A stretch of DNA of 64,000 nt from Candidatus Eiseniibacteriota bacterium (GTDB lineage: Bacteria; Orphanbacterota; Orphanbacteria; Orphanbacterales; Orphanbacteraceae). The notes under the pieces were generated by a model. That model did no database searches, was not told the DNA's origin, and worked only from the letters and a program-made list of their open reading frames with translations. The position numbers were made by a program, and so were the translations under genes. The DNA is taken from the NCBI GenBank assembly GCA_024276995.1, contig JAJRWB010000080.1, forward strand, positions 62,001 through 126,000. The letters are read 5' to 3'. This document shows positions 1 to 64,000 of the stretch, one piece after another; position 1 is the stretch's first letter; the number at the start of each line of letters is the position of its first letter.

Positions 1-281
1 GACCGCGTCATTCCCCCCTTCGTCGCCACGACGATCTCCCCCTTCGCCCCTCCGTATTCGCCGAGCGCTTTTCGAACGAGTCTTTCGTTGTGCCCATATT
101 CCGATTCATCCAGACAGTAGACGTCGGCGGTATCGATGAGGGTCATTCCCGCCTCGAGCGCCGCGTGGATCACGCCGATCGCCGTGGCTTCGTCCGGCCT
201 CTCCCGGATCGAAAGAGGCATTCCCCCGAAACCGACCACCGATACGCGAGGCCCTTCCGGGCCGAGAGGTTTTTGATTCAA
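1..281 (-). CDS. Aldo/keto reductase, N-terminal part (runs off the window)
   Basis: The visible 93 residues are the first strand-helix units of an aldo/keto reductase barrel: a VVGFGGMPLS-type first strand, then DTADVY carrying the catalytic Asp and Tyr, then ATKGG with the Lys-containing third strand. The family reduces carbonyls with NADPH in the cytoplasm. No ATG fits. The reading begins at a TTG (279-281) with an AGGAAA ribosome site nine bases upstream, so TTG is the preferred start. The C-terminal two thirds lie outside the window, so the substrate class cannot be judged. Family call firm. Confidence 0.85.
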   Translation of the reverse strand, partial: MNQKPLGPEGPRVSVVGFGGMPLSIRERPDEATAIGVIHAALEAGMTLIDTADVYCLDESEYGHNERLVRKALGEYGGAKGEIVVATKGGMTR

Positions 282-330
282 GAAACCGTTTCCTTTCTCT
301 CTTCCTTCGTCGCGGCGGACGAAGGAAGAA

Positions 331-1302
331 TCATTCCGGCGGCGCCGCCGGCGTTGCGACCGACGTGACGGCGGCACCCCGCACCTCGGGCGGAGGATAC
401 CACGCCACCACCTCCGGCGATGGGGCGAGGGCGCGCGCCCTCATGATGAAAAGCGCCATGCCGACCATGCCGATGAAACAGAGCACCGAGCCTTCCGGTC
501 CGAACGACCCGCCGCTCAACCAGGCGGGATCGAAGGTTTCGCCTCTCCACAACGGTTCCGGCAGCCTCTCCCCACTCACAGGAAGGCCGAAGACCCACGC
601 CATGGTGAAATTCCACGTGATGTGAATGCCGATCGGAAGGTAGAGACTTCTCGTGCGGAAGTAGGCGATGCAAAGGAGAAGCCCCGCCATGCCGGTGGCC
701 ACCGCGCCGGTGGTCGTTCCCCCTTCGTTGAAGAAGTGGGCGATGCCGAAGGGCACGGAGAGAAAGAGCGCGGCGCCGAACTTCCCGATCCCCTCGGCGA
801 ACGACTGGAGGAGGTAACCCCGGAAGAGAAGCTCCTCGAGAATGCCCACCGAGATGAAAAGCGCCGCGTAGGAGAGAAACGCCGCCGCCGTGTCGGAGGG
901 AGGTATCGAGCCTGTGGCCAGGTGTACGACGCCGGCGATCATCTGGATATAGACGATGGCGGTGATGAAGGCGGCGCCGGTGAGAAGCCCGATCAGCAGC
1001 TCACGCCGCCACTTCTCGTGGAAGCCGAGACCGACGCCGGCGAACGGCCGGCGGTCGAGCCTCCTCGCCACGAGACGGCTCGAAAGAAGAATCGCCACGA
1101 TGAGAATGGCGTTTTGCAGCGCCATGAACCATGGGTTCATGGCGGCGAGAGTCGTCGCCCGCTCTTCCTCCATCATCGATCTCGTCAGAGGCGATACGGC
1201 GATGTTGACGGCGAGGACGACCGCCCCCGTGAGAAGGAGGAAGAGAAATACCCTCCACGGGACGCGGACAAGGCCGTGACGGTTGTGTACGATCCGATTC
1301 AC
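331..1302 (-). CDS. CPBP (CAAX/bacteriocin-processing) family intramembrane metalloprotease
   Basis: A 323-residue polytopic membrane protein. It has the three CPBP (Abi) motifs in order: EELLFRG (EExxxR), FGIAHFF (FxxxH) and HITWNF (HxxxN), placed in consecutive membrane helices of the C-terminal half. The family includes CAAX-type prenyl endoproteases and bacteriocin self-immunity proteins, and substrates are usually unknown. The open frame extends upstream, but a GTG at 1300-1302 is preceded by AAGGAGGA at good spacing and begins the first hydrophobic region, so it is chosen. The tail after the last helix is Ala/Pro-rich. Neighbours are glycosyltransferases on the same strand, so a cell-envelope role is possible but not shown. 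Confidence 0.88.
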   Translation of the reverse strand: MNRIVHNRHGLVRVPWRVFLFLLLTGAVVLAVNIAVSPLTRSMMEEERATTLAAMNPWFMALQNAILIVAILLSSRLVARRLDRRPFAGVGLGFHEKWRRELLIGLLTGAAFITAIVYIQMIAGVVHLATGSIPPSDTAAAFLSYAALFISVGILEELLFRGYLLQSFAEGIGKFGAALFLSVPFGIAHFFNEGGTTTGAVATGMAGLLLCIAYFRTRSLYLPIGIHITWNFTMAWVFGLPVSGERLPEPLWRGETFDPAWLSGGSFGPEGSVLCFIGMVGMALFIMRARALAPSPEVVAWYPPPEVRGAAVTSVATPAAPPE

Positions 1303-1370
1303 CGATTCCTCCTTTTCATCCGCCCGTTGTCGGGGCGTACGGCTTCTCGATTCGATCGGCGCGTTTCGCG

Positions 1371-2144
1371 CTATCCGGAAGTTCCCTCGTCCCGACCCGG
1401 CTGCTCGAGCAATCGGCGCGCCTTGGCGTACTTCACCATCGTATGACACGACGAGAGGAGCGCGATCACGAGACCGCGCCACCCGTCGAGGAAACCCTTT
1501 CGGATCACGTACATCTTGATGAACGTGGCGGGCGGCCTGATGACCAGGTTCCACGACGATCGGCCCCGGCCGTTCGACGCGAGATCGTCCGCGCCGAAAT
1601 CGGTGAAGCGGTCGATGGTGTGCAGATGGTCCGAGATCGAGCGGAACGAGTAGTGGAGAAGAGGGTTCCGCAGCTCCCCCGCGGCGCCGGTCACGCGAAC
1701 CCCCTCGTGAACCGCGCGCCCCGTCCACCTTCCCCGGTCCTTCCGGAAGAGACGCAGTTTCCGGTCGGGAAACCAGGCGTGCCGGACGAAGGCGCCCGCG
1801 TACCACGTGAGTCTCGGCACGGTGTAGCCGTCGCACGTCTCATCCGAGGCGATCACCGCCTCGATTTCGTCGCGCAGCTCGGGAGTGACCCGTTCGTCGG
1901 CGTCGATGTTCAGAATCCAGGGTCCCTTCGCGCGGTCGGTGGCATACTGCTTCTGGTCGGTGAATCCACGGAACGGCCTCGATTCCACTACGCCGGCGAA
2001 GCGCCCGGCGATTTCGACCGTGTCGTCGTCCGACCCGGAATCGACGACCACGATCTCGTCGGCCCACCCCACGCTCTTGAGGCACTCTTCGATTTCCCTT
2101 TCCTCGTTCTTCGTGATGATGACAACCGAGAGCGGTTCTTTCAT
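1371..2144 (-). CDS. Glycosyltransferase family 2, WaaE/KdtX-like
   Basis: A 257-residue GT2 enzyme. Residues about 5-100 give the GT-A nucleotide-sugar fold: SVVIITKNEE at the start, VVVDSGSDDDT, and a DAD motif (LNIDADERV) for the metal. The arrangement, with W(T/R)GRAVHEGV and a C-terminal amphipathic region with few hydrophobic residues, is typical of LPS-core glucosyltransferases of the WaaE/KdtX type. It probably adds a hexose to a lipid-linked core sugar at the cytoplasmic face of the inner membrane. The start ATG overlaps the stop of the upstream GT9 gene by four bases (ATGA), indicating translational coupling in an envelope-glycan operon. The exact sugar cannot be read from sequence. 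Confidence 0.85.
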   Translation of the reverse strand: MKEPLSVVIITKNEEREIEECLKSVGWADEIVVVDSGSDDDTVEIAGRFAGVVESRPFRGFTDQKQYATDRAKGPWILNIDADERVTPELRDEIEAVIASDETCDGYTVPRLTWYAGAFVRHAWFPDRKLRLFRKDRGRWTGRAVHEGVRVTGAAGELRNPLLHYSFRSISDHLHTIDRFTDFGADDLASNGRGRSSWNLVIRPPATFIKMYVIRKGFLDGWRGLVIALLSSCHTMVKYAKARRLLEQPGRDEGTSG

Positions 2145-3202
2145 GATCGTTCCTCTCCGCCGGCGGCGGGCGGAACCAGGCGGAAAAGTTCTTCCGGCTC
2201 GAGTCGTTCCATGCACGGATGGTAGCGGCATTTTTCCAGGGCGCAACGAATTCGCGCGGGGCATTCCACCGCCGGTGTCGCCGTGGAGGCGTCCCCGCCA
2301 AGCGGTCCCCACCTTTCGGCGCATTGCGAGGGGAGCGGCGGGTATGGGGCGGTGACCGGAACGCCGAGGGCGCAGGCTGCGTGAAGCGGGCCGGTGCTCG
2401 GAGCGACGAAGTGATCGAGCGCGGCGAGAAGGCCGAAAAAGAGACGAAGCGGACGATCGCCGGCGAGAGAGCGGGCATGTTCTCCCGTCCGCCGTGCGAG
2501 GCGATCGGCGAGTTCCACCTCGTTGCCGGCGCCCGTGTATGCCACCGACCAGCCGTTGCGGACGAAGAGTTCTCCCATGCGGGCGAAAGACTCTTCCGGC
2601 CAGCGGAGGACGGAGTCGCCCGAGCCGGCGTGGATGCCCGCCACCGGTCGGCCGGGGGTGAAGCGGGCCGACTCGAGAAGTTTCCGCCCGCCGCGCCGCT
2701 CTTCCTCATCGAGGATGAGCCGCGGGAGGTGGACTCCCCGCGCCCTCCCACCGGTGACGAGGGGGGCTAAGGCCGCATCGAGCCGGGCCTGGTGAAGATG
2801 GGAGCGCGAACGGCGCTGGCGGATGCCCCGGTTGAGGAAGAGGAACGACGAGGGACGTGCGAGCGGCCCGGTGCGAAATGGGATGCCCGCCCGGAGAACG
2901 AGCAGGCCCGCCGCCATGCCCGGGTTGAGGAGGATGGCCGCATCGAAGCGGTGCCGGGCGAGCTCGCCCGGGGAGAGTGTCGCTCGCCCCGCCCCGTCGG
3001 CGGTCCACTCGATCGTATCGCCCACGCTGTGCTCGAGGCGGAGAGCGTCGAGCGCGTAGCGCCGGGCAAGAAGAACGATCTCGGCCCGGGGCGACGCCTC
3101 GGCGATCGAGCGGATCAGCGGCGTGGAGAGGATCATGTCCCCGAGCCGGTCGGTTCTCACCACGAGAATCCTTTTCGCATCGATGCTCTTCGGGATTCTC
3201 AC
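2141..3202 (-). CDS. Glycosyltransferase family 9 (heptosyltransferase-like)
   Basis: A 353-residue GT-B enzyme of the ADP-heptose:LPS heptosyltransferase family. The N-terminal domain starts RILVVRTDRLGDMILSTPL, with the conserved GD. The C-terminal donor-binding domain has HAGSGDSVLRWPEESF and APSTGPLHAACALGVP. A Cys-rich tail (CPARIRCALEKCRYHPC) is common in this family. The GTG start overlaps the upstream GT9 stop by four bases (GTGA), and the 3' end overlaps the GT2 start, so all three genes are coupled. Known family members add heptose to the LPS inner core. Whether this organism uses heptose or another sugar is inference. Confidence 0.88.
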   Translation of the reverse strand: MRIPKSIDAKRILVVRTDRLGDMILSTPLIRSIAEASPRAEIVLLARRYALDALRLEHSVGDTIEWTADGAGRATLSPGELARHRFDAAILLNPGMAAGLLVLRAGIPFRTGPLARPSSFLFLNRGIRQRRSRSHLHQARLDAALAPLVTGGRARGVHLPRLILDEEERRGGRKLLESARFTPGRPVAGIHAGSGDSVLRWPEESFARMGELFVRNGWSVAYTGAGNEVELADRLARRTGEHARSLAGDRPLRLFFGLLAALDHFVAPSTGPLHAACALGVPVTAPYPPLPSQCAERWGPLGGDASTATPAVECPARIRCALEKCRYHPCMERLEPEELFRLVPPAAGGEERS

Positions 3203-4284
3203 CGTGTCGCCGCTCCGATCCGCTCGAGCAGCCCCATCGCCGCATCGAAGACGCGTTTCGCCTCGATGCCCGGCATGCAGATCCAGTCCCGTTCGGGACA
3301 TTCCCTCGCGCCGTGGTCGGAGCAGGGGGCGCAGTGCGCGCCCGAGCGAATGACCCGTACGAACGGCTCGAAACGGAACTGCTCCGGTCCGGTCGGACCG
3401 AAGAGCGCCACCGACGGGACCCGGAGAGCCCTTGCCATATGAAGGAGTCCGGAGTCGCCTCCCACGAACAGGGTCGCCCGGCCCAGAAGCGCCGCGACCG
3501 TCTCGAGGGATGTCCTCCCGGTGAAATCGAGGGCGCCGCCCTCGGCGGCGAGCGCCCCGGCGCTCCGGTCTCCCCCGGCGCCGACGGCGACGGCGGTCCA
3601 CCCCTTCTCGCCGAGAAGCCGCGCGAGATCGCGGAACGACTCGGCGGGCCAGCATTTCGTGGGCCACGCCGCGCCGACGGCGAACAGGGCGATCGGTGCC
3701 CCTTTCGGCGCCGTGCCGAGCAGTTCCCGCGCCTTCTTCTCTTCGGTGTCGTCCCACGTCAGCTCGGGTGTCTCGTCTTCCTCTTCGATGCCGAGCGGCT
3801 CGAGGAGGGTCAGTTTCCGCCGGATGAACGTCGATTCCCACCGGCTGTAGGGCACCGTGTCGGTATAGAAGAGACCGCTCGGCGGCCTGGCGAATCCGAT
3901 CCGTCGCCTTGCGCCCGTCGAAAGGGCGAGCATGCCCGACCGGAACGACCGGTGCGGAGAGATCACGAGGTCATAGCCGCCCCGCTTCAGCCTGGCGCAG
4001 AGGCGGAGGAGTGAACCGATGCCCCGGTCGGGGCCGTTCTTCCGGTAGACGATCCTGTGATCGATACGCCGCGAGCAGCGGACGATCCCTTCACACCGCG
4101 GCGAATGGAGGAGGGTGATTCTCGCGCCGGGCGCGTTCTTGCGGAGCGACCGGAGAAGGGGCGTGGTGAGCACCATGTCGCCGACGAAACCGGTCTGGAT
4201 CACCAGGATGTTCCGGGAGGAGATCGCCGCGGGCAAGTCGACGCGTCCGGCGTCTCCCGTCGCCGGGCGATCACCGCTCATCAT
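3199..4284 (-). CDS. Glycosyltransferase family 9 (heptosyltransferase-like), second copy
   Basis: A 361-residue paralogue of the preceding GT9 gene. NILVIQTGFVGDMVLTTPL marks the N-terminal GT-B domain. GAAWPTKCWPAESF and VGGDSGLLHMARALRVPSVALFGPTGPEQF mark the donor site. Cys residues near the C-terminus (CAPCSDHG..ECPERDW) match the family tail. Two adjacent ATG codons (4282-4284 and 4279-4281) can start it, and both overlap the stop of the upstream TPR gene. The ribosome site is weak, so expression probably depends on coupling. Together with the other GT9 and the GT2 it likely builds a lipid-linked core oligosaccharide. Confidence 0.87.
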   Translation of the reverse strand: MMSGDRPATGDAGRVDLPAAISSRNILVIQTGFVGDMVLTTPLLRSLRKNAPGARITLLHSPRCEGIVRCSRRIDHRIVYRKNGPDRGIGSLLRLCARLKRGGYDLVISPHRSFRSGMLALSTGARRRIGFARPPSGLFYTDTVPYSRWESTFIRRKLTLLEPLGIEEEDETPELTWDDTEEKKARELLGTAPKGAPIALFAVGAAWPTKCWPAESFRDLARLLGEKGWTAVAVGAGGDRSAGALAAEGGALDFTGRTSLETVAALLGRATLFVGGDSGLLHMARALRVPSVALFGPTGPEQFRFEPFVRVIRSGAHCAPCSDHGARECPERDWICMPGIEAKRVFDAAMGLLERIGAATR

Positions 4285-6295
4285 CGTCGCCCAGCTGTTT
4301 TGCCGACTCCTTCGCCGCCGCCGACCCCGGATCGTCCCGCAGAATCGTCTCCCACTCCCTTCGCGCGTCCTCCTCGCGGCCTTCCCGGCGATAGGCGAGG
4401 CCGAGATGATAGCGCGCCGCCATGTTGTCGGGGGATTCACGGACGATCTGTTCGAGGTCGCCCATCGCCTCGCCCAGCCGCCCGAGGGCGATGAGCATGT
4501 CGGTCCTGTGGCTTCTCGCCTCCTCGAGATCCGGATCGATGGCGAGGGCGTCGTCGAACGCGATGAGCGCCTCTTCGAACTTCCTCTCATTCTTGAGGGC
4601 CACGCCGAGGTTCACATGGTACGACGCCTTCTTCGGCCAGAGGGCGACCGTCCGGCGGTAAGCCGTCTCGGCGCCGGCAAAGTCATGTTTCCGGAAAAGA
4701 ATGCCTCCAAGGGAAAACCATCCTTCGTAGTACGTCGGATCGATTTCCACCGCTTCCCGGAGCGCACGTTCCGCATCGTCGATCCTCCCCATGTCGCGGA
4801 GGATCTGCGCCTTGTTGTTGAGCGCGATCGGATACCACCGGTTCTCCTTCCGTACCTGTTCGTACTCGGTGAGCGCCGTTTCGAAATCGCCGCCCTTCTG
4901 CGCCGCCCACGCCTGGTTGAAGTGCGCCTGCGAATCGTCGGGCACCTTACCGAGGAAGTTCGCGTTCACCACGATCACCGCAGTGGCGAAGGCGACCACC
5001 GGCGCGACGCCCACCCCTTTCCATCGCCGTCTTCTCATCCTTTGCGCCAGGTCGACGAGGCCGGTGGAGGCGAAGAGGATGAAAAACGGCGTCAGGGGGA
5101 TGCGGTAACGGCCGTTCACGAAGAAGAGGATCACCGAGATCGCGTAAACGCCTGCGAAAAGGAGCACCGGGCCGCGCGGCGAGCGGCCCCGCCGCCGCCG
5201 GAAGTATCCGAAGAATGCGAGCGGCGCGATGATTCCGAACGATGGGAGGATCGGAAGGTCGAGGAAGCGGGACCGGGTGCGTTGGAAGTTCGGATCCTTC
5301 ACGTTCGGCATTTCGTACGCCGATAGGAGTTGGACCACTTTCCGTCCGGTGAGCTTGATCCATGCCGCCGGATTCCTTCCGATGAAGCGTATTCCCCGAC
5401 GGAAATAGTAGCGGGACACCTCCGCGTCGCCGAGCGGTCCGCCGCTCTCCTCCTCGGCGAGGCGATGCACCTTCTCGAAGGTCCATTGCGTCAGTCCCGG
5501 AAACGCGGAATCCCGTCCCGTCGCCCGGGCGTTGTTTCCGATGAAGAAGTTGATCCCCCCCGTCGAGGAGATGAGCACGAACTCCCCCGTGGCGGCGATG
5601 TTGCGTGCCGTCACCGGGAGAATCGGAACGGCGCATCCCGCGGCGAGGAGAAGCGCGTCGCGCCATCGGCGGCGGAAAGCGTAAAGAACGAACCAGACGG
5701 GAAGGAAGAGAAGAGCGTTCGGGCGTGTGACGGCGCACAGGCCGAGCAGAAGACCGGCCGCGAGAACGGGTAGCGGCCCTCGGGGGCGATTCTTCTTCTC
5801 TTCGAGCCGAACGAGGAGATATGCCAGAAGGAGCAGGAGGGGGATCAGCACCGGCTCGACGAGGAACTCTCCGTCGAAGTAGATCCACGGCCAGTAGATC
5901 GCCGCGATCGCCCCGGCGACGAAACCCTCGGTGCGCCCGAAGAGCCTCGTCCCGAGGGCGGCGAGGATCGGCGCCGCGAGAGAGACGACCATCACCTGGG
6001 CGAGGTGAAGGAGGAAAGGCGCGCCGCCGGTGATTTTCAGGAAGAGGGCGAGGAGGAGAGGGTAAAGGGGCCCGTAGGTCAATGCCCCCGGAGGAAATCC
6101 ATGTCCCGCGACGATCGATTCGGCCGCCGCGCGGTAAGCGGCGCTGTCCACCACGGGGACGGAGAACGTCGGGTCTGCACGGACGCCGGCGAGGTAGATC
6201 ACCCTCGCGGCGAATGCCGCCGTGTAGAGCAGTGTGAGCGCTTTTTTACCGGACATGACGCGGTTCAGGCTAGCATCGGACCGGCGAGGGGGCAA
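4271..6295 (-). CDS. GT-C (PMT/ArnT-type) membrane glycosyltransferase fused to TPR repeats
   Basis: A 674-residue protein in two parts. Residues about 20-450 are a multi-helix GT-C region: a first-loop acidic site near VPVVDSAAYRAAAESI, then about ten membrane helices, as in ArnT/PMT enzymes that use polyprenyl-phosphate sugars in the periplasm. Residues about 460-670 hold five or six TPR units (for example YPIALNNKAQILRDMGRIDDAERALREAVEIDP). The upstream TTG at 6293-6295 has a GGAGG site six bases away. An ATG at 6254-6256 with no good site is the alternative and would drop 13 residues. Genes for two GT9 enzymes follow with overlap. The donor and acceptor are not identifiable. Confidence 0.82.
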   Translation of the reverse strand: MPPRRSDASLNRVMSGKKALTLLYTAAFAARVIYLAGVRADPTFSVPVVDSAAYRAAAESIVAGHGFPPGALTYGPLYPLLLALFLKITGGAPFLLHLAQVMVVSLAAPILAALGTRLFGRTEGFVAGAIAAIYWPWIYFDGEFLVEPVLIPLLLLLAYLLVRLEEKKNRPRGPLPVLAAGLLLGLCAVTRPNALLFLPVWFVLYAFRRRWRDALLLAAGCAVPILPVTARNIAATGEFVLISSTGGINFFIGNNARATGRDSAFPGLTQWTFEKVHRLAEEESGGPLGDAEVSRYYFRRGIRFIGRNPAAWIKLTGRKVVQLLSAYEMPNVKDPNFQRTRSRFLDLPILPSFGIIAPLAFFGYFRRRRGRSPRGPVLLFAGVYAISVILFFVNGRYRIPLTPFFILFASTGLVDLAQRMRRRRWKGVGVAPVVAFATAVIVVNANFLGKVPDDSQAHFNQAWAAQKGGDFETALTEYEQVRKENRWYPIALNNKAQILRDMGRIDDAERALREAVEIDPTYYEGWFSLGGILFRKHDFAGAETAYRRTVALWPKKASYHVNLGVALKNERKFEEALIAFDDALAIDPDLEEARSHRTDMLIALGRLGEAMGDLEQIVRESPDNMAARYHLGLAYRREGREEDARREWETILRDDPGSAAAKESAKQLGDDDER

Positions 6296-6332
6296 CCGTT
6301 CCCTCCCTTCGACAAACGGTGCCGATACGCCG

Positions 6333-6908
6333 CTATCTCCGCTCCTCGAGCCAGGGGAATCTTTCCGCCACCCAAGCGTCCACCTCCGCCCGGAGGTCGT
6401 CGAGGGTGCCGTCGTTGCGGATCGTGTGTTCCGCGAGAGCGGCGGCCTTGTGGATGCCGAAGATCTTCTCTTCCCGCGCGTCGTGGGCCGCCATCTCCTC
6501 GAGGGTCTTCGGATCTCTCGCCGTGGCGCGCGCCAGGGCGCGCTCGAGCCGGGCGCGATCGTCGCTCACCACCACGTTGATGAGAGAAAAATCGCTTTTG
6601 TAGTGGTCGATCAGCGTCTTCGCGTCGACGTAGGTCCGGATACCGGTAACCACGGTGAGCGGGGCGTCGGAGGCGTCGATTCGTTCGATCACCTGCCGGA
6701 TGAAGTAGTCGTCGCCGTGCTTTTCGAAGTACTCGGCGGAAATGCCGTTCAGGTTGCTGCGCGTCGGCTCGATCCCTTTTTCCTTCGCGATTTCCCGGAC
6801 GATATCTCCCATCGAGATACTCGGAACGCCGTACTTGTCGGCGATCATGTCCAGAACCGTGTCCTTACCCGTTCCATTCCTGCCGACGGCGCCGACGACT
6901 TTCCTCAC
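6333..6908 (-). CDS. UPF0200/dephospho-CoA-kinase-like P-loop nucleotide kinase
   Basis: A 191-residue P-loop protein. VVGAVGRNGTGKDTV is the Walker A. ISMGDIVREIAKEKG matches the MGDxxRE motif after strand 2 that marks the UPF0200 family, found mostly in archaea and some bacteria. An ARATARDPKTLEEM segment looks like a nucleotide-kinase lid. The substrate is unknown; a (deoxy)nucleotide or CoA precursor is possible from the fold. The start is GTG at 6906-6908, chosen because GGAGG lies eight bases upstream and the P-loop follows at once. Frame upstream of the GTG has no site. The gene ends 37 bases before the GT-C gene start on the same strand. Confidence 0.78.
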   Translation of the reverse strand: MRKVVGAVGRNGTGKDTVLDMIADKYGVPSISMGDIVREIAKEKGIEPTRSNLNGISAEYFEKHGDDYFIRQVIERIDASDAPLTVVTGIRTYVDAKTLIDHYKSDFSLINVVVSDDRARLERALARATARDPKTLEEMAAHDAREEKIFGIHKAAALAEHTIRNDGTLDDLRAEVDAWVAERFPWLEERR

Positions 6909-7021
6909 CGTGAATCCTCCGTTTCGATGGTCCTTTTTGAATTGCATCCGACCGGTACAGGGTAACATCCCGAACAGGTCCGCGCCACTCGACCGACTCG
7001 TTCAGGGGAGGAGAGACCCGG

Positions 7022-9811
7022 TCACGGTCCCTCCCGCAGATCTCCCACCCGTCCGGGCGGTTCGACGTCGAATGTGAACTGGTAATCGCCGGAGGTCGCC
7101 GGGTCGGACCCGGGAGCCTCCGAGATCACGCGGAAATGATACAATTGATCGTTCACCACTTCCGGGTCGGTCAGTGTGATCGAATGGTTCGTCACCAGCG
7201 CGGGGTCGATGTAGCTCGTCGCCCCGTACGACGACGTGGTGCCGTACTCCACCCTCGAGTCGGCCGGCACGTCGGTGCTCCATGTGATGGAAACGGCGAA
7301 CACCTGGTAACCCGAGAAAACGGCGGTCACGTTGCTGATCGTGATCGGCGACGGAGGGGGACCGACCGCGGTGCCGTCGTCATAGAAGGCGAGAACGCCG
7401 CTCGACGACGAAAGTGGCGCCGGCGTGACCAACTCGGTCGCCCCGCCCGGCGCGCCGAGCCCGTCCTTGCGGATCGAAAGGGTCGTCCCCTGCCTGTACA
7501 CGTGGTACGTGGCGGAAGGGACGAGGTTGCAGATCATGTGAAGCGCCGCCGTGTCGTAGCCGGCGATTTGGTACGTCACCGAATCGATGCCGGTGGTCGC
7601 CGTCCTTCCGAAGAGAATCACCCTGTCGTTCACGATCTCCGCCCCCGCCATGTCGGCGGTTTCGATCAAGTTCGTCTCGGGGATATTGTCCACGCTTCCG
7701 TCGACCGGGTAGAGCACGTTCAGGAAGTTATCGTGGAGCGCCGGAGACGAAGCCTCCACCTCGATGCGACCCCATCCCGGCGTCGCACGGCTCGTGAGGA
7801 AGTCCTCGTTGTACTCGTTCCCCGACTTCCAGTCGCCCCAGTAGTAATTCTGTCCCTTCGTGGGATCGTACCGTCCGTTCATGTCGAAGCCGCCCACCCA
7901 GTAGGCGTATCCGCTGCTCGACCGGTTGTCCCCTCCGATCTTGCGGATGACCCTGCTTTTCGGAAGGAGAACCTTGAGGAAGATCCTGCCGCCCTGGTAA
8001 AGCGGGTTCGTGTCGGTGATCTTCACCAAGCTCGCGCCGGAGTAGTCCCAGATGCCCGCGGTGGCGTTTCCCATCCTCTGGACGCCGGCGCCTCCGAAGA
8101 TTTGCGGATCGGCGGCGACATGGAGATTCCATGTTTTCGCGAACGAGGCGTTCGTCGAGGTGACCCGATCGAAGACGACGAAGTAGTCGGGTCGGAGATA
8201 GACGAACTCCCGCGTGATGGCGCTCACCTTGTTCGCATGGAACGGCAGGCTCCGCGTCTGGGCGAACGATTCGTAGTCGTACGCGTTCATCAGGTTCGCT
8301 CGGGCGTAGGTGAACAGGTCGTTCGTCTCCCATGCGAGCATCCGTCCCGGATTGTAGGTCGAATCGCCGATCACCTCGTTGTAACCGGGCCCGCTCGGCG
8401 GCACGACCTGGCCGCCGTCGTTGGAGATCGTTCCGGCACTCGTCCCGTCCGCCCCCCAGTAGAAGTCCTCACCCGGATCGTAGATGGAAACGCAGTTGTG
8501 GGCGATCGATCGGTGATAATAATGTTTCGCGTGGCTCCCGCCCGACGTGGCCCGGTACTGCCCGTAGTAACCGCTGTCGATAATCAGGTCCCCCTTGCGG
8601 TTGATGGTGAACGAGCCGGCGTCGACATGCTGGTGGCCGTAGAAGTAGCGGCCCGCTTCGAAGCACGCCCACGTGGCGTTCGCCCCGTCGGAGAAGCCGC
8701 TGGTCATGTAGATGTGGTCCATTCCGCCGGCGCCGAGGCGCACAGCCTTCGGCGCGCTGTTCATATCCTGCGCGGCGACGGAAGGATCGTAGAAGAGGAC
8801 GAAGCTCCAGATGGCGGAATTCCTGTAGTCGCTGATGCTCCGTCCCACGATCCTATTCCACTGGGCATCGGTGTGGTTCTGGTTGAACGGATCGCGGGCG
8901 CGTTTCGCCATGAGCGCCACGTTCTTGTAGCTGTCGCCCCAGATGGCGAGGTTGTAGTCCTGATTTCCCTCCATGATCCCCCGGTGGGGAGGCAACGAAT
9001 ACTTGAGCCACTCAGCGTATTCACGGCCCCACTTACCGGCGAGGCTCCAGCCGTCTATGCCGGTGGCCACGGTGAACGCCTCGAGCGCCCAGATCCTTTC
9101 GTCCACGTTCTGCGTGGAGTAGACCGCGCCGTTCGGACCCGGTCCGCCGGTCAGGTCGAGCGCCTTCGCGTAGATCGATTCGATGTAGTTGCAGATCTCC
9201 TGGTACTCCGTCGAGTGCGAGCCGCCGTCGGCGTTCGATCCGGCGAAGAGGAGGGAGCGGAACATGCTCGTGCACACCTTGAACGATGTGCCGCCGCGCC
9301 ACGTCTGCTCATCGTAGATATTCACGTCGGGCGCGCCGTACTTAGCCGCGGCGGTGGAGATCTCCGACGGCGTGAGATTCTCCCAGATCCAGTCGCAAGC
9401 CATGGAGAGTTCCGCCCCGCTGCCGTCGGCCGGCCAGTTGCCCGACCCTAGAAGTGCGTCCCTCACGTACGTCCAGTATGGCGTCGTGCTGAAGCTGCCC
9501 CCTTGGTATCCCTCGTCGTTCCATTGTTTGTGAATCTTGTAAAGAAGGGCGTAGTCGGGCAGATACTTCGCCGAGGAGCTGTTGTTCGAAATACCCCAGT
9601 CGGCGAACTCCTTCAGTTTCAGGTAGTATTCCCTGTGGCTGCCGCCTTCCTTGCAGCGCGCGGCGATGGTGGGTAGATCGGCTTGGGTGAAAAAGATCCG
9701 CGGATGGGTCGAAGGGATCGAGTAGGCCGCGGCGGCGAGCGCGGCGGTGCCCAGCGAAACGAGCAGCGCCGCGAGGATCGGTCGGATAAGAGAGGTCGTA
9801 TCGGATTTCAT
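7022..9811 (-). CDS. Secreted heparinase II/III-like polysaccharide lyase with a fibronectin-like domain
   Basis: A 929-residue exported protein. Residues 1-30 are a signal peptide. STHPRIFFTQADLPTIAARC opens an alpha-toroid domain to about 340. A heparinase II/III-type beta region follows (about 370-650, including YFYGHQHVDAGSFTINRKGDLIIDSGYYG with the conserved His pair and Tyr). A beta-sandwich comes next, then about 820-915 a fibronectin/phosphatase-N-type domain (SITWSTDVPADSRVEYGTT). The family eliminates uronic-acid polysaccharides outside the cell. GGAGAAG precedes the ATG. The protein stops abruptly at PPGRVGDLREGP, which looks like the opening of another beta domain. The exact glycan is unknown. 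Confidence 0.82.
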   Translation of the reverse strand: MKSDTTSLIRPILAALLVSLGTAALAAAAYSIPSTHPRIFFTQADLPTIAARCKEGGSHREYYLKLKEFADWGISNNSSSAKYLPDYALLYKIHKQWNDEGYQGGSFSTTPYWTYVRDALLGSGNWPADGSGAELSMACDWIWENLTPSEISTAAAKYGAPDVNIYDEQTWRGGTSFKVCTSMFRSLLFAGSNADGGSHSTEYQEICNYIESIYAKALDLTGGPGPNGAVYSTQNVDERIWALEAFTVATGIDGWSLAGKWGREYAEWLKYSLPPHRGIMEGNQDYNLAIWGDSYKNVALMAKRARDPFNQNHTDAQWNRIVGRSISDYRNSAIWSFVLFYDPSVAAQDMNSAPKAVRLGAGGMDHIYMTSGFSDGANATWACFEAGRYFYGHQHVDAGSFTINRKGDLIIDSGYYGQYRATSGGSHAKHYYHRSIAHNCVSIYDPGEDFYWGADGTSAGTISNDGGQVVPPSGPGYNEVIGDSTYNPGRMLAWETNDLFTYARANLMNAYDYESFAQTRSLPFHANKVSAITREFVYLRPDYFVVFDRVTSTNASFAKTWNLHVAADPQIFGGAGVQRMGNATAGIWDYSGASLVKITDTNPLYQGGRIFLKVLLPKSRVIRKIGGDNRSSSGYAYWVGGFDMNGRYDPTKGQNYYWGDWKSGNEYNEDFLTSRATPGWGRIEVEASSPALHDNFLNVLYPVDGSVDNIPETNLIETADMAGAEIVNDRVILFGRTATTGIDSVTYQIAGYDTAALHMICNLVPSATYHVYRQGTTLSIRKDGLGAPGGATELVTPAPLSSSSGVLAFYDDGTAVGPPPSPITISNVTAVFSGYQVFAVSITWSTDVPADSRVEYGTTSSYGATSYIDPALVTNHSITLTDPEVVNDQLYHFRVISEAPGSDPATSGDYQFTFDVEPPGRVGDLREGP

Positions 9812-10141
9812 CGCATTCTTCTCCGGGGAGTGGCCACCTCAACAGCTTTTCGGCTCTTCCGGGTAACGGCTTGACGCATACCGTTTCCATGCAATTCCCG
9901 GTCCGGCGCCGCCGGGAGCCGTGAGAATTCTGGAGCGGACAAGAAAGTGTTTTGCACCCCTTTCCCCTTCTTCATGGGCGGTGTGCAGCAACTGACCACC
10001 GCCCCGCGGGGAGTGCGCGGATTCCGGACACCTTTCGCGGGGGGATCGGAACGACCTCTGCCCATTCCCGTCTCCCGACGGTGGACGAAGATCCCACCCG
10101 GTATGATACAATATATGCTTCCGAAGAGGAGGAGGATCGTT
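9812..10141. other. Divergent intergenic region
   Basis: About 330 bases separate the divergent lyase and FmdB genes. No convincing reading frame exists on either strand. Toward the plus gene there is TATGATACAAT (10102-10112), which could supply a -10, but no matching -35 is evident. A short GC-rich inverted repeat (TCCCGG / CCGGGA, around 9896-9917) with an inner CGGCGCCG palindrome lies nearer the lyase. I see nothing else supportable. Confidence 0.4.
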
Positions 10142-10348
10142 ATGGCCATCTTCGAATACCGGTGTCCTCATTGCGGGAAGAAGTTCGAGGATTTTTCGTC
10201 CATCGACAGGCGTGACGAACCGCGGGAGTGCCCCGCATGTTCCAGAACAGGCGCGAAGCGTGTTCTCTCCATGTTCTCCGCCCCCGCGGGGGGATCCTCC
10301 GCCGTCGCGACCGGGAACCGCGGCTGTCCCACGGGGCGGCCCACGTGA
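10142..10348 (+). CDS. FmdB-type zinc-ribbon small protein
   Basis: A 68-residue protein starting MAIFEYRCPHCGKKFEDF, with CPHC and CPAC pairs forming one zinc ribbon over residues 7-40. This is the putative regulatory FmdB/CxxC_CXXC_SSSS family. The second half is a Ser/Gly/Ala-rich tail, also usual for the family. Function is not established; homologues are small cytoplasmic zinc proteins. The ATG has a strong GGAGGAGGA site. The frame is open further upstream, but that part shows no conserved sequence. Confidence 0.85.
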   Translation: MAIFEYRCPHCGKKFEDFSSIDRRDEPRECPACSRTGAKRVLSMFSAPAGGSSAVATGNRGCPTGRPT

Positions 10349-10451
10349 GGGATCTGACCGCGCGCTTCCGTGCGAAGCGCATCCGTTCGAAAGACGCATC
10401 TGGCCCGTCCCCCGGGCGGCGCATGTTCCGGTGGATGCAGGATCGGTGACG

Positions 10452-12281
10452 ATGGGGCGCAAGACGATACCGGTCGCGGCGTTCGTCCTGGCGGGCGCCG
10501 TCTACGCCTGGATGCTCCCCGTCCGTTGGGTGACCCCCGACGAGGGCGCCCACATGATGAGCGCCTGGAGGATCCTTTCGGGCGAGGTGCCTCTTGCCGA
10601 CTATGGCGCTCGCCAACCTCTCTATTGTTATATCCACGCTTTCTCGCAGCTCTTTTTCGGCAACACTCTCTTCGCCGGAAGGATCGTATCGCTCCTCGCC
10701 ACCCTCGCGGCCGGCTGGCTCATTCTCCTCATCGGGAGGGCGATCCGCACGCCGGCGGAAGGGGTGGTCGCCTCGGTCTTCTTCCTCTTCTCGCCGCTCA
10801 CCATCGAGTACGCCGCCGTCGTACAGACCCAACCGGTGGTGATTCTCTTCTCCTGCGCCGCGGTGTTGATCCTCCTCACCCGGCGGGGATGGCGCCTCGC
10901 ACCGGCCGGCGCTTTTCTCGGGTGTGCGTACTACGTCCGCGAATCGTCGATGGCCCTTCTCCTCGCCGCGATCGTTTGGATCGTTCTTTTTCGCGGCGGT
11001 CGGTCGGCGATCCGGCGCGAGGTGGTCCCTCTTCTCGCCGGTTTCGCGGCGGTCGTCTTCCTGGTCGTCCTCTTCTACCTCCGCTTCCTCGACGCGGGAC
11101 AGATCTGGATGTCGCGAATCAACCCTCTCCGCCTCGGCGTCGACGCGATTCTGGCACTCACCGGGAATGCCGAAGGTGCCTTTGCGCCGGCGGCGGGAGG
11201 TGGTGTGGAAAAGACCCTCGGACGCCCGCCGAGTGTCGGCTACCTGCTCGTAGGCATGCGGTTCATCTCTTTCACCATCATCGCCGCCGCCGGGACGGTG
11301 GCCGCGAAGATCGCGACAATGCGGGAGCGCCGGATCGACGCAGGCTTCTGGTTCCCGGTCTGCTGGATCGGCGCGCTCATTCTTCTCTACGGTTACTGGT
11401 TCGCGAAGCGAGGCTTCTTTCCCGGTTACATGCGTGAGTTCGAACCGCCGCTTGCACTTCTCGCCGCCATCGGCCTCACGGAGGCCGTCCACGTCGTGCG
11501 TGCGCGACGGCGCGACCTGCCCTTCCTCGTGCTTCTCGTGCTCGCACCGGTGGCGATCCATCAAGGGCTTTTCCCCGTGTGGGTGGAGGAGTTCACCCTC
11601 GCGCTGTGCGCCGGTTTCGGCGCGCTGATCGTCCTTTCGGCGGGGCGCGTTCCACTGAAACGGGGCGTCCTCCCTCTCGTGGGGGGAGGGCTTTTCGTGA
11701 TCGTCGTTTTCTTCCTTCGACGAAGCGGCGCCCCTCTCGCGGGTGCACCCGACGGGCTGCTCGCCGTCGTGGCGCTCGTCGCTCTTCTCGCCGCCGCCGC
11801 ACTGCTGAAAGCGTCCGGCGTCACGGAGCGGCCGGCGCGACTTCTCCTCGGCGCCACGTGTTTCGCCGCGGCGCTTACCGCCACCGGCGTGGCGCGGCTC
11901 GGGGGACTCGATTTCCACGGGCCGTGGCCGGTTCCCCTCACCCGGCACGTGGCGAAGCTGATCGATGAGAAGAGTGCTCCCAACGACGAGATTCTTTCGG
12001 GCGGGGTGATCTGGTCGTATCTCGCCGATCGGCGCCCGTTCATGGGAATCAATCACCCTCTCAGCTTCTTCGATCTCGAAGTGGACGACCCGGAAACGGA
12101 CCAGTTCTATGCCGCATACCTCCAGAGGCCCCCCGCCATGGTGGTGCTCGACGGCTGCACCGAGGCCGCGTGGTTCAAGAGCACGAAGCTGAAAGGGGCG
12201 GTCGAGCGGGATTACGATCTTCTCTTCGAAGGTGTCGGGAAGGACACGGTGAAAGTGCTGATCCGCCGGTCGAGCGATTAG
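10452..12281 (+). CDS. GT-C superfamily (GT39-like) integral membrane glycosyltransferase
   Basis: A 609-residue membrane protein with around twelve hydrophobic helices. The first periplasmic loop carries VTPDEGAHMMSAWRILSGEVPLADYG, where DE is the usual GT-C catalytic acidic pair. A soluble C-terminal domain of about 120 residues follows the helices (from HVAKLIDEKSAPNDEILSGGVIWSYLADRRPF), as in many lipid-phosphosugar transferases. It should transfer a sugar from a polyprenyl phosphate on the outer face of the inner membrane. ATG at 10452 has AGGA nine bases upstream; GTG at 10446 is an alternative. Acceptor unknown. Confidence 0.82.
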   Translation: MGRKTIPVAAFVLAGAVYAWMLPVRWVTPDEGAHMMSAWRILSGEVPLADYGARQPLYCYIHAFSQLFFGNTLFAGRIVSLLATLAAGWLILLIGRAIRTPAEGVVASVFFLFSPLTIEYAAVVQTQPVVILFSCAAVLILLTRRGWRLAPAGAFLGCAYYVRESSMALLLAAIVWIVLFRGGRSAIRREVVPLLAGFAAVVFLVVLFYLRFLDAGQIWMSRINPLRLGVDAILALTGNAEGAFAPAAGGGVEKTLGRPPSVGYLLVGMRFISFTIIAAAGTVAAKIATMRERRIDAGFWFPVCWIGALILLYGYWFAKRGFFPGYMREFEPPLALLAAIGLTEAVHVVRARRRDLPFLVLLVLAPVAIHQGLFPVWVEEFTLALCAGFGALIVLSAGRVPLKRGVLPLVGGGLFVIVVFFLRRSGAPLAGAPDGLLAVVALVALLAAAALLKASGVTERPARLLLGATCFAAALTATGVARLGGLDFHGPWPVPLTRHVAKLIDEKSAPNDEILSGGVIWSYLADRRPFMGINHPLSFFDLEVDDPETDQFYAAYLQRPPAMVVLDGCTEAAWFKSTKLKGAVERDYDLLFEGVGKDTVKVLIRRSSD

Positions 12282-12382
12282 CCGACCCCGCGAAACTGGT
12301 TTCTCCCGCCCGCCCCGCCCGATCGAATGCGGCCGGGTGGGGCCGGCGCGCCCCCTCCTTATGAAAAACAGACGACCGGGAC

Positions 12383-12411
12383 TTGACAGGTCGGAACTTT
12401 GGTATTATTGT
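12383..12411 (+). promoter_or_regulatory. Sigma-70-type promoter of the GntR gene
   Basis: TTGACA (12383-12388) is followed after exactly 17 bases by TATTGT (12406-12411). The -10 overlaps the operator repeats, and the predicted RNA start is about 35 bases before the GntR reading frame. Confidence 0.75.
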
Positions 12412-12431
12412 ACTAGTACAGACAGTACAAT
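12407..12431. promoter_or_regulatory. GntR/YtrA-type operator
   Basis: Two nested symmetries are visible. ATTGTACT (12407-12414) and AGTACAAT (12424-12431) form a perfect inverted repeat with a nine-base centre, and TGTACTAGTACA (12409-12420) is itself a perfect palindrome. The position over the -10 and start site suggests repression by the adjacent GntR protein. GTAC-rich palindromes are typical of YtrA-subfamily autoregulated operons. Confidence 0.7.
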
Positions 12432-12453
12432 AGTGCTTCCAGGGAGGTAGGCG

Positions 12454-12858
12454 ATCTACATCGAAATCGACACCCGAAGCCGCGTTCCGATCTACGCGCA
12501 AATCATGGACCGGATCCGGGCCCTGGCCCGGGGGGGGAAACTGCCGCCCGATACGGCACTTCCGTCCGTGCGCCAACTCGCGGCCGACCTCGAGGTCAAC
12601 CCAAACACCGTGGCGAGGGCGTATAGCCTCCTCGAACGGGAGGGACTCGTCCGAACGGCAAGGCGGCGCGGAACCGTGATCGCGCCATCGGCCGGAAGCG
12701 TCGCCGACAGGACGGTGGCCGGGAGGCTGAACGACGCGATCGATCGGCTTTTCGAAGAAGCGGCCGTCCTCGGGGTCGATCTCGATGAACTCGCGCACGC
12801 CCTGCAACGCCGGCGCCGAGATCGAAGAAATCGGCGTTCCGAAAGGAGTTCGACATGA
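12454..12858 (+). CDS. GntR-family transcriptional regulator, YtrA subfamily
   Basis: A regulator of about 134 residues. The wHTH spans residues 8-75 (VPIYAQIMDRIRALARGGKLPP, then ALPSVRQLAADLEVNPNTVARAYSLLEREG), followed by a short helical dimerization tail, the YtrA layout. The coding frame clearly extends upstream of the first ATG (12505) through IEIDTRSRVPIYAQI, which is needed for helix 1. An in-frame TAG at 12448-12450 closes it, leaving only ATC at 12454, six bases after GGGAGG, as a positioned start. So either a rare ATC start is used or ATG has been misread. The stop overlaps the next gene by four bases. Probably a repressor of its own operon. Confidence 0.82.
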   Translation: MYIEIDTRSRVPIYAQIMDRIRALARGGKLPPDTALPSVRQLAADLEVNPNTVARAYSLLEREGLVRTARRRGTVIAPSAGSVADRTVAGRLNDAIDRLFEEAAVLGVDLDELAHALQRRRRDRRNRRSERSST

Positions 12859-13751
12859 ACATTCCCGTTCTCACACTGGTGGTTGTCGGCCAGGTGGTCG
12901 TCTTCCAGTTCGCCTCCGTCGCCTTCACCCGTAGCGTGTTCACCGTGCTGCTGGGGGATTCGCTCGATCCCCCCGCGCGCGAAACCGCCGCTTATCTTCG
13001 AAAGGCCGGTCGCCGCCGCTATCTGCTCGGCGGCGTGTTCCTCCTCCTCGTGCTGGCGACACGACTCGTCTTCCCGGCGACCTCGGTCACGGCGAAGCTC
13101 CTGCTCGCCGCCGTCTCTCTCGCTTCGAGCGGCGCCTTCGCGTACGCCTGGCGGGTCGACCGGCGCGCCGTGTGCTCGATGCGTGACGCCCTTCCGGAGG
13201 CCGGCGTGAGACGCGCGTCGCTCAAGCCGCGCGCGGTCTCCCACGGGTATCGCTCGTTATGGGAACTCCTGCCGGTCGCCATCGTTCTCGCGACGGCCGT
13301 GTTCACCATCGAGGTCGGGGGGCGGCTCGAACGCATCTCGACGGAAATGTGGACGCTGCAGATTCTGCAGGCGGTATTCGTATTCGGCGCCCTTGCGTAC
13401 ACCCGCCGCTACGGCATCGGCGTCCCGAACGTCTCCTCCCGTCTCGCCATGCTTCGCAACCGGCCGGAACTCGCCCTCGAGTTCGGAGAGAGGTTGGCCG
13501 CCTTGGAGATGTGCTATTTCATGGCGGCGAAGATCGGCGTGGCGCTGCTTCTCGGCCTGGGCGTTGCCGGCGCAGGGGCGGAGGCGCTCGGGCACGCCAC
13601 GGTGCCCGCGCTCGACGGCGCGACCTGGGTGATCGCCGGGCTGCTACTCGTCCTGTTCGCCGTTTTCATCGTGCACCTCCTGAAGCTGACGAAGGGCCTG
13701 TTGCGCCACGTTCCGCAGCATCCCCGAGAGACGGACACGGCGAATTCCTGA
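12855..13751 (+). CDS. Integral membrane protein co-transcribed with the GntR regulator
   Basis: A 298-residue protein with about seven hydrophobic helices, grouped as 2 + 2 + 1 + 2, and a charged C-terminus. Adjacent N-terminal segments (PVLTLVVVGQVVVFQFASVAF, and RRRYLLGGVFLLLVLATRLVF after a basic loop) recall the DUF1648/SdpI-like proteins that often accompany YtrA regulators, but I cannot assign it firmly. The ATG overlaps the GntR stop (ATGA) and has GAAAGGAG upstream, so both genes sit under the repressor-controlled promoter. It may be an envelope-stress or peptide-sensing protein; that is inference from context. Confidence 0.7.
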   Translation: MNIPVLTLVVVGQVVVFQFASVAFTRSVFTVLLGDSLDPPARETAAYLRKAGRRRYLLGGVFLLLVLATRLVFPATSVTAKLLLAAVSLASSGAFAYAWRVDRRAVCSMRDALPEAGVRRASLKPRAVSHGYRSLWELLPVAIVLATAVFTIEVGGRLERISTEMWTLQILQAVFVFGALAYTRRYGIGVPNVSSRLAMLRNRPELALEFGERLAALEMCYFMAAKIGVALLLGLGVAGAGAEALGHATVPALDGATWVIAGLLLVLFAVFIVHLLKLTKGLLRHVPQHPRETDTANS

Positions 13752-13849
13752 GCGGTGCGATCGCCGATCCGGAGACGGTTCGCCGCCATGCGCCGCCGAT
13801 TTGATCCGGCGGCGCGGTCTCCCACTCCACGATTCGCGCCGATTTTCTC

Positions 13850-13878
13850 TTGACCCGACACTCCAACGAGACTATAAT
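13850..13878 (+). promoter_or_regulatory. Strong sigma-70-type promoter of the sulfate-activation/AP operon
   Basis: TTGACC (13850-13855) and a perfect TATAAT (13873-13878) are separated by 17 bases. The predicted start near 13885 gives a leader of about 45 bases before the first RHH gene. It is the clearest promoter in the window and the only one seen before the genes running to 24.06 kb. Confidence 0.85.
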
Positions 13879-13929
13879 CTGAGCCTTGTTGTAGCCCAAT
13901 CAGGACTGTAATCGGAGTGTGGAAGCGCC

Positions 13930-14148
13930 ATGAAAGAGAGTCGAGTCACGATCAAGATCCCGAGGCCTCTCTACAACCGGATCGGAACGGTCATCGAGGG
14001 ATCGGGATTCAGCTCACCGACCGACTTCATTGTTTTCGTACTTCGCGACATTCTCGGAGGCGCCGCTCCTGATCCGGCACAGGAGACGTTCAGCGCCGAG
14101 GAATTGAACGGAATCCGGCAGAAGCTGAAAAACCTAGGCTATCTCTAG
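13930..14148 (+). CDS. Small ribbon-helix-helix protein with LGY tail
   Basis: A 72-residue protein. Residues 4-44 fit a ribbon-helix-helix (CopG/Arc-like) fold: a basic beta strand (RVTIKIPRPLYNRI) followed by two helices split at GFSSPTDF. After an acidic linker, the last 17 residues form a predicted helix ending IRQKLKNLGYL, which matches the ends of several other proteins in this window. RHH proteins normally dimerize on DNA or pair with toxins. No toxin is adjacent; ATP sulfurylase starts 39 bases downstream. It may be an autoregulator or an adaptor. First gene after the promoter; GGAAG precedes the ATG. Confidence 0.75.
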   Translation: MKESRVTIKIPRPLYNRIGTVIEGSGFSSPTDFIVFVLRDILGGAAPDPAQETFSAEELNGIRQKLKNLGYL

Positions 14149-14187
14149 CACTGACAATCACTTGCAACCAGAGAACGGAAGAGGAAG

Positions 14188-15342
14188 ATGATCAAGGCAC
14201 ATGGTGGCAGACTGGTAAACCGAATCCCCGAGGGGAAGGAACGTGAAACACTCGAGGCCCTCGCGCCTTCGCTCCCCACGATCCGCCTCAACGAGAGAGA
14301 GCTCTCCGACTTCGAAATGATCGCCGTCGGGGCGATGAGCCCCCTCGAAGGGTTCATGAACCGGGAGGATTATCTCTCGGTGCTCGACCTGAAACGGCTC
14401 GCCAAGGGGCTTCCTTGGACGATCCCGGTGGTGCTCTCCTGGAAAGAAGGGGGCGCGGAGATCGGCGAAGGGGAGAAAGTCGCCCTCCTCGGGCCGGACG
14501 ACGAGATCCTCGGCGTCATGGAGATCGAGGAGAAGTACTCCGTCGATAAGTCGCAGGAGGCGTCGAAAGTGCTCCTCACCACGGACGACGCCCACCCGGG
14601 GGTTCGCTATCTCGACACGATCACCGACAGCTACCTCGGCGGTCCGATCCACATGCTGAAGCGGCCGGGCCACCACCGGTTCGAGAATTTCCGCCTCGAT
14701 CCGCGGGAGACGCGGGTGCTCTTCAAGGCGAAGGGATGGGACACGGTGGTCGCCTTCCAGACGAGGAACCCGATTCATCGTGCGCACGAATACCTGCAGA
14801 AGTGCGCCCTCGAGACGGTGGACGGCCTCCTGGTGCATCCCCTCGTCGGAGAGACCCAGAAGGGCGACATTCCGGCGGAGATCCGGATGGACTGTTACAA
14901 GGTCCTTTTCGACAATTATTACCCCTCCACGCGGACGGCGCTTTCCATCTTCCCGGCGGCGATGCGCTACGCCGGGCCCCGCGAGGCGGTGTTTCACGCC
15001 CTCCTGCGGAAGAATTACGGCTGTTCCCACTTCATCGTCGGCCGGGACCACGCCGGGGTGGGGAACTACTACGGTACGTACGACGCCCATTACATCTTCC
15101 GCGAGTTCGACCGGTACGAGATCGACATCACACCGATGTTCTTCGATCACTCGTTCTTCTGCAAAAAGTGTGGCAATATGGCATCCCAGAAGACGTGCCC
15201 CCACGGATCGGAAGACCATGTCTTCCTGAGCGGGACGAAAGTGCGGGCGATGCTCGCCGAGGGAACGAAGCCGCCGGCGGAGTTCACCCGTCCCGAGGTG
15301 GCGGACCTGCTGATGAAGTTCTACCAAAGCGGGAAGGAGTAA
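14188..15342 (+). CDS. sat: Sulfate adenylyltransferase (ATP sulfurylase)
   Basis: A 384-residue, full-length homo-oligomeric ATP sulfurylase: ATP + sulfate to APS + pyrophosphate, cytoplasmic. The N-terminal PUA-like domain covers about 1-165. The catalytic domain has QTRNPIHRAHEY (nucleotide-binding HxxH, about residues 191-202) and GRDHAGVG. A Cys cluster near FCKKCGNMASQKTCPHG fits the zinc site of the prokaryotic dissimilatory/assimilatory Sat type. The SD is GGAAGAGGAAG. It sits between an RHH gene and an AP-superfamily gene, with APS kinase two genes on, so its APS is likely converted to PAPS. No APS or PAPS reductase is in the window, which favours sulfation over sulfide production. 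Confidence 0.95.
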   Translation: MIKAHGGRLVNRIPEGKERETLEALAPSLPTIRLNERELSDFEMIAVGAMSPLEGFMNREDYLSVLDLKRLAKGLPWTIPVVLSWKEGGAEIGEGEKVALLGPDDEILGVMEIEEKYSVDKSQEASKVLLTTDDAHPGVRYLDTITDSYLGGPIHMLKRPGHHRFENFRLDPRETRVLFKAKGWDTVVAFQTRNPIHRAHEYLQKCALETVDGLLVHPLVGETQKGDIPAEIRMDCYKVLFDNYYPSTRTALSIFPAAMRYAGPREAVFHALLRKNYGCSHFIVGRDHAGVGNYYGTYDAHYIFREFDRYEIDITPMFFDHSFFCKKCGNMASQKTCPHGSEDHVFLSGTKVRAMLAEGTKPPAEFTRPEVADLLMKFYQSGKE

Positions 15343-15348
15343 ACCCGG

Positions 15349-16734
15349 ATGAGTCGTCTGGCGTTGATCGGCCTCGATGGTTTCGACCCGGACCTGGTAT
15401 TCAACCGGTGGATCGACGATCTGCCGAATCTGAAATCGTTGATGGATGAAGGGGTTCACGGACGGTTGGCATCGACCGTTCCGCCGGCCATGGTGCCGGG
15501 ATGGACCGCCATGATGACATCCCGCGATCCGGGGCAACTCGGCTTGTACGGCCACACCGATCGGCACGATCGCGACTACGACGACCTGCAGGAAAACGAC
15601 TCGTATTCGGTGCGGCCGAGGACCGTCTGGAACCATCTCTCCCGATTGAGGCTGCAGTCATTCGTCTTCGGCGTGCCCCAGACGTGGCCTCCGAAGCCGC
15701 TCAAGGGCCAACTCGTCTCGGGACCGTTCACGCCGAACAAGGAAGTGCACTGGACTCATCCCCGGGAGATCGCCGCGGAGGTCGACCGCGGCGCCGACGG
15801 CGATTACGTAATCGACGTTCGGAATTTCCGCACCGAAAATAAAGACTGGCTCATCCAGCAGGTGTACGAGGCGACACGCCGGCGATTCGCCGTGGTGCGT
15901 CGCTTCGTGGAGAAGAAGGAACACGATTTCATGATGATGGTCGAACCGGGCGCCGACCGGGTGCAGCACGGATTCTGGCGGTACATGGATCCGGAGTGCA
16001 TCGGCTATGAAAAGGAAGGTCGGCTCGAGACGACGATCCACGATTATTACGTCTTCCTCGACCAGGAAGTGGGGAGGCTGCTGAACGATCTTCCCATCGA
16101 CACCTCGGTGATGGTGGCATCGTGTTACGGCGCGAAAAGAATGAAGGGATCGTTCCGAATCAACGACTGGCTGATGCGCGAGAAGCTCCTCAAGCTGAAG
16201 AAGAAGCCGGAGGAGCCGATGCCTCTCGATGCGAAGATGATCAGTTGGCCGCGGACGAGCGCCTGGGCGGAAGGGGGGTTCATCGCGAGGATCTACCTGA
16301 ACGTGCAGGGCCGGGAGTCGAAGGGTGCCGTCGCCGCCGACAGCTACGAGGGTTTCCGCGACGAGCTGAAGGGGAAGCTCGAAGCGGTGGCCGGCCGGGA
16401 TGGAACACGTCTCGGCGTGAAGGTGTACAAGCCCGAGGAGCTTTACCGCGAGGTGAATCGTATCGCTCCCGACCTGATCGCCGTGATCGATGATTATCAC
16501 TGGCAGGCCGCGGGCTCGGTGGGGAACGAATCGCTCTTCTTCGAAGGGAGCGAAATGGGTCCCAACGAATCGAATCACGGGCCCGACGGGATCTTCATAT
16601 GGGATCATCCCGCGAAGGTGACGCCGAAAGCGAAGGATCCCTATTCGATTTATGACATCGCCCCCACCATCCTCGAGTACTTCGGCATCGAAGCGCCGGA
16701 GGGGATCGCCGGAGAATCGCTTTTCCAGGGGTAG
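15349..16734 (+). CDS. Alkaline-phosphatase-superfamily phosphodiesterase-like protein, probable pseudoenzyme
   Basis: A 461-residue protein of the type I phosphodiesterase/nucleotide pyrophosphatase family (PF01663 fold), no signal peptide. D10 (GLDGFD), D203 and H207 (GADRVQHGFW) and the late His (NHGPDG) remain as metal ligands. The nucleophile position in the PxxVPxW motif is M48 where active members have Thr or Ser. The usual SDHG metal pair is replaced by S-C259-Y260-G. Two independent parts of the active site are therefore gone, so hydrolysis is unlikely and a binding or scaffold role is more plausible. It begins six bases after sat, so it is in the same operon. It lacks the LGY tail. 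Confidence 0.85.
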   Translation: MSRLALIGLDGFDPDLVFNRWIDDLPNLKSLMDEGVHGRLASTVPPAMVPGWTAMMTSRDPGQLGLYGHTDRHDRDYDDLQENDSYSVRPRTVWNHLSRLRLQSFVFGVPQTWPPKPLKGQLVSGPFTPNKEVHWTHPREIAAEVDRGADGDYVIDVRNFRTENKDWLIQQVYEATRRRFAVVRRFVEKKEHDFMMMVEPGADRVQHGFWRYMDPECIGYEKEGRLETTIHDYYVFLDQEVGRLLNDLPIDTSVMVASCYGAKRMKGSFRINDWLMREKLLKLKKKPEEPMPLDAKMISWPRTSAWAEGGFIARIYLNVQGRESKGAVAADSYEGFRDELKGKLEAVAGRDGTRLGVKVYKPEELYREVNRIAPDLIAVIDDYHWQAAGSVGNESLFFEGSEMGPNESNHGPDGIFIWDHPAKVTPKAKDPYSIYDIAPTILEYFGIEAPEGIAGESLFQG

Positions 16735-16824
16735 GGCGTCCGGCGCGGACTCTCGGGGAACGGCGAGGGGGGGCAGCAAGGTCGCGGCGCGACAAAGCGG
16801 CGCGGCACCAGAAGGAGAAGGAAA

Positions 16825-17427
16825 GTGAAGGGTTTTACACTCTGGTTTACCGGTCTTTCCGGTTCGGGAAAGACCACCCTGGCCCGCGAGGTGGAGGAGG
16901 CCCTCCTCGAGCGCGGAATGAAAGTGGAGGTTCTCGACGGCGACGTGGTGCGCACGAACCTGTCGAAGGGGCTCGGTTTCTCGAAGGAAGACCGGGACGA
17001 GAATATCAAGCGGATCGGTTTCGTCAGTCACCTTCTCAGCCGGAACGGCGTGGTGGCGATCGCCTCGGCGATCAGCCCGTATGAAGAGATCCGCCGGCGG
17101 AACCGCGACATGATCGAGCGGTACGTCGAAGTCTACGTCCGATGCTCTCTCGACGAGCTGAAGCGCCGCGACGTGAAAGGCCTCTACGCGAAAGCCCTCG
17201 CCGGCGAGATCAAGGGATTCACCGGTGTCGACGACCCGTACGAAGAGCCGAAGAACCCGGAGATCCTCGTCGATTCGGAGAAGGAAACGGAAGAGGAGAG
17301 CTTCCAGAAGATCATCCGGACTCTCGAACTGATGGGTTACATTCCGGGCGCCGACAACAGCGACGAGGTCTCTCCCGAAGAGGAAGAGAAGATCAAGCAG
17401 CGCCTTCACGATCTCGGCTACATCTAG
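16825..17427 (+). CDS. cysC: Adenylylsulfate (APS) kinase with C-terminal LGY tail
   Basis: A 200-residue kinase making PAPS from APS and ATP in the cytoplasm. The P-loop is [12 protein letters not shown] (about residues 8-19). [27 protein letters not shown] holds the APS site. The lid region has [26 protein letters not shown]. Catalytic length ends near residue 170. An added acidic stretch then ends [15 protein letters not shown], the tail shared with neighbouring proteins and not needed for the kinase fold. The GTG start has AGAAGGAGAAGG upstream. Its product could serve the sulfotransferase at 54.2-55.0 kb. Enzyme call very firm. Confidence 0.95.
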
Positions 17428-17450
17428 CATCTCCCGGGAGCGCATCCGGT

Positions 17451-18785
17451 TTGGCGTTCTGGAAAAAAGACCGCGGAAAGAAAGCGTTCGTGTTCGGGGT
17501 GGACGGCGTGCCGTTCACCCTGATCACGAGGCTGATCGACGAGGGGGTCATGCCCCGCGCCGCCGGTATCTTCCCTTCCGGTACGCTTCACAAGATGAAG
17601 GTAACCCTCCCGGAGATCTCGGCGGTCAGCTGGACGAGCTTTATGACCGGCACCGCTCCCGGGACGCACGGAGTCTACGGCTTCACCGATTTTCGTGTCG
17701 GCACGTACGACATCCGTTTTCCCGCGTTCCCCGAATTGAAAACGCCGACCCTTTGGGATCGTCTCGGCGAAAAGGGAAAGCGATCGGTGGTGATCAACCA
17801 GCCGTCGACCTACCCGGCGCGCGAAATCCCCGGATCTCTCGTATCCGGATTCGTAGCGATCAACCTCGCCATGGCGGTCTACCCGGCGTTTCTCCACAAG
17901 AAGCTCGAGCAGCTCGACTATGAGATCGACATCGATTCCGCCAGGGGAGGGAAGGATCCGGAGCATCTTTTTCGACAGCTCGAATCGACGCTTCGCGGCC
18001 GCGAGAGGGCGTTCGAGTATCTCTGGGAGCGGGGGAAGTGGGATCTCTTCGAACTGGTGGTGACCGGAACGGACAGGTTGATGCATTTTCAGATGCACGC
18101 GCTCGCCGATCGCGCCGATCGCTACCACCAGCGGTGCCTCGATTACTATAATAAGGTAGACCATTTTCTCGGCAAGGTCTTCGATCGATATGTCGATGAG
18201 ATTAACGGGGGGAAGTCCGCCGCCGGGTTCTTCGCGCTCTCCGATCACGGGTTCACGAAGATCCGACGGGAGTTCTACCTCAATGCGTGGCTCTGCCGGG
18301 AAGGGTACCTGTCGTTCACCACGGACGAGCCCGATTCGTTCGAGCGGATCGCCTCCGGGTCGAAGGCGCTCGGTCTCGATCCGACGAGGATCTACCTCCA
18401 CCGGAACGACCGGTTCCCCCGGGGGAGTGTCGATTCCCGGGACGCGCGGACGCTCTGCGAGGAGATTCGCGCGAAGGCGCTCGCCGTGGAGTTCGAGGGG
18501 GAGAAGGTTTTCCAGGCGGCCCACTTCGGGGAGGAACTCTATTCCGGCCCCGCCGCCGCCTCGGCGCCCGATCTGGTCCTCGTGGCGAATGACGGGTATG
18601 ATTGCAAGGGGTGGCTGAGAACGGGCGAACCGTTCGGGCGCTCCCATTTCACGGGAATGCACACATGGGATGATGCTTTTCTTTGGACTCCCGAAACGAT
18701 GCCGGACCGGTTCGATATCACCGGCGTGGCGGGTGTGATTGAGAGGCGCTTGCTCGATGGAGATGGACAGGGTGATACAAGGTAG
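17451..18785 (+). CDS. AP-superfamily phosphodiesterase/nucleotide pyrophosphatase-like protein
   Basis: A 444-residue cytoplasmic-looking PF01663-type protein with a complete active site. D in FGVDGVP, the nucleophile Ser in PEISAVSW, TDRLMHFQ supplying Asp and His, SDHGF, and a late His in SHFTGMH are all present. The family cleaves phosphodiester or phosphoanhydride bonds with two zinc ions. PAPS, APS or sulfo-lipids are conceivable substrates from context, but nothing in the sequence settles it. The start is TTG at 17451, the first usable codon after the cysC stop, with GGGAG twelve bases upstream. It overlaps the start of the next AP gene. No LGY tail. Confidence 0.82.
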   Translation: MAFWKKDRGKKAFVFGVDGVPFTLITRLIDEGVMPRAAGIFPSGTLHKMKVTLPEISAVSWTSFMTGTAPGTHGVYGFTDFRVGTYDIRFPAFPELKTPTLWDRLGEKGKRSVVINQPSTYPAREIPGSLVSGFVAINLAMAVYPAFLHKKLEQLDYEIDIDSARGGKDPEHLFRQLESTLRGRERAFEYLWERGKWDLFELVVTGTDRLMHFQMHALADRADRYHQRCLDYYNKVDHFLGKVFDRYVDEINGGKSAAGFFALSDHGFTKIRREFYLNAWLCREGYLSFTTDEPDSFERIASGSKALGLDPTRIYLHRNDRFPRGSVDSRDARTLCEEIRAKALAVEFEGEKVFQAAHFGEELYSGPAAASAPDLVLVANDGYDCKGWLRTGEPFGRSHFTGMHTWDDAFLWTPETMPDRFDITGVAGVIERRLLDGDGQGDTR

Positions 18786-20949
18786 TAGAAGCAGAACGGG
18801 TTTTCTCACGGCATTGCTCATCGGCGTGGCGGCGCTCGGCCTGGCGGCCGGGCCGGCGGACGCCTATATCGGTCCCGGAGCGGGATTCGCCTTCCTCTCC
18901 TCGTTCGCGGTGATCTTCGTCACTTTCATTCTCGCCGTCTTCTCGGTGCTCCTCTGGCCGATCCGCTTCGTCTGGAGGCTGATCTTCCGCAAGAAGCCGC
19001 CGAAGACCGATGTCGACCGCGTCATCGTGATCGGCCTCGACGGTCTCAACCCGCACTATGCGCGGCGGTACATGGACGCCGGCAAGATGCCGAACATGCA
19101 GAAACTCTCCGAGATGGGCGGCTTCCAGAAGCTCGAGACGGTGATGCCCGCCATGTCGCCCGTGGCGTGGTCGTCGTTCGCCACCGGTGTCGATCCTTCC
19201 CGGCACAACCAGTTCGACTTCCTCCAGAGGGATCCGAAGACGTACCTGCCCGATCTCGCCTCGGTGCGGATCGGAAACGTTTCGAAAGTGATGAAGCTCG
19301 GCCGCTACAGGATCCCCCTCGGCAAGCAGGCGGTCACCATGCTCCGCAAGTCGGTTCCCTTCTGGAAGATCCTCGGCGACTACGGCATCTTCTCCCACAT
19401 CCTGCGCGTGCCGATCACCTTCCCGCCCGAGAAGCACAACGGGTTGCTCCTCTCGGCGATGTGCGTGCCCGACCTGAGGGGCTCGCAGGGAACATTTACC
19501 TATTATACGACCGACGAGAGCGAGACGGGGGAGGCGACGGGGGGCGTGAGGAAGCTGGTGAAAGTCGTCGACAACGTGGTCGAGTCGAGCGTGCCCGGTC
19601 CGGATAACTCGATGACCGAGGAGCAGGAGGAGTTGGAAGTTCCCTTCAAGGTGACCCTCGACCGCGCCGCGAAGGAGGCGCATTTCGAGTTCCACGGCGA
19701 GACGTTCACGCTGAAGCCGCGCCAGTACTCCCACTGGATCCGCACGGCGTTCAAGCCGGGTCTCGGCATCAAGGTGTGGGGCCTCACGCGGTTCTACATC
19801 ATGGAGATGGAGCCCCACTTCAAGCTGTACGTTTCGCCCGTCCAGGTCGACCCGGAGAAGCCGGCGATGCCGATCTCCCATCCCGGTTACTACAGCACCT
19901 ATCTCGCCAAGCTCCAGGGTCCGTTCGCGACGATCGGCTTCGCCGAGGACACGTGGGCGCTCAACGAGAGGGTGATCGACGAGGCGGCGTTCCTCGAGCA
20001 GATGTGGTCGACCCACGAGGAGAGGGAGAAGATGCTCTTCAACTCCCTCGACCAGTGCAAGAAGGGGCTCGTCGTGTGCGTCTTCGACGGAACCGACCGG
20101 ACGCAGCACATGTTCCATCGCTACCTCCTTCCCGACCACCCCGCGAACCGCGGCCAGGACACCGAAATCCACAAGCACGCCATAGACGACCTGTACGAAC
20201 GGATCGACGACCTGATCGGGAGGGTGATGGAGAAGGTCCTCGACGACCCGAAGACGGTCCTCATGGTGATGTCCGATCACGGCTTCACCCAGTTCACCCG
20301 CGGCGTGAATCTCAACTCGTGGCTCGTCGAGAACGGGTACATGGCGATGAAGGACGGCAAGAAGACGTGCGGCGACTGGTTCAACGGCGTCGACTGGTCG
20401 AAGACGAAGGCGTACAGTTTCGGTCTCGCCGGAATCTACCTCAATATCGAAGGGCGCGAGGGGCAGGGAATCGTGAAGAAAGGCGAGGAGGCGGACGCCC
20501 TGAGGCGGGAGATCCGCGACAAGCTGAAGGAACTTCGCGACGCGCAGGCGAACGGCGCGCGCGTCTGCTCCGATGTCTTCCTCGCGGAGGATCTCTACAA
20601 GGGACCGTACAGGGGGAACGCTCCCGATGTCCTCCCCGGCTTCGATCACAATTACCGCCAGTCGTGGGACGCGGCGGTGGGAAAAGCGACCGGCGAGGTG
20701 ATCTCCGACAACCTGAAGCCGTGGAGCGGCGATCACTGCGTCGACTGGCGCCTCGTGTCGGGGACGCTCGTTTCGAGCCGGGCCCTGGCCAGAAGCAACC
20801 CGGGAATCATCGACATGGCCGCGTCGGTGCTCGACCTGTTCGGTGTGCCGCGGCCGCGCCATATGATCGGCCGGTCGTTCTTCCGGCCCGACGAGAGCGG
20901 GGCCGCCGCCGACGATTCCCCCGCGGAGGAGAAGGTCGCACATGGGTAA
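18757..20949 (+). CDS. Membrane-anchored AP-superfamily phosphodiesterase-like protein
   Basis: A 730-residue protein. It has an N-terminal signal/anchor and a second hydrophobic helix (about 15-35 and 45-70, ending in a basic WRLIFRKKPP), then a large AP-fold domain. Metal and nucleophile motifs are intact: GLDGLNP, Ser in PAMSPVAW, GTDRTQHMFH, SDHGFTQF and WSGDHC. An insertion of roughly 150 residues between the first and second motif blocks is shared with the next gene and absent from the shorter paralogues. The ATG at 18757 overlaps the previous reading frame. Probably acts at the membrane outer face on a lipid- or nucleotide-linked phosphodiester; substrate unknown. Confidence 0.82.
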   Translation: MEMDRVIQGSRSRTGFLTALLIGVAALGLAAGPADAYIGPGAGFAFLSSFAVIFVTFILAVFSVLLWPIRFVWRLIFRKKPPKTDVDRVIVIGLDGLNPHYARRYMDAGKMPNMQKLSEMGGFQKLETVMPAMSPVAWSSFATGVDPSRHNQFDFLQRDPKTYLPDLASVRIGNVSKVMKLGRYRIPLGKQAVTMLRKSVPFWKILGDYGIFSHILRVPITFPPEKHNGLLLSAMCVPDLRGSQGTFTYYTTDESETGEATGGVRKLVKVVDNVVESSVPGPDNSMTEEQEELEVPFKVTLDRAAKEAHFEFHGETFTLKPRQYSHWIRTAFKPGLGIKVWGLTRFYIMEMEPHFKLYVSPVQVDPEKPAMPISHPGYYSTYLAKLQGPFATIGFAEDTWALNERVIDEAAFLEQMWSTHEEREKMLFNSLDQCKKGLVVCVFDGTDRTQHMFHRYLLPDHPANRGQDTEIHKHAIDDLYERIDDLIGRVMEKVLDDPKTVLMVMSDHGFTQFTRGVNLNSWLVENGYMAMKDGKKTCGDWFNGVDWSKTKAYSFGLAGIYLNIEGREGQGIVKKGEEADALRREIRDKLKELRDAQANGARVCSDVFLAEDLYKGPYRGNAPDVLPGFDHNYRQSWDAAVGKATGEVISDNLKPWSGDHCVDWRLVSGTLVSSRALARSNPGIIDMAASVLDLFGVPRPRHMIGRSFFRPDESGAAADDSPAEEKVAHG

Positions 20950-22993
20950 GGTGGGATTTCGTCTCTCAACGAAGAAGTTCGCCGCTGTTGCCGCGCTCCT
21001 AGCCGGCGGGGCGCTTGTTACCTCTTTCACTGCACCCGCGCGCGCGGTGGAACATAAGAAGATGCTCGTCGTCGGTTTCGACGGTATGGACCCGAAGCAG
21101 TTACGCCGGATGATCGACGAGGGCCTGATGCCGAATATGAAGCGGCTCATCGCCGAGGGCGATTTCCGCACCCTCGGAACGAGCATCCCCCCCCAGAGTC
21201 CCGTGGCATGGTCGAATTTCATCACCGGGCAGAACCCGGGGGGGCATAACATTTTCGACTTCATCCACCGTGACCCGAAGACCTACATCCCCTATCTTTC
21301 CACGTCGGAGGCTGTGAGTTCCGACAAGTCTCTCAAGTTGTGGGGCGACTGGCAGATCCCCCTCGGCGGTGGTGAGGTGCTGAACCTCAGGGAAGGGGAG
21401 GCGTTCTGGGAGGAACTCGAGAAACACGGCGTGCCGACGACGATTTTCAAGATCCCCGCGAACTATCCTCCCGGGGAATCGAAGAAGATCCGGTCGATTT
21501 CCGGCATGGGCACGCCCGACATGCAGGGTACGCCCGGCATGTTCAGCTACTATACCACCCACCCGATGGAGAACGCCGACGACATCTCCGGCGGCCATGT
21601 ATACGACATCTATTTCGATCGCGGCAGGGCGACGTCGGCGATCCACGGTCCGGCCAACCCGTTCCACAAGAGCGGCGAGGATTCCGAATGTCCGATCACT
21701 ATTTTCCGGGACGAGGAGAACGGCGTGGCGAAGGTGGTGGTCGGCGACGGTGACGACGAGGTGCTCTTGAAAACAGGTGAGTGGAGCGGTTGGATCCCGG
21801 TGGAGTTCTACATGCTCGACGACGACGGCTTCGGAGGTTTCGTGCGCCCCGCGGCTGCGCCCGCCGGGCTCGCCATCAGCGGCATCGTCAAGTTCTATCT
21901 CAAGTCGGTCTCTCCCGAATTCAGCCTCTACTGCACCCCCGTGCAGATCGATCCGATCGATCCGGCGCAGCCCGTCTCCACACCGCCCGACTGGTCGAAG
22001 GAGATCGCCGAGAAGTGCGGCCGGTTCTATACGCAGGGGATGCCGGAGGATACCAAGGCGCTCGAGGGGGGAGTCTTCGACGACGGCGAGTTCCTCGACC
22101 AGGCGACGCGGATTCTCGAGGAGCGGATCGGCCTGTTCAAGAAACAGGTGGACGAGTTCGCCGCCCAGGACTGGGGGTTTCTCTTCTTCTATTTTTCGAG
22201 CCTCGACCAGCAGACCCATATGATGTGGCGATGCACCGACCCGAGCCATCCGGCGGCGGACGAGGAATCCGCCCACTATCCCGACGCGATCCGACATATC
22301 TTCGAGCGTCTCGACTACGCCGTCGGGTATGCCCGCGAGCACCTTTCCGACGACGTCGATCTCGTCATCATGTCGGACCACGGCTTCGCCCCGTGGTACC
22401 GCGAGGTTCATCTCAACTCGTGGCTCTACGACAACGGCTACATCGCCCTGAAGGACCCTTCGCCCGAGGCGCGCGAGCAGTCCGACTTCTTCATGAACGT
22501 CGACTGGCGCCGCACGAAGGCGTACGCGCTGGGGATCAACGGGCTCTATATTAATGTTCGGGGGCGGGAGAAGTACGGAACCGTCGCCCCCGGCGCCGAG
22601 CGCGAGGCCCTCGAGAACGAATTGGTCCAAAAGCTCAAGGAGCTGAGGGATCCGAAATCGGGGAAGCTGGCGATCAAGGAAGTCTATAAGTCCGATGATG
22701 TGTATTCGGGGAAATACGCGAAGAACGCGCCCGATCTGAACGTCGGCTACAACAGGGAATTCAGGGGATCGAACCAGTCGGCGCTCGGCGAATTTCCGAT
22801 GGAATGGTTTTCCGATAACACGGGAAAATGGAGCGGTGACCACTGCATCGCGGCGGACCTGGTGCCCGGCATTCTCGTGTCGAACCGAAAGGTCCGCTAC
22901 AACGACCCGAAGCTGTACGACCTGACGGCGACGATTCTCGCCGAGTTCGGCATCGACAAGCCGTCGGAGATGATCGGCACCCCCGTCTTCTAG
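20942..22993 (+). CDS. Secreted AP-superfamily phosphodiesterase-like protein
   Basis: A 683-residue paralogue of the preceding protein. A signal peptide (about 1-36, ending TAPARAVE) precedes the AP fold. GFDGMDP, Ser in PPQSPVAW, SLDQQTHMMW, SDHGFAPW and WSGDHC give a complete two-metal site. The central insertion (about 150-330) includes STPDMQGTPGMFSYYT-type motifs also seen in the upstream paralogue, so the two are tandem duplicates that have diverged. The start overlaps the previous stop by eight bases. It is followed by an RHH gene carrying the LGY tail that this protein lacks. Expected to work in the periplasm. Confidence 0.83.
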   Translation: MGKVGFRLSTKKFAAVAALLAGGALVTSFTAPARAVEHKKMLVVGFDGMDPKQLRRMIDEGLMPNMKRLIAEGDFRTLGTSIPPQSPVAWSNFITGQNPGGHNIFDFIHRDPKTYIPYLSTSEAVSSDKSLKLWGDWQIPLGGGEVLNLREGEAFWEELEKHGVPTTIFKIPANYPPGESKKIRSISGMGTPDMQGTPGMFSYYTTHPMENADDISGGHVYDIYFDRGRATSAIHGPANPFHKSGEDSECPITIFRDEENGVAKVVVGDGDDEVLLKTGEWSGWIPVEFYMLDDDGFGGFVRPAAAPAGLAISGIVKFYLKSVSPEFSLYCTPVQIDPIDPAQPVSTPPDWSKEIAEKCGRFYTQGMPEDTKALEGGVFDDGEFLDQATRILEERIGLFKKQVDEFAAQDWGFLFFYFSSLDQQTHMMWRCTDPSHPAADEESAHYPDAIRHIFERLDYAVGYAREHLSDDVDLVIMSDHGFAPWYREVHLNSWLYDNGYIALKDPSPEAREQSDFFMNVDWRRTKAYALGINGLYINVRGREKYGTVAPGAEREALENELVQKLKELRDPKSGKLAIKEVYKSDDVYSGKYAKNAPDLNVGYNREFRGSNQSALGEFPMEWFSDNTGKWSGDHCIAADLVPGILVSNRKVRYNDPKLYDLTATILAEFGIDKPSEMIGTPVF

Positions 22994-23026
22994 CGGAACG
23001 ATACGACAGCGCACAGGAGGTATCGA

Positions 23027-23221
23027 ATGTTCGGAGGAACGAAAGTCAAGCTGACGAAGGAACTGTTCGCCCGGGTGAAGAAGTATGCCGAACTGGCCGG
23101 CTACTCCTCAGCGGATGAGTTCGTCGTTCACGCCCTGGAGAAGGAGCTTTCCACCCTGGAAGAGGGGGCGTCGGAAGAGGAAATCAAGAAGAAGCTCCAG
23201 GGACTCGGTTACATTTCGTAA
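23027..23221 (+). CDS. Small ribbon-helix-helix protein with LGY tail, second copy
   Basis: A 64-residue protein. TKVKLTKELFARVKKYAELAGYSSADEFVVHALEKEL has the strand-helix-helix pattern of CopG-like proteins. An acidic linker and the helix EEEIKKKLQGLGYIS follow, ending like the first RHH protein and like APS kinase. AGGAGG stands eight bases before the ATG. It lies between an AP phosphodiesterase and the Oxa1-like membrane protein. The N-terminal strand is lysine-rich, so DNA binding is possible; so is assembly with partners through the common tail. Confidence 0.74.
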   Translation: MFGGTKVKLTKELFARVKKYAELAGYSSADEFVVHALEKELSTLEEGASEEEIKKKLQGLGYIS

Positions 23222-23240
23222 AGAAGGGGATTGAAGAGAT

Positions 23241-24059
23241 ATGTGGACAATCGTCCATGGCGTGACGACGTTTTTCGACGGGCTGATCGGGCTTTTCGGA
23301 TCGATGAACCCTCTCGTCGGGCTCTCCGTCGTGTCGGTCATCACCGGCGGGATCATGCTGGTGGTCTGGAAGTTCACCTCCAACCAGGAGGCGATCGCCG
23401 ACGCGAAGACGAAGATAGGCGCGTACATCCTCGAAATCCGTCTCTTCCAGGCCGACCTCGGACTCCAGTTCGCGGCCCAGGCGAAAGCGTTTCGGGCGAA
23501 CCTGAAGTACATGTCTCTCGCCGTCCCCCCCATGCTCATCGTCCTCATCCCGGTGGTGATCATTCTCGTGCAACTCGACGTGCGCTACCAGCGCAGGCCG
23601 CTCCTGCCCGGCGAAACGACGCTCTTCAAGGTGGAAGTCGCCGAAGGTGTCGATCCGGGCGATGTCACGCTCACGGTGCCAGACGGTATCACCGTGGAAA
23701 CGCCGCCGATGCGCATGCCGAGCGTTTCCGAAGTGGACTGGCGGATCCGCGCCGACCGGGAGGGGGAGTACGAACTAACCGTCGCCGTCCGGGACGCGAA
23801 ATTCACCAAGCGCGTCGTGGTGGGCAATGAGCTGACCCGCCTTTCCGAGGCGCGCGACCAAGCGGGAATCCTCGGCGTCTGGATGTCCCCGGCCGAGGCG
23901 CCGCTGCCGAAGAACTCACCGGTGCGGATGATCTGCCTCGCCTATCCCGACCGCGAAATGAAACTCTTCGGTGTCGGTCTTCACTGGCTCCTCGTTTTCT
24001 TCGTCGTTTCCGTCGCCTTCGGGTTCGCCATCAAGGGATGGGTCGGCGTGGAAGTGTAG
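23241..24059 (+). CDS. Three-helix membrane protein with Oxa1/DUF106 (EMC3-like) core
   Basis: A 272-residue membrane protein. A first helix near 25-45 is followed by a charged, coiled-coil-like stretch (SNQEAIADAKTKIGAYILEIRLFQADLG) with KAFRANLKYMS, and a second helix (PPMLIVLIPVVIILVQL). This order and the KYM/P pattern resemble the DUF106/EMC3/TMCO1 branch of the Oxa1 membrane-insertase superfamily. A beta-rich soluble domain of about 120 residues (from ETTLFKVEVAEGVDPGDVTLTV) lies before a last helix near 248-268, an unusual insertion for the family. It is the last gene in the AP operon and could help insert or anchor its products. The superfamily call is moderate. Confidence 0.6.
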   Translation: MWTIVHGVTTFFDGLIGLFGSMNPLVGLSVVSVITGGIMLVVWKFTSNQEAIADAKTKIGAYILEIRLFQADLGLQFAAQAKAFRANLKYMSLAVPPMLIVLIPVVIILVQLDVRYQRRPLLPGETTLFKVEVAEGVDPGDVTLTVPDGITVETPPMRMPSVSEVDWRIRADREGEYELTVAVRDAKFTKRVVVGNELTRLSEARDQAGILGVWMSPAEAPLPKNSPVRMICLAYPDREMKLFGVGLHWLLVFFVVSVAFGFAIKGWVGVEV

Positions 24060-24080
24060 CGCCGCGTCCGGACAAACGCA

Positions 24081-24116
24081 TTGACACCCCGACTCGGCGG
24101 CCCTACCGTCGACGGT
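24081..24116 (+). promoter_or_regulatory. Candidate promoter with palindrome over the -10
   Basis: TTGACA (24081-24086), 17 bases, then a weak TACCGT (24104-24109). A perfect 12-base palindrome, ACCGTCGACGGT (24105-24116), covers the -10 and could be an operator for the ABC transporter operon that follows. Confidence 0.45.
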
Positions 24117-24180
24117 CGACGGAAGAAATCGCGCCCGTTGGCGCCTCATCAACGCCTGAAATCAAGAAAATCGCCTTCTC

Positions 24181-25305
24181 ATGCTGCGGATCGCATTGCG
24201 CAACATCCTGCGTGCCGGAACCCGAAGCGCCCTGACCCTCGTGGGGGTCGCGGGGGGAGTCGCTCTTTTCGTTTCCCTGGCGGCGATCAGCGACGGTTTT
24301 CGGCGCCAGCTCGACGAATCGATCGCCCGGTGCAAGGTCGACGTCATCGTCCAGGAGAGAGGGGCGGCCACGCCGGTCGCATCGAGGGTGCCGGAACGCC
24401 TCCTCGATGATCTGCGCCGTCTTCCCGGCGTACGCTCCATCTCGCCGCTCACCGTCGGATCGATCCGTCTTCCCCGCCTCCCGTATCTCTTTATCTTCGG
24501 TGTCGGTTCAAGCGAGCCGTTCGTCTCGATCACCGGATGGCTCGGCACCGGAATGATCGAGGGGACGATGTTCCGAGCGGGAAGGAAAGAGGTGGTTCTC
24601 GGGCGGCTGGCGGCGCGCCGGCTGAAGCTGGCGGTGGGCGATACGCTCCTCGTGGGCGGAAAAGAACCGTACCGCGTGACCGGCGTCTACTGGCTCGGCC
24701 AGGGGATTCTCGACGGGGGAGCGGTGATCGACATCTCCACCTCTCAAGTCCTGCTCAAACGGAAGGGGTTCGTGAATATCGCCCTTGTCGAAGGTCGTGA
24801 GAAGGGCGATACGGCCCGTCTCGTCGGGGTGATCGAGGAGCATATTCCCGACGTGGAGGCGATTCCCGCCGGATCGATGCGAAGCCGGATCCGGGCGGTC
24901 ACCATGGTAGACTCGTTCATCGTCGCCGTGTCGGTCGTCTCTTTGCTGCTGAGCGGTGTCTTGATCCTGAACACCCTTCTCATGGCGATTTCGGAGCGGA
25001 CGAGGGAGATCGGCATTCTCGCGGCCGTCGGCTGGTCTCGGGGAATGATCATGCGGCTGATCATCTGCGAGGCGATCGTGCTCGGCGTCGCGGGCGGCGT
25101 GCTCGGCTACGGCCTCGCCATTCCGACGTTGAAGCTGATGGCGCTTCTTCCCGCAATGGGCGCCGGGTTGATCCCCTCGTTTCCGCCGCCGTCGCTCTTT
25201 CTTTCCGCCGTCGCTCTTTCGGGGCTCATCGCGGCGCTGAGCGCCCTTTATCCGGCGCTCTTCGCGACCCGGTTGCAGATCGCCGCGGCGCTCCGTTTCG
25301 AGTGA
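24181..25305 (+). CDS. ABC transporter permease, FtsX/LolC/MacB type
   Basis: A 374-residue permease with the MacB/FtsX layout. One N-terminal helix (about 15-38) is followed by a periplasmic domain of about 220 residues and three C-terminal helices (about 240-265, 295-320, 330-355). The last portion has the family pattern LILNTLLMAISERTREIGILAAVGWSRGMI. Such permeases work in lipoprotein release, drug efflux or cell division signalling, using energy from a LolD-type ATPase, present here two genes on. No clear ribosome site precedes the ATG. The substrate is undetermined. Confidence 0.85.
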   Translation: MLRIALRNILRAGTRSALTLVGVAGGVALFVSLAAISDGFRRQLDESIARCKVDVIVQERGAATPVASRVPERLLDDLRRLPGVRSISPLTVGSIRLPRLPYLFIFGVGSSEPFVSITGWLGTGMIEGTMFRAGRKEVVLGRLAARRLKLAVGDTLLVGGKEPYRVTGVYWLGQGILDGGAVIDISTSQVLLKRKGFVNIALVEGREKGDTARLVGVIEEHIPDVEAIPAGSMRSRIRAVTMVDSFIVAVSVVSLLLSGVLILNTLLMAISERTREIGILAAVGWSRGMIMRLIICEAIVLGVAGGVLGYGLAIPTLKLMALLPAMGAGLIPSFPPPSLFLSAVALSGLIAALSALYPALFATRLQIAAALRFE

Positions 25306-26006
25306 ACCGAAGAAAGAAGTCGATACAGTTCATGGATGAATGGAATTTGAAAATGGAATCCGGAACGTCGCGAGGATCGATCCGCAACGTCGATGTGTTC
25401 GTGGCGGTCAACATTCTTCTCTTCCTCTGGATGTGTTTCGAGGCGTACTACGATCGGTTCGTCCACTACCGGGGGAGCGAATATATCTGGGAGTTCTTCG
25501 TCTATGCCGTGGCGATCGTCTTCGTCATGCTCCTCGCCTGGCGCGTGATTCGCGATTTCACCGTGCCCACGTGGCTTCTGGTGATGACCCAGATCGGAAT
25601 AGCGATGCACTTTTCGGGCGGTCTCGCCATGTTTCACGAAAGCCGCCTGTACGACAAGATCATCCTGGGCATCCGCTACGATAAGTACGTACACATGGTC
25701 AACGCCATGGTGGTCGGGTGCTACGTTCACCGCGTTCCGTGGATCCGGACGCTTCGCCGGGCTTGGCTCTGCGATCTGCTCGTCGTCGTACTCGTGCTCG
25801 GCCTCGGTGCGGTGGTGGAGATCGTCGAGTATCTCGTTACGCTGACGGTCACCGTGAACGGCGTGGGGGATTACGACAACAACATGCAGGACCTGATCTT
25901 CAATCTCACGGGCGTCACATTCTACGTGACCGCGAGGAGGGTCTTTCACCGGGCGTTTCGGAAAAAGGCCGCCGGGCCGGTTTCCCCGGGGAGCGAATGC
26001 CGATGA
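25302..26006 (+). CDS. DUF2238 (YjdF-like) integral membrane protein
   Basis: A protein of up to 234 residues with five or six membrane helices. The C-terminal half carries the DUF2238 signature: DKYVHMVNAMVVG, then VVEIVEYLVT and GDYDNNMQDLIFNLTGV. The conserved His, Glu and Asp residues lie near the membrane, and their role is unknown. GTG at 25302 overlaps the permease stop by four bases (GTGA); an internal ATG at 25332 is an alternative. It sits between permease and ATPase genes of one ABC operon, so an accessory role in that system is likely. Confidence 0.78.
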   Translation: MNRRKKSIQFMDEWNLKMESGTSRGSIRNVDVFVAVNILLFLWMCFEAYYDRFVHYRGSEYIWEFFVYAVAIVFVMLLAWRVIRDFTVPTWLLVMTQIGIAMHFSGGLAMFHESRLYDKIILGIRYDKYVHMVNAMVVGCYVHRVPWIRTLRRAWLCDLLVVVLVLGLGAVVEIVEYLVTLTVTVNGVGDYDNNMQDLIFNLTGVTFYVTARRVFHRAFRKKAAGPVSPGSECR

Positions 26007-26689
26007 TCGTGACCGAAAACGTCGTGAAGCACTATGACAACGGCCTCGTGAAAGCGGTGAACGGCGTATCGCTCCATGTGCCGCCGGGTGAGTTCTGTTC
26101 GGTCATGGGCCCTTCCGGATGCGGGAAGAGCACCCTCCTTCACATGATCGGCGCGCTCGATCTTCCCACGTCCGGCGAGATCCGAATCGACGGCCGCCCT
26201 CTCCGGGACCACCGCCCGCTCAGCACGTATCGCCGCCGCCACGTAGGGTTCGTTTTCCAGCTTCACAACCTGGTCCCGAGCCTCACGCTCGCGGAAAACG
26301 TGGAGCTTCCCCTCTTTCCCGATCGCTCGGTAGGCCGGCGAGAGCGCAGGGAAAGGGCGATGGCGCTGCTCGAAGAAATGGAGCTTTCCCACAGGGCTTC
26401 CTTCTTTCCCACACAGATATCGGGCGGCGAGAGACAGCGGGCGGCGGTCGCCCGCGCGTTGATCAACGACCCCAGACTCCTCCTGGCGGACGAGCCGACG
26501 GGGAGCGTCGATTCGCGCACCGCGGGCTTCATCATGGAAGCGATTCTGCGCCGGTGCCGGGAGCGACGGATGACGGTGCTCCTGGTGACTCACGATGAAC
26601 AGATCGCCCGCCACGCGGGCAGAACGGTGCGGATACGTGACGGTCTGCTCGTCGGCGACTCTTCACGGCCGGGCGCGGGAGGCGCGTGA
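26003..26689 (+). CDS. ABC transporter ATP-binding protein, LolD/MacB type
   Basis: A 228-residue ATPase. Walker A is GPSGCGKST, the Q-loop is VFQLHNLVPSLTLAENV, the signature is ISGGERQRAAVARAL, Walker B is LLLADEPTGSVD, and the H-loop is VTHDEQIA. The LVPSLTLAENVELPL and GSVDS wording is typical of LolD/MacB ATPases that drive FtsX-fold permeases, matching the permease upstream. ATG at 26003 overlaps the DUF2238 stop by four bases and has GGGGAG nine bases before it; ATG 25997 is less well spaced. It ends directly against the convergent GT-C gene. Confidence 0.92.
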   Translation: MIVTENVVKHYDNGLVKAVNGVSLHVPPGEFCSVMGPSGCGKSTLLHMIGALDLPTSGEIRIDGRPLRDHRPLSTYRRRHVGFVFQLHNLVPSLTLAENVELPLFPDRSVGRRERRERAMALLEEMELSHRASFFPTQISGGERQRAAVARALINDPRLLLADEPTGSVDSRTAGFIMEAILRRCRERRMTVLLVTHDEQIARHAGRTVRIRDGLLVGDSSRPGAGGA

Positions 26690-28300
26690 TCAACCGCCCG
26701 TTGTCCGAACGCGGTTCCAATGGACACGGAACGCCACGAGCTGCGCTCCGCCGCTCGTGATATTCTCCGGCCGGTAGATATTCTCCACCTCTTCGAGGCC
26801 GTCGCCGAGCCGTTCGAGAAGCGGTTCGTACCATTCGGGAAAGACGACGAGCACGTCGGGGCGCTCGTCGAGGATCAAATCGATGAGGGCCTGTCGACGC
26901 GCGGCGCGGGCCGATCCGGCCTTCTCGAGCGCGTCGAGCGTCGGCGTGCTGATGATGCCGACGAGATCGAGGACCCGGAAACGGGTCAGAGCGCAGATCG
27001 CCCCCACGTCGTTGGCGGCGACGTACGTGCCGGGCGCAAACCGGGTCGCCAGGCGATTCGCCATGGCGACCTGCATGGAATTCACATCTTCCACGTTTCG
27101 CCGGTAGAGCGACGCTCTTCGAATCGTTCCCGCCGCGGAGAGCGCAAGCAGAAGAAGGAGCGGGAATGCGAATGCCGCGGGCAGAATCTTTTTGGTTAAA
27201 CGAAATGAACCGGCCAGGTACGACGCCCCCCAGAAGCCGAGCACGAGGGCGGTGGGGAGGATCGGGTAGAGGTAGCGTCCGAAGTTCCCGGCGAGTCCCG
27301 CGAAAAGGAAGGTGCGGCCCATCGATGCGTAGGCGAGCGGCAGGCCGATGGTGAAAGCGCCGATCGCGAGCGCCGTTCGCGTGGAGCGCGCGGAATCGAG
27401 GCGGACCAAGGCGACCGCCAAGGCGGCCAGGCCGACGGCAAGGGCAACGAACGCCGCCGGCGACTCGGCGAGAAGAAAGCGGGCCGTGCCGGCGAGAAAG
27501 CCGATGTCGGGCGCGCCGGCGACGAGAGCGGTTGTTTTTGCATAAAACGTGTTCGGAAAGATCCGTCCACTCGTGAAAAGGCAGAAGAGGATGGACGGCG
27601 AGTAGACGAGGGCGGAGGCGGCGATACCGGCGATCCCTTCGCGGGCGCCCTTTCTTCCGCCGCGCGTGAGGGCGGTCAGCGCGAGGATCGGCGTGATCAG
27701 CAGGCCCTCGGGGCGCGCCAAGCCGGCGAGGCCGGCGAGAACGCCCCAGCGGAGCCCCGTCTTCCATCCTCCATCCGGTGGGCGACCGGCGAAGGCGAGG
27801 AACGTCGCCGCCGCCAGCGCGGCGAGAAGGGGCGTTTCCATGGCGCCCGCGGCGCTCCACACGAGAGGCCCGGTCGACGCGACGGCGACGCCGCATGCTA
27901 CGGCGAACGGGAACGTCCCGATCGTCGCCGGTCGGCCGGTCGGCGACAGCACCTCGACGAGTCGAGCGCAGAGGAGTCCGGCGACGCCCAGGACGATCGC
28001 ATCGAGAAGCCATGGCCATATCTCCGGCGGCAGACCGAGGAGGAAGCCGGAGGCGAGAAGGACGATCCAAAGGGGCGAGGTGGCGCCCGGCGCCGGTTCG
28101 CCGGGGTTGGCGCCGAAGCCCTCACCGGCGGCGAGGTGGCGGGCGAAGGCGATGTGGATCCAGCTGTCGTCGAGCGGGTAGCCCACCCCCGCCGCGTGGC
28201 GATAGAAACCGACGGCGAGAAGGGCCGACGCGAAGATCGCGATCGCCGCGAGACGACGTGCGTGAGGGGACGCCGCCGCGTTCGGAGATTCTCTCTTCAT
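26690..28300 (-). CDS. GT-C-like integral membrane glycosyltransferase
   Basis: A 536-residue membrane protein with about eleven helices. The first loop carries YPLDDSWIHIAFARHLAAGEGFG and PGEPAPGATSPLWIVLLA, matching GT-C enzymes of the PMT/GT39 type with an acidic DD pair. A C-terminal soluble region (from RNVEDVNSMQVAMANRLATRFAPG) contains VAANDVGAICALTRFRVLDLVGIISTP, frequent in uncharacterized members of this group. It presumably uses a polyprenyl-phosphate sugar. The ATG has no strong ribosome site. The gene is single on this strand, ending convergently with the ABC operon. Confidence 0.78.
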   Translation of the reverse strand: MKRESPNAAASPHARRLAAIAIFASALLAVGFYRHAAGVGYPLDDSWIHIAFARHLAAGEGFGANPGEPAPGATSPLWIVLLASGFLLGLPPEIWPWLLDAIVLGVAGLLCARLVEVLSPTGRPATIGTFPFAVACGVAVASTGPLVWSAAGAMETPLLAALAAATFLAFAGRPPDGGWKTGLRWGVLAGLAGLARPEGLLITPILALTALTRGGRKGAREGIAGIAASALVYSPSILFCLFTSGRIFPNTFYAKTTALVAGAPDIGFLAGTARFLLAESPAAFVALAVGLAALAVALVRLDSARSTRTALAIGAFTIGLPLAYASMGRTFLFAGLAGNFGRYLYPILPTALVLGFWGASYLAGSFRLTKKILPAAFAFPLLLLLALSAAGTIRRASLYRRNVEDVNSMQVAMANRLATRFAPGTYVAANDVGAICALTRFRVLDLVGIISTPTLDALEKAGSARAARRQALIDLILDERPDVLVVFPEWYEPLLERLGDGLEEVENIYRPENITSGGAQLVAFRVHWNRVRTTGG

Positions 28301-28390
28301 TCGCTCAGTACCCGGTCGAGAGTGGGTGTGAAACAGCGCGCCTTCCTTACATCACGTGCCCCCCCGGAGCGACCCGGTGCGGGATCGTTC

Positions 28391-30595
28391 TCACCTCACA
28401 AGCACCAATTTCCTCGATACCTTCGCGCCGCCCTCGTCGATGCGCGCGAAATAGACTCCCGCCCGCGCCTGGTCGCCGCCGGCGTCGAGGCCGTCCCACT
28501 CGACCCAGGCGGTGTCGCCGCCGCCGTGAAGCGTCGTGATCCGGCGCACTTCTCTTCCGGCGGCGTTGTAAATCGTCACGGTCACGCCGCCGGGCGCGCC
28601 GCTCACCGGTATGGTGAAGCGGCTGCTTCCCGGGTTCGGGAAGGGGGGATCGAGGGTGGACGTCGCCGGTGCCTGCGGTTCGTCATCCGCCGCCGGCCGT
28701 GCGAGGGTCGCCGCGAGGGCGGTGACGAGCCGCGTCGACGAGAGAGCGAAATCGAAATCGATGTTTCCGAGCGTATCGCCGGGCGTGTGGAGGGGATGGG
28801 TGCGGAAGTCGAATGTTTCACCCACCATGATCGCCTCGTAACCGTTCGCCCAGAACGATGCGTGGTCGCTGAATGTCTCGGCCGGCGAGATGAGGAGCGA
28901 CCAGTGGAGATCGGGCGCGTACAATTCCCTGAGCGGCGCCGCTTCGTCGAGAATGGAGATCGAATTCTCGTCGGCGATCAGCCTGAGGGGACCGTCGTCC
29001 GGGATGCCGATCATGTCGACCTGCACGTCGGCGACGATCTTTCGCCCCTTCTCCCGCTCTTCCATGGCGTAGGCGGCGCTCCCGAGAAGACCGAGTTCCT
29101 CCCCCGAGAAGAAGACGAACCGGATCGTCCTTTCGGTGGACAGATCGGCGAGGACACGCGCCGCCTCGAGGACCGCCGCCGCGCCGGTGCCGTCGTCGTC
29201 CGCGCCGGGCGCGACGATCATCGGATCGCCCCCCGAGTGGACGATCGAATCGTAGTGCCCCGAGAGGATCACCATCTCCCCCGGTTTCGTCACGCCGTAG
29301 TGATCGGCGTACACATTGCGCGAAGGATGAACCATCGGTCCGGGAAGCACGCCCTTCGTCCACGTGTCGCCCCCGTCGCCGCTCCCCATGAGAAAGCCCT
29401 CGGTTCCCGCGAGGAGCACTTCGCCTCCGTCGCCGGCGTGGATCGCGAGGGGCGTGGCGAAGAGGACGCCGAGAGGAAGGGGCGCCTCCTCGAAAGAGAG
29501 TCCCCTGTCGAAGGAGCGGAATACGTGGTTCACGCCGACCGCATCCGGTCCGCCGAGCCAGACGGTGGAGTCGCCCACGATGTCGGTGGCATAGCCGAAA
29601 CGGAGCGGCGCGCGAACACGGTCCCACGACGAGCCGTCCCACACGAGGAGCGCGCTGTCGCTGAACGCGGCGCACCCGAACGTGGTGTCCGAGAAATCGA
29701 GCTCGTACACCGTGCTGAATGTCGGCGTCTCCTGGAGCATCCATTCGCCGGCGGAGTAGCGCCAGATTCTCCCGCTCGTGCCGCAGCACCACGCCGCGCC
29801 GCCGTCGAGAAGGCGCACGTCGTTCAGCAGACCGCCGAGCAGGGCGGTCGTGTCCCACGAAGCACCGCCGTCGTCGGTGGAGTAGATCGTCGCATTCCGC
29901 CCGGCGATCATGCCGTGCAGGGAATCGGAGAAATCGACGGACACCAGTTTCTGTTCGCTGAACGGCTCGAGGGCGGTCCAGCCGTTTTCATCGTGGCGGT
30001 AAACCGCCCCGCCGTTCCCCACCGCCCACGCGAGGTTCGGCGAGATCCCCACGATCCCGTAGAGCGCCGTGGGAGCCGTCATCTCCGCCGTCCACGATCC
30101 TCCCCCGTCGGTGGTGACCGCGATGATCGCCGAATCGAGATCTCCCCCCGATCGTGCGACGAACCGGCCGTTCGCCGAATCGACGAACGACAGGCCGTTC
30201 AATCTCCATGTGGAAAGTTCGAACGGATGAAAGTCCGGTTCGTAGCCGAGCGCCTCGAGTCTACCGGCGATATAGACCGCCGCGCTCTCCTGCTGCGTGG
30301 AGAATTCATACCGTGTTCCGAAGGCCTCCAGGCGGCCGACGATGGAATGGAGCGAGTCGGTGTCGATCCGCTCGACCGCCGCCGCCACCGACGAGTCCGA
30401 TTCTTCGCCCTCCTTTCCCGCGGGGCGGTATACCTCGAACGGTAGTCCCGCCGGTGGATGACCTGGGGGGGCGATCCTTTCTGTCGTCGCGCCGAGAGTC
30501 GGCTCGCCGGCGGAGAGGACCGCCGCCGGGATGGTGAGGAATAGGATCGACAGCACGGCGAACGTGCCGCGGGAACAACGGGCGAAGAGATTCAT
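28391..30595 (-). CDS. Secreted M28-family metallopeptidase with inserted beta-propeller and FlgD-like sorting tail
   Basis: A 734-residue exported protein. A signal peptide (1-28) and a short helix-rich start (YEFSTQQESAAVYIAGRLEALGY) open the M28 fold. About 120-390 is then a Ycf48/BNR-type propeller with repeated D.G.SW.. blades. The M28 catalytic part resumes about 410 with GHYDS, PGADDDGTG, GEELGLLGS, DMIG and SDHASF, giving both zinc sites. The last 80 residues (PPFPNPGSSRFTIPVSG to the C-terminus) are a FlgD-Ig-like domain of the type used as a type IX-like secretion signal. It likely hydrolyses peptides outside the cell. ATG at 30595 is chosen because the signal peptide begins there. 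Confidence 0.83.
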   Translation of the reverse strand: MNLFARCSRGTFAVLSILFLTIPAAVLSAGEPTLGATTERIAPPGHPPAGLPFEVYRPAGKEGEESDSSVAAAVERIDTDSLHSIVGRLEAFGTRYEFSTQQESAAVYIAGRLEALGYEPDFHPFELSTWRLNGLSFVDSANGRFVARSGGDLDSAIIAVTTDGGGSWTAEMTAPTALYGIVGISPNLAWAVGNGGAVYRHDENGWTALEPFSEQKLVSVDFSDSLHGMIAGRNATIYSTDDGGASWDTTALLGGLLNDVRLLDGGAAWCCGTSGRIWRYSAGEWMLQETPTFSTVYELDFSDTTFGCAAFSDSALLVWDGSSWDRVRAPLRFGYATDIVGDSTVWLGGPDAVGVNHVFRSFDRGLSFEEAPLPLGVLFATPLAIHAGDGGEVLLAGTEGFLMGSGDGGDTWTKGVLPGPMVHPSRNVYADHYGVTKPGEMVILSGHYDSIVHSGGDPMIVAPGADDDGTGAAAVLEAARVLADLSTERTIRFVFFSGEELGLLGSAAYAMEEREKGRKIVADVQVDMIGIPDDGPLRLIADENSISILDEAAPLRELYAPDLHWSLLISPAETFSDHASFWANGYEAIMVGETFDFRTHPLHTPGDTLGNIDFDFALSSTRLVTALAATLARPAADDEPQAPATSTLDPPFPNPGSSRFTIPVSGAPGGVTVTIYNAAGREVRRITTLHGGGDTAWVEWDGLDAGGDQARAGVYFARIDEGGAKVSRKLVLVR

Positions 30596-30604
30596 GATGC
30601 GACC

Positions 30605-30610
30605 ATTATA
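30605..30610 (-). promoter_or_regulatory. Perfect TATAAT just before the M28 peptidase start
   Basis: On the minus strand TATAAT ends nine bases before the ATG at 30595, so transcription would begin within about three bases of the start codon, giving a leaderless or nearly leaderless message. No good -35 is visible and no ribosome site fits, which agrees with leaderless translation. Confidence 0.5.
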
Positions 30611-30661
30611 ACGGATCGGGAGAATCGCCGCCATCCGCGCCGTGTCCGCGTAGAAGAGGAT

Positions 30662-30689
30662 GGAACGTTCCGCGTCGCTCCGCTATATT
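30662..30689 (+). promoter_or_regulatory. Palindrome and -10 upstream of the AP phosphodiesterase gene
   Basis: GGAACGTTCC (30662-30671) is a perfect ten-base palindrome lying at the -35 position of a TATATT -10 (30684-30689). It may be an operator in the divergent region. No consensus -35 is present, which would suit an activated promoter. Confidence 0.4.
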
Positions 30690-30718
30690 CGGTGCGGCCG
30701 GCAGGAGGAACGGAAACG

Positions 30719-32923
30719 ATGAAGCGGTACTTGAACACCGGCGGAGCCGTGGGACTCGCCCTCGGCTTCCTGGTCGGCATGCTCGTTTGTGTTTTCGAGT
30801 TTCCCTTCCCGAACTATACCCTCGTGGGCAACGAATTGATCGTGGAACTTCTCAGGCGGTTTCTCTCTCCCCAAGCGGCGCGGGCCGTCGACTCCCCCTT
30901 CCGGTTCCTCCTCCTCTATGCTCTCGGCGGCGCCGCTTTCGGGGCCGTGGCGGGCGGTCTCGCGGCGCTCGTGGTTCCTCTCACCGGACGAAAGCCCTCT
31001 CGACGCGGGCGTGTCGGCATACTCTTCACTCTTGTCGCCACGCTGATCTTGACGGGATACTCCACGCTCTTCGTTCTTCACTTTCGTCTTCCCGACCGGC
31101 AGGGGATTCTCATCACGGCGTTCTTCTTCCTTCTTTCCCTGGCGATATCCGCGGCCCTCTCGTTCGGCGTAAGCCGCCTCGTCCCGCCCGCCGAATCCGT
31201 CCGCGGGCACAGGGTGCTCCCCGCCGTTCTGATTCTTCTCCTCTTGGCGGAAACCCTCTCCATCCGGGGCGCCGTCGCCACCCACGGTCGGGGCGAGGAA
31301 GGGATGGCCCTCACGGGAAAGAAGGTGGTCCTCATCTGTCTCGACGGTCTCGGGTGGGGCGTCATCGAACCGCTCCTGAAAGCGGGGGAACTCCCGGCTC
31401 TCGGCGCGCTCATCGAAAACGGTTCGCACGGGATTCTTCGCTCCACGCTGCCGCCGATCAAGTCGCCGCAGGTGTGGACCAGCGTGGCGACGGATCGCCT
31501 TCCGGCGGACCACAAGGTCTACGATTTCCTCTCCTACTCGGTCGAGCGGGGGAAGTGGGTGACCACCACGAACCGGATTCGAAGGAAACCGGCCTACTGG
31601 GACATCCTCGCCGCCGACGATATTCCCGTGGACGTGCTCTAGTGGTACCCCTCGTGGCCGCCCGATTCGATTCCCGGCGTGATGCTCACCGACAGGGCGA
31701 CGTACTTCACCATTCCCGACCGCGTCTACCCCGGTTCGTATGAACCGTTTCTCGACTCTCTTCTCGCCGATCTTCGGCCGCGGATCGCCTCGCTCAGGAA
31801 GCGGTTCACTCCGTACGATCCATCTTCCGATCGTGACACCGGCGGCGCCGATCTCCGCCGTTCAGCGGTGGAGATCCTCGACCAGACGTGCATCCGCGAC
31901 AAGGTCACCCTCGCTTTCGCCCTGAGAAGGCTTCGAGAGGGGCAAAGCGACGTGATGGCGGTCTACTTCCGGGGCAGCGACGCCATGCAGCACAAGTTCA
32001 GAAAGTACTACGCCGCCGTGCACGATCCGCTGCTCGCGGCGTTTCTTTACGATATAAAGGATTGGGAGAAGGACGAACTCGGGCCGGTGATCGACTCCTA
32101 TATCCGGTTCATCGATGAATCGATCGGCCGGATCGTGAAGAATCTCGATCCGGGCACTACGGTGATCGTTTTGTCCGATCACGACAGCGGTTATCGGTAT
32201 GATCGCCAGATCGTCGTCCGTCCGGGCGCCCTGCTGGAGCGCCTCGGCTGGACGGTGCCGGGAGCAAACGGGATCGACATGAACCGGAGCCGCATTTACG
32301 GGGTGAAGGACCCGGAAAGAGCGGATGTGATCCGGTTCTATGCCAATCTGAGAGGCCGGGAGGAAACAGGAGTGATCACGCCCGACGAACTCGACCGCGT
32401 CCTTGCCGATGCCGCGTCGACGCTCCGGTCGCTCAGGACGGAAAGCGGCATCCCCCTCTTCCTGGAGGTGACGCCGGGAAAAAGCGCCGGGAGGAAGAAC
32501 GGTGGCGGCGATCTTCTCGCCCGAATCAATCCGGACGCACTGGGTGGGGTTCTCTCCGGGGAGGGAGGGAGTCTCGCGGTGAGCAAGATCGCTTCGCGGT
32601 CGCCGAAATCCGGGAATCACAGGATTTCGGGTATACTCGTTCTTTCGGGAGGCGACATCCGGAAGGGAAAGAGAATCCGGGGCGCCACGATCTACGATAT
32701 CGTGCCGACGCTCTTCTATCTCCTCGGTCTGCCCGTGGCAGCCGACTGGGTGGGGGATCCGATTCTCTCGGCGATCGACGGGGATTTCGTGAAGAGCCAT
32801 CCCGTTCGAGCGATTTCCACGTACGACGATGTTCCTTTCGGCGGCCGGGGCGGCCCGGTGGAAACGGAAGGGGCGGACGAGGCGGTGCGCAGGGAGCTGC
32901 GTTCCCTGGGGTATATACAATGA
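30719..32923 (+). pseudogene. AP-superfamily membrane phosphodiesterase interrupted by an in-frame TAG
   Basis: The frame encodes 734 residues apart from one TAG at 31640-31642 (codon 308). Before it are several N-terminal membrane helices (1-180) and the start of the AP domain: CLDGLGW, Ser in PIKSPQVW. After it the fold continues without shift: WYPSWPPDSIPGVML, GSDAMQHKF, SDHDSGY, NHRISGILVL, and the C-terminal tail VRRELRSLGYIQ. The stop falls inside the conserved G/W-W-P-T-W-P segment of this family; TGG to TAG would need one base change. It could be a real lesion, a sequence error, or readthrough. GGAGGAACGG precedes the ATG. Confidence 0.8.
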
Positions 32924-32933
32924 GGATCGAGAT

Positions 32934-35030
32934 ATGAAGCGAATCGCCGTCTGGTTCTTGGCGGCCGGCCTATTCCTACCGCATCCGGCGGCCGGGGCGC
33001 CTTCGATCACGCATCACGTGATCACCGCCGACATCAACCCGAGACGTTCCTTCATCGAAGTGACCGACGGGTTTCACGTGAAGGACCTCGAATCGAGTTC
33101 CTTCCGGTTCAAGCTGAACCGGGGGCTCGAGATCACGAGCCTGAGCCAGGAGGGGAATGCCCTCCGGTGGCGCCGGATCGGCCCGGCACAAGACATGGAA
33201 GGCGCCGCCGTGGTAGTCGAGGTGAATCTTCTCGGAGGGAACCGGAAGGAGGCGGATCTTCGGATCACTTGTTCCGGGGTGATCTACGATTCGCTGACGC
33301 CCCCCGACGAGCCATACGCCCGGTCGTTCGAGCAGACCACGGGGCTGATCGACAAGCGCGGCGCGTTTCTCTCCGGTTCGACTGCGTGGATCCCGACGGT
33401 GGACGGTTCCCTCTTCCGATACCGGCTGCTCGCCACGGTGCCCGGACGGTGGGAATCGGTGAGCCAGGGAAGGATGGAGGCGCGAACCCTCTCCGGTGCT
33501 TCGCGTGTCACGCGATGGGTGTGCGATGATCCGATGGAAGAAGTCTACCTCGTGGCGGGGCCGTACGTTTTCGAAGAGGCGAACCACGGAGACATCAAGA
33601 TCTACGGTTTCCTCTATGATGCGGACGACCGGGAGGATCTCTGGCGAACTTATCTCGAACGCACCAGTGTCTATCTCGATCTTTATAGTACGGTAATCGG
33701 GCCCTATCCTTTCCCCAAGTTCGCCGTGGTGGAAAACTTCTGGCAAACCGGCTTCGGCATGCCGTCGTTCACTCTGTTGGGTGACAAGGTGATTCGCCTT
33801 CCTTTCATACCTTATACATCGTACCGTCACGAGATTCTCCACAACTGGTGGGGGAACGGCGTGTATGTCGACTGGAAATCGGGAAACTGGTGCGAGGGCC
33901 TCACCAGCTACGGCGCGGACCACGCGAACAAGGAGGAACGGAGCGCCGCCGATGCGGTTTCGTACCGGAGAGGGGAGCTTCGCAAGTACAGGAACTATGT
34001 GCAGGAGGCGGAAGACTTTCCACTCTCCCGGTTCACGAGCCGCTCTTCCTCGTCCACCCAGGCGGTCGGTTATTCGAAAGCCACCATGGTATTTCACATG
34101 CTGCGCATATCGGTGGGCGACGTCTCTTTCCACAAGGCGCTCCAGCGGTTCTTCAAGGAGAGGAAATTCCTCGTCTCGGGGTGGAACGACCTGCGCACCG
34201 CGTTCGAGGAGGAAACGCTCAAGGATCTGGGCGTCTTTTTCGATCAGTGGGTGAATCGCAAGGGGGCCCCCGTTCTCTCCGTCGCCGACGTGAAGACGAA
34301 GAAGGAAGGGGATCGGTACGAGGTAGAGACGGTTCTTCACCAGGAGAAACCGTATTACCAGCTCGAAGTGCCTGTGCGACTCGAAACGGACCTCGGTGCG
34401 GAGGAGACATTCGTCATCCTAGACGGCCCCGGGGCGGACTACCGGTGGAAGGGGGCGGGACGCCCGCTGTCGCTTTCCATCGACCCTGATTTCGATCTTT
34501 TCCGGAAGCTCTACCGCGCCGAAATACCGCCCGCCCTCTCCCAGACGCTCGGTGCCGACTCGACGCTGATCGTGCTCGGCGATTCCTCCCGGGAGGATGA
34601 AGATCGACCGCTCGCCGCACTCGCCGCACAGTGGGCCGAGGGGGGCGGCGCCGAGGTGGTTCACGGGGAAGTGGAGGATCCGCTCTTCCGCAGGCGCACT
34701 GTCTGGCTTCTGGGCGAAACGGCCTATGGCGGCCGGTTCGTCGAAACTCTCCCGGCCGGCGTTTCGGTGAATGGAACGGTGTGGACCCTCGGGGGAAAGG
34801 AATACGATAGCGCTTCCCTTTCGCTGGTGATCACGGCGCCCCATCCCGAAAACGGCGAGCTGTCGTGGACCCTCTTCCTCCCGGCGTCGGATGATGCGGT
34901 CCCGGCCATCGGCCGGAAGATCCCGCACTACGGGAAGTACGGCTACCTCGTTTTCGATGGTGACCGGAATGTGGCGAAGGGGGAGTGGCCGTCGGGCGAA
35001 TCACCGATGAGAATCGGACTCGATCGATAG
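32934..35030 (+). CDS. M1-like (gluzincin) metallopeptidase, secreted
   Basis: A 698-residue exported protein. The signal peptide covers 1-21. A beta-rich N-domain precedes the thermolysin-like domain, with HEILH at 299-303 and the third zinc ligand E321 in GNWCEGLTSY. The spacing between HExxH and Glu is 17 residues, one fewer than the classic M1 pattern. The peptidase half ends near 480. A further 210 residues include a beta segment and a Rossmann-like piece (TLIVLGDSSREDEDRPLAALAAQW). The family trims peptides from the N-terminus, here probably in the periplasm. It begins ten bases after the AP gene and is followed by a sulfatase-fold lipoprotein, so it belongs to that operon. Confidence 0.83.
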   Translation: MKRIAVWFLAAGLFLPHPAAGAPSITHHVITADINPRRSFIEVTDGFHVKDLESSSFRFKLNRGLEITSLSQEGNALRWRRIGPAQDMEGAAVVVEVNLLGGNRKEADLRITCSGVIYDSLTPPDEPYARSFEQTTGLIDKRGAFLSGSTAWIPTVDGSLFRYRLLATVPGRWESVSQGRMEARTLSGASRVTRWVCDDPMEEVYLVAGPYVFEEANHGDIKIYGFLYDADDREDLWRTYLERTSVYLDLYSTVIGPYPFPKFAVVENFWQTGFGMPSFTLLGDKVIRLPFIPYTSYRHEILHNWWGNGVYVDWKSGNWCEGLTSYGADHANKEERSAADAVSYRRGELRKYRNYVQEAEDFPLSRFTSRSSSSTQAVGYSKATMVFHMLRISVGDVSFHKALQRFFKERKFLVSGWNDLRTAFEEETLKDLGVFFDQWVNRKGAPVLSVADVKTKKEGDRYEVETVLHQEKPYYQLEVPVRLETDLGAEETFVILDGPGADYRWKGAGRPLSLSIDPDFDLFRKLYRAEIPPALSQTLGADSTLIVLGDSSREDEDRPLAALAAQWAEGGGAEVVHGEVEDPLFRRRTVWLLGETAYGGRFVETLPAGVSVNGTVWTLGGKEYDSASLSLVITAPHPENGELSWTLFLPASDDAVPAIGRKIPHYGKYGYLVFDGDRNVAKGEWPSGESPMRIGLDR

Positions 35031-35041
35031 GGGAGAGCATC

Positions 35042-36400
35042 GTGAAACATCTGTCCATCGCGGCGGTCGTCGTGCCGGCGCTCCTCCTTTCGTGTGGCGG
35101 TGGAGTGAAGGACCGCCACAATATCGTATTCATTTCCATCGACACTCTTCGGGCCGACCACCTCGGCTGTTACGGCTACTTTCGCGACACCTCTCCCGTG
35201 ATCGATTCGCTCGCCTCCGAATCGGTCCTCTTCGAAAGGTGTCTCGCCCCCATGGCGACCACCCTTCCGTCCCACCTGTCGCTCATGACCGGAACGTACC
35301 CGGTGGAGCACGGCGTGATGGCGAACGTCGGCGACGGGGGGAAGGCGTTCGTGCCCTCTCCGTCGATCCGGACGTTCGCCGAGTTCGCCTCCGAGGCGGG
35401 GTATGCGACGGCGGCGTTCATCAGTGCCACGCCGCTCAAACGCCACTCGGGAATCGCCGCAGGGTTCGACGTGTACGATGAACCTCCGGGAGCCGAGCGA
35501 GACGCGGCCGCCACCACCGACGCCGTCCTCCGTTGGCTCCCGTCGGCCGAGAAGAAACCCTTTTTCCTGTGGGTCCATTACTACGATCCCCACGCGCCGT
35601 ACGAGCCCCCCGCCGACCTGGCCGGCTTCTTCAAACCGGGCGTGGAACTGGATGAATACATGAAGGCGAGACGGTTTCCCGACACCATGGTGCAGTTCGA
35701 CGGAAGGTCGTTTCCCACCGTCGACGTGGTCGGACTGTACGACGAGGAGATCCGCTCGACCGACCGTGAACTCGGCAGACTCCTCGACGCCCTTCGCGGA
35801 ATGAAGGCGTGGAAGAAGACGATCATCGTCCTCGTGGGGGATCACGGCGAGGGGCTCGGCCAGCACATGCAGTTCCACCACGGACTCGTCTGGGACGAGC
35901 AGCTCCATGTTCCGCTCTTATTCCGCGTGCCGGGCGAACCGCCGGCGAGAATACCGGAGCCGATCTCGATTACCGACGTGATCCCCACGCTGTTCGCCTA
36001 TATCGACGACATACCCTCCGGGTCCTTCCTGGAACAGGCATCCGGCGTGAACCGTCTTTTCGATACGTCCGAACGCTCTCTTCTCAGCCAGTCGAGCGCC
36101 CGGCGGCGGTCGACGAATGAACCTTTCGGGGAGTACGCCCTCACCACGGAGAAGTGGAAGTACGTCTACAACGTGACCGGCGGCGACCGGCTTTTCGACC
36201 TGGAGTCCGATCCCTACGAACTGGTGAACCTTGTCGACCGAAAACCGTCGGAGGCCGCCGCCCTCAAGATGCGTATCATCGAAGAGCTGGAAGCGGGTGT
36301 GGAAAGGGGCGCGCGTTTCTGGGGGAACGAGACGCCCCGAACCCGCCCGCTCGAACAGAAAACGAAGGCGGAATTGAAGGCGCTCGGATACGTCGACTGA
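35042..36400 (+). CDS. Sulfatase-fold lipoprotein with Thr nucleophile and LGY tail
   Basis: A 452-residue protein. A lipobox (PALLLSC18) predicts a lipoprotein. The sulfatase fold is complete: ISIDTLRADHLGCYG for metal, GDHGEGLGQH, and HHGLVWDEQLHVPLLFR. At the nucleophile position it has T74-L-P-S-H. Classic sulfatases need Cys or Ser in C/S-x-P-x-R, converted to formylglycine, so this protein is more likely a phosphatase, phosphotransferase or other AP-type enzyme. The end is TKAELKALGYVD, matching the tail in the sulfate-activation operon. The GTG start has GGGGAG seven bases upstream. Part of the 30.7-38.6 kb operon. Confidence 0.85.
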   Translation: MKHLSIAAVVVPALLLSCGGGVKDRHNIVFISIDTLRADHLGCYGYFRDTSPVIDSLASESVLFERCLAPMATTLPSHLSLMTGTYPVEHGVMANVGDGGKAFVPSPSIRTFAEFASEAGYATAAFISATPLKRHSGIAAGFDVYDEPPGAERDAAATTDAVLRWLPSAEKKPFFLWVHYYDPHAPYEPPADLAGFFKPGVELDEYMKARRFPDTMVQFDGRSFPTVDVVGLYDEEIRSTDRELGRLLDALRGMKAWKKTIIVLVGDHGEGLGQHMQFHHGLVWDEQLHVPLLFRVPGEPPARIPEPISITDVIPTLFAYIDDIPSGSFLEQASGVNRLFDTSERSLLSQSSARRRSTNEPFGEYALTTEKWKYVYNVTGGDRLFDLESDPYELVNLVDRKPSEAAALKMRIIEELEAGVERGARFWGNETPRTRPLEQKTKAELKALGYVD

Positions 36401-36438
36401 AGCCGCCTCTGGCTTCCTTGAGAGAAAGGAGTACGACC

Positions 36439-37038
36439 ATGAAGAGAATCTTTTCAACGGTGCTAATCCTTTCGATACTCATCGCTCTCCTTTCCGGTTG
36501 CGGCCGGAAGGAGAAGAAGGGCGAACACGGCGGCACGATCGTGAAGGCCGCGGGGTACAGTTTCGAGCCGGTGTTTTCCAATTTCGGCGTGGAGATCTAT
36601 GTGAGTCGCGGTTCGAAACCGGTACCGATCGAAGGTGTCGTCGGTTCCGCCACGGTGGAGCAGGAAGGAAAACCACCCCGTTGGGCCGACCTGCGTGCGG
36701 AAGTGGAACGGCTCTTGGTGCCGTATGCCTTTCCCACCATCGCCGGCTACTCGGCGAACGTCCGGTTCAACATCAAGGGGCTGGAGGAGGACCGGGAAAA
36801 GACGGTGGAATTCGCCGCCCCCTTTCGGATGACCGTTCTTTACGGCTACAGCTGTCCGAAGCATCCGGAGATCACCACGCTGAGGCGGGGGAAATGCGTG
36901 AAGTGCGGCGGCGCCGACAAGGTGGAAACGAAGGTGAGATTCCAGTGCAGTGTGCACGATGACGTCTGGTCGATGACGTACGGCGAGTGCGAGCAGTGCG
37001 GAACCACGCTCGTTCTCCGCCCGGTGCCCGAACCGTGA
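36439..37038 (+). CDS. Lipoprotein with two heavy-metal-binding (HMBD-like) Cys/His modules
   Basis: A 199-residue lipoprotein: lipobox LIALLSGC near residue 22, a basic linker, a beta-rich middle (about 40-130), then two tandem metal-binding modules. These are YSCPKHPEITTLRRGKCVKCGG and FQCSVHDDVWSMTYGECEQCGTTL. They follow the C-x2-H...C-x2-C pattern of the YHS-like heavy-metal-binding domains found in copper exporters and CusB adaptors. The metal is unknown; copper or zinc is plausible. AAAGGAG precedes the ATG. The stop overlaps the next AP lipoprotein gene by four bases, so delivery of zinc to the AP enzymes is an attractive but unproven idea. Confidence 0.75.
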   Translation: MKRIFSTVLILSILIALLSGCGRKEKKGEHGGTIVKAAGYSFEPVFSNFGVEIYVSRGSKPVPIEGVVGSATVEQEGKPPRWADLRAEVERLLVPYAFPTIAGYSANVRFNIKGLEEDREKTVEFAAPFRMTVLYGYSCPKHPEITTLRRGKCVKCGGADKVETKVRFQCSVHDDVWSMTYGECEQCGTTLVLRPVPEP

Positions 37039-38588
37039 CGCTTCGCCGGTATCGGTGTGTTTTCGCGCTGGGACTCGCCTTCCTCGCGCTCTCTTCCGGG
37101 TGCGGGGGCGATTCCCGCCCCACGGGGATGCGCGTCGCCGTGATCGGTCTCGACGGCGCCACCTTCGACCTTCTCGATCCGTGGATGAAAGAGGGGATTC
37201 TGCCGAATCTCTCCCGGCTGAGACGTGAAGGCTACGCGTCGGAGATGGAGTCGGTTCTGCCCGCGCTCTCCGCGCCCGCGTGGACCACCGCTTCCACCGG
37301 GGTGAACCCGGGGAAACACGGGATTTTCGATTTCGAGCTCGTCGACCGGGAGCGGTTCCTCCCGGTACCCGCCACGTCGCTCGACAGGAAGGCGAAAGCG
37401 GTGTGGGAATACCTCACCGAATCGAGACGGCGATCGGTGATCCTCACGATTCCGGTCACCTCTCCTCCCGACGAAATCGACGGGATCATGGTTTCGGGCT
37501 TCCCCTATCTGAAGCCGACCGGTTATACGTGGCCCGCCGACGTGGAGCATCGTCTCGGCGCATGGCGTCTCGACCGGTACGGCGAGTACCTTCCACCGGG
37601 CGGAGAGGAGGCGTTCCTGGCGAATCTCGTCGCCACGCGCGAAGCACGGTTCCGCGCAGCCATCGATTTCTACCGCAACGAGGAGTGGGATCTCTTCTGG
37701 ATCGTCTTCATGGGCACCGACAAGGTGCAGCACTTCTTCTGGCAGTTCATGGATCCTTCGGGAAGAGAGGTCGATCCCGTCCTCACGGAGAAGTTCGGCA
37801 ACGCGATTCGCGATTTCTGGATCCGAACCGACGAGATGGTGGGCGAGTTTCTCGACGATACCGACACGAACACGGTGCTCTTCGTCCTTTCCGATCACGG
37901 TTTCCGGCCGGTGAACCGTGATTTCCGCGTGCTGAAATGGCTCTGGGACGAAGGATATTGTGCGGTCGATCCGACCCGCTCGAAGGTGCTCTATTTCCCC
38001 CATCTCGGGGGGAGGATGACGGTGAACCGGAGCGACCGGTTCGAACACGGCGTCATCGCGCCGGGCGCGGAGTACGACAGCCTCATCGAAGAGTTGCGCG
38101 GAAAGCTGCGTGCGCTGAAAGATCCGCTCACCGGCTCGGCGGTGGTCGGCGCCGTCTACCGGAGCGACGAGGTCTACTCGGGGCCGTTTCTCGCCGACGC
38201 GCCCGACCTTCTCCTCGTGCCGGGGAAGAACTTCCTCTTCTCCCGGGGATCTCCGATGACCGACGGGTCGGTGTTCGGCCTGCCCGAGTTCACCTTTTCC
38301 GCGTACCACGACCGGCGCGGAATCGTGATGGCCCGGGGACCGCACATCCGCGCCGGGAGCGGCGGACCCACCCCCGATCTTGCCGATATCGCGCCCACCA
38401 TACTGCGTATTCTCGGCGAGACGGTGCCCCGCGATATGGACGGCGACATGATCGAGGGGCTGTTCGATTCCTCTTTCGAAGAGGCGGCGCCGCTGCGGAA
38501 AGGGAACCGGCCGATCCGAAGGAAGGTGCCCGATGCGAAAATCCGCGAGCAGCGAAAGGATCTGAAAGCACTTCCCTACCTCGGCTGA
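37035..38588 (+). CDS. AP-superfamily phosphodiesterase-like lipoprotein
   Basis: A 517-residue protein with lipobox LALSSGC near residue 22 and a complete AP active site: GLDGATFDL, Ser in PALSAPAW, GTDKVQHFFW, SDHGFRPV, and a late His in FSAYHDRRG. This is the closest in the window to the common bacterial PF01663 type. The C-terminus reads EQRKDLKALPYLG, a degenerate form of the LGY tail (Pro for Gly). GTG overlaps the stop of the metal-binding lipoprotein (GTGA). It should act in the periplasm on phosphodiesters; substrate unknown. It ends 12 bases from the convergent sulfatase-fold gene. Confidence 0.86.
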   Translation: MTLRRYRCVFALGLAFLALSSGCGGDSRPTGMRVAVIGLDGATFDLLDPWMKEGILPNLSRLRREGYASEMESVLPALSAPAWTTASTGVNPGKHGIFDFELVDRERFLPVPATSLDRKAKAVWEYLTESRRRSVILTIPVTSPPDEIDGIMVSGFPYLKPTGYTWPADVEHRLGAWRLDRYGEYLPPGGEEAFLANLVATREARFRAAIDFYRNEEWDLFWIVFMGTDKVQHFFWQFMDPSGREVDPVLTEKFGNAIRDFWIRTDEMVGEFLDDTDTNTVLFVLSDHGFRPVNRDFRVLKWLWDEGYCAVDPTRSKVLYFPHLGGRMTVNRSDRFEHGVIAPGAEYDSLIEELRGKLRALKDPLTGSAVVGAVYRSDEVYSGPFLADAPDLLLVPGKNFLFSRGSPMTDGSVFGLPEFTFSAYHDRRGIVMARGPHIRAGSGGPTPDLADIAPTILRILGETVPRDMDGDMIEGLFDSSFEEAAPLRKGNRPIRRKVPDAKIREQRKDLKALPYLG

Positions 38589-38600
38589 CGGTACGGCGAC

Positions 38601-40388
38601 TCAGCGAAAATTCACCCGCACCGATATCTTCTCACCGGTGGCGAGGGCCTTCTCGAAGGCGTCGAGCATCCGCCGGTACTGCGTGTTGTCCGGATCGAGG
38701 CGGACCGCTTCGCGCATCGCTTTCACCGCGTCCGCGGTTCTCCCCAGGTTGACGAGCGCCGCCGATGCATTCGCATACGCTTCCGCGCCGGAAGGAGCCC
38801 CTTCGAGAACATCGAGGAAGAGCCGCTCGGCATCTTCCTTCCTACCTTCGCCCACATACACCTCGGCGAGAAGGCTGAGCGCGGGGAAGTAGTCGCCGTC
38901 GAGTTTTACCGCTTCCTCGAGGAGCGGCTTCGCGTCGCCGGGCCGGCCCTGATCGATCGCCAGGCGTGCGTTCCTGCAGAGGATCTTCGCCCGCTGGAGC
39001 GCGTTGAACTCGAGCACCGCTTCGGTGGGATCGGGGAGATCGCCGCCGAGCGGCCCGTCAGGGTGAGAACTCTTGCCGCGCGTGGCGTATCCGAGCGCCT
39101 CGAGCCGCTCGCGCTGCGCTTTGTCCATCGTGCCGGCGAGGCGATCTTCGCCACGGACCTCTTTTTCCGAACGGAGATGCTCCTCCATGACCATGCCGAG
39201 TCGCGCGGCGACGTCGGGGCGGCTTTCGTAGAGATTCTCCCCTTCCGTCGGATCGACGGAGAGATGGTAAAGCTCCTTCGACGGGGCTTCGATAAATTTC
39301 CACTCCCGGTCGCGCACCGATCGGGTCGGTGCCCATCCGTATGATGTGTAGCCGCGAAACGCCTCGGTGTACGCCGTCCGCCCCGGGTCGATGATGCCGC
39401 GCAGGAGAGGCCCCGCGTCGATCCCCTCCATCCCCTCCGGGATATCGAGTCCCGCCAGGCCCGCGAGGGTGGGGGCGATATCGATCGTGGAGACGACACC
39501 GGTGATCCGCTCCCCCTCGGCCACCTCTCCGGGCCAGCGGAGAATCATCGGGATGTGCGACGTTGATTCATACACGAAGAATCCGTGCTCGTATTCGTTG
39601 TGCTCCCCGAATCCCTCGCCGTGATCGGCGGTGAGAAGGATGACCGTCCTGTCCGACAGGCCGCGCCGGTCGATCCACTCGAGAAGCCGTCCGACCTCGC
39701 GGTCGGTGTACGCCGCCTCGCCGTAGTAAGGCTTCCCCGCATACTCGCTTCGAAAGGGAGGAGGAGGGTCGTAGTTGGAATGGGGATCGAAATAATGGGC
39801 GAAAAGGAAGAACGGCCCGTCGCCGGCGTTCTTCATCCAGGAGATCGCCCTGTCGGTCACCTCGCCGGCCCGCCGCTGCAGCACTGATCCGGCGCCGATC
39901 CCCTCGTTTCGGAGAGCGGGATCGTACACCTTCCAGTCGTCCGAGAAGCGGTCATCATACTGCTCGAAACCCTGGTCGAGGTTCGCCTGGGCGGCGAGAA
40001 CGGCCGACCCGACCACCGCCCCCGTCCGGTAGCCGGCGGCGCGGAACATCTCCGCCAGCGTGATGAAACGATCGTTCAAGTACGTCTCGTTGCTTCTCAC
40101 ATGATGGTCATAAGGATAGCGGCCGGTCATGATCGAACAGATCGAGGGGAATGTGACGGTGGCGGCGGTGACGGCCGACTCGAAGAGCGCCCCCTCCTCG
40201 GCGAGCCGATCGATCGATGGCGTGCGGACCTCGCGCGAACCGTAGCAGCTCAGTGCATCGCGCCGGAGCGTGTCGATCACGATGAGCACAACATTCGGGC
40301 GCCCGTCGTTCGGGGCGCATGCCGGGAAGAAAGAGAGAAGGACGCCGGCGAGGAAGACGGTCCGAAAGATGGAACCGAATACGTTCAT
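38601..40388 (-). CDS. Sulfatase-fold lipoprotein with C-terminal TPR repeats
   Basis: A 595-residue lipoprotein (C24 in FFPAC). The sulfatase fold spans about 30-440 with VIDTLRRDALSCYG, TADHGEGFGEH and EHGFFVYESTSHIPMIL. The nucleophile position is T79 in T-F-P-S-I, again not Cys or Ser, so formylglycine cannot form. A segment RLEALGYATRGK marks the end of the catalytic domain and matches the LGY tails found at protein ends elsewhere here. Three or four TPR units follow (AKPLLEEAVKLDGDYFPAL, ADAVKAMREAVRLDPDN). The start overlaps the upstream ABC permease stop (ATGA), so it is the last gene of that operon. Confidence 0.85.
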   Translation of the reverse strand: MNVFGSIFRTVFLAGVLLSFFPACAPNDGRPNVVLIVIDTLRRDALSCYGSREVRTPSIDRLAEEGALFESAVTAATVTFPSICSIMTGRYPYDHHVRSNETYLNDRFITLAEMFRAAGYRTGAVVGSAVLAAQANLDQGFEQYDDRFSDDWKVYDPALRNEGIGAGSVLQRRAGEVTDRAISWMKNAGDGPFFLFAHYFDPHSNYDPPPPFRSEYAGKPYYGEAAYTDREVGRLLEWIDRRGLSDRTVILLTADHGEGFGEHNEYEHGFFVYESTSHIPMILRWPGEVAEGERITGVVSTIDIAPTLAGLAGLDIPEGMEGIDAGPLLRGIIDPGRTAYTEAFRGYTSYGWAPTRSVRDREWKFIEAPSKELYHLSVDPTEGENLYESRPDVAARLGMVMEEHLRSEKEVRGEDRLAGTMDKAQRERLEALGYATRGKSSHPDGPLGGDLPDPTEAVLEFNALQRAKILCRNARLAIDQGRPGDAKPLLEEAVKLDGDYFPALSLLAEVYVGEGRKEDAERLFLDVLEGAPSGAEAYANASAALVNLGRTADAVKAMREAVRLDPDNTQYRRMLDAFEKALATGEKISVRVNFR

Positions 40389-41557
40389 CGGTCGAACCTG
40401 AGGAGTCTCGATGCGAGATACGCGAACGCGGCGGCGTAGAGCGTGAGGACCGTGATGTTCAAAGCGACGTCGCCGAGGCTTCCGCCGTAGGAAATCAACG
40501 TGTGGAGCCCTTCGAGCGCCCACGCCGTGGGGAAGATGTGCGCCAGCTTCTTCATGCCGTCGGGAACGATTTCGAGGGGCCACCAGCACCCGCCGAGGGC
40601 GGATAACGTGAGCGTTACCAGCACGCCGAGAGAGGCGGCGGTGTCCGCCTTTCCGACGACAAGGCCGATGAAGATGCCGATCGTCGCCGCCGTGATGGCG
40701 TAGACGAGAAAGAGAAGCGCGAGTGCCGTAGGATCGTTTCCCCACCGCATATCGAAGAGGAGTGTGCTCACCGCCATGAGGAAGAGGATCTGAACGAGCG
40801 ACGTGAGAAGACGCCCCGCCAATTTGCCGGTGAAGATGTCGAGTTTCGACAGCGGACAAGCACCGAGCCTCCTGATGTGGCCCTGGCGCACGTCGACGGC
40901 GATGTCCGCCGCCCCCGCAGTGAGCGCCACGATGAGGACGAACATGACCAGGTTTCCCGGAACCGACAGGAGGTATCCCCGCGGGATCGGCCGCGCGCGG
41001 CTCGCGCTGCGCACTTCGAGTTCGACGAGCGGGGGGAGGGCGGCCACCGAGTCGTACGCCGCCATGAACACGCTGTCGGCGCCGTTCGCCCGGAGCGAAT
41101 CGGGAACGCCCTGAAGGTTGAGGAGCACGCGGATCGCCGCCTTCCGGGCGCTCCACGCGTAGCTCTCCGCGCGCCGCGCCGAGGCGCCCCGCTTCGAGAC
41201 GACTTCCACCGAATCGCGTCCCCCCGAAAGAACGGTTCGCGTCAGTCCCCGCGGAACGACGATCCAGCTTCCCCGCGCTTCGAGAAGAGAATCGCCTTCG
41301 GCGTGCGTTTCCCCCACCCAGGTCCTGTCTTCCAGTTCCTTCGTGAAGGCCTCGCCGAGAAAGAGGGTGTCCTCCATTGCCACGGGGATGGCCGACTTTT
41401 CCGTTGTCTTTGCGTCGTCGCCGAAGTTCGCCCTGCCGAAGGTGTAGATGAAGATGAGCGGCATCACGAAGAGCCAGAGAAGATTCTGCCGGTCCCTCAG
41501 GACGAGGGTGAGATCGGTACGGGCGATAGCGAGAATCTGGAGAAGTCGCACGATCAT
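40385..41557 (-). CDS. ABC-2 type transporter permease
   Basis: A 390-residue permease: one N-terminal helix (about 25-42), a large extracytoplasmic domain of about 170 residues, then five C-terminal helices from about 205. This is the ABC-2/YhbS-like linear arrangement of drug and polysaccharide exporters. Family features include the amphipathic start RTDLTLVLRDRQNLLWLFVMPLIF and the late GCWWPLEIVPDGMKKLAHIFPTAWALEGLH. It couples by overlap to a second permease upstream and to the sulfatase-fold gene downstream. The two permeases probably form a heterodimer with the ATPase at 42.8 kb. Confidence 0.87.
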   Translation of the reverse strand: MIVRLLQILAIARTDLTLVLRDRQNLLWLFVMPLIFIYTFGRANFGDDAKTTEKSAIPVAMEDTLFLGEAFTKELEDRTWVGETHAEGDSLLEARGSWIVVPRGLTRTVLSGGRDSVEVVSKRGASARRAESYAWSARKAAIRVLLNLQGVPDSLRANGADSVFMAAYDSVAALPPLVELEVRSASRARPIPRGYLLSVPGNLVMFVLIVALTAGAADIAVDVRQGHIRRLGACPLSKLDIFTGKLAGRLLTSLVQILFLMAVSTLLFDMRWGNDPTALALLFLVYAITAATIGIFIGLVVGKADTAASLGVLVTLTLSALGGCWWPLEIVPDGMKKLAHIFPTAWALEGLHTLISYGGSLGDVALNITVLTLYAAAFAYLASRLLRFDR

Positions 41558-42804
41558 CGTCTCAGACTCCGGGGAAAGAGGAACGCCGCGATAATCGCCG
41601 CCGTGGCGCCGGAGAGAGTGAGCACGGCGATGTGGGGCAGCACGTCAATCGTTCCCCCGCCGAGGATCGCGATCTTTCGGAAACCCTCGATCGCCCAGTA
41701 GTTCAGCGTGAAAGGACTCGCCTGCTGCGCCATGCCGGGAAGGGCCTCCCTGGGAATCATGCTTCCCCCCACGATCGACATGCCGAAGATCACGATGGTG
41801 GAGAGCGTGCTCGCCCGCCGCTCGGTCCCGGTCACGGCGAAAATGAGCGCCATCAGTCCCGTGATGGAGATCCCTTCCGCCACCACCATGAGGAACGAGG
41901 CGACCGGATCGCCCATGTGGATACGAAAGACGATACCGCCCACCAGCGTGAGGAGCGCGTGGCTCGCCACGAGAATCGCGAGCGTGGAAAGGAGCTTCGA
42001 GGCGATCACCGTTCCCATCGATGTGGGACTCGAAAGAAGTCTGTCGATCTGTCCCCGCTCCTTCTCCTGGATCAGCTCGCGCATGGCGTTTTGTCCGACG
42101 AAGAGAAGGCCGAGGGCGACGATGCCCGGGAAAAGAAAGGCGAACAGGTTGATCGGGCCGGAGTTTTTTTCTCCTTCCTCCGGCTCGATCGTCCGCGTGG
42201 TCACGCCGATGGCGGGAGGGAAGAAGAGGTCGCCCGCCGACCGGAATACGTGCCGGAACATCACCGCCGTGGACGCCACGAGCTCGTCGGGCGGCGGCGC
42301 ATCGCCGTCGATCATCGACCGGATTTCGCCGAGCGGTTCGTGGAGCAGCTTCGACGCGCCCGAGAGCACGAGGGCGAGCATGTCGGCGAAGCCTTCAGCG
42401 ATCTCGGGAAGAATCACTTCACCCGGATTCTTCAGGAGCGTTAACGTCACCGGCTTTCCCGCGAAAACCGAATCGGTGAATCCCGCCGGTATGATGAGCG
42501 CCGCCGACGCGTCGCCGGAGGCGACCTTCTCCTCCGCCGTGCCGGGCTCGGCGAGCCGCATGTCGAACCGCTTCGCCAGCTCCTCGCTTCTAAGACCACT
42601 TCCAAGGAAGTTGGAGAGAATCCCCTCGTCATGGTTTTCGATGAGCATTTTCACCGGCGGAAGATCGACCGCCGTGCCGGGGCGTAAGGTGATACCGATC
42701 ACGCCCACGAGGACGAGCGGGAAAAGGAGCGTGAGGACCAGGTTCGCCGGGGAGCGCAGCCTCCGGACGACGTCTTTCCGGATCAGCGCGTCGAGCCGTC
42801 TCAA
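41554..42804 (-). CDS. ABC-2 type transporter permease, second subunit
   Basis: A 416-residue permease paralogous in layout to its neighbour. RKDVVRRLRSPANLVLTLLFPLVLVGVIG gives the first helix. An extracytoplasmic domain follows, then five or six helices from about 215, with LIQEKERGQIDRLLSSPTSMGTVIASKLL, the ABC-2 coupling-helix motif. SMIPREALPGMAQQASPFTLNYWAIEGF closes the transmembrane part. The ATG overlaps the ATPase stop and the 3' end overlaps the next permease, so the order ATPase-permease-permease-lipoprotein is a tight operon. Exported substrate unknown. Confidence 0.87.
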   Translation of the reverse strand: MRRLDALIRKDVVRRLRSPANLVLTLLFPLVLVGVIGITLRPGTAVDLPPVKMLIENHDEGILSNFLGSGLRSEELAKRFDMRLAEPGTAEEKVASGDASAALIIPAGFTDSVFAGKPVTLTLLKNPGEVILPEIAEGFADMLALVLSGASKLLHEPLGEIRSMIDGDAPPPDELVASTAVMFRHVFRSAGDLFFPPAIGVTTRTIEPEEGEKNSGPINLFAFLFPGIVALGLLFVGQNAMRELIQEKERGQIDRLLSSPTSMGTVIASKLLSTLAILVASHALLTLVGGIVFRIHMGDPVASFLMVVAEGISITGLMALIFAVTGTERRASTLSTIVIFGMSIVGGSMIPREALPGMAQQASPFTLNYWAIEGFRKIAILGGGTIDVLPHIAVLTLSGATAAIIAAFLFPRSLRR

Positions 42805-43730
42805 TCGCGGATCTCCCTGCCGGTGAGTTTCAGAAAGAGCGACTGGAGGGAGGGTCTGCGTATGGAAACCTCCTCTACGCCGGTGACCTTCCCGAAGAGG
42901 GAGTCGAGGAGACGGAAGACGTCGGGCCCGGAAAGGTCGATCGAAAGAAGGCCGGCGCCGTCTTCGAGCGAAAGGATCGCGGCTTCATCGTGTCCCTCCA
43001 GCGCGCGCCGGATCGATTCACCGGTAAACGAACCGGTGAGGGAGACGACCTCTCCCTCGCCGAGGGAGCGAACGAGTTCGTCGATCGTTCCCTCGACGAG
43101 CACTTTTCCGAAATCAATGATCGATAGGCGGTCACACAGCGCTTCAGCCTCTTCGAGGTAGTGCGTCGTGTAGAGAACCGCCGTTCCCGAGGCGGCGACT
43201 TCCTTCACGATTTCGAGAAGGGCGATCCGCCCCTGGGGATCGATCCCCACGGTCACCTCGTCGAGAAGGAGCGCCTTCGGTTCGTGGACCAGCCCCGTGA
43301 GGAGATGGAGCCGCCGCTTCATGCCCCCCGAAAAGGTTCGCACACGTTTCTTCGCCTTGGCGGCGAGCCCGGCGCGTTCGAGGAGAGAGTCGATTCTCTC
43401 GTCGAGCCGCTTTCCCCCGAGGCCGTAGATCCGTCCCCAGAAGAGGAGCGTTTCCCTCGCCGTCAGTTCCTCGTAGAGGGTCATCTCCTGTGGGACCACG
43501 CCGAGCAGACCCTTCGCCTTGCGTTCCTCCCCCTCGAGGGATACGCCGGCAAGGGTCACTGATCCCGAGTCGGGCTTCAGGAGGCCCGAGAGGATCGAGA
43601 GGGTGGTCGTCTTGCCCGCGCCGTTCGGCCCGAGGAGTCCGTAGATCTCCCCCGCGGCGATCTCGAACGAAATGCCGTCCACAGCGAGTGTTTCCCCGTA
43701 GCTCTTTTTCAGGGAAGTCGCTTTGATCAT
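42801..43730 (-). CDS. ABC-2 transporter ATP-binding protein
   Basis: A 309-residue ATPase. Walker A is GPNGAGKTTT, the Q-loop VVPQEMTLYEELT, the signature FSGGMKRRLHLLTGL, and the H-loop is in TTHYLEEAE. Walker B reads LLLDEVTVGID, where the usual P of DEPT is V. A C-terminal extension after residue 220 contains a beta-rich region (VVSLTGSFTGESIRRAL) typical of DrrA/CcmA-like exporters. ATG at 43730 is preferred over the longer frame: GGAG lies seven bases upstream and the protein then starts MIKATSLKKSYG as expected. First gene of the exporter operon, divergent from osmC. Confidence 0.9.
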   Translation of the reverse strand: MIKATSLKKSYGETLAVDGISFEIAAGEIYGLLGPNGAGKTTTLSILSGLLKPDSGSVTLAGVSLEGEERKAKGLLGVVPQEMTLYEELTARETLLFWGRIYGLGGKRLDERIDSLLERAGLAAKAKKRVRTFSGGMKRRLHLLTGLVHEPKALLLDEVTVGIDPQGRIALLEIVKEVAASGTAVLYTTHYLEEAEALCDRLSIIDFGKVLVEGTIDELVRSLGEGEVVSLTGSFTGESIRRALEGHDEAAILSLEDGAGLLSIDLSGPDVFRLLDSLFGKVTGVEEVSIRRPSLQSLFLKLTGREIRD

Positions 43731-43833
43731 TTCCCAACTCCGCGTTCGAAAGGTATGATTGATCACGAGAGTAGCACACGCACGGCGACCGGCAACGGCA
43801 AAACGAACGACAAGGATCCGGGAGGAAGAAACA

Positions 43834-44229
43834 GTGCCTCAAGTTGCGACTTTTCCGGGCGGGAAGAAGGTGGACGTCGAGTATCGAGGTTTCACGATCC
43901 GCACCGATCAGACCGTGAAGGCGGGTGGTGAAGGGAGCGCACCGAGCCCGTTCGATCTATTCCTCGCTTCCATGGCGGCGTGCGCCGCATACTATGTCTC
44001 CGATTTCTGCGCCACAAGGGAGATCCCCACCGGCGACATCCGGCTCGAGCAGAGAATCGAGCGGAACCGGGAGAGCGGCGCCCTCGAAAAGGTGATCCAG
44101 AGGATCGTGGTGCCCGCCGACTTTCCCGAAAAATACGAAAAGGCGCTCTGTCGTGCGGCGGGACTGTGCAGCGTGAAGAAGGCGATCACGTCGTCGCCCG
44201 AGTTCCGGATCTCGGTGGAGAAGGAATAG
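43834..44229 (+). CDS. OsmC/Ohr-family protein
   Basis: A 131-residue OsmC-fold protein: a beta-hairpin start (KKVDVEYRGFTIRTDQ), then SPFDLFLASMAACAAYYVSDFC with the first conserved Cys, and CRAAGLCSVKKAI with the second near the C-terminus. The two Cys residues are the thiol pair used to reduce organic or fatty-acid hydroperoxides in this cytoplasmic family; YhfA-like members may differ. The GTG start has GGAGGAAG nine bases upstream and is chosen over the longer frame. It overlaps the start of the next small gene by one base, so the two are probably co-translated. Confidence 0.86.
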   Translation: MPQVATFPGGKKVDVEYRGFTIRTDQTVKAGGEGSAPSPFDLFLASMAACAAYYVSDFCATREIPTGDIRLEQRIERNRESGALEKVIQRIVVPADFPEKYEKALCRAAGLCSVKKAITSSPEFRISVEKE

Positions 44230-44408
44230 TGGGATTCAAGATGAAAGGGACTCTTTGCGACCTGAAACGTGAAGAGATCGAGGAGAACTGGAGCGCCGTG
44301 TGCGACCTCGTTCGGAAGCCGAAGTACGTCTGCCGGAAGTGTGCGCGCAGCGCGAAGAACAAGGATCACCTCTGCAAACCGAAGCGGATCGCTCCGGCCG
44401 GAGGGTGA
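44229..44408 (+). CDS. Small Cys-rich protein, unknown function
   Basis: A 59-residue protein. The N-terminal half (KMKGTLCDLKREEIEENWSAVCDLVR) is helical with two Cys. The C-terminal half KYVCRKCARSAKNKDHLCKPKRI has C-x2-C...C, suggesting a small zinc or iron site. GTG at 44229 shares a base with the osmC stop and has GGAG at eight bases; ATG at 44241 is an alternative. I recall similar short CxxC proteins beside redox genes, but no function. Coupling to osmC and to the next gene three bases on suggests a peroxide or redox-related role. Confidence 0.65.
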   Translation: MGFKMKGTLCDLKREEIEENWSAVCDLVRKPKYVCRKCARSAKNKDHLCKPKRIAPAGG

Positions 44409-44411
44409 GCA

Positions 44412-45611
44412 GTGGGATCGCCGCGACGAGGAAGAAAGGGATTGTCCCTTCCGATGGATGCCGCCGGTGCCGCGGTCTTTCTGGTGCTCCTTTCATCCGC
44501 GTGCAACGAGCCGCCACGCGATCCTCCTCCGCTCGGTGAGGAGATGCGCGACCGGCTATCCTCGTGGATCGATGAGAACGGCGCCGATCCGGTGGAGTAC
44601 GTGATCCGCCTTTTCGACGACCACGACGTCGTCTTTCTCGGCGAGCAGCACCGGGCACGGCACGATCCCCTGCTTGTGCAGTCGCTCGTGGCGCCCCTTC
44701 GTCGCGCCGGCGTGCGGATCCTCGCCACCGAGTTCGGCAGACGGGAAGATCAGCCGCTCGTCGATTCTCTTCTCGCGCAATCCTCCTGGAACGAGGATCT
44801 GGCGAGGGAAATCGTCTTCCGTCAAAATGTGTGGTGGGGATACCGTGAGTACGTTGATCTCTACCGGGCGGCATGGGACGTGAACCGCACACTCGCCGGC
44901 GGAGAGCCTCCTTTCCGGATTCTCGGTATCAACGACTCTCCCGATTGGAGTTTTGTTCGCAAGGACGCGGACAGGAATGACCCGGAAGTGATGAGAAGGG
45001 TGTGGCGCGGCGGCGATGAGGAGAAGTGGGCCGGCGTGATCCTCGATGCGGTGGATGCGGGCAAGAAGGTGCTCGTCTATTGCGGGATTCACCACGCCTT
45101 CACCGGATACCGCCAGCCGATCGTAGCGAATGGGAAGTTCGTCCGCTTCGATCCGAATCTTCGCTGCGGCAATCACGTTTTCAACGCCATCGGGAAGAGG
45201 GTGGTCACCATTTTTCTTCACGCGCCGTGGAGAGGTTCGGACGGATACGGCTCTCCCATGGTTCATCCCGCGGACGGCGTCATCGACGCACTTATGCTCG
45301 AGAATCCACGCCCCGTCGGATTCGATGTCGCCGGCGGACCGTTCGGTGAACTGAAGGTGCGCAATGCCGTCTATCGCCACGGGTACGACGACTTCCGCCT
45401 GGCCGATTTCTGCGACGGCTGGATCTACACGAAACCGATTTCCGAGTATGAGGGAGTGGCGCCGATCGCCGGCTGGGTGAACGGATCGAACCTGGAACGG
45501 GCGCGGGCGCAAAGCCCGAACCCCTCGTTCCGGAAGGCTTCCGCTGAAGAGTTCAACCGCGGCCTGACGCGGGATGCCGATATTTCACGGCGATGGGGGC
45601 GTCTGCGGTAG
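44412..45611 (+). CDS. ChaN/EreA-superfamily (Tiki-like) lipoprotein
   Basis: A 399-residue protein. A lipobox (LVLLSSAC, about residue 31) predicts a lipoprotein. VVFLGEQHRARHDPLLVQSLV matches the GExH..H motif of the EreA/ChaN/TraB-Tiki superfamily. ATEFGRREDQPLVDSLL and a later YCGIHHAFTGYR complete a set of conserved Glu and His residues. Members include heme-binding ChaN, erythromycin esterases and Wnt-cleaving Tiki proteases. The substrate here is unclear. The GTG start has GGAGG seven bases upstream. It ends three bases from the convergent YhaN-like gene. Confidence 0.75.
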   Translation: MGSPRRGRKGLSLPMDAAGAAVFLVLLSSACNEPPRDPPPLGEEMRDRLSSWIDENGADPVEYVIRLFDDHDVVFLGEQHRARHDPLLVQSLVAPLRRAGVRILATEFGRREDQPLVDSLLAQSSWNEDLAREIVFRQNVWWGYREYVDLYRAAWDVNRTLAGGEPPFRILGINDSPDWSFVRKDADRNDPEVMRRVWRGGDEEKWAGVILDAVDAGKKVLVYCGIHHAFTGYRQPIVANGKFVRFDPNLRCGNHVFNAIGKRVVTIFLHAPWRGSDGYGSPMVHPADGVIDALMLENPRPVGFDVAGGPFGELKVRNAVYRHGYDDFRLADFCDGWIYTKPISEYEGVAPIAGWVNGSNLERARAQSPNPSFRKASAEEFNRGLTRDADISRRWGRLR

Positions 45612-45614
45612 GCC

Positions 45615-48600
45615 TTACGGAGCGAAAAGCCTCAGCCATCCGTCGACGGCGCGATGGACTTCCTCTGCCGGCGGCCGATGCTCCTTGGGCAGCGCGGCGA
45701 TTCGCCCGAGAACCTCGGCGCGGATCGCGCCGTCGTCGAGAGTCGCCGCCGCGTCGATGAAGCCGTTCTCCTCGAGCCACTCTTCCAGCCTGTCGGCCAT
45801 CCGCTGCTGAAACCCCTTCATCCGGCCGTCGCTCTTCAAGCGCAGAATCGAAAGGAGCCGCCCGGCGTCGCCGCCACACTCCTCCAGGATATCGGTCGCC
45901 GCGCCGATCCACCTGTCGCTGAGAACACCGCTTAGCGCGAGTTCCGCCCGGGAGAGAGGTCGGTTCCTCCCGGCGCGCCACGCACGGGCGAACGCGGCGG
46001 CGATGGCGCGCCGCCCTTCGAGGAACACTTCCTCCTCTCCCGTCACGATCGAGCGCGCGGCGCCTCTGCGTCTCATCACCTCCCACTGGCCGATCGTCCC
46101 GATCCGGGCGCGCAGAAGTCTGTAAAGGAGGTCGAGCCGTTCACGGGTGAGGAAGAAGATGTGCATCTCCCCCACGGGAGCGAACCGGTCGGGCGCGGGA
46201 ACGCCGAGCCGTGCGGCGTATTCCTCCTCCGACAGGCCGGACGGATCGGGCGGTTCCATCGCCGCCGGCGGGACGAGCGCTTCGGAAGGGACCGTCGCGC
46301 GGGCGAGGTTGCGCGCGGCGGCGAGATCGACCTCCTTCACCGCGATCCCGGCGTCCGCGGCGATGCGTTTCCAGGCTTCGCAGTCGACCGGATCGCTTGT
46401 CAGGTAAAACACCTGTCTTCCCCCGCGGCACAGGGCGATCACGCTCTTCGCCACCGCCCGGAACCGCTCGGGATCGCTCGTAGAGAGCGCTTCGTCGAGG
46501 AAGATCGGCACTTTCCTCTCCGTCTCCCGGGTCATGGCGTACGAAAGACGCGCAGCGAGAAGGAGCTGCGCACGGGTTGCGTCGGAGAGTTCCTCGAGGG
46601 CGAGTCCCCGGCCGCTCCCGCTCTCGACGGCGCGCAGTTCCCCACCCTGTTCTCCGGAGGAGCGGAAGACGAGTTCGTATTTCTCTCCGGTGAATTCCGA
46701 GAACCGTGCGGACGCCTGCTTCAGCACTTCCGGGCGCGACTCGCGGTCGTATTCATCACCCGCCCGCCGGAGGAGGAATCGCCCCGCCGCCGCGAGAAGG
46801 AGATCATCCCCCTTCTCCCTGAGCGCCTCTTCCGCGCGGGCCGCTTTCGCCTCCGCCTCCTCGAGATCGGCGGAAGCGGTGGCCGCTTCGATCTCGCCCT
46901 TGATTCGTCCGATCGTCTCGCCGAGATCCTTCGCCCCGTCCGCCTCGGTCCGCTCCTTCGCGAGGAGCCGTTCGAGGTCGTCCGCCCCGGCGTCGATGTA
47001 TCGGGGCCGCTCCTTCAACCGATCGGTAAGATCGGCGATCTTCGTTTCGACCCGTCCCTTGTGCTTCGCCGTTTCCCGGTAGTCCTCCAGGAGCGCGAGT
47101 TTCGCGCGAAGATCGGCGGCCGCCTCTTCCCGGTCGGACGGGTCGATCGCCGCGCGTTCGTAGAGGAGATCGATGCTCCGGTTCTGCTCTTCGATTTCCT
47201 CCACCAGCCTCGGGATCTCCCGGTTCGCCATGTCTCTTCTCTCCGAGGCGGCGATGAGGATCGCGCTCTCCTTTCGGATCTTTCCGATCGCCGCGTCGCA
47301 GGCGGCCTCGTCGTCGGGCGCCTCGCCGAGATGATGCTCCACGAAGCGGCGCACCGCCTCGAATTCGGCGGCATGCGCGGTGCGCGCCGTTTCGAGAAGA
47401 CTCTTCGCTTCGGTCATCTTCCTCGCCGCGTCGCACCAGTCGGCGACGAGGCGGGCGACGTAGTGGACGCGAAGATCGGTCGATCGGCGATCGTCTTCCA
47501 TCCCGGCGGCGCCGAGAATGGCCCCTCTTTCTTCCGCCGCCTCCGCTTCTTCTTTTTCCAGGCCGGCGAGCCGTGCCCTGACTTTCCTTTCTTCATCCGA
47601 ACGAAGGAGGGCGCGCTCTTTCAGGGCCTGTATCTCGCCCACTTCACGCAAAAGAGACGCGACACGTTCCCGGACCGCCGCCTCGTTCCACCGTTCGGGC
47701 GGCTCGATGCCGGTCCGATCGAAACGCTCCCTAGCGGCGCGCCGCCGCCCGCCGTCGTCCCGGCGGCGCCGCCGGAAAAGAGGAGCGGCGAGAAGCGCGA
47801 CGCCCGCGCCGGCGAGAACGATCAGCCAGGGGGTGAGGAGGAACGCGCCGGCGATACCGAGCGCAAGAAGGAGGAACGCCGGAATCGATGTGGCGGAAAA
47901 GGAGTTTCCGCTCGCCGGCGCATCGCCGGGCGAGGCGATCCAGTCGAGAAGGGAACGGATCGCCTCGTCGAGTGTCGCGGCCGATCGGTCCGTCCCGTCG
48001 CCGGCGGGCGAATCGTCGTCGGCGAGTGTCTTGAGGGCCGTTTCGAGAGCCGACCGTCTTTCCCGGAGGCCGCTGATCTTCTCGATCCACCGATCTGTCC
48101 GGTCGATCAGTTCCGTCGCCTCCTCTTCGAGCCGCTCGGGGGGGATCGATCCGGCGAGCAGCGTTCCGCATCGCTCGAGCACCGCCCCGGCAGCCGCCGC
48201 CTTCTCCTCGCGCGAAGCGATCTCTCTTGCCGCCTCTTTCGCCTTGTCCAGGCGCTGGACATGACTTTCGATTTCCGCATCGTCGACGGCGCCGTGAAGG
48301 AGGGGCGTCCTCTCGAGAAGGTTGTCCGTTTCGGCGATGATCTTCCGTTTCTCTTCGAGTCGCTCCTTCTCCCGGGCGAGGTCGTCCAGGTGATTCCCGA
48401 TCCGTTCGGGAAGCTCCCCGTCGATCCAGTCGAGCCCGGCGGGAAACCGATCCTGGGCGCGTTTCAGCTCCACCATCTCGCGGCGAACCTCCGCCAGCTC
48501 GATCCCCGCCTCGACGAGAGTGATCTCCCTCTTCGCCTCTTCGGCGCGGTCCCAGGACGCCTCCAACTCGGCGAGGCGCTTTTCGTCATCGGCCAGGCGG

Positions 48601-49112
48601 CTCCGCGCGTCGGCGATCCGGTTCACTTCGCGCCGCGCGGCGGCGAGAGCATCCGCCTCGCTCTTCCCGAAGCGGCTGCTCCTCTCCCGCTTCTCCAGGA
48701 GCGCTTCGAGATCGTATCCGCCCTGCATCTGTTTCCGGATCATTCCGGAAAGATCTTTCTCCGTGCTCCCCTTGATATCGAAGAGATCGGCAAGGGCGAG
48801 GGTATAGCAGCGCGCCATGTGGTGCGGAGGGAGGGACGGTGCCGGGACGGGGATTCCGTCTTTCTGCCACGTCACGGCGCTTCCCATTTCCCCGTGGAGG
48901 ATCGCGCCGTTGTCGCTCCAGGATGTCGCGACGTCCGCCGGGCGGGGGAGGCCCCCCCCGGGCCAGAGGATCGCCCGGATGGCGCGGCAGAGCGACGATT
49001 TCCCCGATCCGTTCGGGCCGGAGATCAGGTTGAGTTCTTCCGAGAGATCGTTCAGGACGAATGGATGTTCGATGCCGGGCAGCCGGCGGATTTCGATCGA
49101 TCGGAGCTTCAT
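45615..49112 (-). CDS. Rad50/SbcC-like ATPase of the YhaN type
   Basis: A 1165-residue P-loop ATPase. Residues 1-60 carry Walker A (GPNGSGKSS). Long heptad-rich coiled coils cover about 170-800, broken near 400-440 by two hydrophobic stretches (PAFLLLALGIAGAFLL, WLIVLAGAGVALLAAPLF) as in Bacillus YhaN. The C-terminal head has LSDATRAQLLLAARLSYAM and Walker B IFLDEALSTSDPERF near 870. About 260 helical residues follow the head and are not part of the usual family. It pairs by four-base overlap with the metallophosphoesterase upstream. The complex probably processes DNA ends or DNA at the membrane. Confidence 0.85.
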   Translation of the reverse strand: MKLRSIEIRRLPGIEHPFVLNDLSEELNLISGPNGSGKSSLCRAIRAILWPGGGLPRPADVATSWSDNGAILHGEMGSAVTWQKDGIPVPAPSLPPHHMARCYTLALADLFDIKGSTEKDLSGMIRKQMQGGYDLEALLEKRERSSRFGKSEADALAAARREVNRIADARSRLADDEKRLAELEASWDRAEEAKREITLVEAGIELAEVRREMVELKRAQDRFPAGLDWIDGELPERIGNHLDDLAREKERLEEKRKIIAETDNLLERTPLLHGAVDDAEIESHVQRLDKAKEAAREIASREEKAAAAGAVLERCGTLLAGSIPPERLEEEATELIDRTDRWIEKISGLRERRSALETALKTLADDDSPAGDGTDRSAATLDEAIRSLLDWIASPGDAPASGNSFSATSIPAFLLLALGIAGAFLLTPWLIVLAGAGVALLAAPLFRRRRRDDGGRRRAARERFDRTGIEPPERWNEAAVRERVASLLREVGEIQALKERALLRSDEERKVRARLAGLEKEEAEAAEERGAILGAAGMEDDRRSTDLRVHYVARLVADWCDAARKMTEAKSLLETARTAHAAEFEAVRRFVEHHLGEAPDDEAACDAAIGKIRKESAILIAASERRDMANREIPRLVEEIEEQNRSIDLLYERAAIDPSDREEAAADLRAKLALLEDYRETAKHKGRVETKIADLTDRLKERPRYIDAGADDLERLLAKERTEADGAKDLGETIGRIKGEIEAATASADLEEAEAKAARAEEALREKGDDLLLAAAGRFLLRRAGDEYDRESRPEVLKQASARFSEFTGEKYELVFRSSGEQGGELRAVESGSGRGLALEELSDATRAQLLLAARLSYAMTRETERKVPIFLDEALSTSDPERFRAVAKSVIALCRGGRQVFYLTSDPVDCEAWKRIAADAGIAVKEVDLAAARNLARATVPSEALVPPAAMEPPDPSGLSEEEYAARLGVPAPDRFAPVGEMHIFFLTRERLDLLYRLLRARIGTIGQWEVMRRRGAARSIVTGEEEVFLEGRRAIAAAFARAWRAGRNRPLSRAELALSGVLSDRWIGAATDILEECGGDAGRLLSILRLKSDGRMKGFQQRMADRLEEWLEENGFIDAAATLDDGAIRAEVLGRIAALPKEHRPPAEEVHRAVDGWLRLFAP

Positions 49113-50434
49113 GAGGGGGGCGCCTCCGAATCGTCGGCGCGCTGGGCGAGGAGTTCCTCGAGGGCGTCGATCGCGGCCGCGCGGAGGATCGCGCGAATCC
49201 GGCCGGTCTCGCCCGCGTCCGGCGGCGCGATCACCCCGGCCCAGCGGCGGTGGCCGACGGCGGCGTCCAATGCCCGCGCCCCTTCGCGCAATAGTTCTTC
49301 GCATTCGGCGCCGCCGGAGTCGAGCGCCGTGATCTGTTTCGCCAACCGGGCGGGGAGGTCGAAACCGCGGGCGATTTCGTCGATGTCGAGGATGCTTTCG
49401 CTCCGGTCGATGATCTTCTCGACGAAGCAGTACACCTCTCCGCGCCGATCGATTCGCCGGCGGTTCTCCGCAAGGAACGCGCGGATCGCCCGCCGGTGCG
49501 CCGTCCTTCCGGTCAGTGTGAACCGGCACGCCACGGCGACGGGCGGGCATGCCACACCTCCCACGCGACGCTGGATCGCGCCGAGAGCGCCATGAAGGAG
49601 ATCGACCAGGGAGTCGAGAAGCTCCTCGTCGTCGCCGGATATATTTTCCACCGAAAGTTCTTCCTGTTCGTAACGGATCGGGGCGAGAGGAATCTGCGTC
49701 GCCTTTACGGCGCCGGCGCCCTCCGTTTCCACGAGCCACGGCCCATGGGGGCCCGGCTCGCCCGCGTCGAGCCCGGAGAGGGAGCCGAGATAGCCGATCG
49801 GACGGTCGGCGGCGAGCGCATCGAACGACGGCTTGTGGACATGACCGAGGAACCAACCGTCGAGGTCGGTCCCGTCGGCGAGTGCGCTTCGCGGAACCGG
49901 CGCGTATCGGCGGTCGGAACCGTCGAGATCGCAGTGGAGTACGCCGAGGGAAGCTCCCGTTCCCCTGCGGGGCCGCTCGAAGTGATCGAGGGGGTTGCCG
50001 CCGGCGCTTTTCGCCGGGAACGACCAGCCGTGGAGATGGACCGTCGTGCCGTCCCCCTCGATGACGGTGCTCTCCCACCTCCCGCCGGCGCCGAGAAGAT
50101 GGAAGGCGCCGATCCGATCGGCGAGCCGCGAGAGCGCGACGCTGTCGTGGTTTCCCGCCACGGCGTACACCGGGATCCTCGCCTCTAAGAGTTGGGTGAC
50201 CGCCTCTTCCACCGGGCCGAACGCCTCGAACCGATCGTCCATCGAATCGACCAGATCCCCGGCGAAGACCACGGCGTGAACCTCTTTGTCGATCGCCTCG
50301 GCCACCGCTCGTTTGAGTGCCGCGGCGGGGGTCAGATCGGCGGCGCGGAAAGGGCGCTCATCCATGTCGGCGGGGAGCCCCCCCGGCCTCCTACCGATGT
50401 GCATGTCGCCGATAAAGAGGATTCTGCACGCCAT
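49109..50434 (-). CDS. Mre11/SbcD-like metallophosphoesterase of the YhaO type
   Basis: A 441-residue calcineurin-type phosphoesterase. The five motifs are in order: [29 protein letters not shown], a later HCDLDGSD, and GHVHKPSF. The first 260 residues form the catalytic domain. The rest includes a capping segment and helices that in SbcD/YhaO contact the ATPase partner. It likely cleaves DNA with two Mn ions together with the YhaN-like subunit. ATG at 50434 has GAAAGGA seven bases upstream; the longer frame adds no conserved sequence. The stop overlaps the ATPase start (ATGA). Confidence 0.88.
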
Positions 50435-50468
50435 GGGGATCCTTTCGGGGAACAGGCCGGTCGGGCGA

Positions 50469-50497
50469 ATTATGGGGAATGTCGTCGAATCCTTCAA
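50469..50497 (-). promoter_or_regulatory. Candidate promoter of the YhaO/YhaN operon
   Basis: On the minus strand TTGAAG (50497-50492) and CATAAT (50474-50469) are spaced by 17 bases, giving a leader of about 28 bases before the ATG at 50434. Confidence 0.6.
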
Positions 50498-50554
50498 GGG
50501 CAAAAGGAAGCGACCCTCCCGATTCAGCTGCGCGCAGGCGGCAGGGAGGCTATA

Positions 50555-51322
50555 TTGAAAAGTGTCATGGAAGGAAGATCACACGGCCGTTTATCGTCGA
50601 GGCGGCTACGCCGCGCGACGGTCGTCGCGATGATCGCACCGGCGCTCCTCGCGTTCGGTGCCGGCCGTCCTCCTCCCATCGCCGATGGAGAGATGTTGAA
50701 AGAGCGGCTCGAAATGGTGGAGCGTCAGATCGTTCGCCGGGGAATCACCGACGAGTCGGTCCTCGCCGCCATGCGCGCCGTTCCCCGCCACCTCTTCGTC
50801 GGTGAAACGCTCCGGGACCGGGCGTATGATGATTCGCCTCTCCCCATCGGGGAGGACCAGACGATTTCCCAGCCGTACATCGTGGCGCTCATGACCGAAC
50901 TGCTCCGGCCCGGTCCGGGCGGGAAGATTCTCGAAGTGGGCACCGGTTCCGGCTACCAGGCGGCGGTGCTCGCCGGTCTCGTCGATACGGTGTTCACCAT
51001 CGAGATCATTCCCGAACTCGCCGCCGGAGCGTAAGAGACGCTCCGCAAGTATGGCTATGGGAACGTGGTCGTCCGGGCCGGGGACGGCTACCGGGGGTGG
51101 CCGGAGAAGGCGCCTTTCGACGGGATCATCGTCACCGCAGCGCCCGACCACGTGCCCGTTCCCCTTATCGAGCAACTCGCGGATGGGGGACGGCTGGTGA
51201 TCCCCGTGGGGCGGGCGTACCAGAGTCTCATGGTGTTCGAACGGAACGGAGGGAAGCTGACCCGGAGGGATGTCATCCCGGTGCGTTTCGTGCCGATGAC
51301 GGGGGAGGCGATGGAGAATTGA
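50555..51322 (+). pseudogene. pcm: Exported protein-L-isoaspartate O-methyltransferase interrupted by an in-frame TAA
   Basis: The frame reads as a complete PCMT: a basic N-terminus with a signal-like helix ([15 protein letters not shown]), then [24 protein letters not shown] and [12 protein letters not shown]. The SAM loop [15 protein letters not shown] precedes [11 protein letters not shown], and then comes TAA (51032-51034, codon 160). The frame continues unshifted with ETLRKYGYGNVVVRAGDGYRGWPEKAPFDGIIVTAAPDHVP to a normal end. One base change from AAA or GAA would give TAA. The enzyme repairs isoaspartyl residues using SAM, and the signal sequence would place it in the periplasm. Without readthrough the product is nonfunctional. 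TTG start with GGGAGG is preferred; ATG 50567 is possible. Confidence 0.82.
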
Positions 51323-51344
51323 TTACCCGCCGGGCCGCGCCGCG

Positions 51345-54116
51345 TCAGCGGAAAGCCTGCTCCTCCAGGATCCCGTACTCTTTCGCCTTCTCCTCGTCTC
51401 CCCGCGCGGACGCGAGAAGCGCGGCGGTACGGAAGACCATCCAGCGCTCTTCGGCCGGATGTTCATGCACCGAACGATATTCCCCCCTCTTCTTCTCGTA
51501 GACGTACCGGGGAGGATCGTTTCGTTCCACCGATTCGAGGAGGGGCCGCAGAAGTTTCTCCGCCTCGTCCGTCTCTCCCGAAACGGCTTCGACGTGGGCG
51601 AGCAGGGCGACGGCGAAATCGTTCCATTCCGCGTGGGCGATCGCCTCTTCGAGATGCTTTTTCGCCTCTTCCATATTCCCGCTGTAGAGTTCGACGAGTC
51701 CCGCGGCCGCCTCGACGTCGGTGTTCACCGGATCGAGAACGGTCGCTTCTTCGAGCTGCGCACGCGCGTCTTCGAGACGCTCTCGCCGGGCGAGGTATTT
51801 CGCGTAGTCCACCCTCAGCTCGACGATGCCGCTTCGCCGCAGGAGCGCCTTCCGGAAGAGGGCATCCGCCTTCTCCGGCCTCCCGTTGAAACCGTACGCC
51901 TCGGCGAGTCCCCATAGCGCATCGGGGTTATCGTCCTGGTATTCGAGGACCCACAGGAACGATTCGCGGGCGAGTCTCAGGTCGCCCCTGCCGAGGTAGG
52001 CGCCGCCCAAGGCGAGTTCGATCTCCCACCGCTGATCTCTCCCGACCGCGTCCCGCCCCTTGAGGAGGATCGCGATCCGATCCGATTGCGAGCCGGTGGC
52101 ATGAAACACCGCTTCCGAGCTTGCCCGCCACGGCGCGGCGGCCGTGGGATGACTTTTCGTGGCGAGACCGCCCGCCTCGACGGCGGCGCCGTCCTCACCG
52201 AGAATCGACCGGGTGCGTGCGAGGGCGCAGAGCGCCTCCTCGTCTTCGCCTGATCGGTCGAGCGCTTTCTCGAGAAACGCGACGGCGCTCTCGAGCCTCC
52301 CGTTCTCGATCTCGTCCGAAGCCGCCGCCACGTAGGCCGGGGCGTAGTACTTCGCGATCGACGTATCCGCCACCAATCCGCCCACCAGGGAGATCAGCTC
52401 CGGATCGAGTTCCTCGAGCCTCTCTCTCACGATTTCTCGCGTGTCATACTCGTCCCGCTTCGGACTGTAGATCGAGTTCATCCCCTCGGCGAAGTACTCC
52501 CACTCGCTCGATCCCTGGTACCGCGTGACGAATGTCTTCTTCCCTTCCGCCTCTCTCTTTTTCGCCTTGCGGTACTGTTCCCGGATCAGGCGTTTCTCTT
52601 CGGGCGTCAAGATACTGTGCACCTGGTGGGTCAGCTCATGGAGCACCGTGTTGTACCTGCCGAAAATCGTCCGCTCCACATCCTCCACGCCGGTCACGGT
52701 GTGGAAACCGCCGCAGCCGCGCACGTCGTCCCACAGTCGGGAGTCGTACGAGATTCTCAGGTCGGCCATCAGTTCCTGGTGGGGCGTTTCGGAGAGCTTC
52801 TCGTAGAGCGGCTTGATGTAATATGTCGCCCCCGCACCGACGAGCACCGGGATGAATCTCGCCCACGGTTCGATCGAAAGCGCCACGCGCTTCCGGTGTC
52901 TCGGTGTGAGAGCGTTGTAGTTCACGACGAAATCTTCGATCCCTTCGATTTCGGGCATCGGCGTCTCTTCGAACACCTTCTCGTATTCCGCGCGGTGGAC
53001 GTTGACTCTGAGCTTCTTCTGTTCCATCGCCTTCGCGAAGCCGTTGTGCGCCCTTCCGTAGTCGGGACATCGATCGAGGGACGCGCGAAAGTGGGTGATC
53101 GCGGAGTCGGACTCCCCCTCGTCCCAGAAGAGCGTGCCGAGGTAGAGATCGGGGTCGGCGAGGTCGGGGTGTTCCCGCCGGATATTGATCAACAGCGCCC
53201 TCGCCACACCGCGCCGCCCCCCCGCGATAAGCCGCGCCGCCTCGTGAAGGGTGGGCGCCGTCGATTCGTCCTCGGCGTCGTCGGGAAACGCCGCCGGGTA
53301 GGCCGCTTCCAACTCCGTGTAGTTCATATCGGAATAGCCATTGCCGAGCATGTAATGGGCTCTCTCGTTATACGGATCCCACTCGAGCGCCTCCCGCGAA
53401 AGGGCGATCGCTTCGCGTGTTTCCCCCAGACGAATCTGCAACGACGCGAGCGTGTTGATCAGGTGCGGTGTCGGGGGGCCCGCCTCGAGAGCGCGGTCGC
53501 CGAGAAGGGCGGCGCCGTCGAAATCGTTCCGCTTGTACGCCACAAGGAGGAGGCCTTCGAGTGCCGCGACGCCTTCCTCCGGGTCGCCCGCCAGGGCGAG
53601 CGCCTCCTCGTAGAAGGACTTCGCCTCCTCGTATCGAAGGAGCCTGTAGAGAAGAGCGCCCCCGGCGAGGCGACCCGCCGCGGAGGCGACCTGTTCGTCG
53701 ATCCGCTTCGCGGAGGCTTCGTCGAGGGCGGCGAGATCTTCGCGGGCCGAGAGGATCTTCGCCCGGCGGCGGAAGGAACGATCCGACTCGCCGAATATCG
53801 AAATTGTCGAATCGAGCATTGCGGCGGCCTTGTCGAAATCGTAACGGATCAGGAGGATGTCGATGCGAAGGAGCGCCGCCTTTTCGCGGTCGATGTCGTC
53901 TCCATCGGGAAGCGTCTCCAAGAGGGCGCGGGCTTCGTCGAGGCGCCCGATACGGACCAGCGTTTCGGCGCGTTCGAGCGCGTCGAGGGAGCTGTCGCGA
54001 AGCGTCGCCTCGAACGCCGCCCGACCCGCGCGGACCGGCTCGAGAAAACGCCCCGCCGCGCCGGACGGCGCGAGAATGAGAAGCACGATCATCGATAAGA
54101 TGCGGAGCGGTCTCAC
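51345..54116 (-). CDS. Exported TPR protein with embedded gluzincin-type metalloprotease domain
   Basis: A 923-residue protein. A signal peptide (1-22) is followed by TPR-like repeats from about 30 to 400 (for example AHYMLGNGYSDMNY). A zinc-peptidase module has HELTHQVH at 493-500 and a downstream EWEYFAEGMNSIY as the probable third ligand. Another eight or so TPR units run from about 600 to the C-terminus (ESAVAFLEKALDRSGEDEEAL, AEKLLRPLLESV). This sandwich is uncommon. It may degrade or anchor envelope proteins. The GTG start has GGAGGAGG upstream. A gap of 86 bases separates it from the sulfotransferase gene upstream. Confidence 0.75.
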   Translation of the reverse strand: MRPLRILSMIVLLILAPSGAAGRFLEPVRAGRAAFEATLRDSSLDALERAETLVRIGRLDEARALLETLPDGDDIDREKAALLRIDILLIRYDFDKAAAMLDSTISIFGESDRSFRRRAKILSAREDLAALDEASAKRIDEQVASAAGRLAGGALLYRLLRYEEAKSFYEEALALAGDPEEGVAALEGLLLVAYKRNDFDGAALLGDRALEAGPPTPHLINTLASLQIRLGETREAIALSREALEWDPYNERAHYMLGNGYSDMNYTELEAAYPAAFPDDAEDESTAPTLHEAARLIAGGRRGVARALLINIRREHPDLADPDLYLGTLFWDEGESDSAITHFRASLDRCPDYGRAHNGFAKAMEQKKLRVNVHRAEYEKVFEETPMPEIEGIEDFVVNYNALTPRHRKRVALSIEPWARFIPVLVGAGATYYIKPLYEKLSETPHQELMADLRISYDSRLWDDVRGCGGFHTVTGVEDVERTIFGRYNTVLHELTHQVHSILTPEEKRLIREQYRKAKKREAEGKKTFVTRYQGSSEWEYFAEGMNSIYSPKRDEYDTREIVRERLEELDPELISLVGGLVADTSIAKYYAPAYVAAASDEIENGRLESAVAFLEKALDRSGEDEEALCALARTRSILGEDGAAVEAGGLATKSHPTAAAPWRASSEAVFHATGSQSDRIAILLKGRDAVGRDQRWEIELALGGAYLGRGDLRLARESFLWVLEYQDDNPDALWGLAEAYGFNGRPEKADALFRKALLRRSGIVELRVDYAKYLARRERLEDARAQLEEATVLDPVNTDVEAAAGLVELYSGNMEEAKKHLEEAIAHAEWNDFAVALLAHVEAVSGETDEAEKLLRPLLESVERNDPPRYVYEKKRGEYRSVHEHPAEERWMVFRTAALLASARGDEEKAKEYGILEEQAFR

Positions 54117-54202
54117 CTTTCCTCCTCCTCGGGCGGTCGCGCGTTCGCGATCATTCGAACAGCATAGGGTAAGGGGCGAATCGGGACAAGGGGGCAACCG
54201 CC

Positions 54203-54985
54203 TCAGCGCCGGCGGGGGAGGAATTCATCGAGCCCCTCCGATTCGAGGCGGTTGCATAGGGCGGCGAAATTCGCCACATCGTCTTCCATCGACGTGGAGG
54301 CGAGCTTCACGAGGCGTGTTCTTACCGGCACGCTCTCAAGACCGATATGGGCGAAGACGTCGTCGAGCGTCGCTTGGTGGTTTTCGGAGTGCAGGAGATG
54401 GTCTTCGTAGCGCACCCGGATCGCTTCGATCCCCTCGAGCACTTCGTCCTCCTCGCGGTTGTGCTCGATCCGGAGTTTCATGTCGCGGATCAGCCTGTCG
54501 CAGTCGATATCGATGCGGATCGGTTTCACGTGCGAGCGGTCGGTGGTGCTTGAGAAGCCGCGGGCTTCGTAGATCTGGTTGCTCAAGCTCTGCCTGAGAA
54601 TATCTTTTCTTCGTAGATGAATGAATTTCCAGCCCGAACGATGAAGGCCGTGAAGGAACTTCTTATGATCGCGGATCTTCTGATCCCGGGTGAGCTGATA
54701 GACTTTCACTTTGAAGCCGTATGCGCTCTTCCCGCCGCGCGATGCGCGCCGGGAACACCCCTCGACATACGCTCCTGGGAAAAGGATCCGTCCGTAGATT
54801 CTCCGGTTGAAGATCTCCCTGTCGCAAAGGAGCGACGGATGGCAGTTCAACAAGCTGACGAGGAGCGTGCTTCCGCTTCTTCCCTGGGCGAAGATGAGAA
54901 ACCGTGTGCGCGGCCGCTTCGCACCCGGCAGGAATCGCGCGGCGTAGGCGGTGAACTTCTCGAACCGGCGGGAGGGTCGGCTCAC
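54203..54985 (-). CDS. PAPS-dependent sulfotransferase
   Basis: A 260-residue sulfotransferase. The 5'-phosphosulfate loop is AQGRSGSTLLVSLLNCHP (about 33-50) with the conserved Ser and Thr. FIHLRRKDILRQSLSNQIYEARG (about 120) supplies Arg and Ser for the 3'-phosphate, in the pattern of Stf0-like bacterial carbohydrate sulfotransferases. It transfers sulfate from PAPS to a sugar or lipid hydroxyl, probably at the cytoplasmic membrane face. PAPS can come from the Sat and CysC genes at 14.2-17.4 kb. The GTG start overlaps the stop of the small membrane protein by four bases. Confidence 0.84.
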   Translation of the reverse strand: MSRPSRRFEKFTAYAARFLPGAKRPRTRFLIFAQGRSGSTLLVSLLNCHPSLLCDREIFNRRIYGRILFPGAYVEGCSRRASRGGKSAYGFKVKVYQLTRDQKIRDHKKFLHGLHRSGWKFIHLRRKDILRQSLSNQIYEARGFSSTTDRSHVKPIRIDIDCDRLIRDMKLRIEHNREEDEVLEGIEAIRVRYEDHLLHSENHQATLDDVFAHIGLESVPVRTRLVKLASTSMEDDVANFAALCNRLESEGLDEFLPRRR

Positions 54986-55239
54986 CTCTCTTCCCCGGAT
55001 CGGTCGTCGCTTCTCCGCGCCGCGAGAAGGCGCCGCGCGATCCGTTGCCGCCGGACGACGCGGCCGAGAAGGATCGCACCGAACGCGCCGAGCGAGATAC
55101 CGCGAAAGAGCGAGCCGCCCCGGTTGCCGCCCATGGCGGCGCCGGCGAGAGAGAGGATCCCCGCCAGGAGAAACGCGATGCCCGCCACGACGAGCCAGAC
55201 GTTTCCCCCGCTCTTCCCCCGACGGTGCGGCGTGCCCAT
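54982..55239 (-). CDS. Small two-helix membrane protein
   Basis: An 85-residue protein: basic start (MGTPHRRGKSGG), two hydrophobic helices (about 12-32, VWLVVAGIAFLLAGILSLAGA, and 40-57, RGISLGAFGAILLGR), then an Arg-rich tail. No family recognised. Positioned 11 bases after the OPT transporter stop and coupled to the sulfotransferase by a GTGA overlap. The positive-inside pattern puts both ends in the cytoplasm. It could be a transporter accessory or membrane anchor for the sulfotransferase; this is inference from position. Confidence 0.6.
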   Translation of the reverse strand: MGTPHRRGKSGGNVWLVVAGIAFLLAGILSLAGAAMGGNRGGSLFRGISLGAFGAILLGRVVRRQRIARRLLAARRSDDRSGEER

Positions 55240-55250
55240 GCTCCGGCCCC

Positions 55251-57146
55251 CTACGCCGCCGACCGCGCCTTGCGCGCCAGGAACCAGGTGACCGCCGCGA
55301 AGAAGAGGATCGACACGAGGGAGGAGTCGAGCAGCCGGATCGGCAGTTGAACCTTGAAGAAAATGAGTGTCGCCAGGATCACACCGGTGATCGCCTCGCC
55401 CGCCACCAAGCCGGACGATACGAGGACGCCCCTGTTCTGGGCGCGTTCCGCCTCGTCGACGCCGGTGCGCCGTCGCACGGCGCGGCCGACGAGAAGACTC
55501 AGTAGCCCGCCCACCAAGATCGGCACCGAAAGCGACAGGGGGAGATAGATTCCCACCGCCACCGGCATGACGTGCGCACGGAACGATGAGCCCCGGGCGA
55601 GAAGCGCCCGGTCGATGATGATGATGGCGATTCCGGTGAGCGCCCCGGCGAGGATCATCCCCCACGGGAGCGTGCCTCCCTGGAAGAGGGTCTGTGTGAG
55701 GCTTGCGAAGAGTGTCGCTTGGGGGGCGCGGAGTTGATCGCCGATGCCGTACGCGCTGTGGAGCACGATCAGGATCGGGGCGATGATGAACGCCGGTACC
55801 ACGACGCCGAGCACCTGCGCCCACTGTTGCTTCACCGGCGTCGCTCCCACGAGATAGCCCGTTTTCAGATCCTGGGAGACGTCGCCCGCCGTGCATGCCG
55901 CGCAGCAGACCACGCCGGCGATGCCGAGCACCGAGACGATCCCCGTGAGGCCGCTGGCGCCCAGGAGAAGGAGAAGCCCGGAGGCGAAAAGCACCGTGCA
56001 GATCGTCATCCCTGAAACCGGGTTGTTGCTGCTCCCCACGAGGCCGACGATATAGCTCGACACGGCGACGAAGAAGAATCCGGCCACCGTCATGATCAGT
56101 CCCGCCACGATGCCGACCCACGCGGTATGGGCGAGGTGAATGTAGAGTCCGAAAATGAAGGGAAGAAGAAGAAGGAGGAAGATGCCGAGCTGCTTCATCG
56201 GCATATCTCTATCGGTGCGTGGCACTTCGTCGCCTTTGCGGCCGCGTCTCCCGCCGAACCCCCCGGCAAGACCCTTGCGGATCCCGTGCCGCACGCTCCA
56301 GATCGACCAGAGACCACCGACCACCATGGCGCCCACCCCCATGAATCGGATCTGTTCGTTCCAGATCCCCTCGGCGAAGGCGACGTAATCGGTCACGTCG
56401 CCCATCCCGGTGACGGCGACATACCAGGGTATGGCGACGAGCCAAGCGATCGCCCCGCCGAGGGTGATGAGGATCGCCACGTTCGGCCCGACGATGAAGC
56501 CGACCCCGAGGAGGGCGGGGGAGAGATCGCTTCCGAAGTAGAGCACCGTGTTGCCGGCCCGCGCCGCCCACGCGACCGTCCCCTTGATCAGGGCGATTCC
56601 GCCGACGAGTACCTTGAAGACGACGCCGACTCCCATCGCCTGGAACACCGTGGCAAGCCCGGTGCCCCCCTCCTCGCCCGCCTCGAGAACTTCGGCGCAT
56701 GCCCGCCCTTCAGGGTAGATCAGCTCCTTCTCCTCGATGATCAACGCCCGCCGGAGGGGAATCATGAAAAGGACGCCGAGGGTGCCGCCGAGGGCGCCGA
56801 TCAACGTGACCGGCCAGTAGTGGAAGTTGTGCCACGCCTTCGTCAGCACGAGCGCCGGCACGGTGAAGATAATCCCCGCCGCCACCGATTCACCCGCAGA
56901 AGCGATCGTTTGAACGATATTATTCTCCAGAATAGTTCCACGGCGGAGGATTCCCCTGAGAATACCCATGGAGATCACCGCCGCAGGAATAGAAGCGGAA
57001 ACGGTCATTCCGGCGTACAGCCCGAGATACGTGTTCGCGGCGGTCATCACCAGGCCGATGATCAGGCCGAGGCCGACGGCGATGACGGTGGTTTCGGCGG
57101 GGCTCTTCGTCGCCGGCACGAACGACCGGCCGGGGGATTGGCTCAT
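55251..57146 (-). CDS. OPT-family oligopeptide transporter
   Basis: A 631-residue protein with about fifteen membrane helices. The start TAANTYLGLYAGMTVSASIPAAVISMGILR and a middle NPVSGMTICTVL are OPT-family signatures, followed by CCAACTAGDVSQDLKTGYLVGATPVKQQ. Bacterial OPT members take up oligopeptides or metal chelates by proton symport in the inner membrane. The ATG overlaps the DUF3179 stop (ATGA) and AAGGGA precedes it. It belongs to the ECF sigma operon, suggesting regulated uptake. Substrate unknown. Confidence 0.9.
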   Translation of the reverse strand: MSQSPGRSFVPATKSPAETTVIAVGLGLIIGLVMTAANTYLGLYAGMTVSASIPAAVISMGILRGILRRGTILENNIVQTIASAGESVAAGIIFTVPALVLTKAWHNFHYWPVTLIGALGGTLGVLFMIPLRRALIIEEKELIYPEGRACAEVLEAGEEGGTGLATVFQAMGVGVVFKVLVGGIALIKGTVAWAARAGNTVLYFGSDLSPALLGVGFIVGPNVAILITLGGAIAWLVAIPWYVAVTGMGDVTDYVAFAEGIWNEQIRFMGVGAMVVGGLWSIWSVRHGIRKGLAGGFGGRRGRKGDEVPRTDRDMPMKQLGIFLLLLLPFIFGLYIHLAHTAWVGIVAGLIMTVAGFFFVAVSSYIVGLVGSSNNPVSGMTICTVLFASGLLLLLGASGLTGIVSVLGIAGVVCCAACTAGDVSQDLKTGYLVGATPVKQQWAQVLGVVVPAFIIAPILIVLHSAYGIGDQLRAPQATLFASLTQTLFQGGTLPWGMILAGALTGIAIIIIDRALLARGSSFRAHVMPVAVGIYLPLSLSVPILVGGLLSLLVGRAVRRRTGVDEAERAQNRGVLVSSGLVAGEAITGVILATLIFFKVQLPIRLLDSSLVSILFFAAVTWFLARKARSAA

Positions 57147-58180
57147 TTTTCCCTTGCGCTCCACAGGTCGGTTTGAGGAAAGAAGCTGCTCCAGGCGAAC
57201 CAGAACGCCTGGGTGGCCGGTATTTCCCTAAGCCGCCCTCCGGCCGATTCCCCGCGGCTCACGTTCCAGAGCGCCCCCGTCCGGTCATCCTTCATGCGCA
57301 GCACGCCGTCATCGACCGAAGGTTCGAAGCGGAGAACGTTGCCCTGGAAGGTTCGATCATACACGAAAGCGGTCTTTTCCGTCGCGATCCAGGCGACCAC
57401 CACCGGCACGCCCCCCACCTCGGTGTTGACCACAGGATGATCGTCGAGGGCGCCGGCGGGAAACGCCGCCTTTCCCGCTCCGATCCGGACACCGACGACG
57501 AGATCTTTCCCGCCGAGCCTCGAGTCGGCGTTCTTCCGGCCGAAAATGCCGTTCATCGAATCGTCGGTGAAGTACCTCTCGTATGCCGACCCCTCCTCGC
57601 GTCCCCCGTCCTTCAGCAGGACCTTCGTATCGGGCCACGCCTTCTTCCACTCCCGCCACGTGGTCTGCACGCTCGGGAAAACGATGAGCTTCTCTCCTTC
57701 GCGATCACCGGAGATGCACTCGCCGAGCACATGGCTCCACAGCGAGCGACTCTCCCGATCGAACATGATGAGCGAATCTTTCCAGAGTTTTCCTGAAACG
57801 CCGAAGGTAAGCACGGTGCCCTTCCGCTTCCGCTCATACACGATGGCGGTGTAGCACAAAGGTCACCAAGTCGCGGCGATCGCCGTTCCCCCGAGCACGT
57901 CGTTGACGATCTCATGCCGGTCGAGGTGCCAGGTGGAGTACGCTTTCGCTTCACCGCCCGCGTGGACGCCGATCACCATTTCATCGGGCCGGAGAAAACT
58001 GTCCGCCTCGGAGGCGGTCACGAAGACGGGGTTGTCGATGGCGGGGATGGCGTCGAAGTCGAGCACGGTGTACATCGGATCACCACGGACGAACACCGTG
58101 TCGCGGACCCCCTCGGCGCGGGGTGCGCCGTGCGGAACAGGTAAGAGAAGAAGGAGGAAAGCGGCTGCGGTTTTCTTCAT
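57143..58180 (-). pseudogene. DUF3179 protein with an in-frame TGA at the first Cys of its CPLC motif
   Basis: The frame encodes 345 residues except for one TGA at 57865-57863 (codon 106). Before it: signal peptide, FDAIPAIDNPVFV and DRHEIVNDVLGG. After it: PLCYTAIVYERK, WSHVLGECISGDREGEKL, and conserved blocks to the C-terminus. In DUF3179 proteins the site is normally TYCPLCGTA, so the TGA replaces the first Cys of CxxC, giving W-stop-P-L-C. Three readings are open: selenocysteine, a TGC/TGT to TGA mutation, or a sequence error. A hairpin with a 5-bp stem (TACAC/GTGTA, 7-base loop) starts nine bases after the TGA. Function of DUF3179 is unknown. Confidence 0.8.
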
Positions 58181-58184
58181 ACGG

Positions 58185-58439
58185 TCAGCCCTTTCCCTTT
58201 CCGCCGCCGCAGATCCGGTCGACGATTCGCTTCTCCATCCCTTCGGGAACGGGCGTATTCTCACGTTCGGCGGCGGCTTGCTCCCGGGCGAGCCGGCCGA
58301 TGAGGCCGATCTGCTTCAGTAAGCGACGGCAGTTCGAGCACATCATCAGGTGGAGCCGGAGGAAGAGCTTTCCGAAGAACCCGGTCGTCTCCATCGATCC
58401 GTCGGAGATCATTTTCGCCGTATCACGACACGACAGCAT
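58185..58439 (-). CDS. Zinc-finger anti-sigma-like protein (zf-HC2)
   Basis: An 84-residue protein. LHLMMCSNCRRLLKQI has the H-x3-C-x2-C motif of ZAS-type anti-sigma factors, with an upstream CRD that often supplies the fourth ligand. There is no membrane helix, so it would be a soluble anti-sigma that holds the ECF factor encoded three bases upstream. The C-terminal half (MEKRIVDRICGGG) is short. In this family, oxidation or metal loss releases the sigma factor. It is followed by the DUF3179 gene. Confidence 0.78.
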   Translation of the reverse strand: MLSCRDTAKMISDGSMETTGFFGKLFLRLHLMMCSNCRRLLKQIGLIGRLAREQAAAERENTPVPEGMEKRIVDRICGGGKGKG

Positions 58440-58442
58440 CGC

Positions 58443-59024
58443 TCACCCTCTCTCCACTCCCTTCGATTCGAGGCACTCGCGCAATCCGTTTCGCGCGCGG
58501 TAGAGGAGCACGCCGAGATTCGTTCCCGTGACGTCGAGAATCTCGCAGATCTCCATCGTGGGAAACCCCTCCACTTCCTTGAGAACGAAAGCGTTTTTCT
58601 GCTTTTCGGACAGCCCTTCGAGACATTCGCCGATCATGGCGCGAAGCTCGCCGTCGTTGAAGATCTCCTCGACATCCCTCGGCGGGCGGATCCAGTGACC
58701 GTTCGAATCGAAGCGCGACTCGATCACGTCGTCGATCGAATCGTGGGCCTCGCTCTTCTTCCGCTTCCGTCTCGATTCGGCGATCTTGTTGTAAAGAATA
58801 CCGAAGAGCCACGTCCGGATGTGGGATCTCCCCTCGAACCGGGCGATATTCTGGACGAACGCGGTGAGCGTCTCTTGGACCGCCTCTTCGGCCTCGTCTT
58901 CCCGGAGTCCCGCCCCGAGGGCGGCGCGAAAGATCTGCTTCCCGTAGGCGTGCACCACGGCAGTGAGTGCTTCTGGGTCCTTCTTCCTTACACGGTCGAG
59001 AAAATCGGGGTCTGAAAAGTTCAA
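58443..59024 (-). CDS. ECF-type RNA polymerase sigma factor
   Basis: A 193-residue sigma factor. Region 2 spans about 10-85 (GLREDEAEEAVQETLTAFVQNIARFEGRSHIRTWLFGILYNKIAESRRK). Region 4 spans about 130-185 (LEGLSEKQKNAFVLKEVEGFPTMEICEILDVTGTNLGVLLYRARNGLRECL). It directs RNA polymerase to alternative promoters, under control of the zinc-finger protein just downstream. No ATG fits; TTG at 59022-59024 has AAGGGGG upstream and places region 2 correctly. First gene of a run through anti-sigma, DUF3179, OPT, small membrane protein and sulfotransferase genes. Confidence 0.87.
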   Translation of the reverse strand: MNFSDPDFLDRVRKKDPEALTAVVHAYGKQIFRAALGAGLREDEAEEAVQETLTAFVQNIARFEGRSHIRTWLFGILYNKIAESRRKRKKSEAHDSIDDVIESRFDSNGHWIRPPRDVEEIFNDGELRAMIGECLEGLSEKQKNAFVLKEVEGFPTMEICEILDVTGTNLGVLLYRARNGLRECLESKGVERG

Positions 59025-59071
59025 GCCGCCCCCTTCACCCGGATGGCCGAGCGGGTTCCATCGAAACGGAG

Positions 59072-59100
59072 AAAGCGTACCAGCTTCGCCTGTGGGTGGC
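59072..59100 (-). promoter_or_regulatory. Weak candidate promoter for the ECF sigma operon
   Basis: On the minus strand, in the divergent gap, TTGCCA is followed after 17 bases by TACGCT, upstream of the TTG start. The -10 match is poor, so this may instead be recognised by an alternative sigma factor. Position approximate to a few bases. Confidence 0.3.
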
Positions 59101-59158
59101 AACAGCGCCTCCCATATTTCAGGTGCGCCGGGCGGTGAGGGCTTGTACACTTCGCCTC

Positions 59159-61492
59159 ATGACGATCGAGATCGCCATTCTCTTCGCCATTCTCACCGGA
59201 ATGGCTTGGCTCTTTTTCACCGAAAAGCTGCCCGTCGATCTCACCGCGTTCGCAGGACTCGTCGTTCTAGTACTCGCCCGGTTCATCGCCCCGAGCGAGG
59301 CGTTCACCGGATTCGCCTCTCCCGCGGTGATCACCATGCTCTCCATCTTCTTCGTGAGCGGCGCGCTCCTTTACACCGGAGTGGCCGACTTTGTGGGGCG
59401 GCAGGTGCACAGGATGATCGGCGGTAACGAGACGCTCCTCGTCGTGGCGATCATGCTCGTCGCGGGCGGGCTGTCGGCGTTCATGAACAATATCGCCGCC
59501 ACGGCGGTGCTCCTCCCGGCGGTGGCGAGCATCGCGAAGAAGACGGGCGTCTCCCCGTCCCGCCTCTTCATCCCCCTGTCGTTCGGCGCGATTCTCGGCG
59601 GCACCACCACGCTCGTCGGCACGCCGCCGAACATTCTCGCGGCCGATATGCTCCGTGAAAGGGGCCTCGAGTCGTTCTCTCTCTTCGATTTCGCCCCCCT
59701 CGGTCTCACGCTCCTGCTGGGCGGCGTCCTTTTCATGATCACTTTCGGAAAGCGTCTCCTCCCGAGGAGGGATATCAGTGAGAGCGCCGGGCCGGAAAGC
59801 GATCTCGCGCACACGTACAGGCTCGAGGAGAATCTCTTCTCCATCCGGATACCGTTCGGTTCCGCCCTCGACGGCATGACGCTGCGCGAGACGAAGCTCG
59901 GTACCGCGCTCGGCGTGCAGGTGGTAAGCATCATCCGGGAAGGGAGACGCGAGCTCGCCCCTTCCGGGTCGTCCACCCTCCTCGGCGGCGACCGCCTCGT
60001 GGTCCAGGGGAAATACGCAGATGTCCAGAATCTTTTCCGCGTGCAAGGGGTGGCGATCGCCGACGCCGAGCCCGACGATCTCAGCCGCGCCGAGGGAAGG
60101 GTGAGCGGGATCACGGCGCGGGTGAGGGCCGACTCGATGTTCGAGGGGAAGACGCTGAGACAGCTCCGTTTTCGCGAGAAACTCGGTGCCGTGGTGATCG
60201 CCATACGCAGGGGCGGAGAGTTGATCGATACCGAACCGGCCGACGTCCGGCTCAGAGAAGGGGACGAGCTTCTCGCCATCGGAACGCTCGTCCAGCTCGA
60301 AGAGGTGGCGCTCCAGGGAGGATTCGAAGTGGCCCGCATGGGACGCTCCACCTTCGAGGACTTGAGGGGGCATCTCTTCCAGATGGCCATTCCGGAAGAC
60401 TCCGCCCTGGAAGGGGAGACCATCGCGAATCTCGGCATGTCCCGACTGATGGGGCTGACCATCGCGGGGATCCGCCGCGACGGAAAGACACGCCTCGCCG
60501 TGGCGCCCGAGGAGAAACTCCGCGCCGGGGATCGCCTTCTCGTGACGGGGAAGCCGGAGCGGATCCGCTCCCTTCTCAGCCTCGGCGGCATCGAGGTCGA
60601 CCGGAACGTGACCGAATCGCTCATCCTTTCCGATGAAATCGGTCTCGTCGAGGCGACGCTGGCGCCCCGTTCGATGGCGGCGGGCAAGACGCTGGTCGAT
60701 CTCGATTTTCATGAACGCTTCGGCCTGCAGGTGCTCGCCCTCTGGCGCGAGGGGAAGCCGATCCATTCCGGCCTCTCGCGCCTGAGGCTCCGCTTCGGCG
60801 ACGCGCTCCTCATCCAGGGACCGTGGAGTCGGATCCGCGTGTTCGGGAGGAGCGGCGATTTCGTCACCCTTTCGCCGCAGGCGCAGGAACCGCGCCGCTC
60901 GAAGAAGGCGCCCTTCGCCGTGGGCGCCCTCGTCCTGATGGTCGCTTTCGTCGTGGCCGGCTGGCAGCCGATTCACGTGGCCGCCTTCACCGCCGCCACG
61001 CTCGTGGTCCTTTTCGGCGCCATCACCATGGAAGAGGCCTACCGAGCCGTCGAATGGCGCGCCGTCTTCCTCGTGGCGGCGATCCTGCCGGTGGGGATCG
61101 CCATGGAGCGCACCGGCGCGGCGGCCCTTCTCGCACGCACCGTGACCGACATCGCCGGCCCGTACGGGCCGTACGCCGTACTCGCCGGGCTCGTTCTCCT
61201 CGCGAGCGCCCTGAGCCAAGCGCTCGACGGGGCCCCCGCGGTGGTGCTTCTCACGCCGGTGGCGCTCCAGGTGGCGGAAGAGATGGGCATCTCCGACCGA
61301 TCGGTGATGATGGGCGTCAGTCTGGCGGCGTCGGCGGCGTTCATGACCCCCTTCAGTCACAAAGCGAATCTCCTCGTCATGGGCGCCGGCGGCTACCGCG
61401 TTTCCGACTACCTCCGTGTCGGCACGCCGCTGACGATCCTCCTCCTCGCCCTCCTTGTCGTTCTGGTGCCGGTGTTCTTCCCGTTTCATTAA
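59159..61492 (+). CDS. SLC13/DASS-type transporter with four RCK_C (TrkA-C) domains
   Basis: A 777-residue membrane protein. The first transporter half (about 1-200) has AAIMLVAGG-like helices, NNIAATAVLLPAV and GGTTTLVGTPPNI, the DASS-family re-entrant motif. Four RCK_C units lie in the large cytoplasmic loop (about 220-580), each ending in a D-x-L-L/V-x-x-G strand: GDRLVVQG, GDELLAIG, GDRLLVTG, GDALLIQG. The second half has DGAPAVVLLTPVALQ and TPFSHKANLLVMG. Similar proteins carry sulfate, citrate or other anions with sodium. RCK_C domains sense nucleotides or ions; two is the common number. Sulfate is an attractive substrate given sat and cysC. Confidence 0.88.
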   Translation: MTIEIAILFAILTGMAWLFFTEKLPVDLTAFAGLVVLVLARFIAPSEAFTGFASPAVITMLSIFFVSGALLYTGVADFVGRQVHRMIGGNETLLVVAIMLVAGGLSAFMNNIAATAVLLPAVASIAKKTGVSPSRLFIPLSFGAILGGTTTLVGTPPNILAADMLRERGLESFSLFDFAPLGLTLLLGGVLFMITFGKRLLPRRDISESAGPESDLAHTYRLEENLFSIRIPFGSALDGMTLRETKLGTALGVQVVSIIREGRRELAPSGSSTLLGGDRLVVQGKYADVQNLFRVQGVAIADAEPDDLSRAEGRVSGITARVRADSMFEGKTLRQLRFREKLGAVVIAIRRGGELIDTEPADVRLREGDELLAIGTLVQLEEVALQGGFEVARMGRSTFEDLRGHLFQMAIPEDSALEGETIANLGMSRLMGLTIAGIRRDGKTRLAVAPEEKLRAGDRLLVTGKPERIRSLLSLGGIEVDRNVTESLILSDEIGLVEATLAPRSMAAGKTLVDLDFHERFGLQVLALWREGKPIHSGLSRLRLRFGDALLIQGPWSRIRVFGRSGDFVTLSPQAQEPRRSKKAPFAVGALVLMVAFVVAGWQPIHVAAFTAATLVVLFGAITMEEAYRAVEWRAVFLVAAILPVGIAMERTGAAALLARTVTDIAGPYGPYAVLAGLVLLASALSQALDGAPAVVLLTPVALQVAEEMGISDRSVMMGVSLAASAAFMTPFSHKANLLVMGAGGYRVSDYLRVGTPLTILLLALLVVLVPVFFPFH

Positions 61493-61710
61493 ACACCGAT
61501 TTATTTTGTAACCCGGTTGACGGCAACCTGTTGGCAATGTTTGTCACCTTTGCTCCTTGTCAGGGAAGCGGTCGATCCTTATCGTATGCGCGAGAGGTCG
61601 CGGCACCGATCCGTGCCGTGGAAGCAAACGATGACACCATCGATTACGGGGTCGCCGTTCACCCGGCATGACGAATCCGGTCCCGGATCTCGAACAGCTG
61701 AAGGAATGGT

Positions 61711-63246
61711 GTGATCTTGAGTGACGAACAGAAAGTGAAGCGCTTCGTCGTACCCCGCTACGCGATCAACAAACTGAGTTTTGCCGGTTTCGTGATGCTC
61801 CTGTTCACCGCCGGAACGATGGTCGTCGCCCTCGCCCTGGCGGCGATCATCGGCGAATCGAATCCCTACATGGGGATTTTCGTGTACATGGTACTTCCCT
61901 TCTTCCTTCTCATCGGAATGGGGCTGATTCTGATCGGCATGTACTTCACCCGGCGGAAGGTGAAGCGGCTCGGCGACGAGGCGATACCGAGAAGACCGCG
62001 CATCGATCTGAGCAAGAGCGCTCACCGGAACACGATGTACATGATCATTGCGGGTGTGCTCTTCTATATCGTGCTCAGCGTCGTGGGGAGCTACGGTGCC
62101 TACCATCACAGCGAATCGGTGGAGTTTTGCGGCGAGACGTGCCACGTGGTGATGGAACCGGAGCGTGTGGCGTACCGCAACTCGACGCACGCGCGGGTGG
62201 CGTGCACCGCGTGTCACGTCGGACCGGGCGCGGGCTGGTACGCGAAATCGAAGCTCTCGGGCGCGTACCAGGTGTACGCGGTGTTGACCGACAAGTTTCC
62301 CCGCCCGATTCCGACGCCCATCGACAATCTGCGACCCGCGCAGGAAACGTGCGAACAGTGCCACTGGCCGGAGAAGTTCTTCGGCGCCCAACAGAGGATT
62401 TTCGACCACTACATGTATGATAAGGAAAACACGTACTGGCCGATCAACATGCTGATCAAGACGGGCGGTGGAAGCCCGACCACGGGCCACACGTCGGGAA
62501 TCCACTGGCACATGAACATCCAGACGGAAGTGGAGTACATCGCCCGCGACGAGAAGCGGCAGGACATCCCGTGGATCCGGATCACGGATCGCCAGACCGG
62601 CAGGGTGACGATCTACCAGAACGATGACGATCCGCTCACCGACGAGGAGATCGCCGCGGCCGTGCCGCGGAAGATGGACTGCATGGACTGCCACAACCGG
62701 CCGAGCCATAAGTTCCGGTCGCCCACCTACGCCGTCGACTATGCCATCAGCACGGGGGCGATCGACCGGTCGATCCCCGAGATCAAGAGGGTCGCCGAGC
62801 AGGCACTCATCGGGGACTATGCCACAAGGGAAGAGGCGGAACACGGCATCGCCAACACGATTCTCACGTTCTATCTGAACAACTATCCCGACTTCAACCG
62901 CGAGAATATCGGGCTGATCGACCAGGCGGTGGCTGCGACACAGTACCAGTACAGCCAGAACTTCTTCCCCGAAATGAAGGTCCGCTGGGACGAATATCCG
63001 GACAACATCGGCCACTTCATCTCCCCGGGGTGCATGCGCTGCCATACCGGGAGTCACAGGAGCAGCGACGGCCGCGAACTGACGCGCGACTGCAGGGCGT
63101 GTCATGCGATCATCGCTCAGGGGACGGGGGACCGGGCGCAGATGGCCGTCAATGAAGAGGGTCTCGATTTCGAGCACCCCGAGGATATCGACGACGCGTG
63201 GAAGGAGATCGGCTGTTTCGAGTGCCACACGGGAACGCAGCCGTAA
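61711..63246 (+). CDS. Membrane-anchored seven-heme c-type cytochrome (NapC/NirT-related)
   Basis: A 511-residue protein. Three N-terminal helices (about 25-47, 57-78, 108-128) anchor a periplasmic domain with seven heme-binding motifs. These are FCGETCH (139, three residues between Cys) and the standard CTACH (165), CEQCH (213), CMDCH (323), CMRCH (441), CRACH (460) and CFECH (501). The FCxxxCH..M start and HARVACTACHVGPG follow NapC/NirT-type quinol dehydrogenases that pass electrons from the quinone pool to periplasmic partners. GTG at 61711 has AAGGA upstream. The 218-base gap before it holds no other gene. The likely partner is the heme lipoprotein that follows. Confidence 0.87.
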   Translation: MILSDEQKVKRFVVPRYAINKLSFAGFVMLLFTAGTMVVALALAAIIGESNPYMGIFVYMVLPFFLLIGMGLILIGMYFTRRKVKRLGDEAIPRRPRIDLSKSAHRNTMYMIIAGVLFYIVLSVVGSYGAYHHSESVEFCGETCHVVMEPERVAYRNSTHARVACTACHVGPGAGWYAKSKLSGAYQVYAVLTDKFPRPIPTPIDNLRPAQETCEQCHWPEKFFGAQQRIFDHYMYDKENTYWPINMLIKTGGGSPTTGHTSGIHWHMNIQTEVEYIARDEKRQDIPWIRITDRQTGRVTIYQNDDDPLTDEEIAAAVPRKMDCMDCHNRPSHKFRSPTYAVDYAISTGAIDRSIPEIKRVAEQALIGDYATREEAEHGIANTILTFYLNNYPDFNRENIGLIDQAVAATQYQYSQNFFPEMKVRWDEYPDNIGHFISPGCMRCHTGSHRSSDGRELTRDCRACHAIIAQGTGDRAQMAVNEEGLDFEHPEDIDDAWKEIGCFECHTGTQP

Positions 63247-63250
63247 GAAA

Positions 63251-63276
63251 TTATCCGATAACCGGATAAGGTTATC
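63251..63276. repeat. Nested inverted repeats after the cytochrome gene
   Basis: GATAACC (63257-63263) and GGTTATC (63270-63276) form a 7-base stem with a GGATAA loop, while TTATCC (63251-63256) can also pair with that loop. The two pairings are mutually exclusive. No T-run follows, so a simple terminator is doubtful; an operator or mRNA-stability element is possible. Confidence 0.45.
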
Positions 63277-63418
63277 AGAACCGTGGAAAACATTGACGTC
63301 CCCGACGATTTGGTCAAGAATCCGACGGAGGAACGCCCCGGCACGGCTTGTTACTCGTTCGGAACCGTCGATCCCGCGGGATGATCGATCCCGGGATGGT
63401 GGAGAAGGAGGAAGGATC

Positions 63419-64000
63419 ATGACTCGGAGCCACCTTCAGGCTGTAATCCCGATTGTGACGGCGTGCGTCATTCTTGCCGCCGGGTGCGGAGACGACAAGA
63501 AAATCGTCGAGGTCGCCGCCACGTCGCCGATCGAGGTGGACGTGGTCGTCTCCTCCGATTCGATCGATACCGGGGTGAAAGTGACCGTCCAGGCGGTCGC
63601 CACGGTGACCGGATCGGAATCGAAACTGGACAACCTGGCCTACCACTGGGTGGCCACGGGTGGGGCGTTCGCCGACGCCGACGTCGACAGCACCGTCTGG
63701 ACCGCCCCGGACAGCAGCTCTCTCTATACATTAAGTGTAACCGTTACCGATGGAGAGGTGGTGGGCATCGGCACGGCGGACATCCAGGTGGGCGAATATG
63801 TTCCCGCCGACAGCCCGTTCTACAGGGGGGCGTCGTACTGTTCCCTGTGCCACTCCCAGGACGAGGGCGACTTGGACCAGTATCTCGCATGGTCGCAAAG
63901 CGCCCATGCCGGCGCGATCGGCGCCCTCGAGGAGATCGGCCAGGAAGAGAATAGTTACTGTCTCGGCTGCCATACCGTGGGATCGGAAGGGCTGAATGCG
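63419..64000 (+). CDS. Multiheme c-type cytochrome lipoprotein, N-terminal part (runs off the window)
   Basis: The first 194 residues are visible. A lipobox (ILAAGC, about residue 23) predicts a lipoprotein. An Ig-like/PKD-type beta domain follows (about 35-130: VDVVVSSDSIDTGVKVTVQAV, WTAPDSSSLYTLSVTVTDG). Heme motifs CSLCH and CLGCH then appear with the distal-type histidine SAHAG between them. The C-terminus is cut by the window end, so more hemes may follow. AAGGAGGAAGG precedes the ATG. It is probably the electron-transfer partner of the membrane cytochrome upstream, at the outer or periplasmic face. Confidence 0.82.
   Translation, partial: MTRSHLQAVIPIVTACVILAAGCGDDKKIVEVAATSPIEVDVVVSSDSIDTGVKVTVQAVATVTGSESKLDNLAYHWVATGGAFADADVDSTVWTAPDSSSLYTLSVTVTDGEVVGIGTADIQVGEYVPADSPFYRGASYCSLCHSQDEGDLDQYLAWSQSAHAGAIGALEEIGQEENSYCLGCHTVGSEGLNA

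Follow-up and report, generated by a model that had tools for sequence, protein, structure and literature searches.

Why does a bacterial operon for sulfate activation keep, between its genes for ATP sulfurylase and APS kinase, a protein of the alkaline phosphatase fold that has lost its nucleophile and two of its metal ligands? The question is raised by AP1, encoded at 15349-16734 (+) of a 64,000-nucleotide stretch of one contig (hereafter the window) from a 3.76 Mb draft genome in 81 contigs (G000). A preliminary description of the window had proposed AP1 to be a binding or regulatory pseudoenzyme for sulfate activation. Here AP1 is considered within a phylum sample of seven genomes from one family (G000-G006), among its orthologues in other phyla and beside known systems.

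The Operon and Its Surroundings

The operon is a collinear set at 14188-25305 comprising sat, AP1, cysC, AP2, AP3, AP4, P272 and a MacB/FtsX-type permease gene. The ATP sulfurylase gene sat (14188-15342, +; PF01747/PF14306; NCBIfam NF003166, 548 bits), whose RNPIHRAHE and VGRDHAG motifs are intact, ends six bases before AP1 begins, just as first described. The APS kinase gene cysC (16825-17427, +; PF01583; NF002059) follows with an intact P-loop, GLSGSGKTT. Three further PF01663 proteins come next: AP2 (17424-18785, +; the listed ORF opens at 17142 and homology runs from about 17424), with Ser and SDH intact, and AP3 (18739-20949, +) and AP4 (20942-22993, +), both with intact catalytic residues, the former with a hydrophobic and the latter with a signal-like N-terminus. 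P272 (23241-24059, +), a conserved operon member with hydrophobic stretches at both ends, had no match in Pfam or NCBIfam, and no named NCBIfam model matched AP1.

The order sat-AP1-cysC is found in all seven genomes of the phylum, and AP2-AP4 and P272 come after cysC wherever the contigs reach, with the exception of AP4 in G003 and G006. In those two operons (loci L057 and L056, respectively) AP4 is absent and AP3 is directly followed by P272. Sat, CysC and AP2-AP4 retain their catalytic residues, the CysC P-loop being slightly variable in G001, G005 and G030. The operon from sat to P272 recurs in several other bacterial phyla, and by this conserved linkage AP1 is a component of a sulfate-activation (PAPS) operon. 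PF13469 sulfotransferases are present in 7/7 genomes and PF01507 (the PAPS reductase family) gave no match in five of the seven, so the operon probably feeds sulfation. A literature search found no paper on the sat-AP1-cysC-AP2-AP3-AP4 operon, and the present analysis draws attention to it as a conserved unit spread across several phyla.

The alkaline phosphatase superfamily is greatly expanded in the G000 genome, which has about 70 PF01663-type matches, several of them pieces of one gene and many sulfatase-like. The window holds at least eight genes of the superfamily rather than the six counted at first. They include a sulfatase-like PF01663-type match at about 35126-35854 (+), another PF01663-type match at about 39609-40292 (-), an AP-type protein at 36987-38588 that keeps Ser and SDH, and a PF01663 protein with N-terminal membrane segments at 30692-32923 (+). 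The earlier count of five proteins keeping both Ser and SDH stands for AP2, AP3, AP4 and the 36987-38588 protein; the fifth, at 30692-32923, keeps SDH and has an ambiguous nucleophile position. It also carries an in-frame TAG (31640-31642) 5' of the SDH motif, which could be a genuine nonsense mutation, a fault of the assembly or the mark of a broken gene. A few kb upstream of the operon lies a gene for a heparinase II/III-like protein (PF07940; 7022-9811, -); between the two, 10212-12281 encodes a PMT_2-type membrane protein and 12505-12858 a GntR-type regulator.

Fold and Active Site of AP1

The AP1 frame is open throughout and encodes 461 residues, which match PF01663 with 134 bits (cut-off 23). 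An AlphaFold2 model (pLDDT 94, pTM 0.93) has ENPP1, the Xac (Xanthomonas) NPP and phosphonoacetate hydrolase as its closest solved folds in Foldseek, with a best E of about 1e-16. By fold and descent AP1 thus belongs to the PF01663, or NPP-type, superfamily. A phmmer search against PDB sequences returned no hit, and a plasmid search returned distant haloarchaeal homologues only. The protein begins directly at the fold (MSRLALIGLDG) and is apparently cytoplasmic.

Alignment bears out the residues first reported, namely D10 (codon 15376-15378, +), Met48 (15490-15492, +), D203 and H207 (codons 203-207, 15955-15969, +), S258-Cys259-Tyr260 (the codons of the last two at 16123-16128, +) and a late His, H410 (16576-16578, +). 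D203, H207 and H410 form an intact Zn1 site and D10 is the sole residue left of the Zn2 site, a division of the ligands in line with established knowledge of the NPP family. Met48 replaces a Thr nucleophile, and Cys259 and Tyr260 replace the Asp-His of the SDH metal motif. Ser had been named as the expected nucleophile; the ancestral nucleophile of the AP1 subfamily is instead Thr, as in all 80 named orthologues (80/80 Thr/SDH). According to the NPP3 report (PMC6052110), which lists the seven residues together, the dizinc centre of NPP3 consists of D168, T206, D326, H330, D373, H374 and H483; one zinc serves to activate the Thr, and phosphate is bound at the other. These residues correspond to D10, M48, D203, H207, C259, Y260 and H410 of AP1, which therefore keeps four of the seven residues of the D/T/D/H/D/H/H set (PMC6052110). 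From this loss of residues, AP1 is likely to be non-catalytic.

Distribution of Defective and Canonical Copies

Each of the seven phylum genomes has one AP1, the other six being 51-59% identical to that of G000. Six of the seven copies are defective and only G002 is fully canonical. It had been asked whether Met48, Cys259 and Tyr260 are conserved among homologues, and they are not: each lineage has its own replacements. Residues 48/207/259/260 are M/H/C/Y in G000, T/R/A/Y in G004, M/R/E/H in G003 and G006, T/H/P/F in G001 and G005 and T/H/D/H in G002, and in place of SDH the defective copies read SCY, SAY, SEH (G003, G006) and SPF (G001, G005), respectively. Every defective copy retains D10 and H410, while H207 has become Arg in G003, G004 and G006.

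Outside the phylum 80/80 named AP1 loci are canonical, as retrieved with patterns that covered H207 and the 400-407 loop and left T48, D259 and H260 free. These proteins are orthologous to AP1 of G000, align with it over their full length and often occupy the same gene position; they differ in that all keep Thr48, D203, H207, SDH and H410, a catalytic motif that is incomplete in AP1 of G000. As Met48, Cys259 and Tyr260 are absent from all 80, the changes in AP1 are more than chance. Beside sat or cysC, AP1 outside the phylum, in genomes labelled Eisenbacteria, Poribacteria, Acidobacteria and Chloroflexi, among others, is always canonical. The idea that Thr and SDH are kept by homologues at this gene position is true of G002 and of the copies outside the phylum, but its corollary of a strain-level lesion does not hold, the loss being at the level of the phylum. 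A strain lesion or sequencing error is also rejected because the whole pocket is altered and five further genomes have related losses. Among the 50 canonical loci of other phyla with 3 kb on both sides, sat or cysC lies within 3 kb in 25 and a sulfatase within 7 kb in 19; some other canonical loci sit among glycosyltransferase, Wzz and sulfatase genes.

The only further defective copies are second AP1-type genes in two genomes of another phylum, G104 (L085:6496-7953, -) and G370 (L087:7164-8621, +), each beside an AP3-like gene. Like AP1 of G000 they have lost the nucleophile (here Arg48), read Ser-Cys-Tyr for SDH and keep their frame. They differ in their independent origin, their AP3-like neighbor, a dN/dS of 0.205 and the presence of a canonical AP1 beside sat in the same genomes; no sat was found near the second copies. 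The hypothesis that all SCY-type copies, that of G104 included, go back to one origin was rejected (AU test, p = 0.0035).

These replacements bear on the possibility that AP1 is a changed enzyme, with a one-metal or rebuilt site and a different reaction in each lineage. The intact Zn1 site of some copies would allow this, and Arg at 207 (G003, G004, G006) or at 48 (second copy of G104) could replace metal charge. There is also a precedent in YejM, which was thought inactive and then reported to be a magnesium-dependent phosphatase (PMC7576196). However, no replacement catalytic set is common to the lineages, and YejM retains its nucleophile Thr and metal site whereas AP1 of G000 has Met at that position, and we hold the changed enzyme to be improbable.

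Number of Losses

In the AP1 tree G002 branches apart from the six defective copies, and a grouping of G002 with G003 and G006 is rejected (p 0.0015). The derived residues G11, R75 and A307 are common to the four defective lineages compared and absent in G002. The joint tree of Sat, CysC, AP2 and AP3, on the other hand, joins G002 with G003/G006 (100/99), as do the single-gene trees of AP3 (strongly, 100/98) and of Sat and AP2 (moderately), CysC giving no resolution. The rpoB tree, which is unrooted, has the same split as the operon tree. The AP1 tree therefore suggests one loss in the phylum and the organism tree at least two. Either catalysis could have been lost two or more times with convergence, or only once, with G002 retaining the active form through an ancient duplication or exchange; the disagreement between the trees could stem from long-branch attraction, from convergence or from hidden paralogy. 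Import of the G002 gene from outside the phylum is disfavored because stretches peculiar to the phylum, WDHPAK and WTHPRE among them, occur in its AP1 too.

Pocket Divergence and Selection

The changes extend beyond the metal ligands. At 95 positions conserved in at least 95% of 109 canonical relatives, G002 has no differences and each defective copy has 22-28, whereas canonical copies have at most 10 (median 1). The changes are concentrated in the YGFRNR loop (67-72), at 311-314, 383-389 and 401-409 and at the metal ligands; all defective copies keep the Gly, Pro and Trp residues of the fold together with D10, D203 and H410. Constraint has moved away from the pocket: pairwise identity at 36 pocket positions, which were picked by conservation and motif rather than from model coordinates, is 0.99 among canonical copies (partly by construction) and 0.39 among defective ones, with 0.61 and 0.54, respectively, in the rest of the protein. 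Among the defective copies, AP1 has thus come to be less conserved inside the pocket than outside it. The segment 421-440 is 0.81 identical among defective copies vs. 0.43 among actives, but canonical G002 shares this segment, so its conservation is a trait of the phylum that is not clearly tied to the loss.

The state of the pocket speaks to a second alternative, a ligand-sensing pseudoenzyme in which AP1 binds its old nucleotide (e.g., APS or PAPS) through the pocket and Zn1 and signals its level to Sat or CysC. The Zn1 ligands D203, H207 and H410 are intact in G000, G001 and G005, D10, D203 and H410 persist in every defective copy, and the NPP3 nucleophile mutant T206A still binds nucleotides in crystals (PMC6052110). 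Nonetheless, each lineage has its own substitutions at the pocket positions 69-72, 311-312, 385-387 and 401-406, three genomes have Arg in place of H207 and the pocket is less conserved than other positions, all of which make ligand sensing rather unlikely.

Despite this divergence the gene is maintained. Six of six defective frames are open over 457-461 codons in copies that have diverged to 51-58% identity, and Nei-Gojobori dN/dS was obtained for the two sister pairs of the phylum, no close relative of G000 having been found. For G003/G006 it is 0.143 for AP1, 0.106 for Sat, 0.076 for CysC, 0.165 for AP2 and 0.204 for AP3, and for G001/G005 it is 0.053 for AP1 and 0.061 for Sat. Constraint on the defective AP1 of the phylum is thus similar to that on its intact neighbors, and an intact frame under purifying selection, as expected of a pseudoenzyme, is found in these pairs and frames. 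In the pair G104/G370 the second copy has 0.205 and the canonical copy 0.039. The early remark that AP1 is not simply decaying is upheld by the conservation of frame, gene position and purifying selection across the defective genomes, and the comparison of selection then proposed gives values (0.05-0.14) near those of the neighbors.

Slow decay would mean that AP1 is unneeded in the phylum and drifting toward loss. It would fit the trees, in which the AP1 path from the phylum ancestor is about twice that in the joint tree of Sat, CysC, AP2 and AP3 in the defective lineages and about a quarter of it in G002. However, the dN/dS values disfavor it, and the frames have stayed open and the fold residues in place despite the divergence, which leaves decay a poor explanation. 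It is also conceivable that AP1 is kept solely for operon architecture or for translational coupling of sat and cysC, and not for its protein, as the six-base gap and the conserved order might imply. Architecture alone would not hold dN/dS at this level or conserve the residues of the fold, and this explanation is barely credible.

A Proposed Role in Sulfate Activation

AP1 has probably turned into a non-catalytic partner protein, since its catalytic machinery is lost in 6/7 genomes yet selection preserves it. With somewhat more confidence than doubt, we take it to be a pseudoenzyme that has been maintained, most likely to scaffold or regulate the proteins of the operon. The ancestor would have been an active, probably cytoplasmic, two-metal NPP-type phosphodiesterase, widespread in bacteria, whose gene often lies beside sat, cysC or sulfatase and glycan genes. 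In most lineages of the phylum catalysis would then have been lost, with the Zn2 site and substrate-pocket residues replaced lineage by lineage, while AP1 retained its reading frame and gene position under purifying selection. It may now use its surface to scaffold or regulate other proteins of the operon, the candidates being its direct neighbors Sat and CysC, and the effect would be to organize or tune PAPS production for sulfotransferases. The lack of activity we infer from the lost residues, and partners and effect from gene order alone. A scaffolding or regulatory role is favored over a conserved nucleotide-binding role because conservation in the pocket has fallen below that of the remaining sequence. 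Of the role first proposed for AP1, synteny supports the link to sulfate activation, and the pocket identities (0.39 vs. 0.54) argue against binding through the old nucleotide pocket. Against the scaffold or regulator stand the Zn1 site of G000, G001 and G005, which may leave some chemistry possible, and the half of canonical AP1 genes elsewhere that are not next to sat or cysC.

A bolder and tentative extension is that the ancestral AP1 was bifunctional, both an enzyme and a structural or regulatory subunit of Sat/CysC. Its catalytic half would have been discarded repeatedly (at least twice in the phylum, should AP1 share the history of the organism tree, and once more in another phylum) and its non-catalytic half selected, leaving an undescribed subunit of PAPS synthesis derived from a phosphodiesterase fold. 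Pseudoenzymes are a known kind of protein; what is rare here is a natural series, a phylum-level set whose members have gone to different lengths in losing the same active site, with canonical G002 inside the phylum and an independent counterpart outside it. The AP1 proteins of G002 and G000, predicted to be active and inactive, respectively, form a ready-made pair for testing. If AP1 is a regulator of the PAPS pathway, it would represent a new type of control on bacterial sulfation.

Comparison with Known Systems

The NPPs (PF01663; ENPP1, ENPP3 and Xac NPP) share with AP1 the fold, the PF01663 domain, the Zn1 ligands and D10. AP1 differs from them in the absence of the nucleophile and two Zn2 ligands, an altered pocket, an identity of about 15% and an apparently cytoplasmic location. 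In a regulatory role, the comparison is with YejM (PbgA/LapC), a protein of the alkaline phosphatase fold that regulates LpxC proteolysis in Enterobacteria; it is membrane-anchored, with a periplasmic hydrolase domain that keeps Thr302 and the metal site and has reported phosphatase activity (PMC7576196). Since YejM keeps Thr and metal and was reported active, it counsels caution in deducing the inactivity of AP1 from its residues (PMC7576196). AP1, which starts at the fold and is without the Thr, is not a YejM-type regulator. What the two would have in common, if the role proposed for AP1 is correct, is a hydrolase fold employed in the regulation of a biosynthetic pathway, and by this analogy YejM is the nearest precedent for an alkaline phosphatase fold in a regulatory role.
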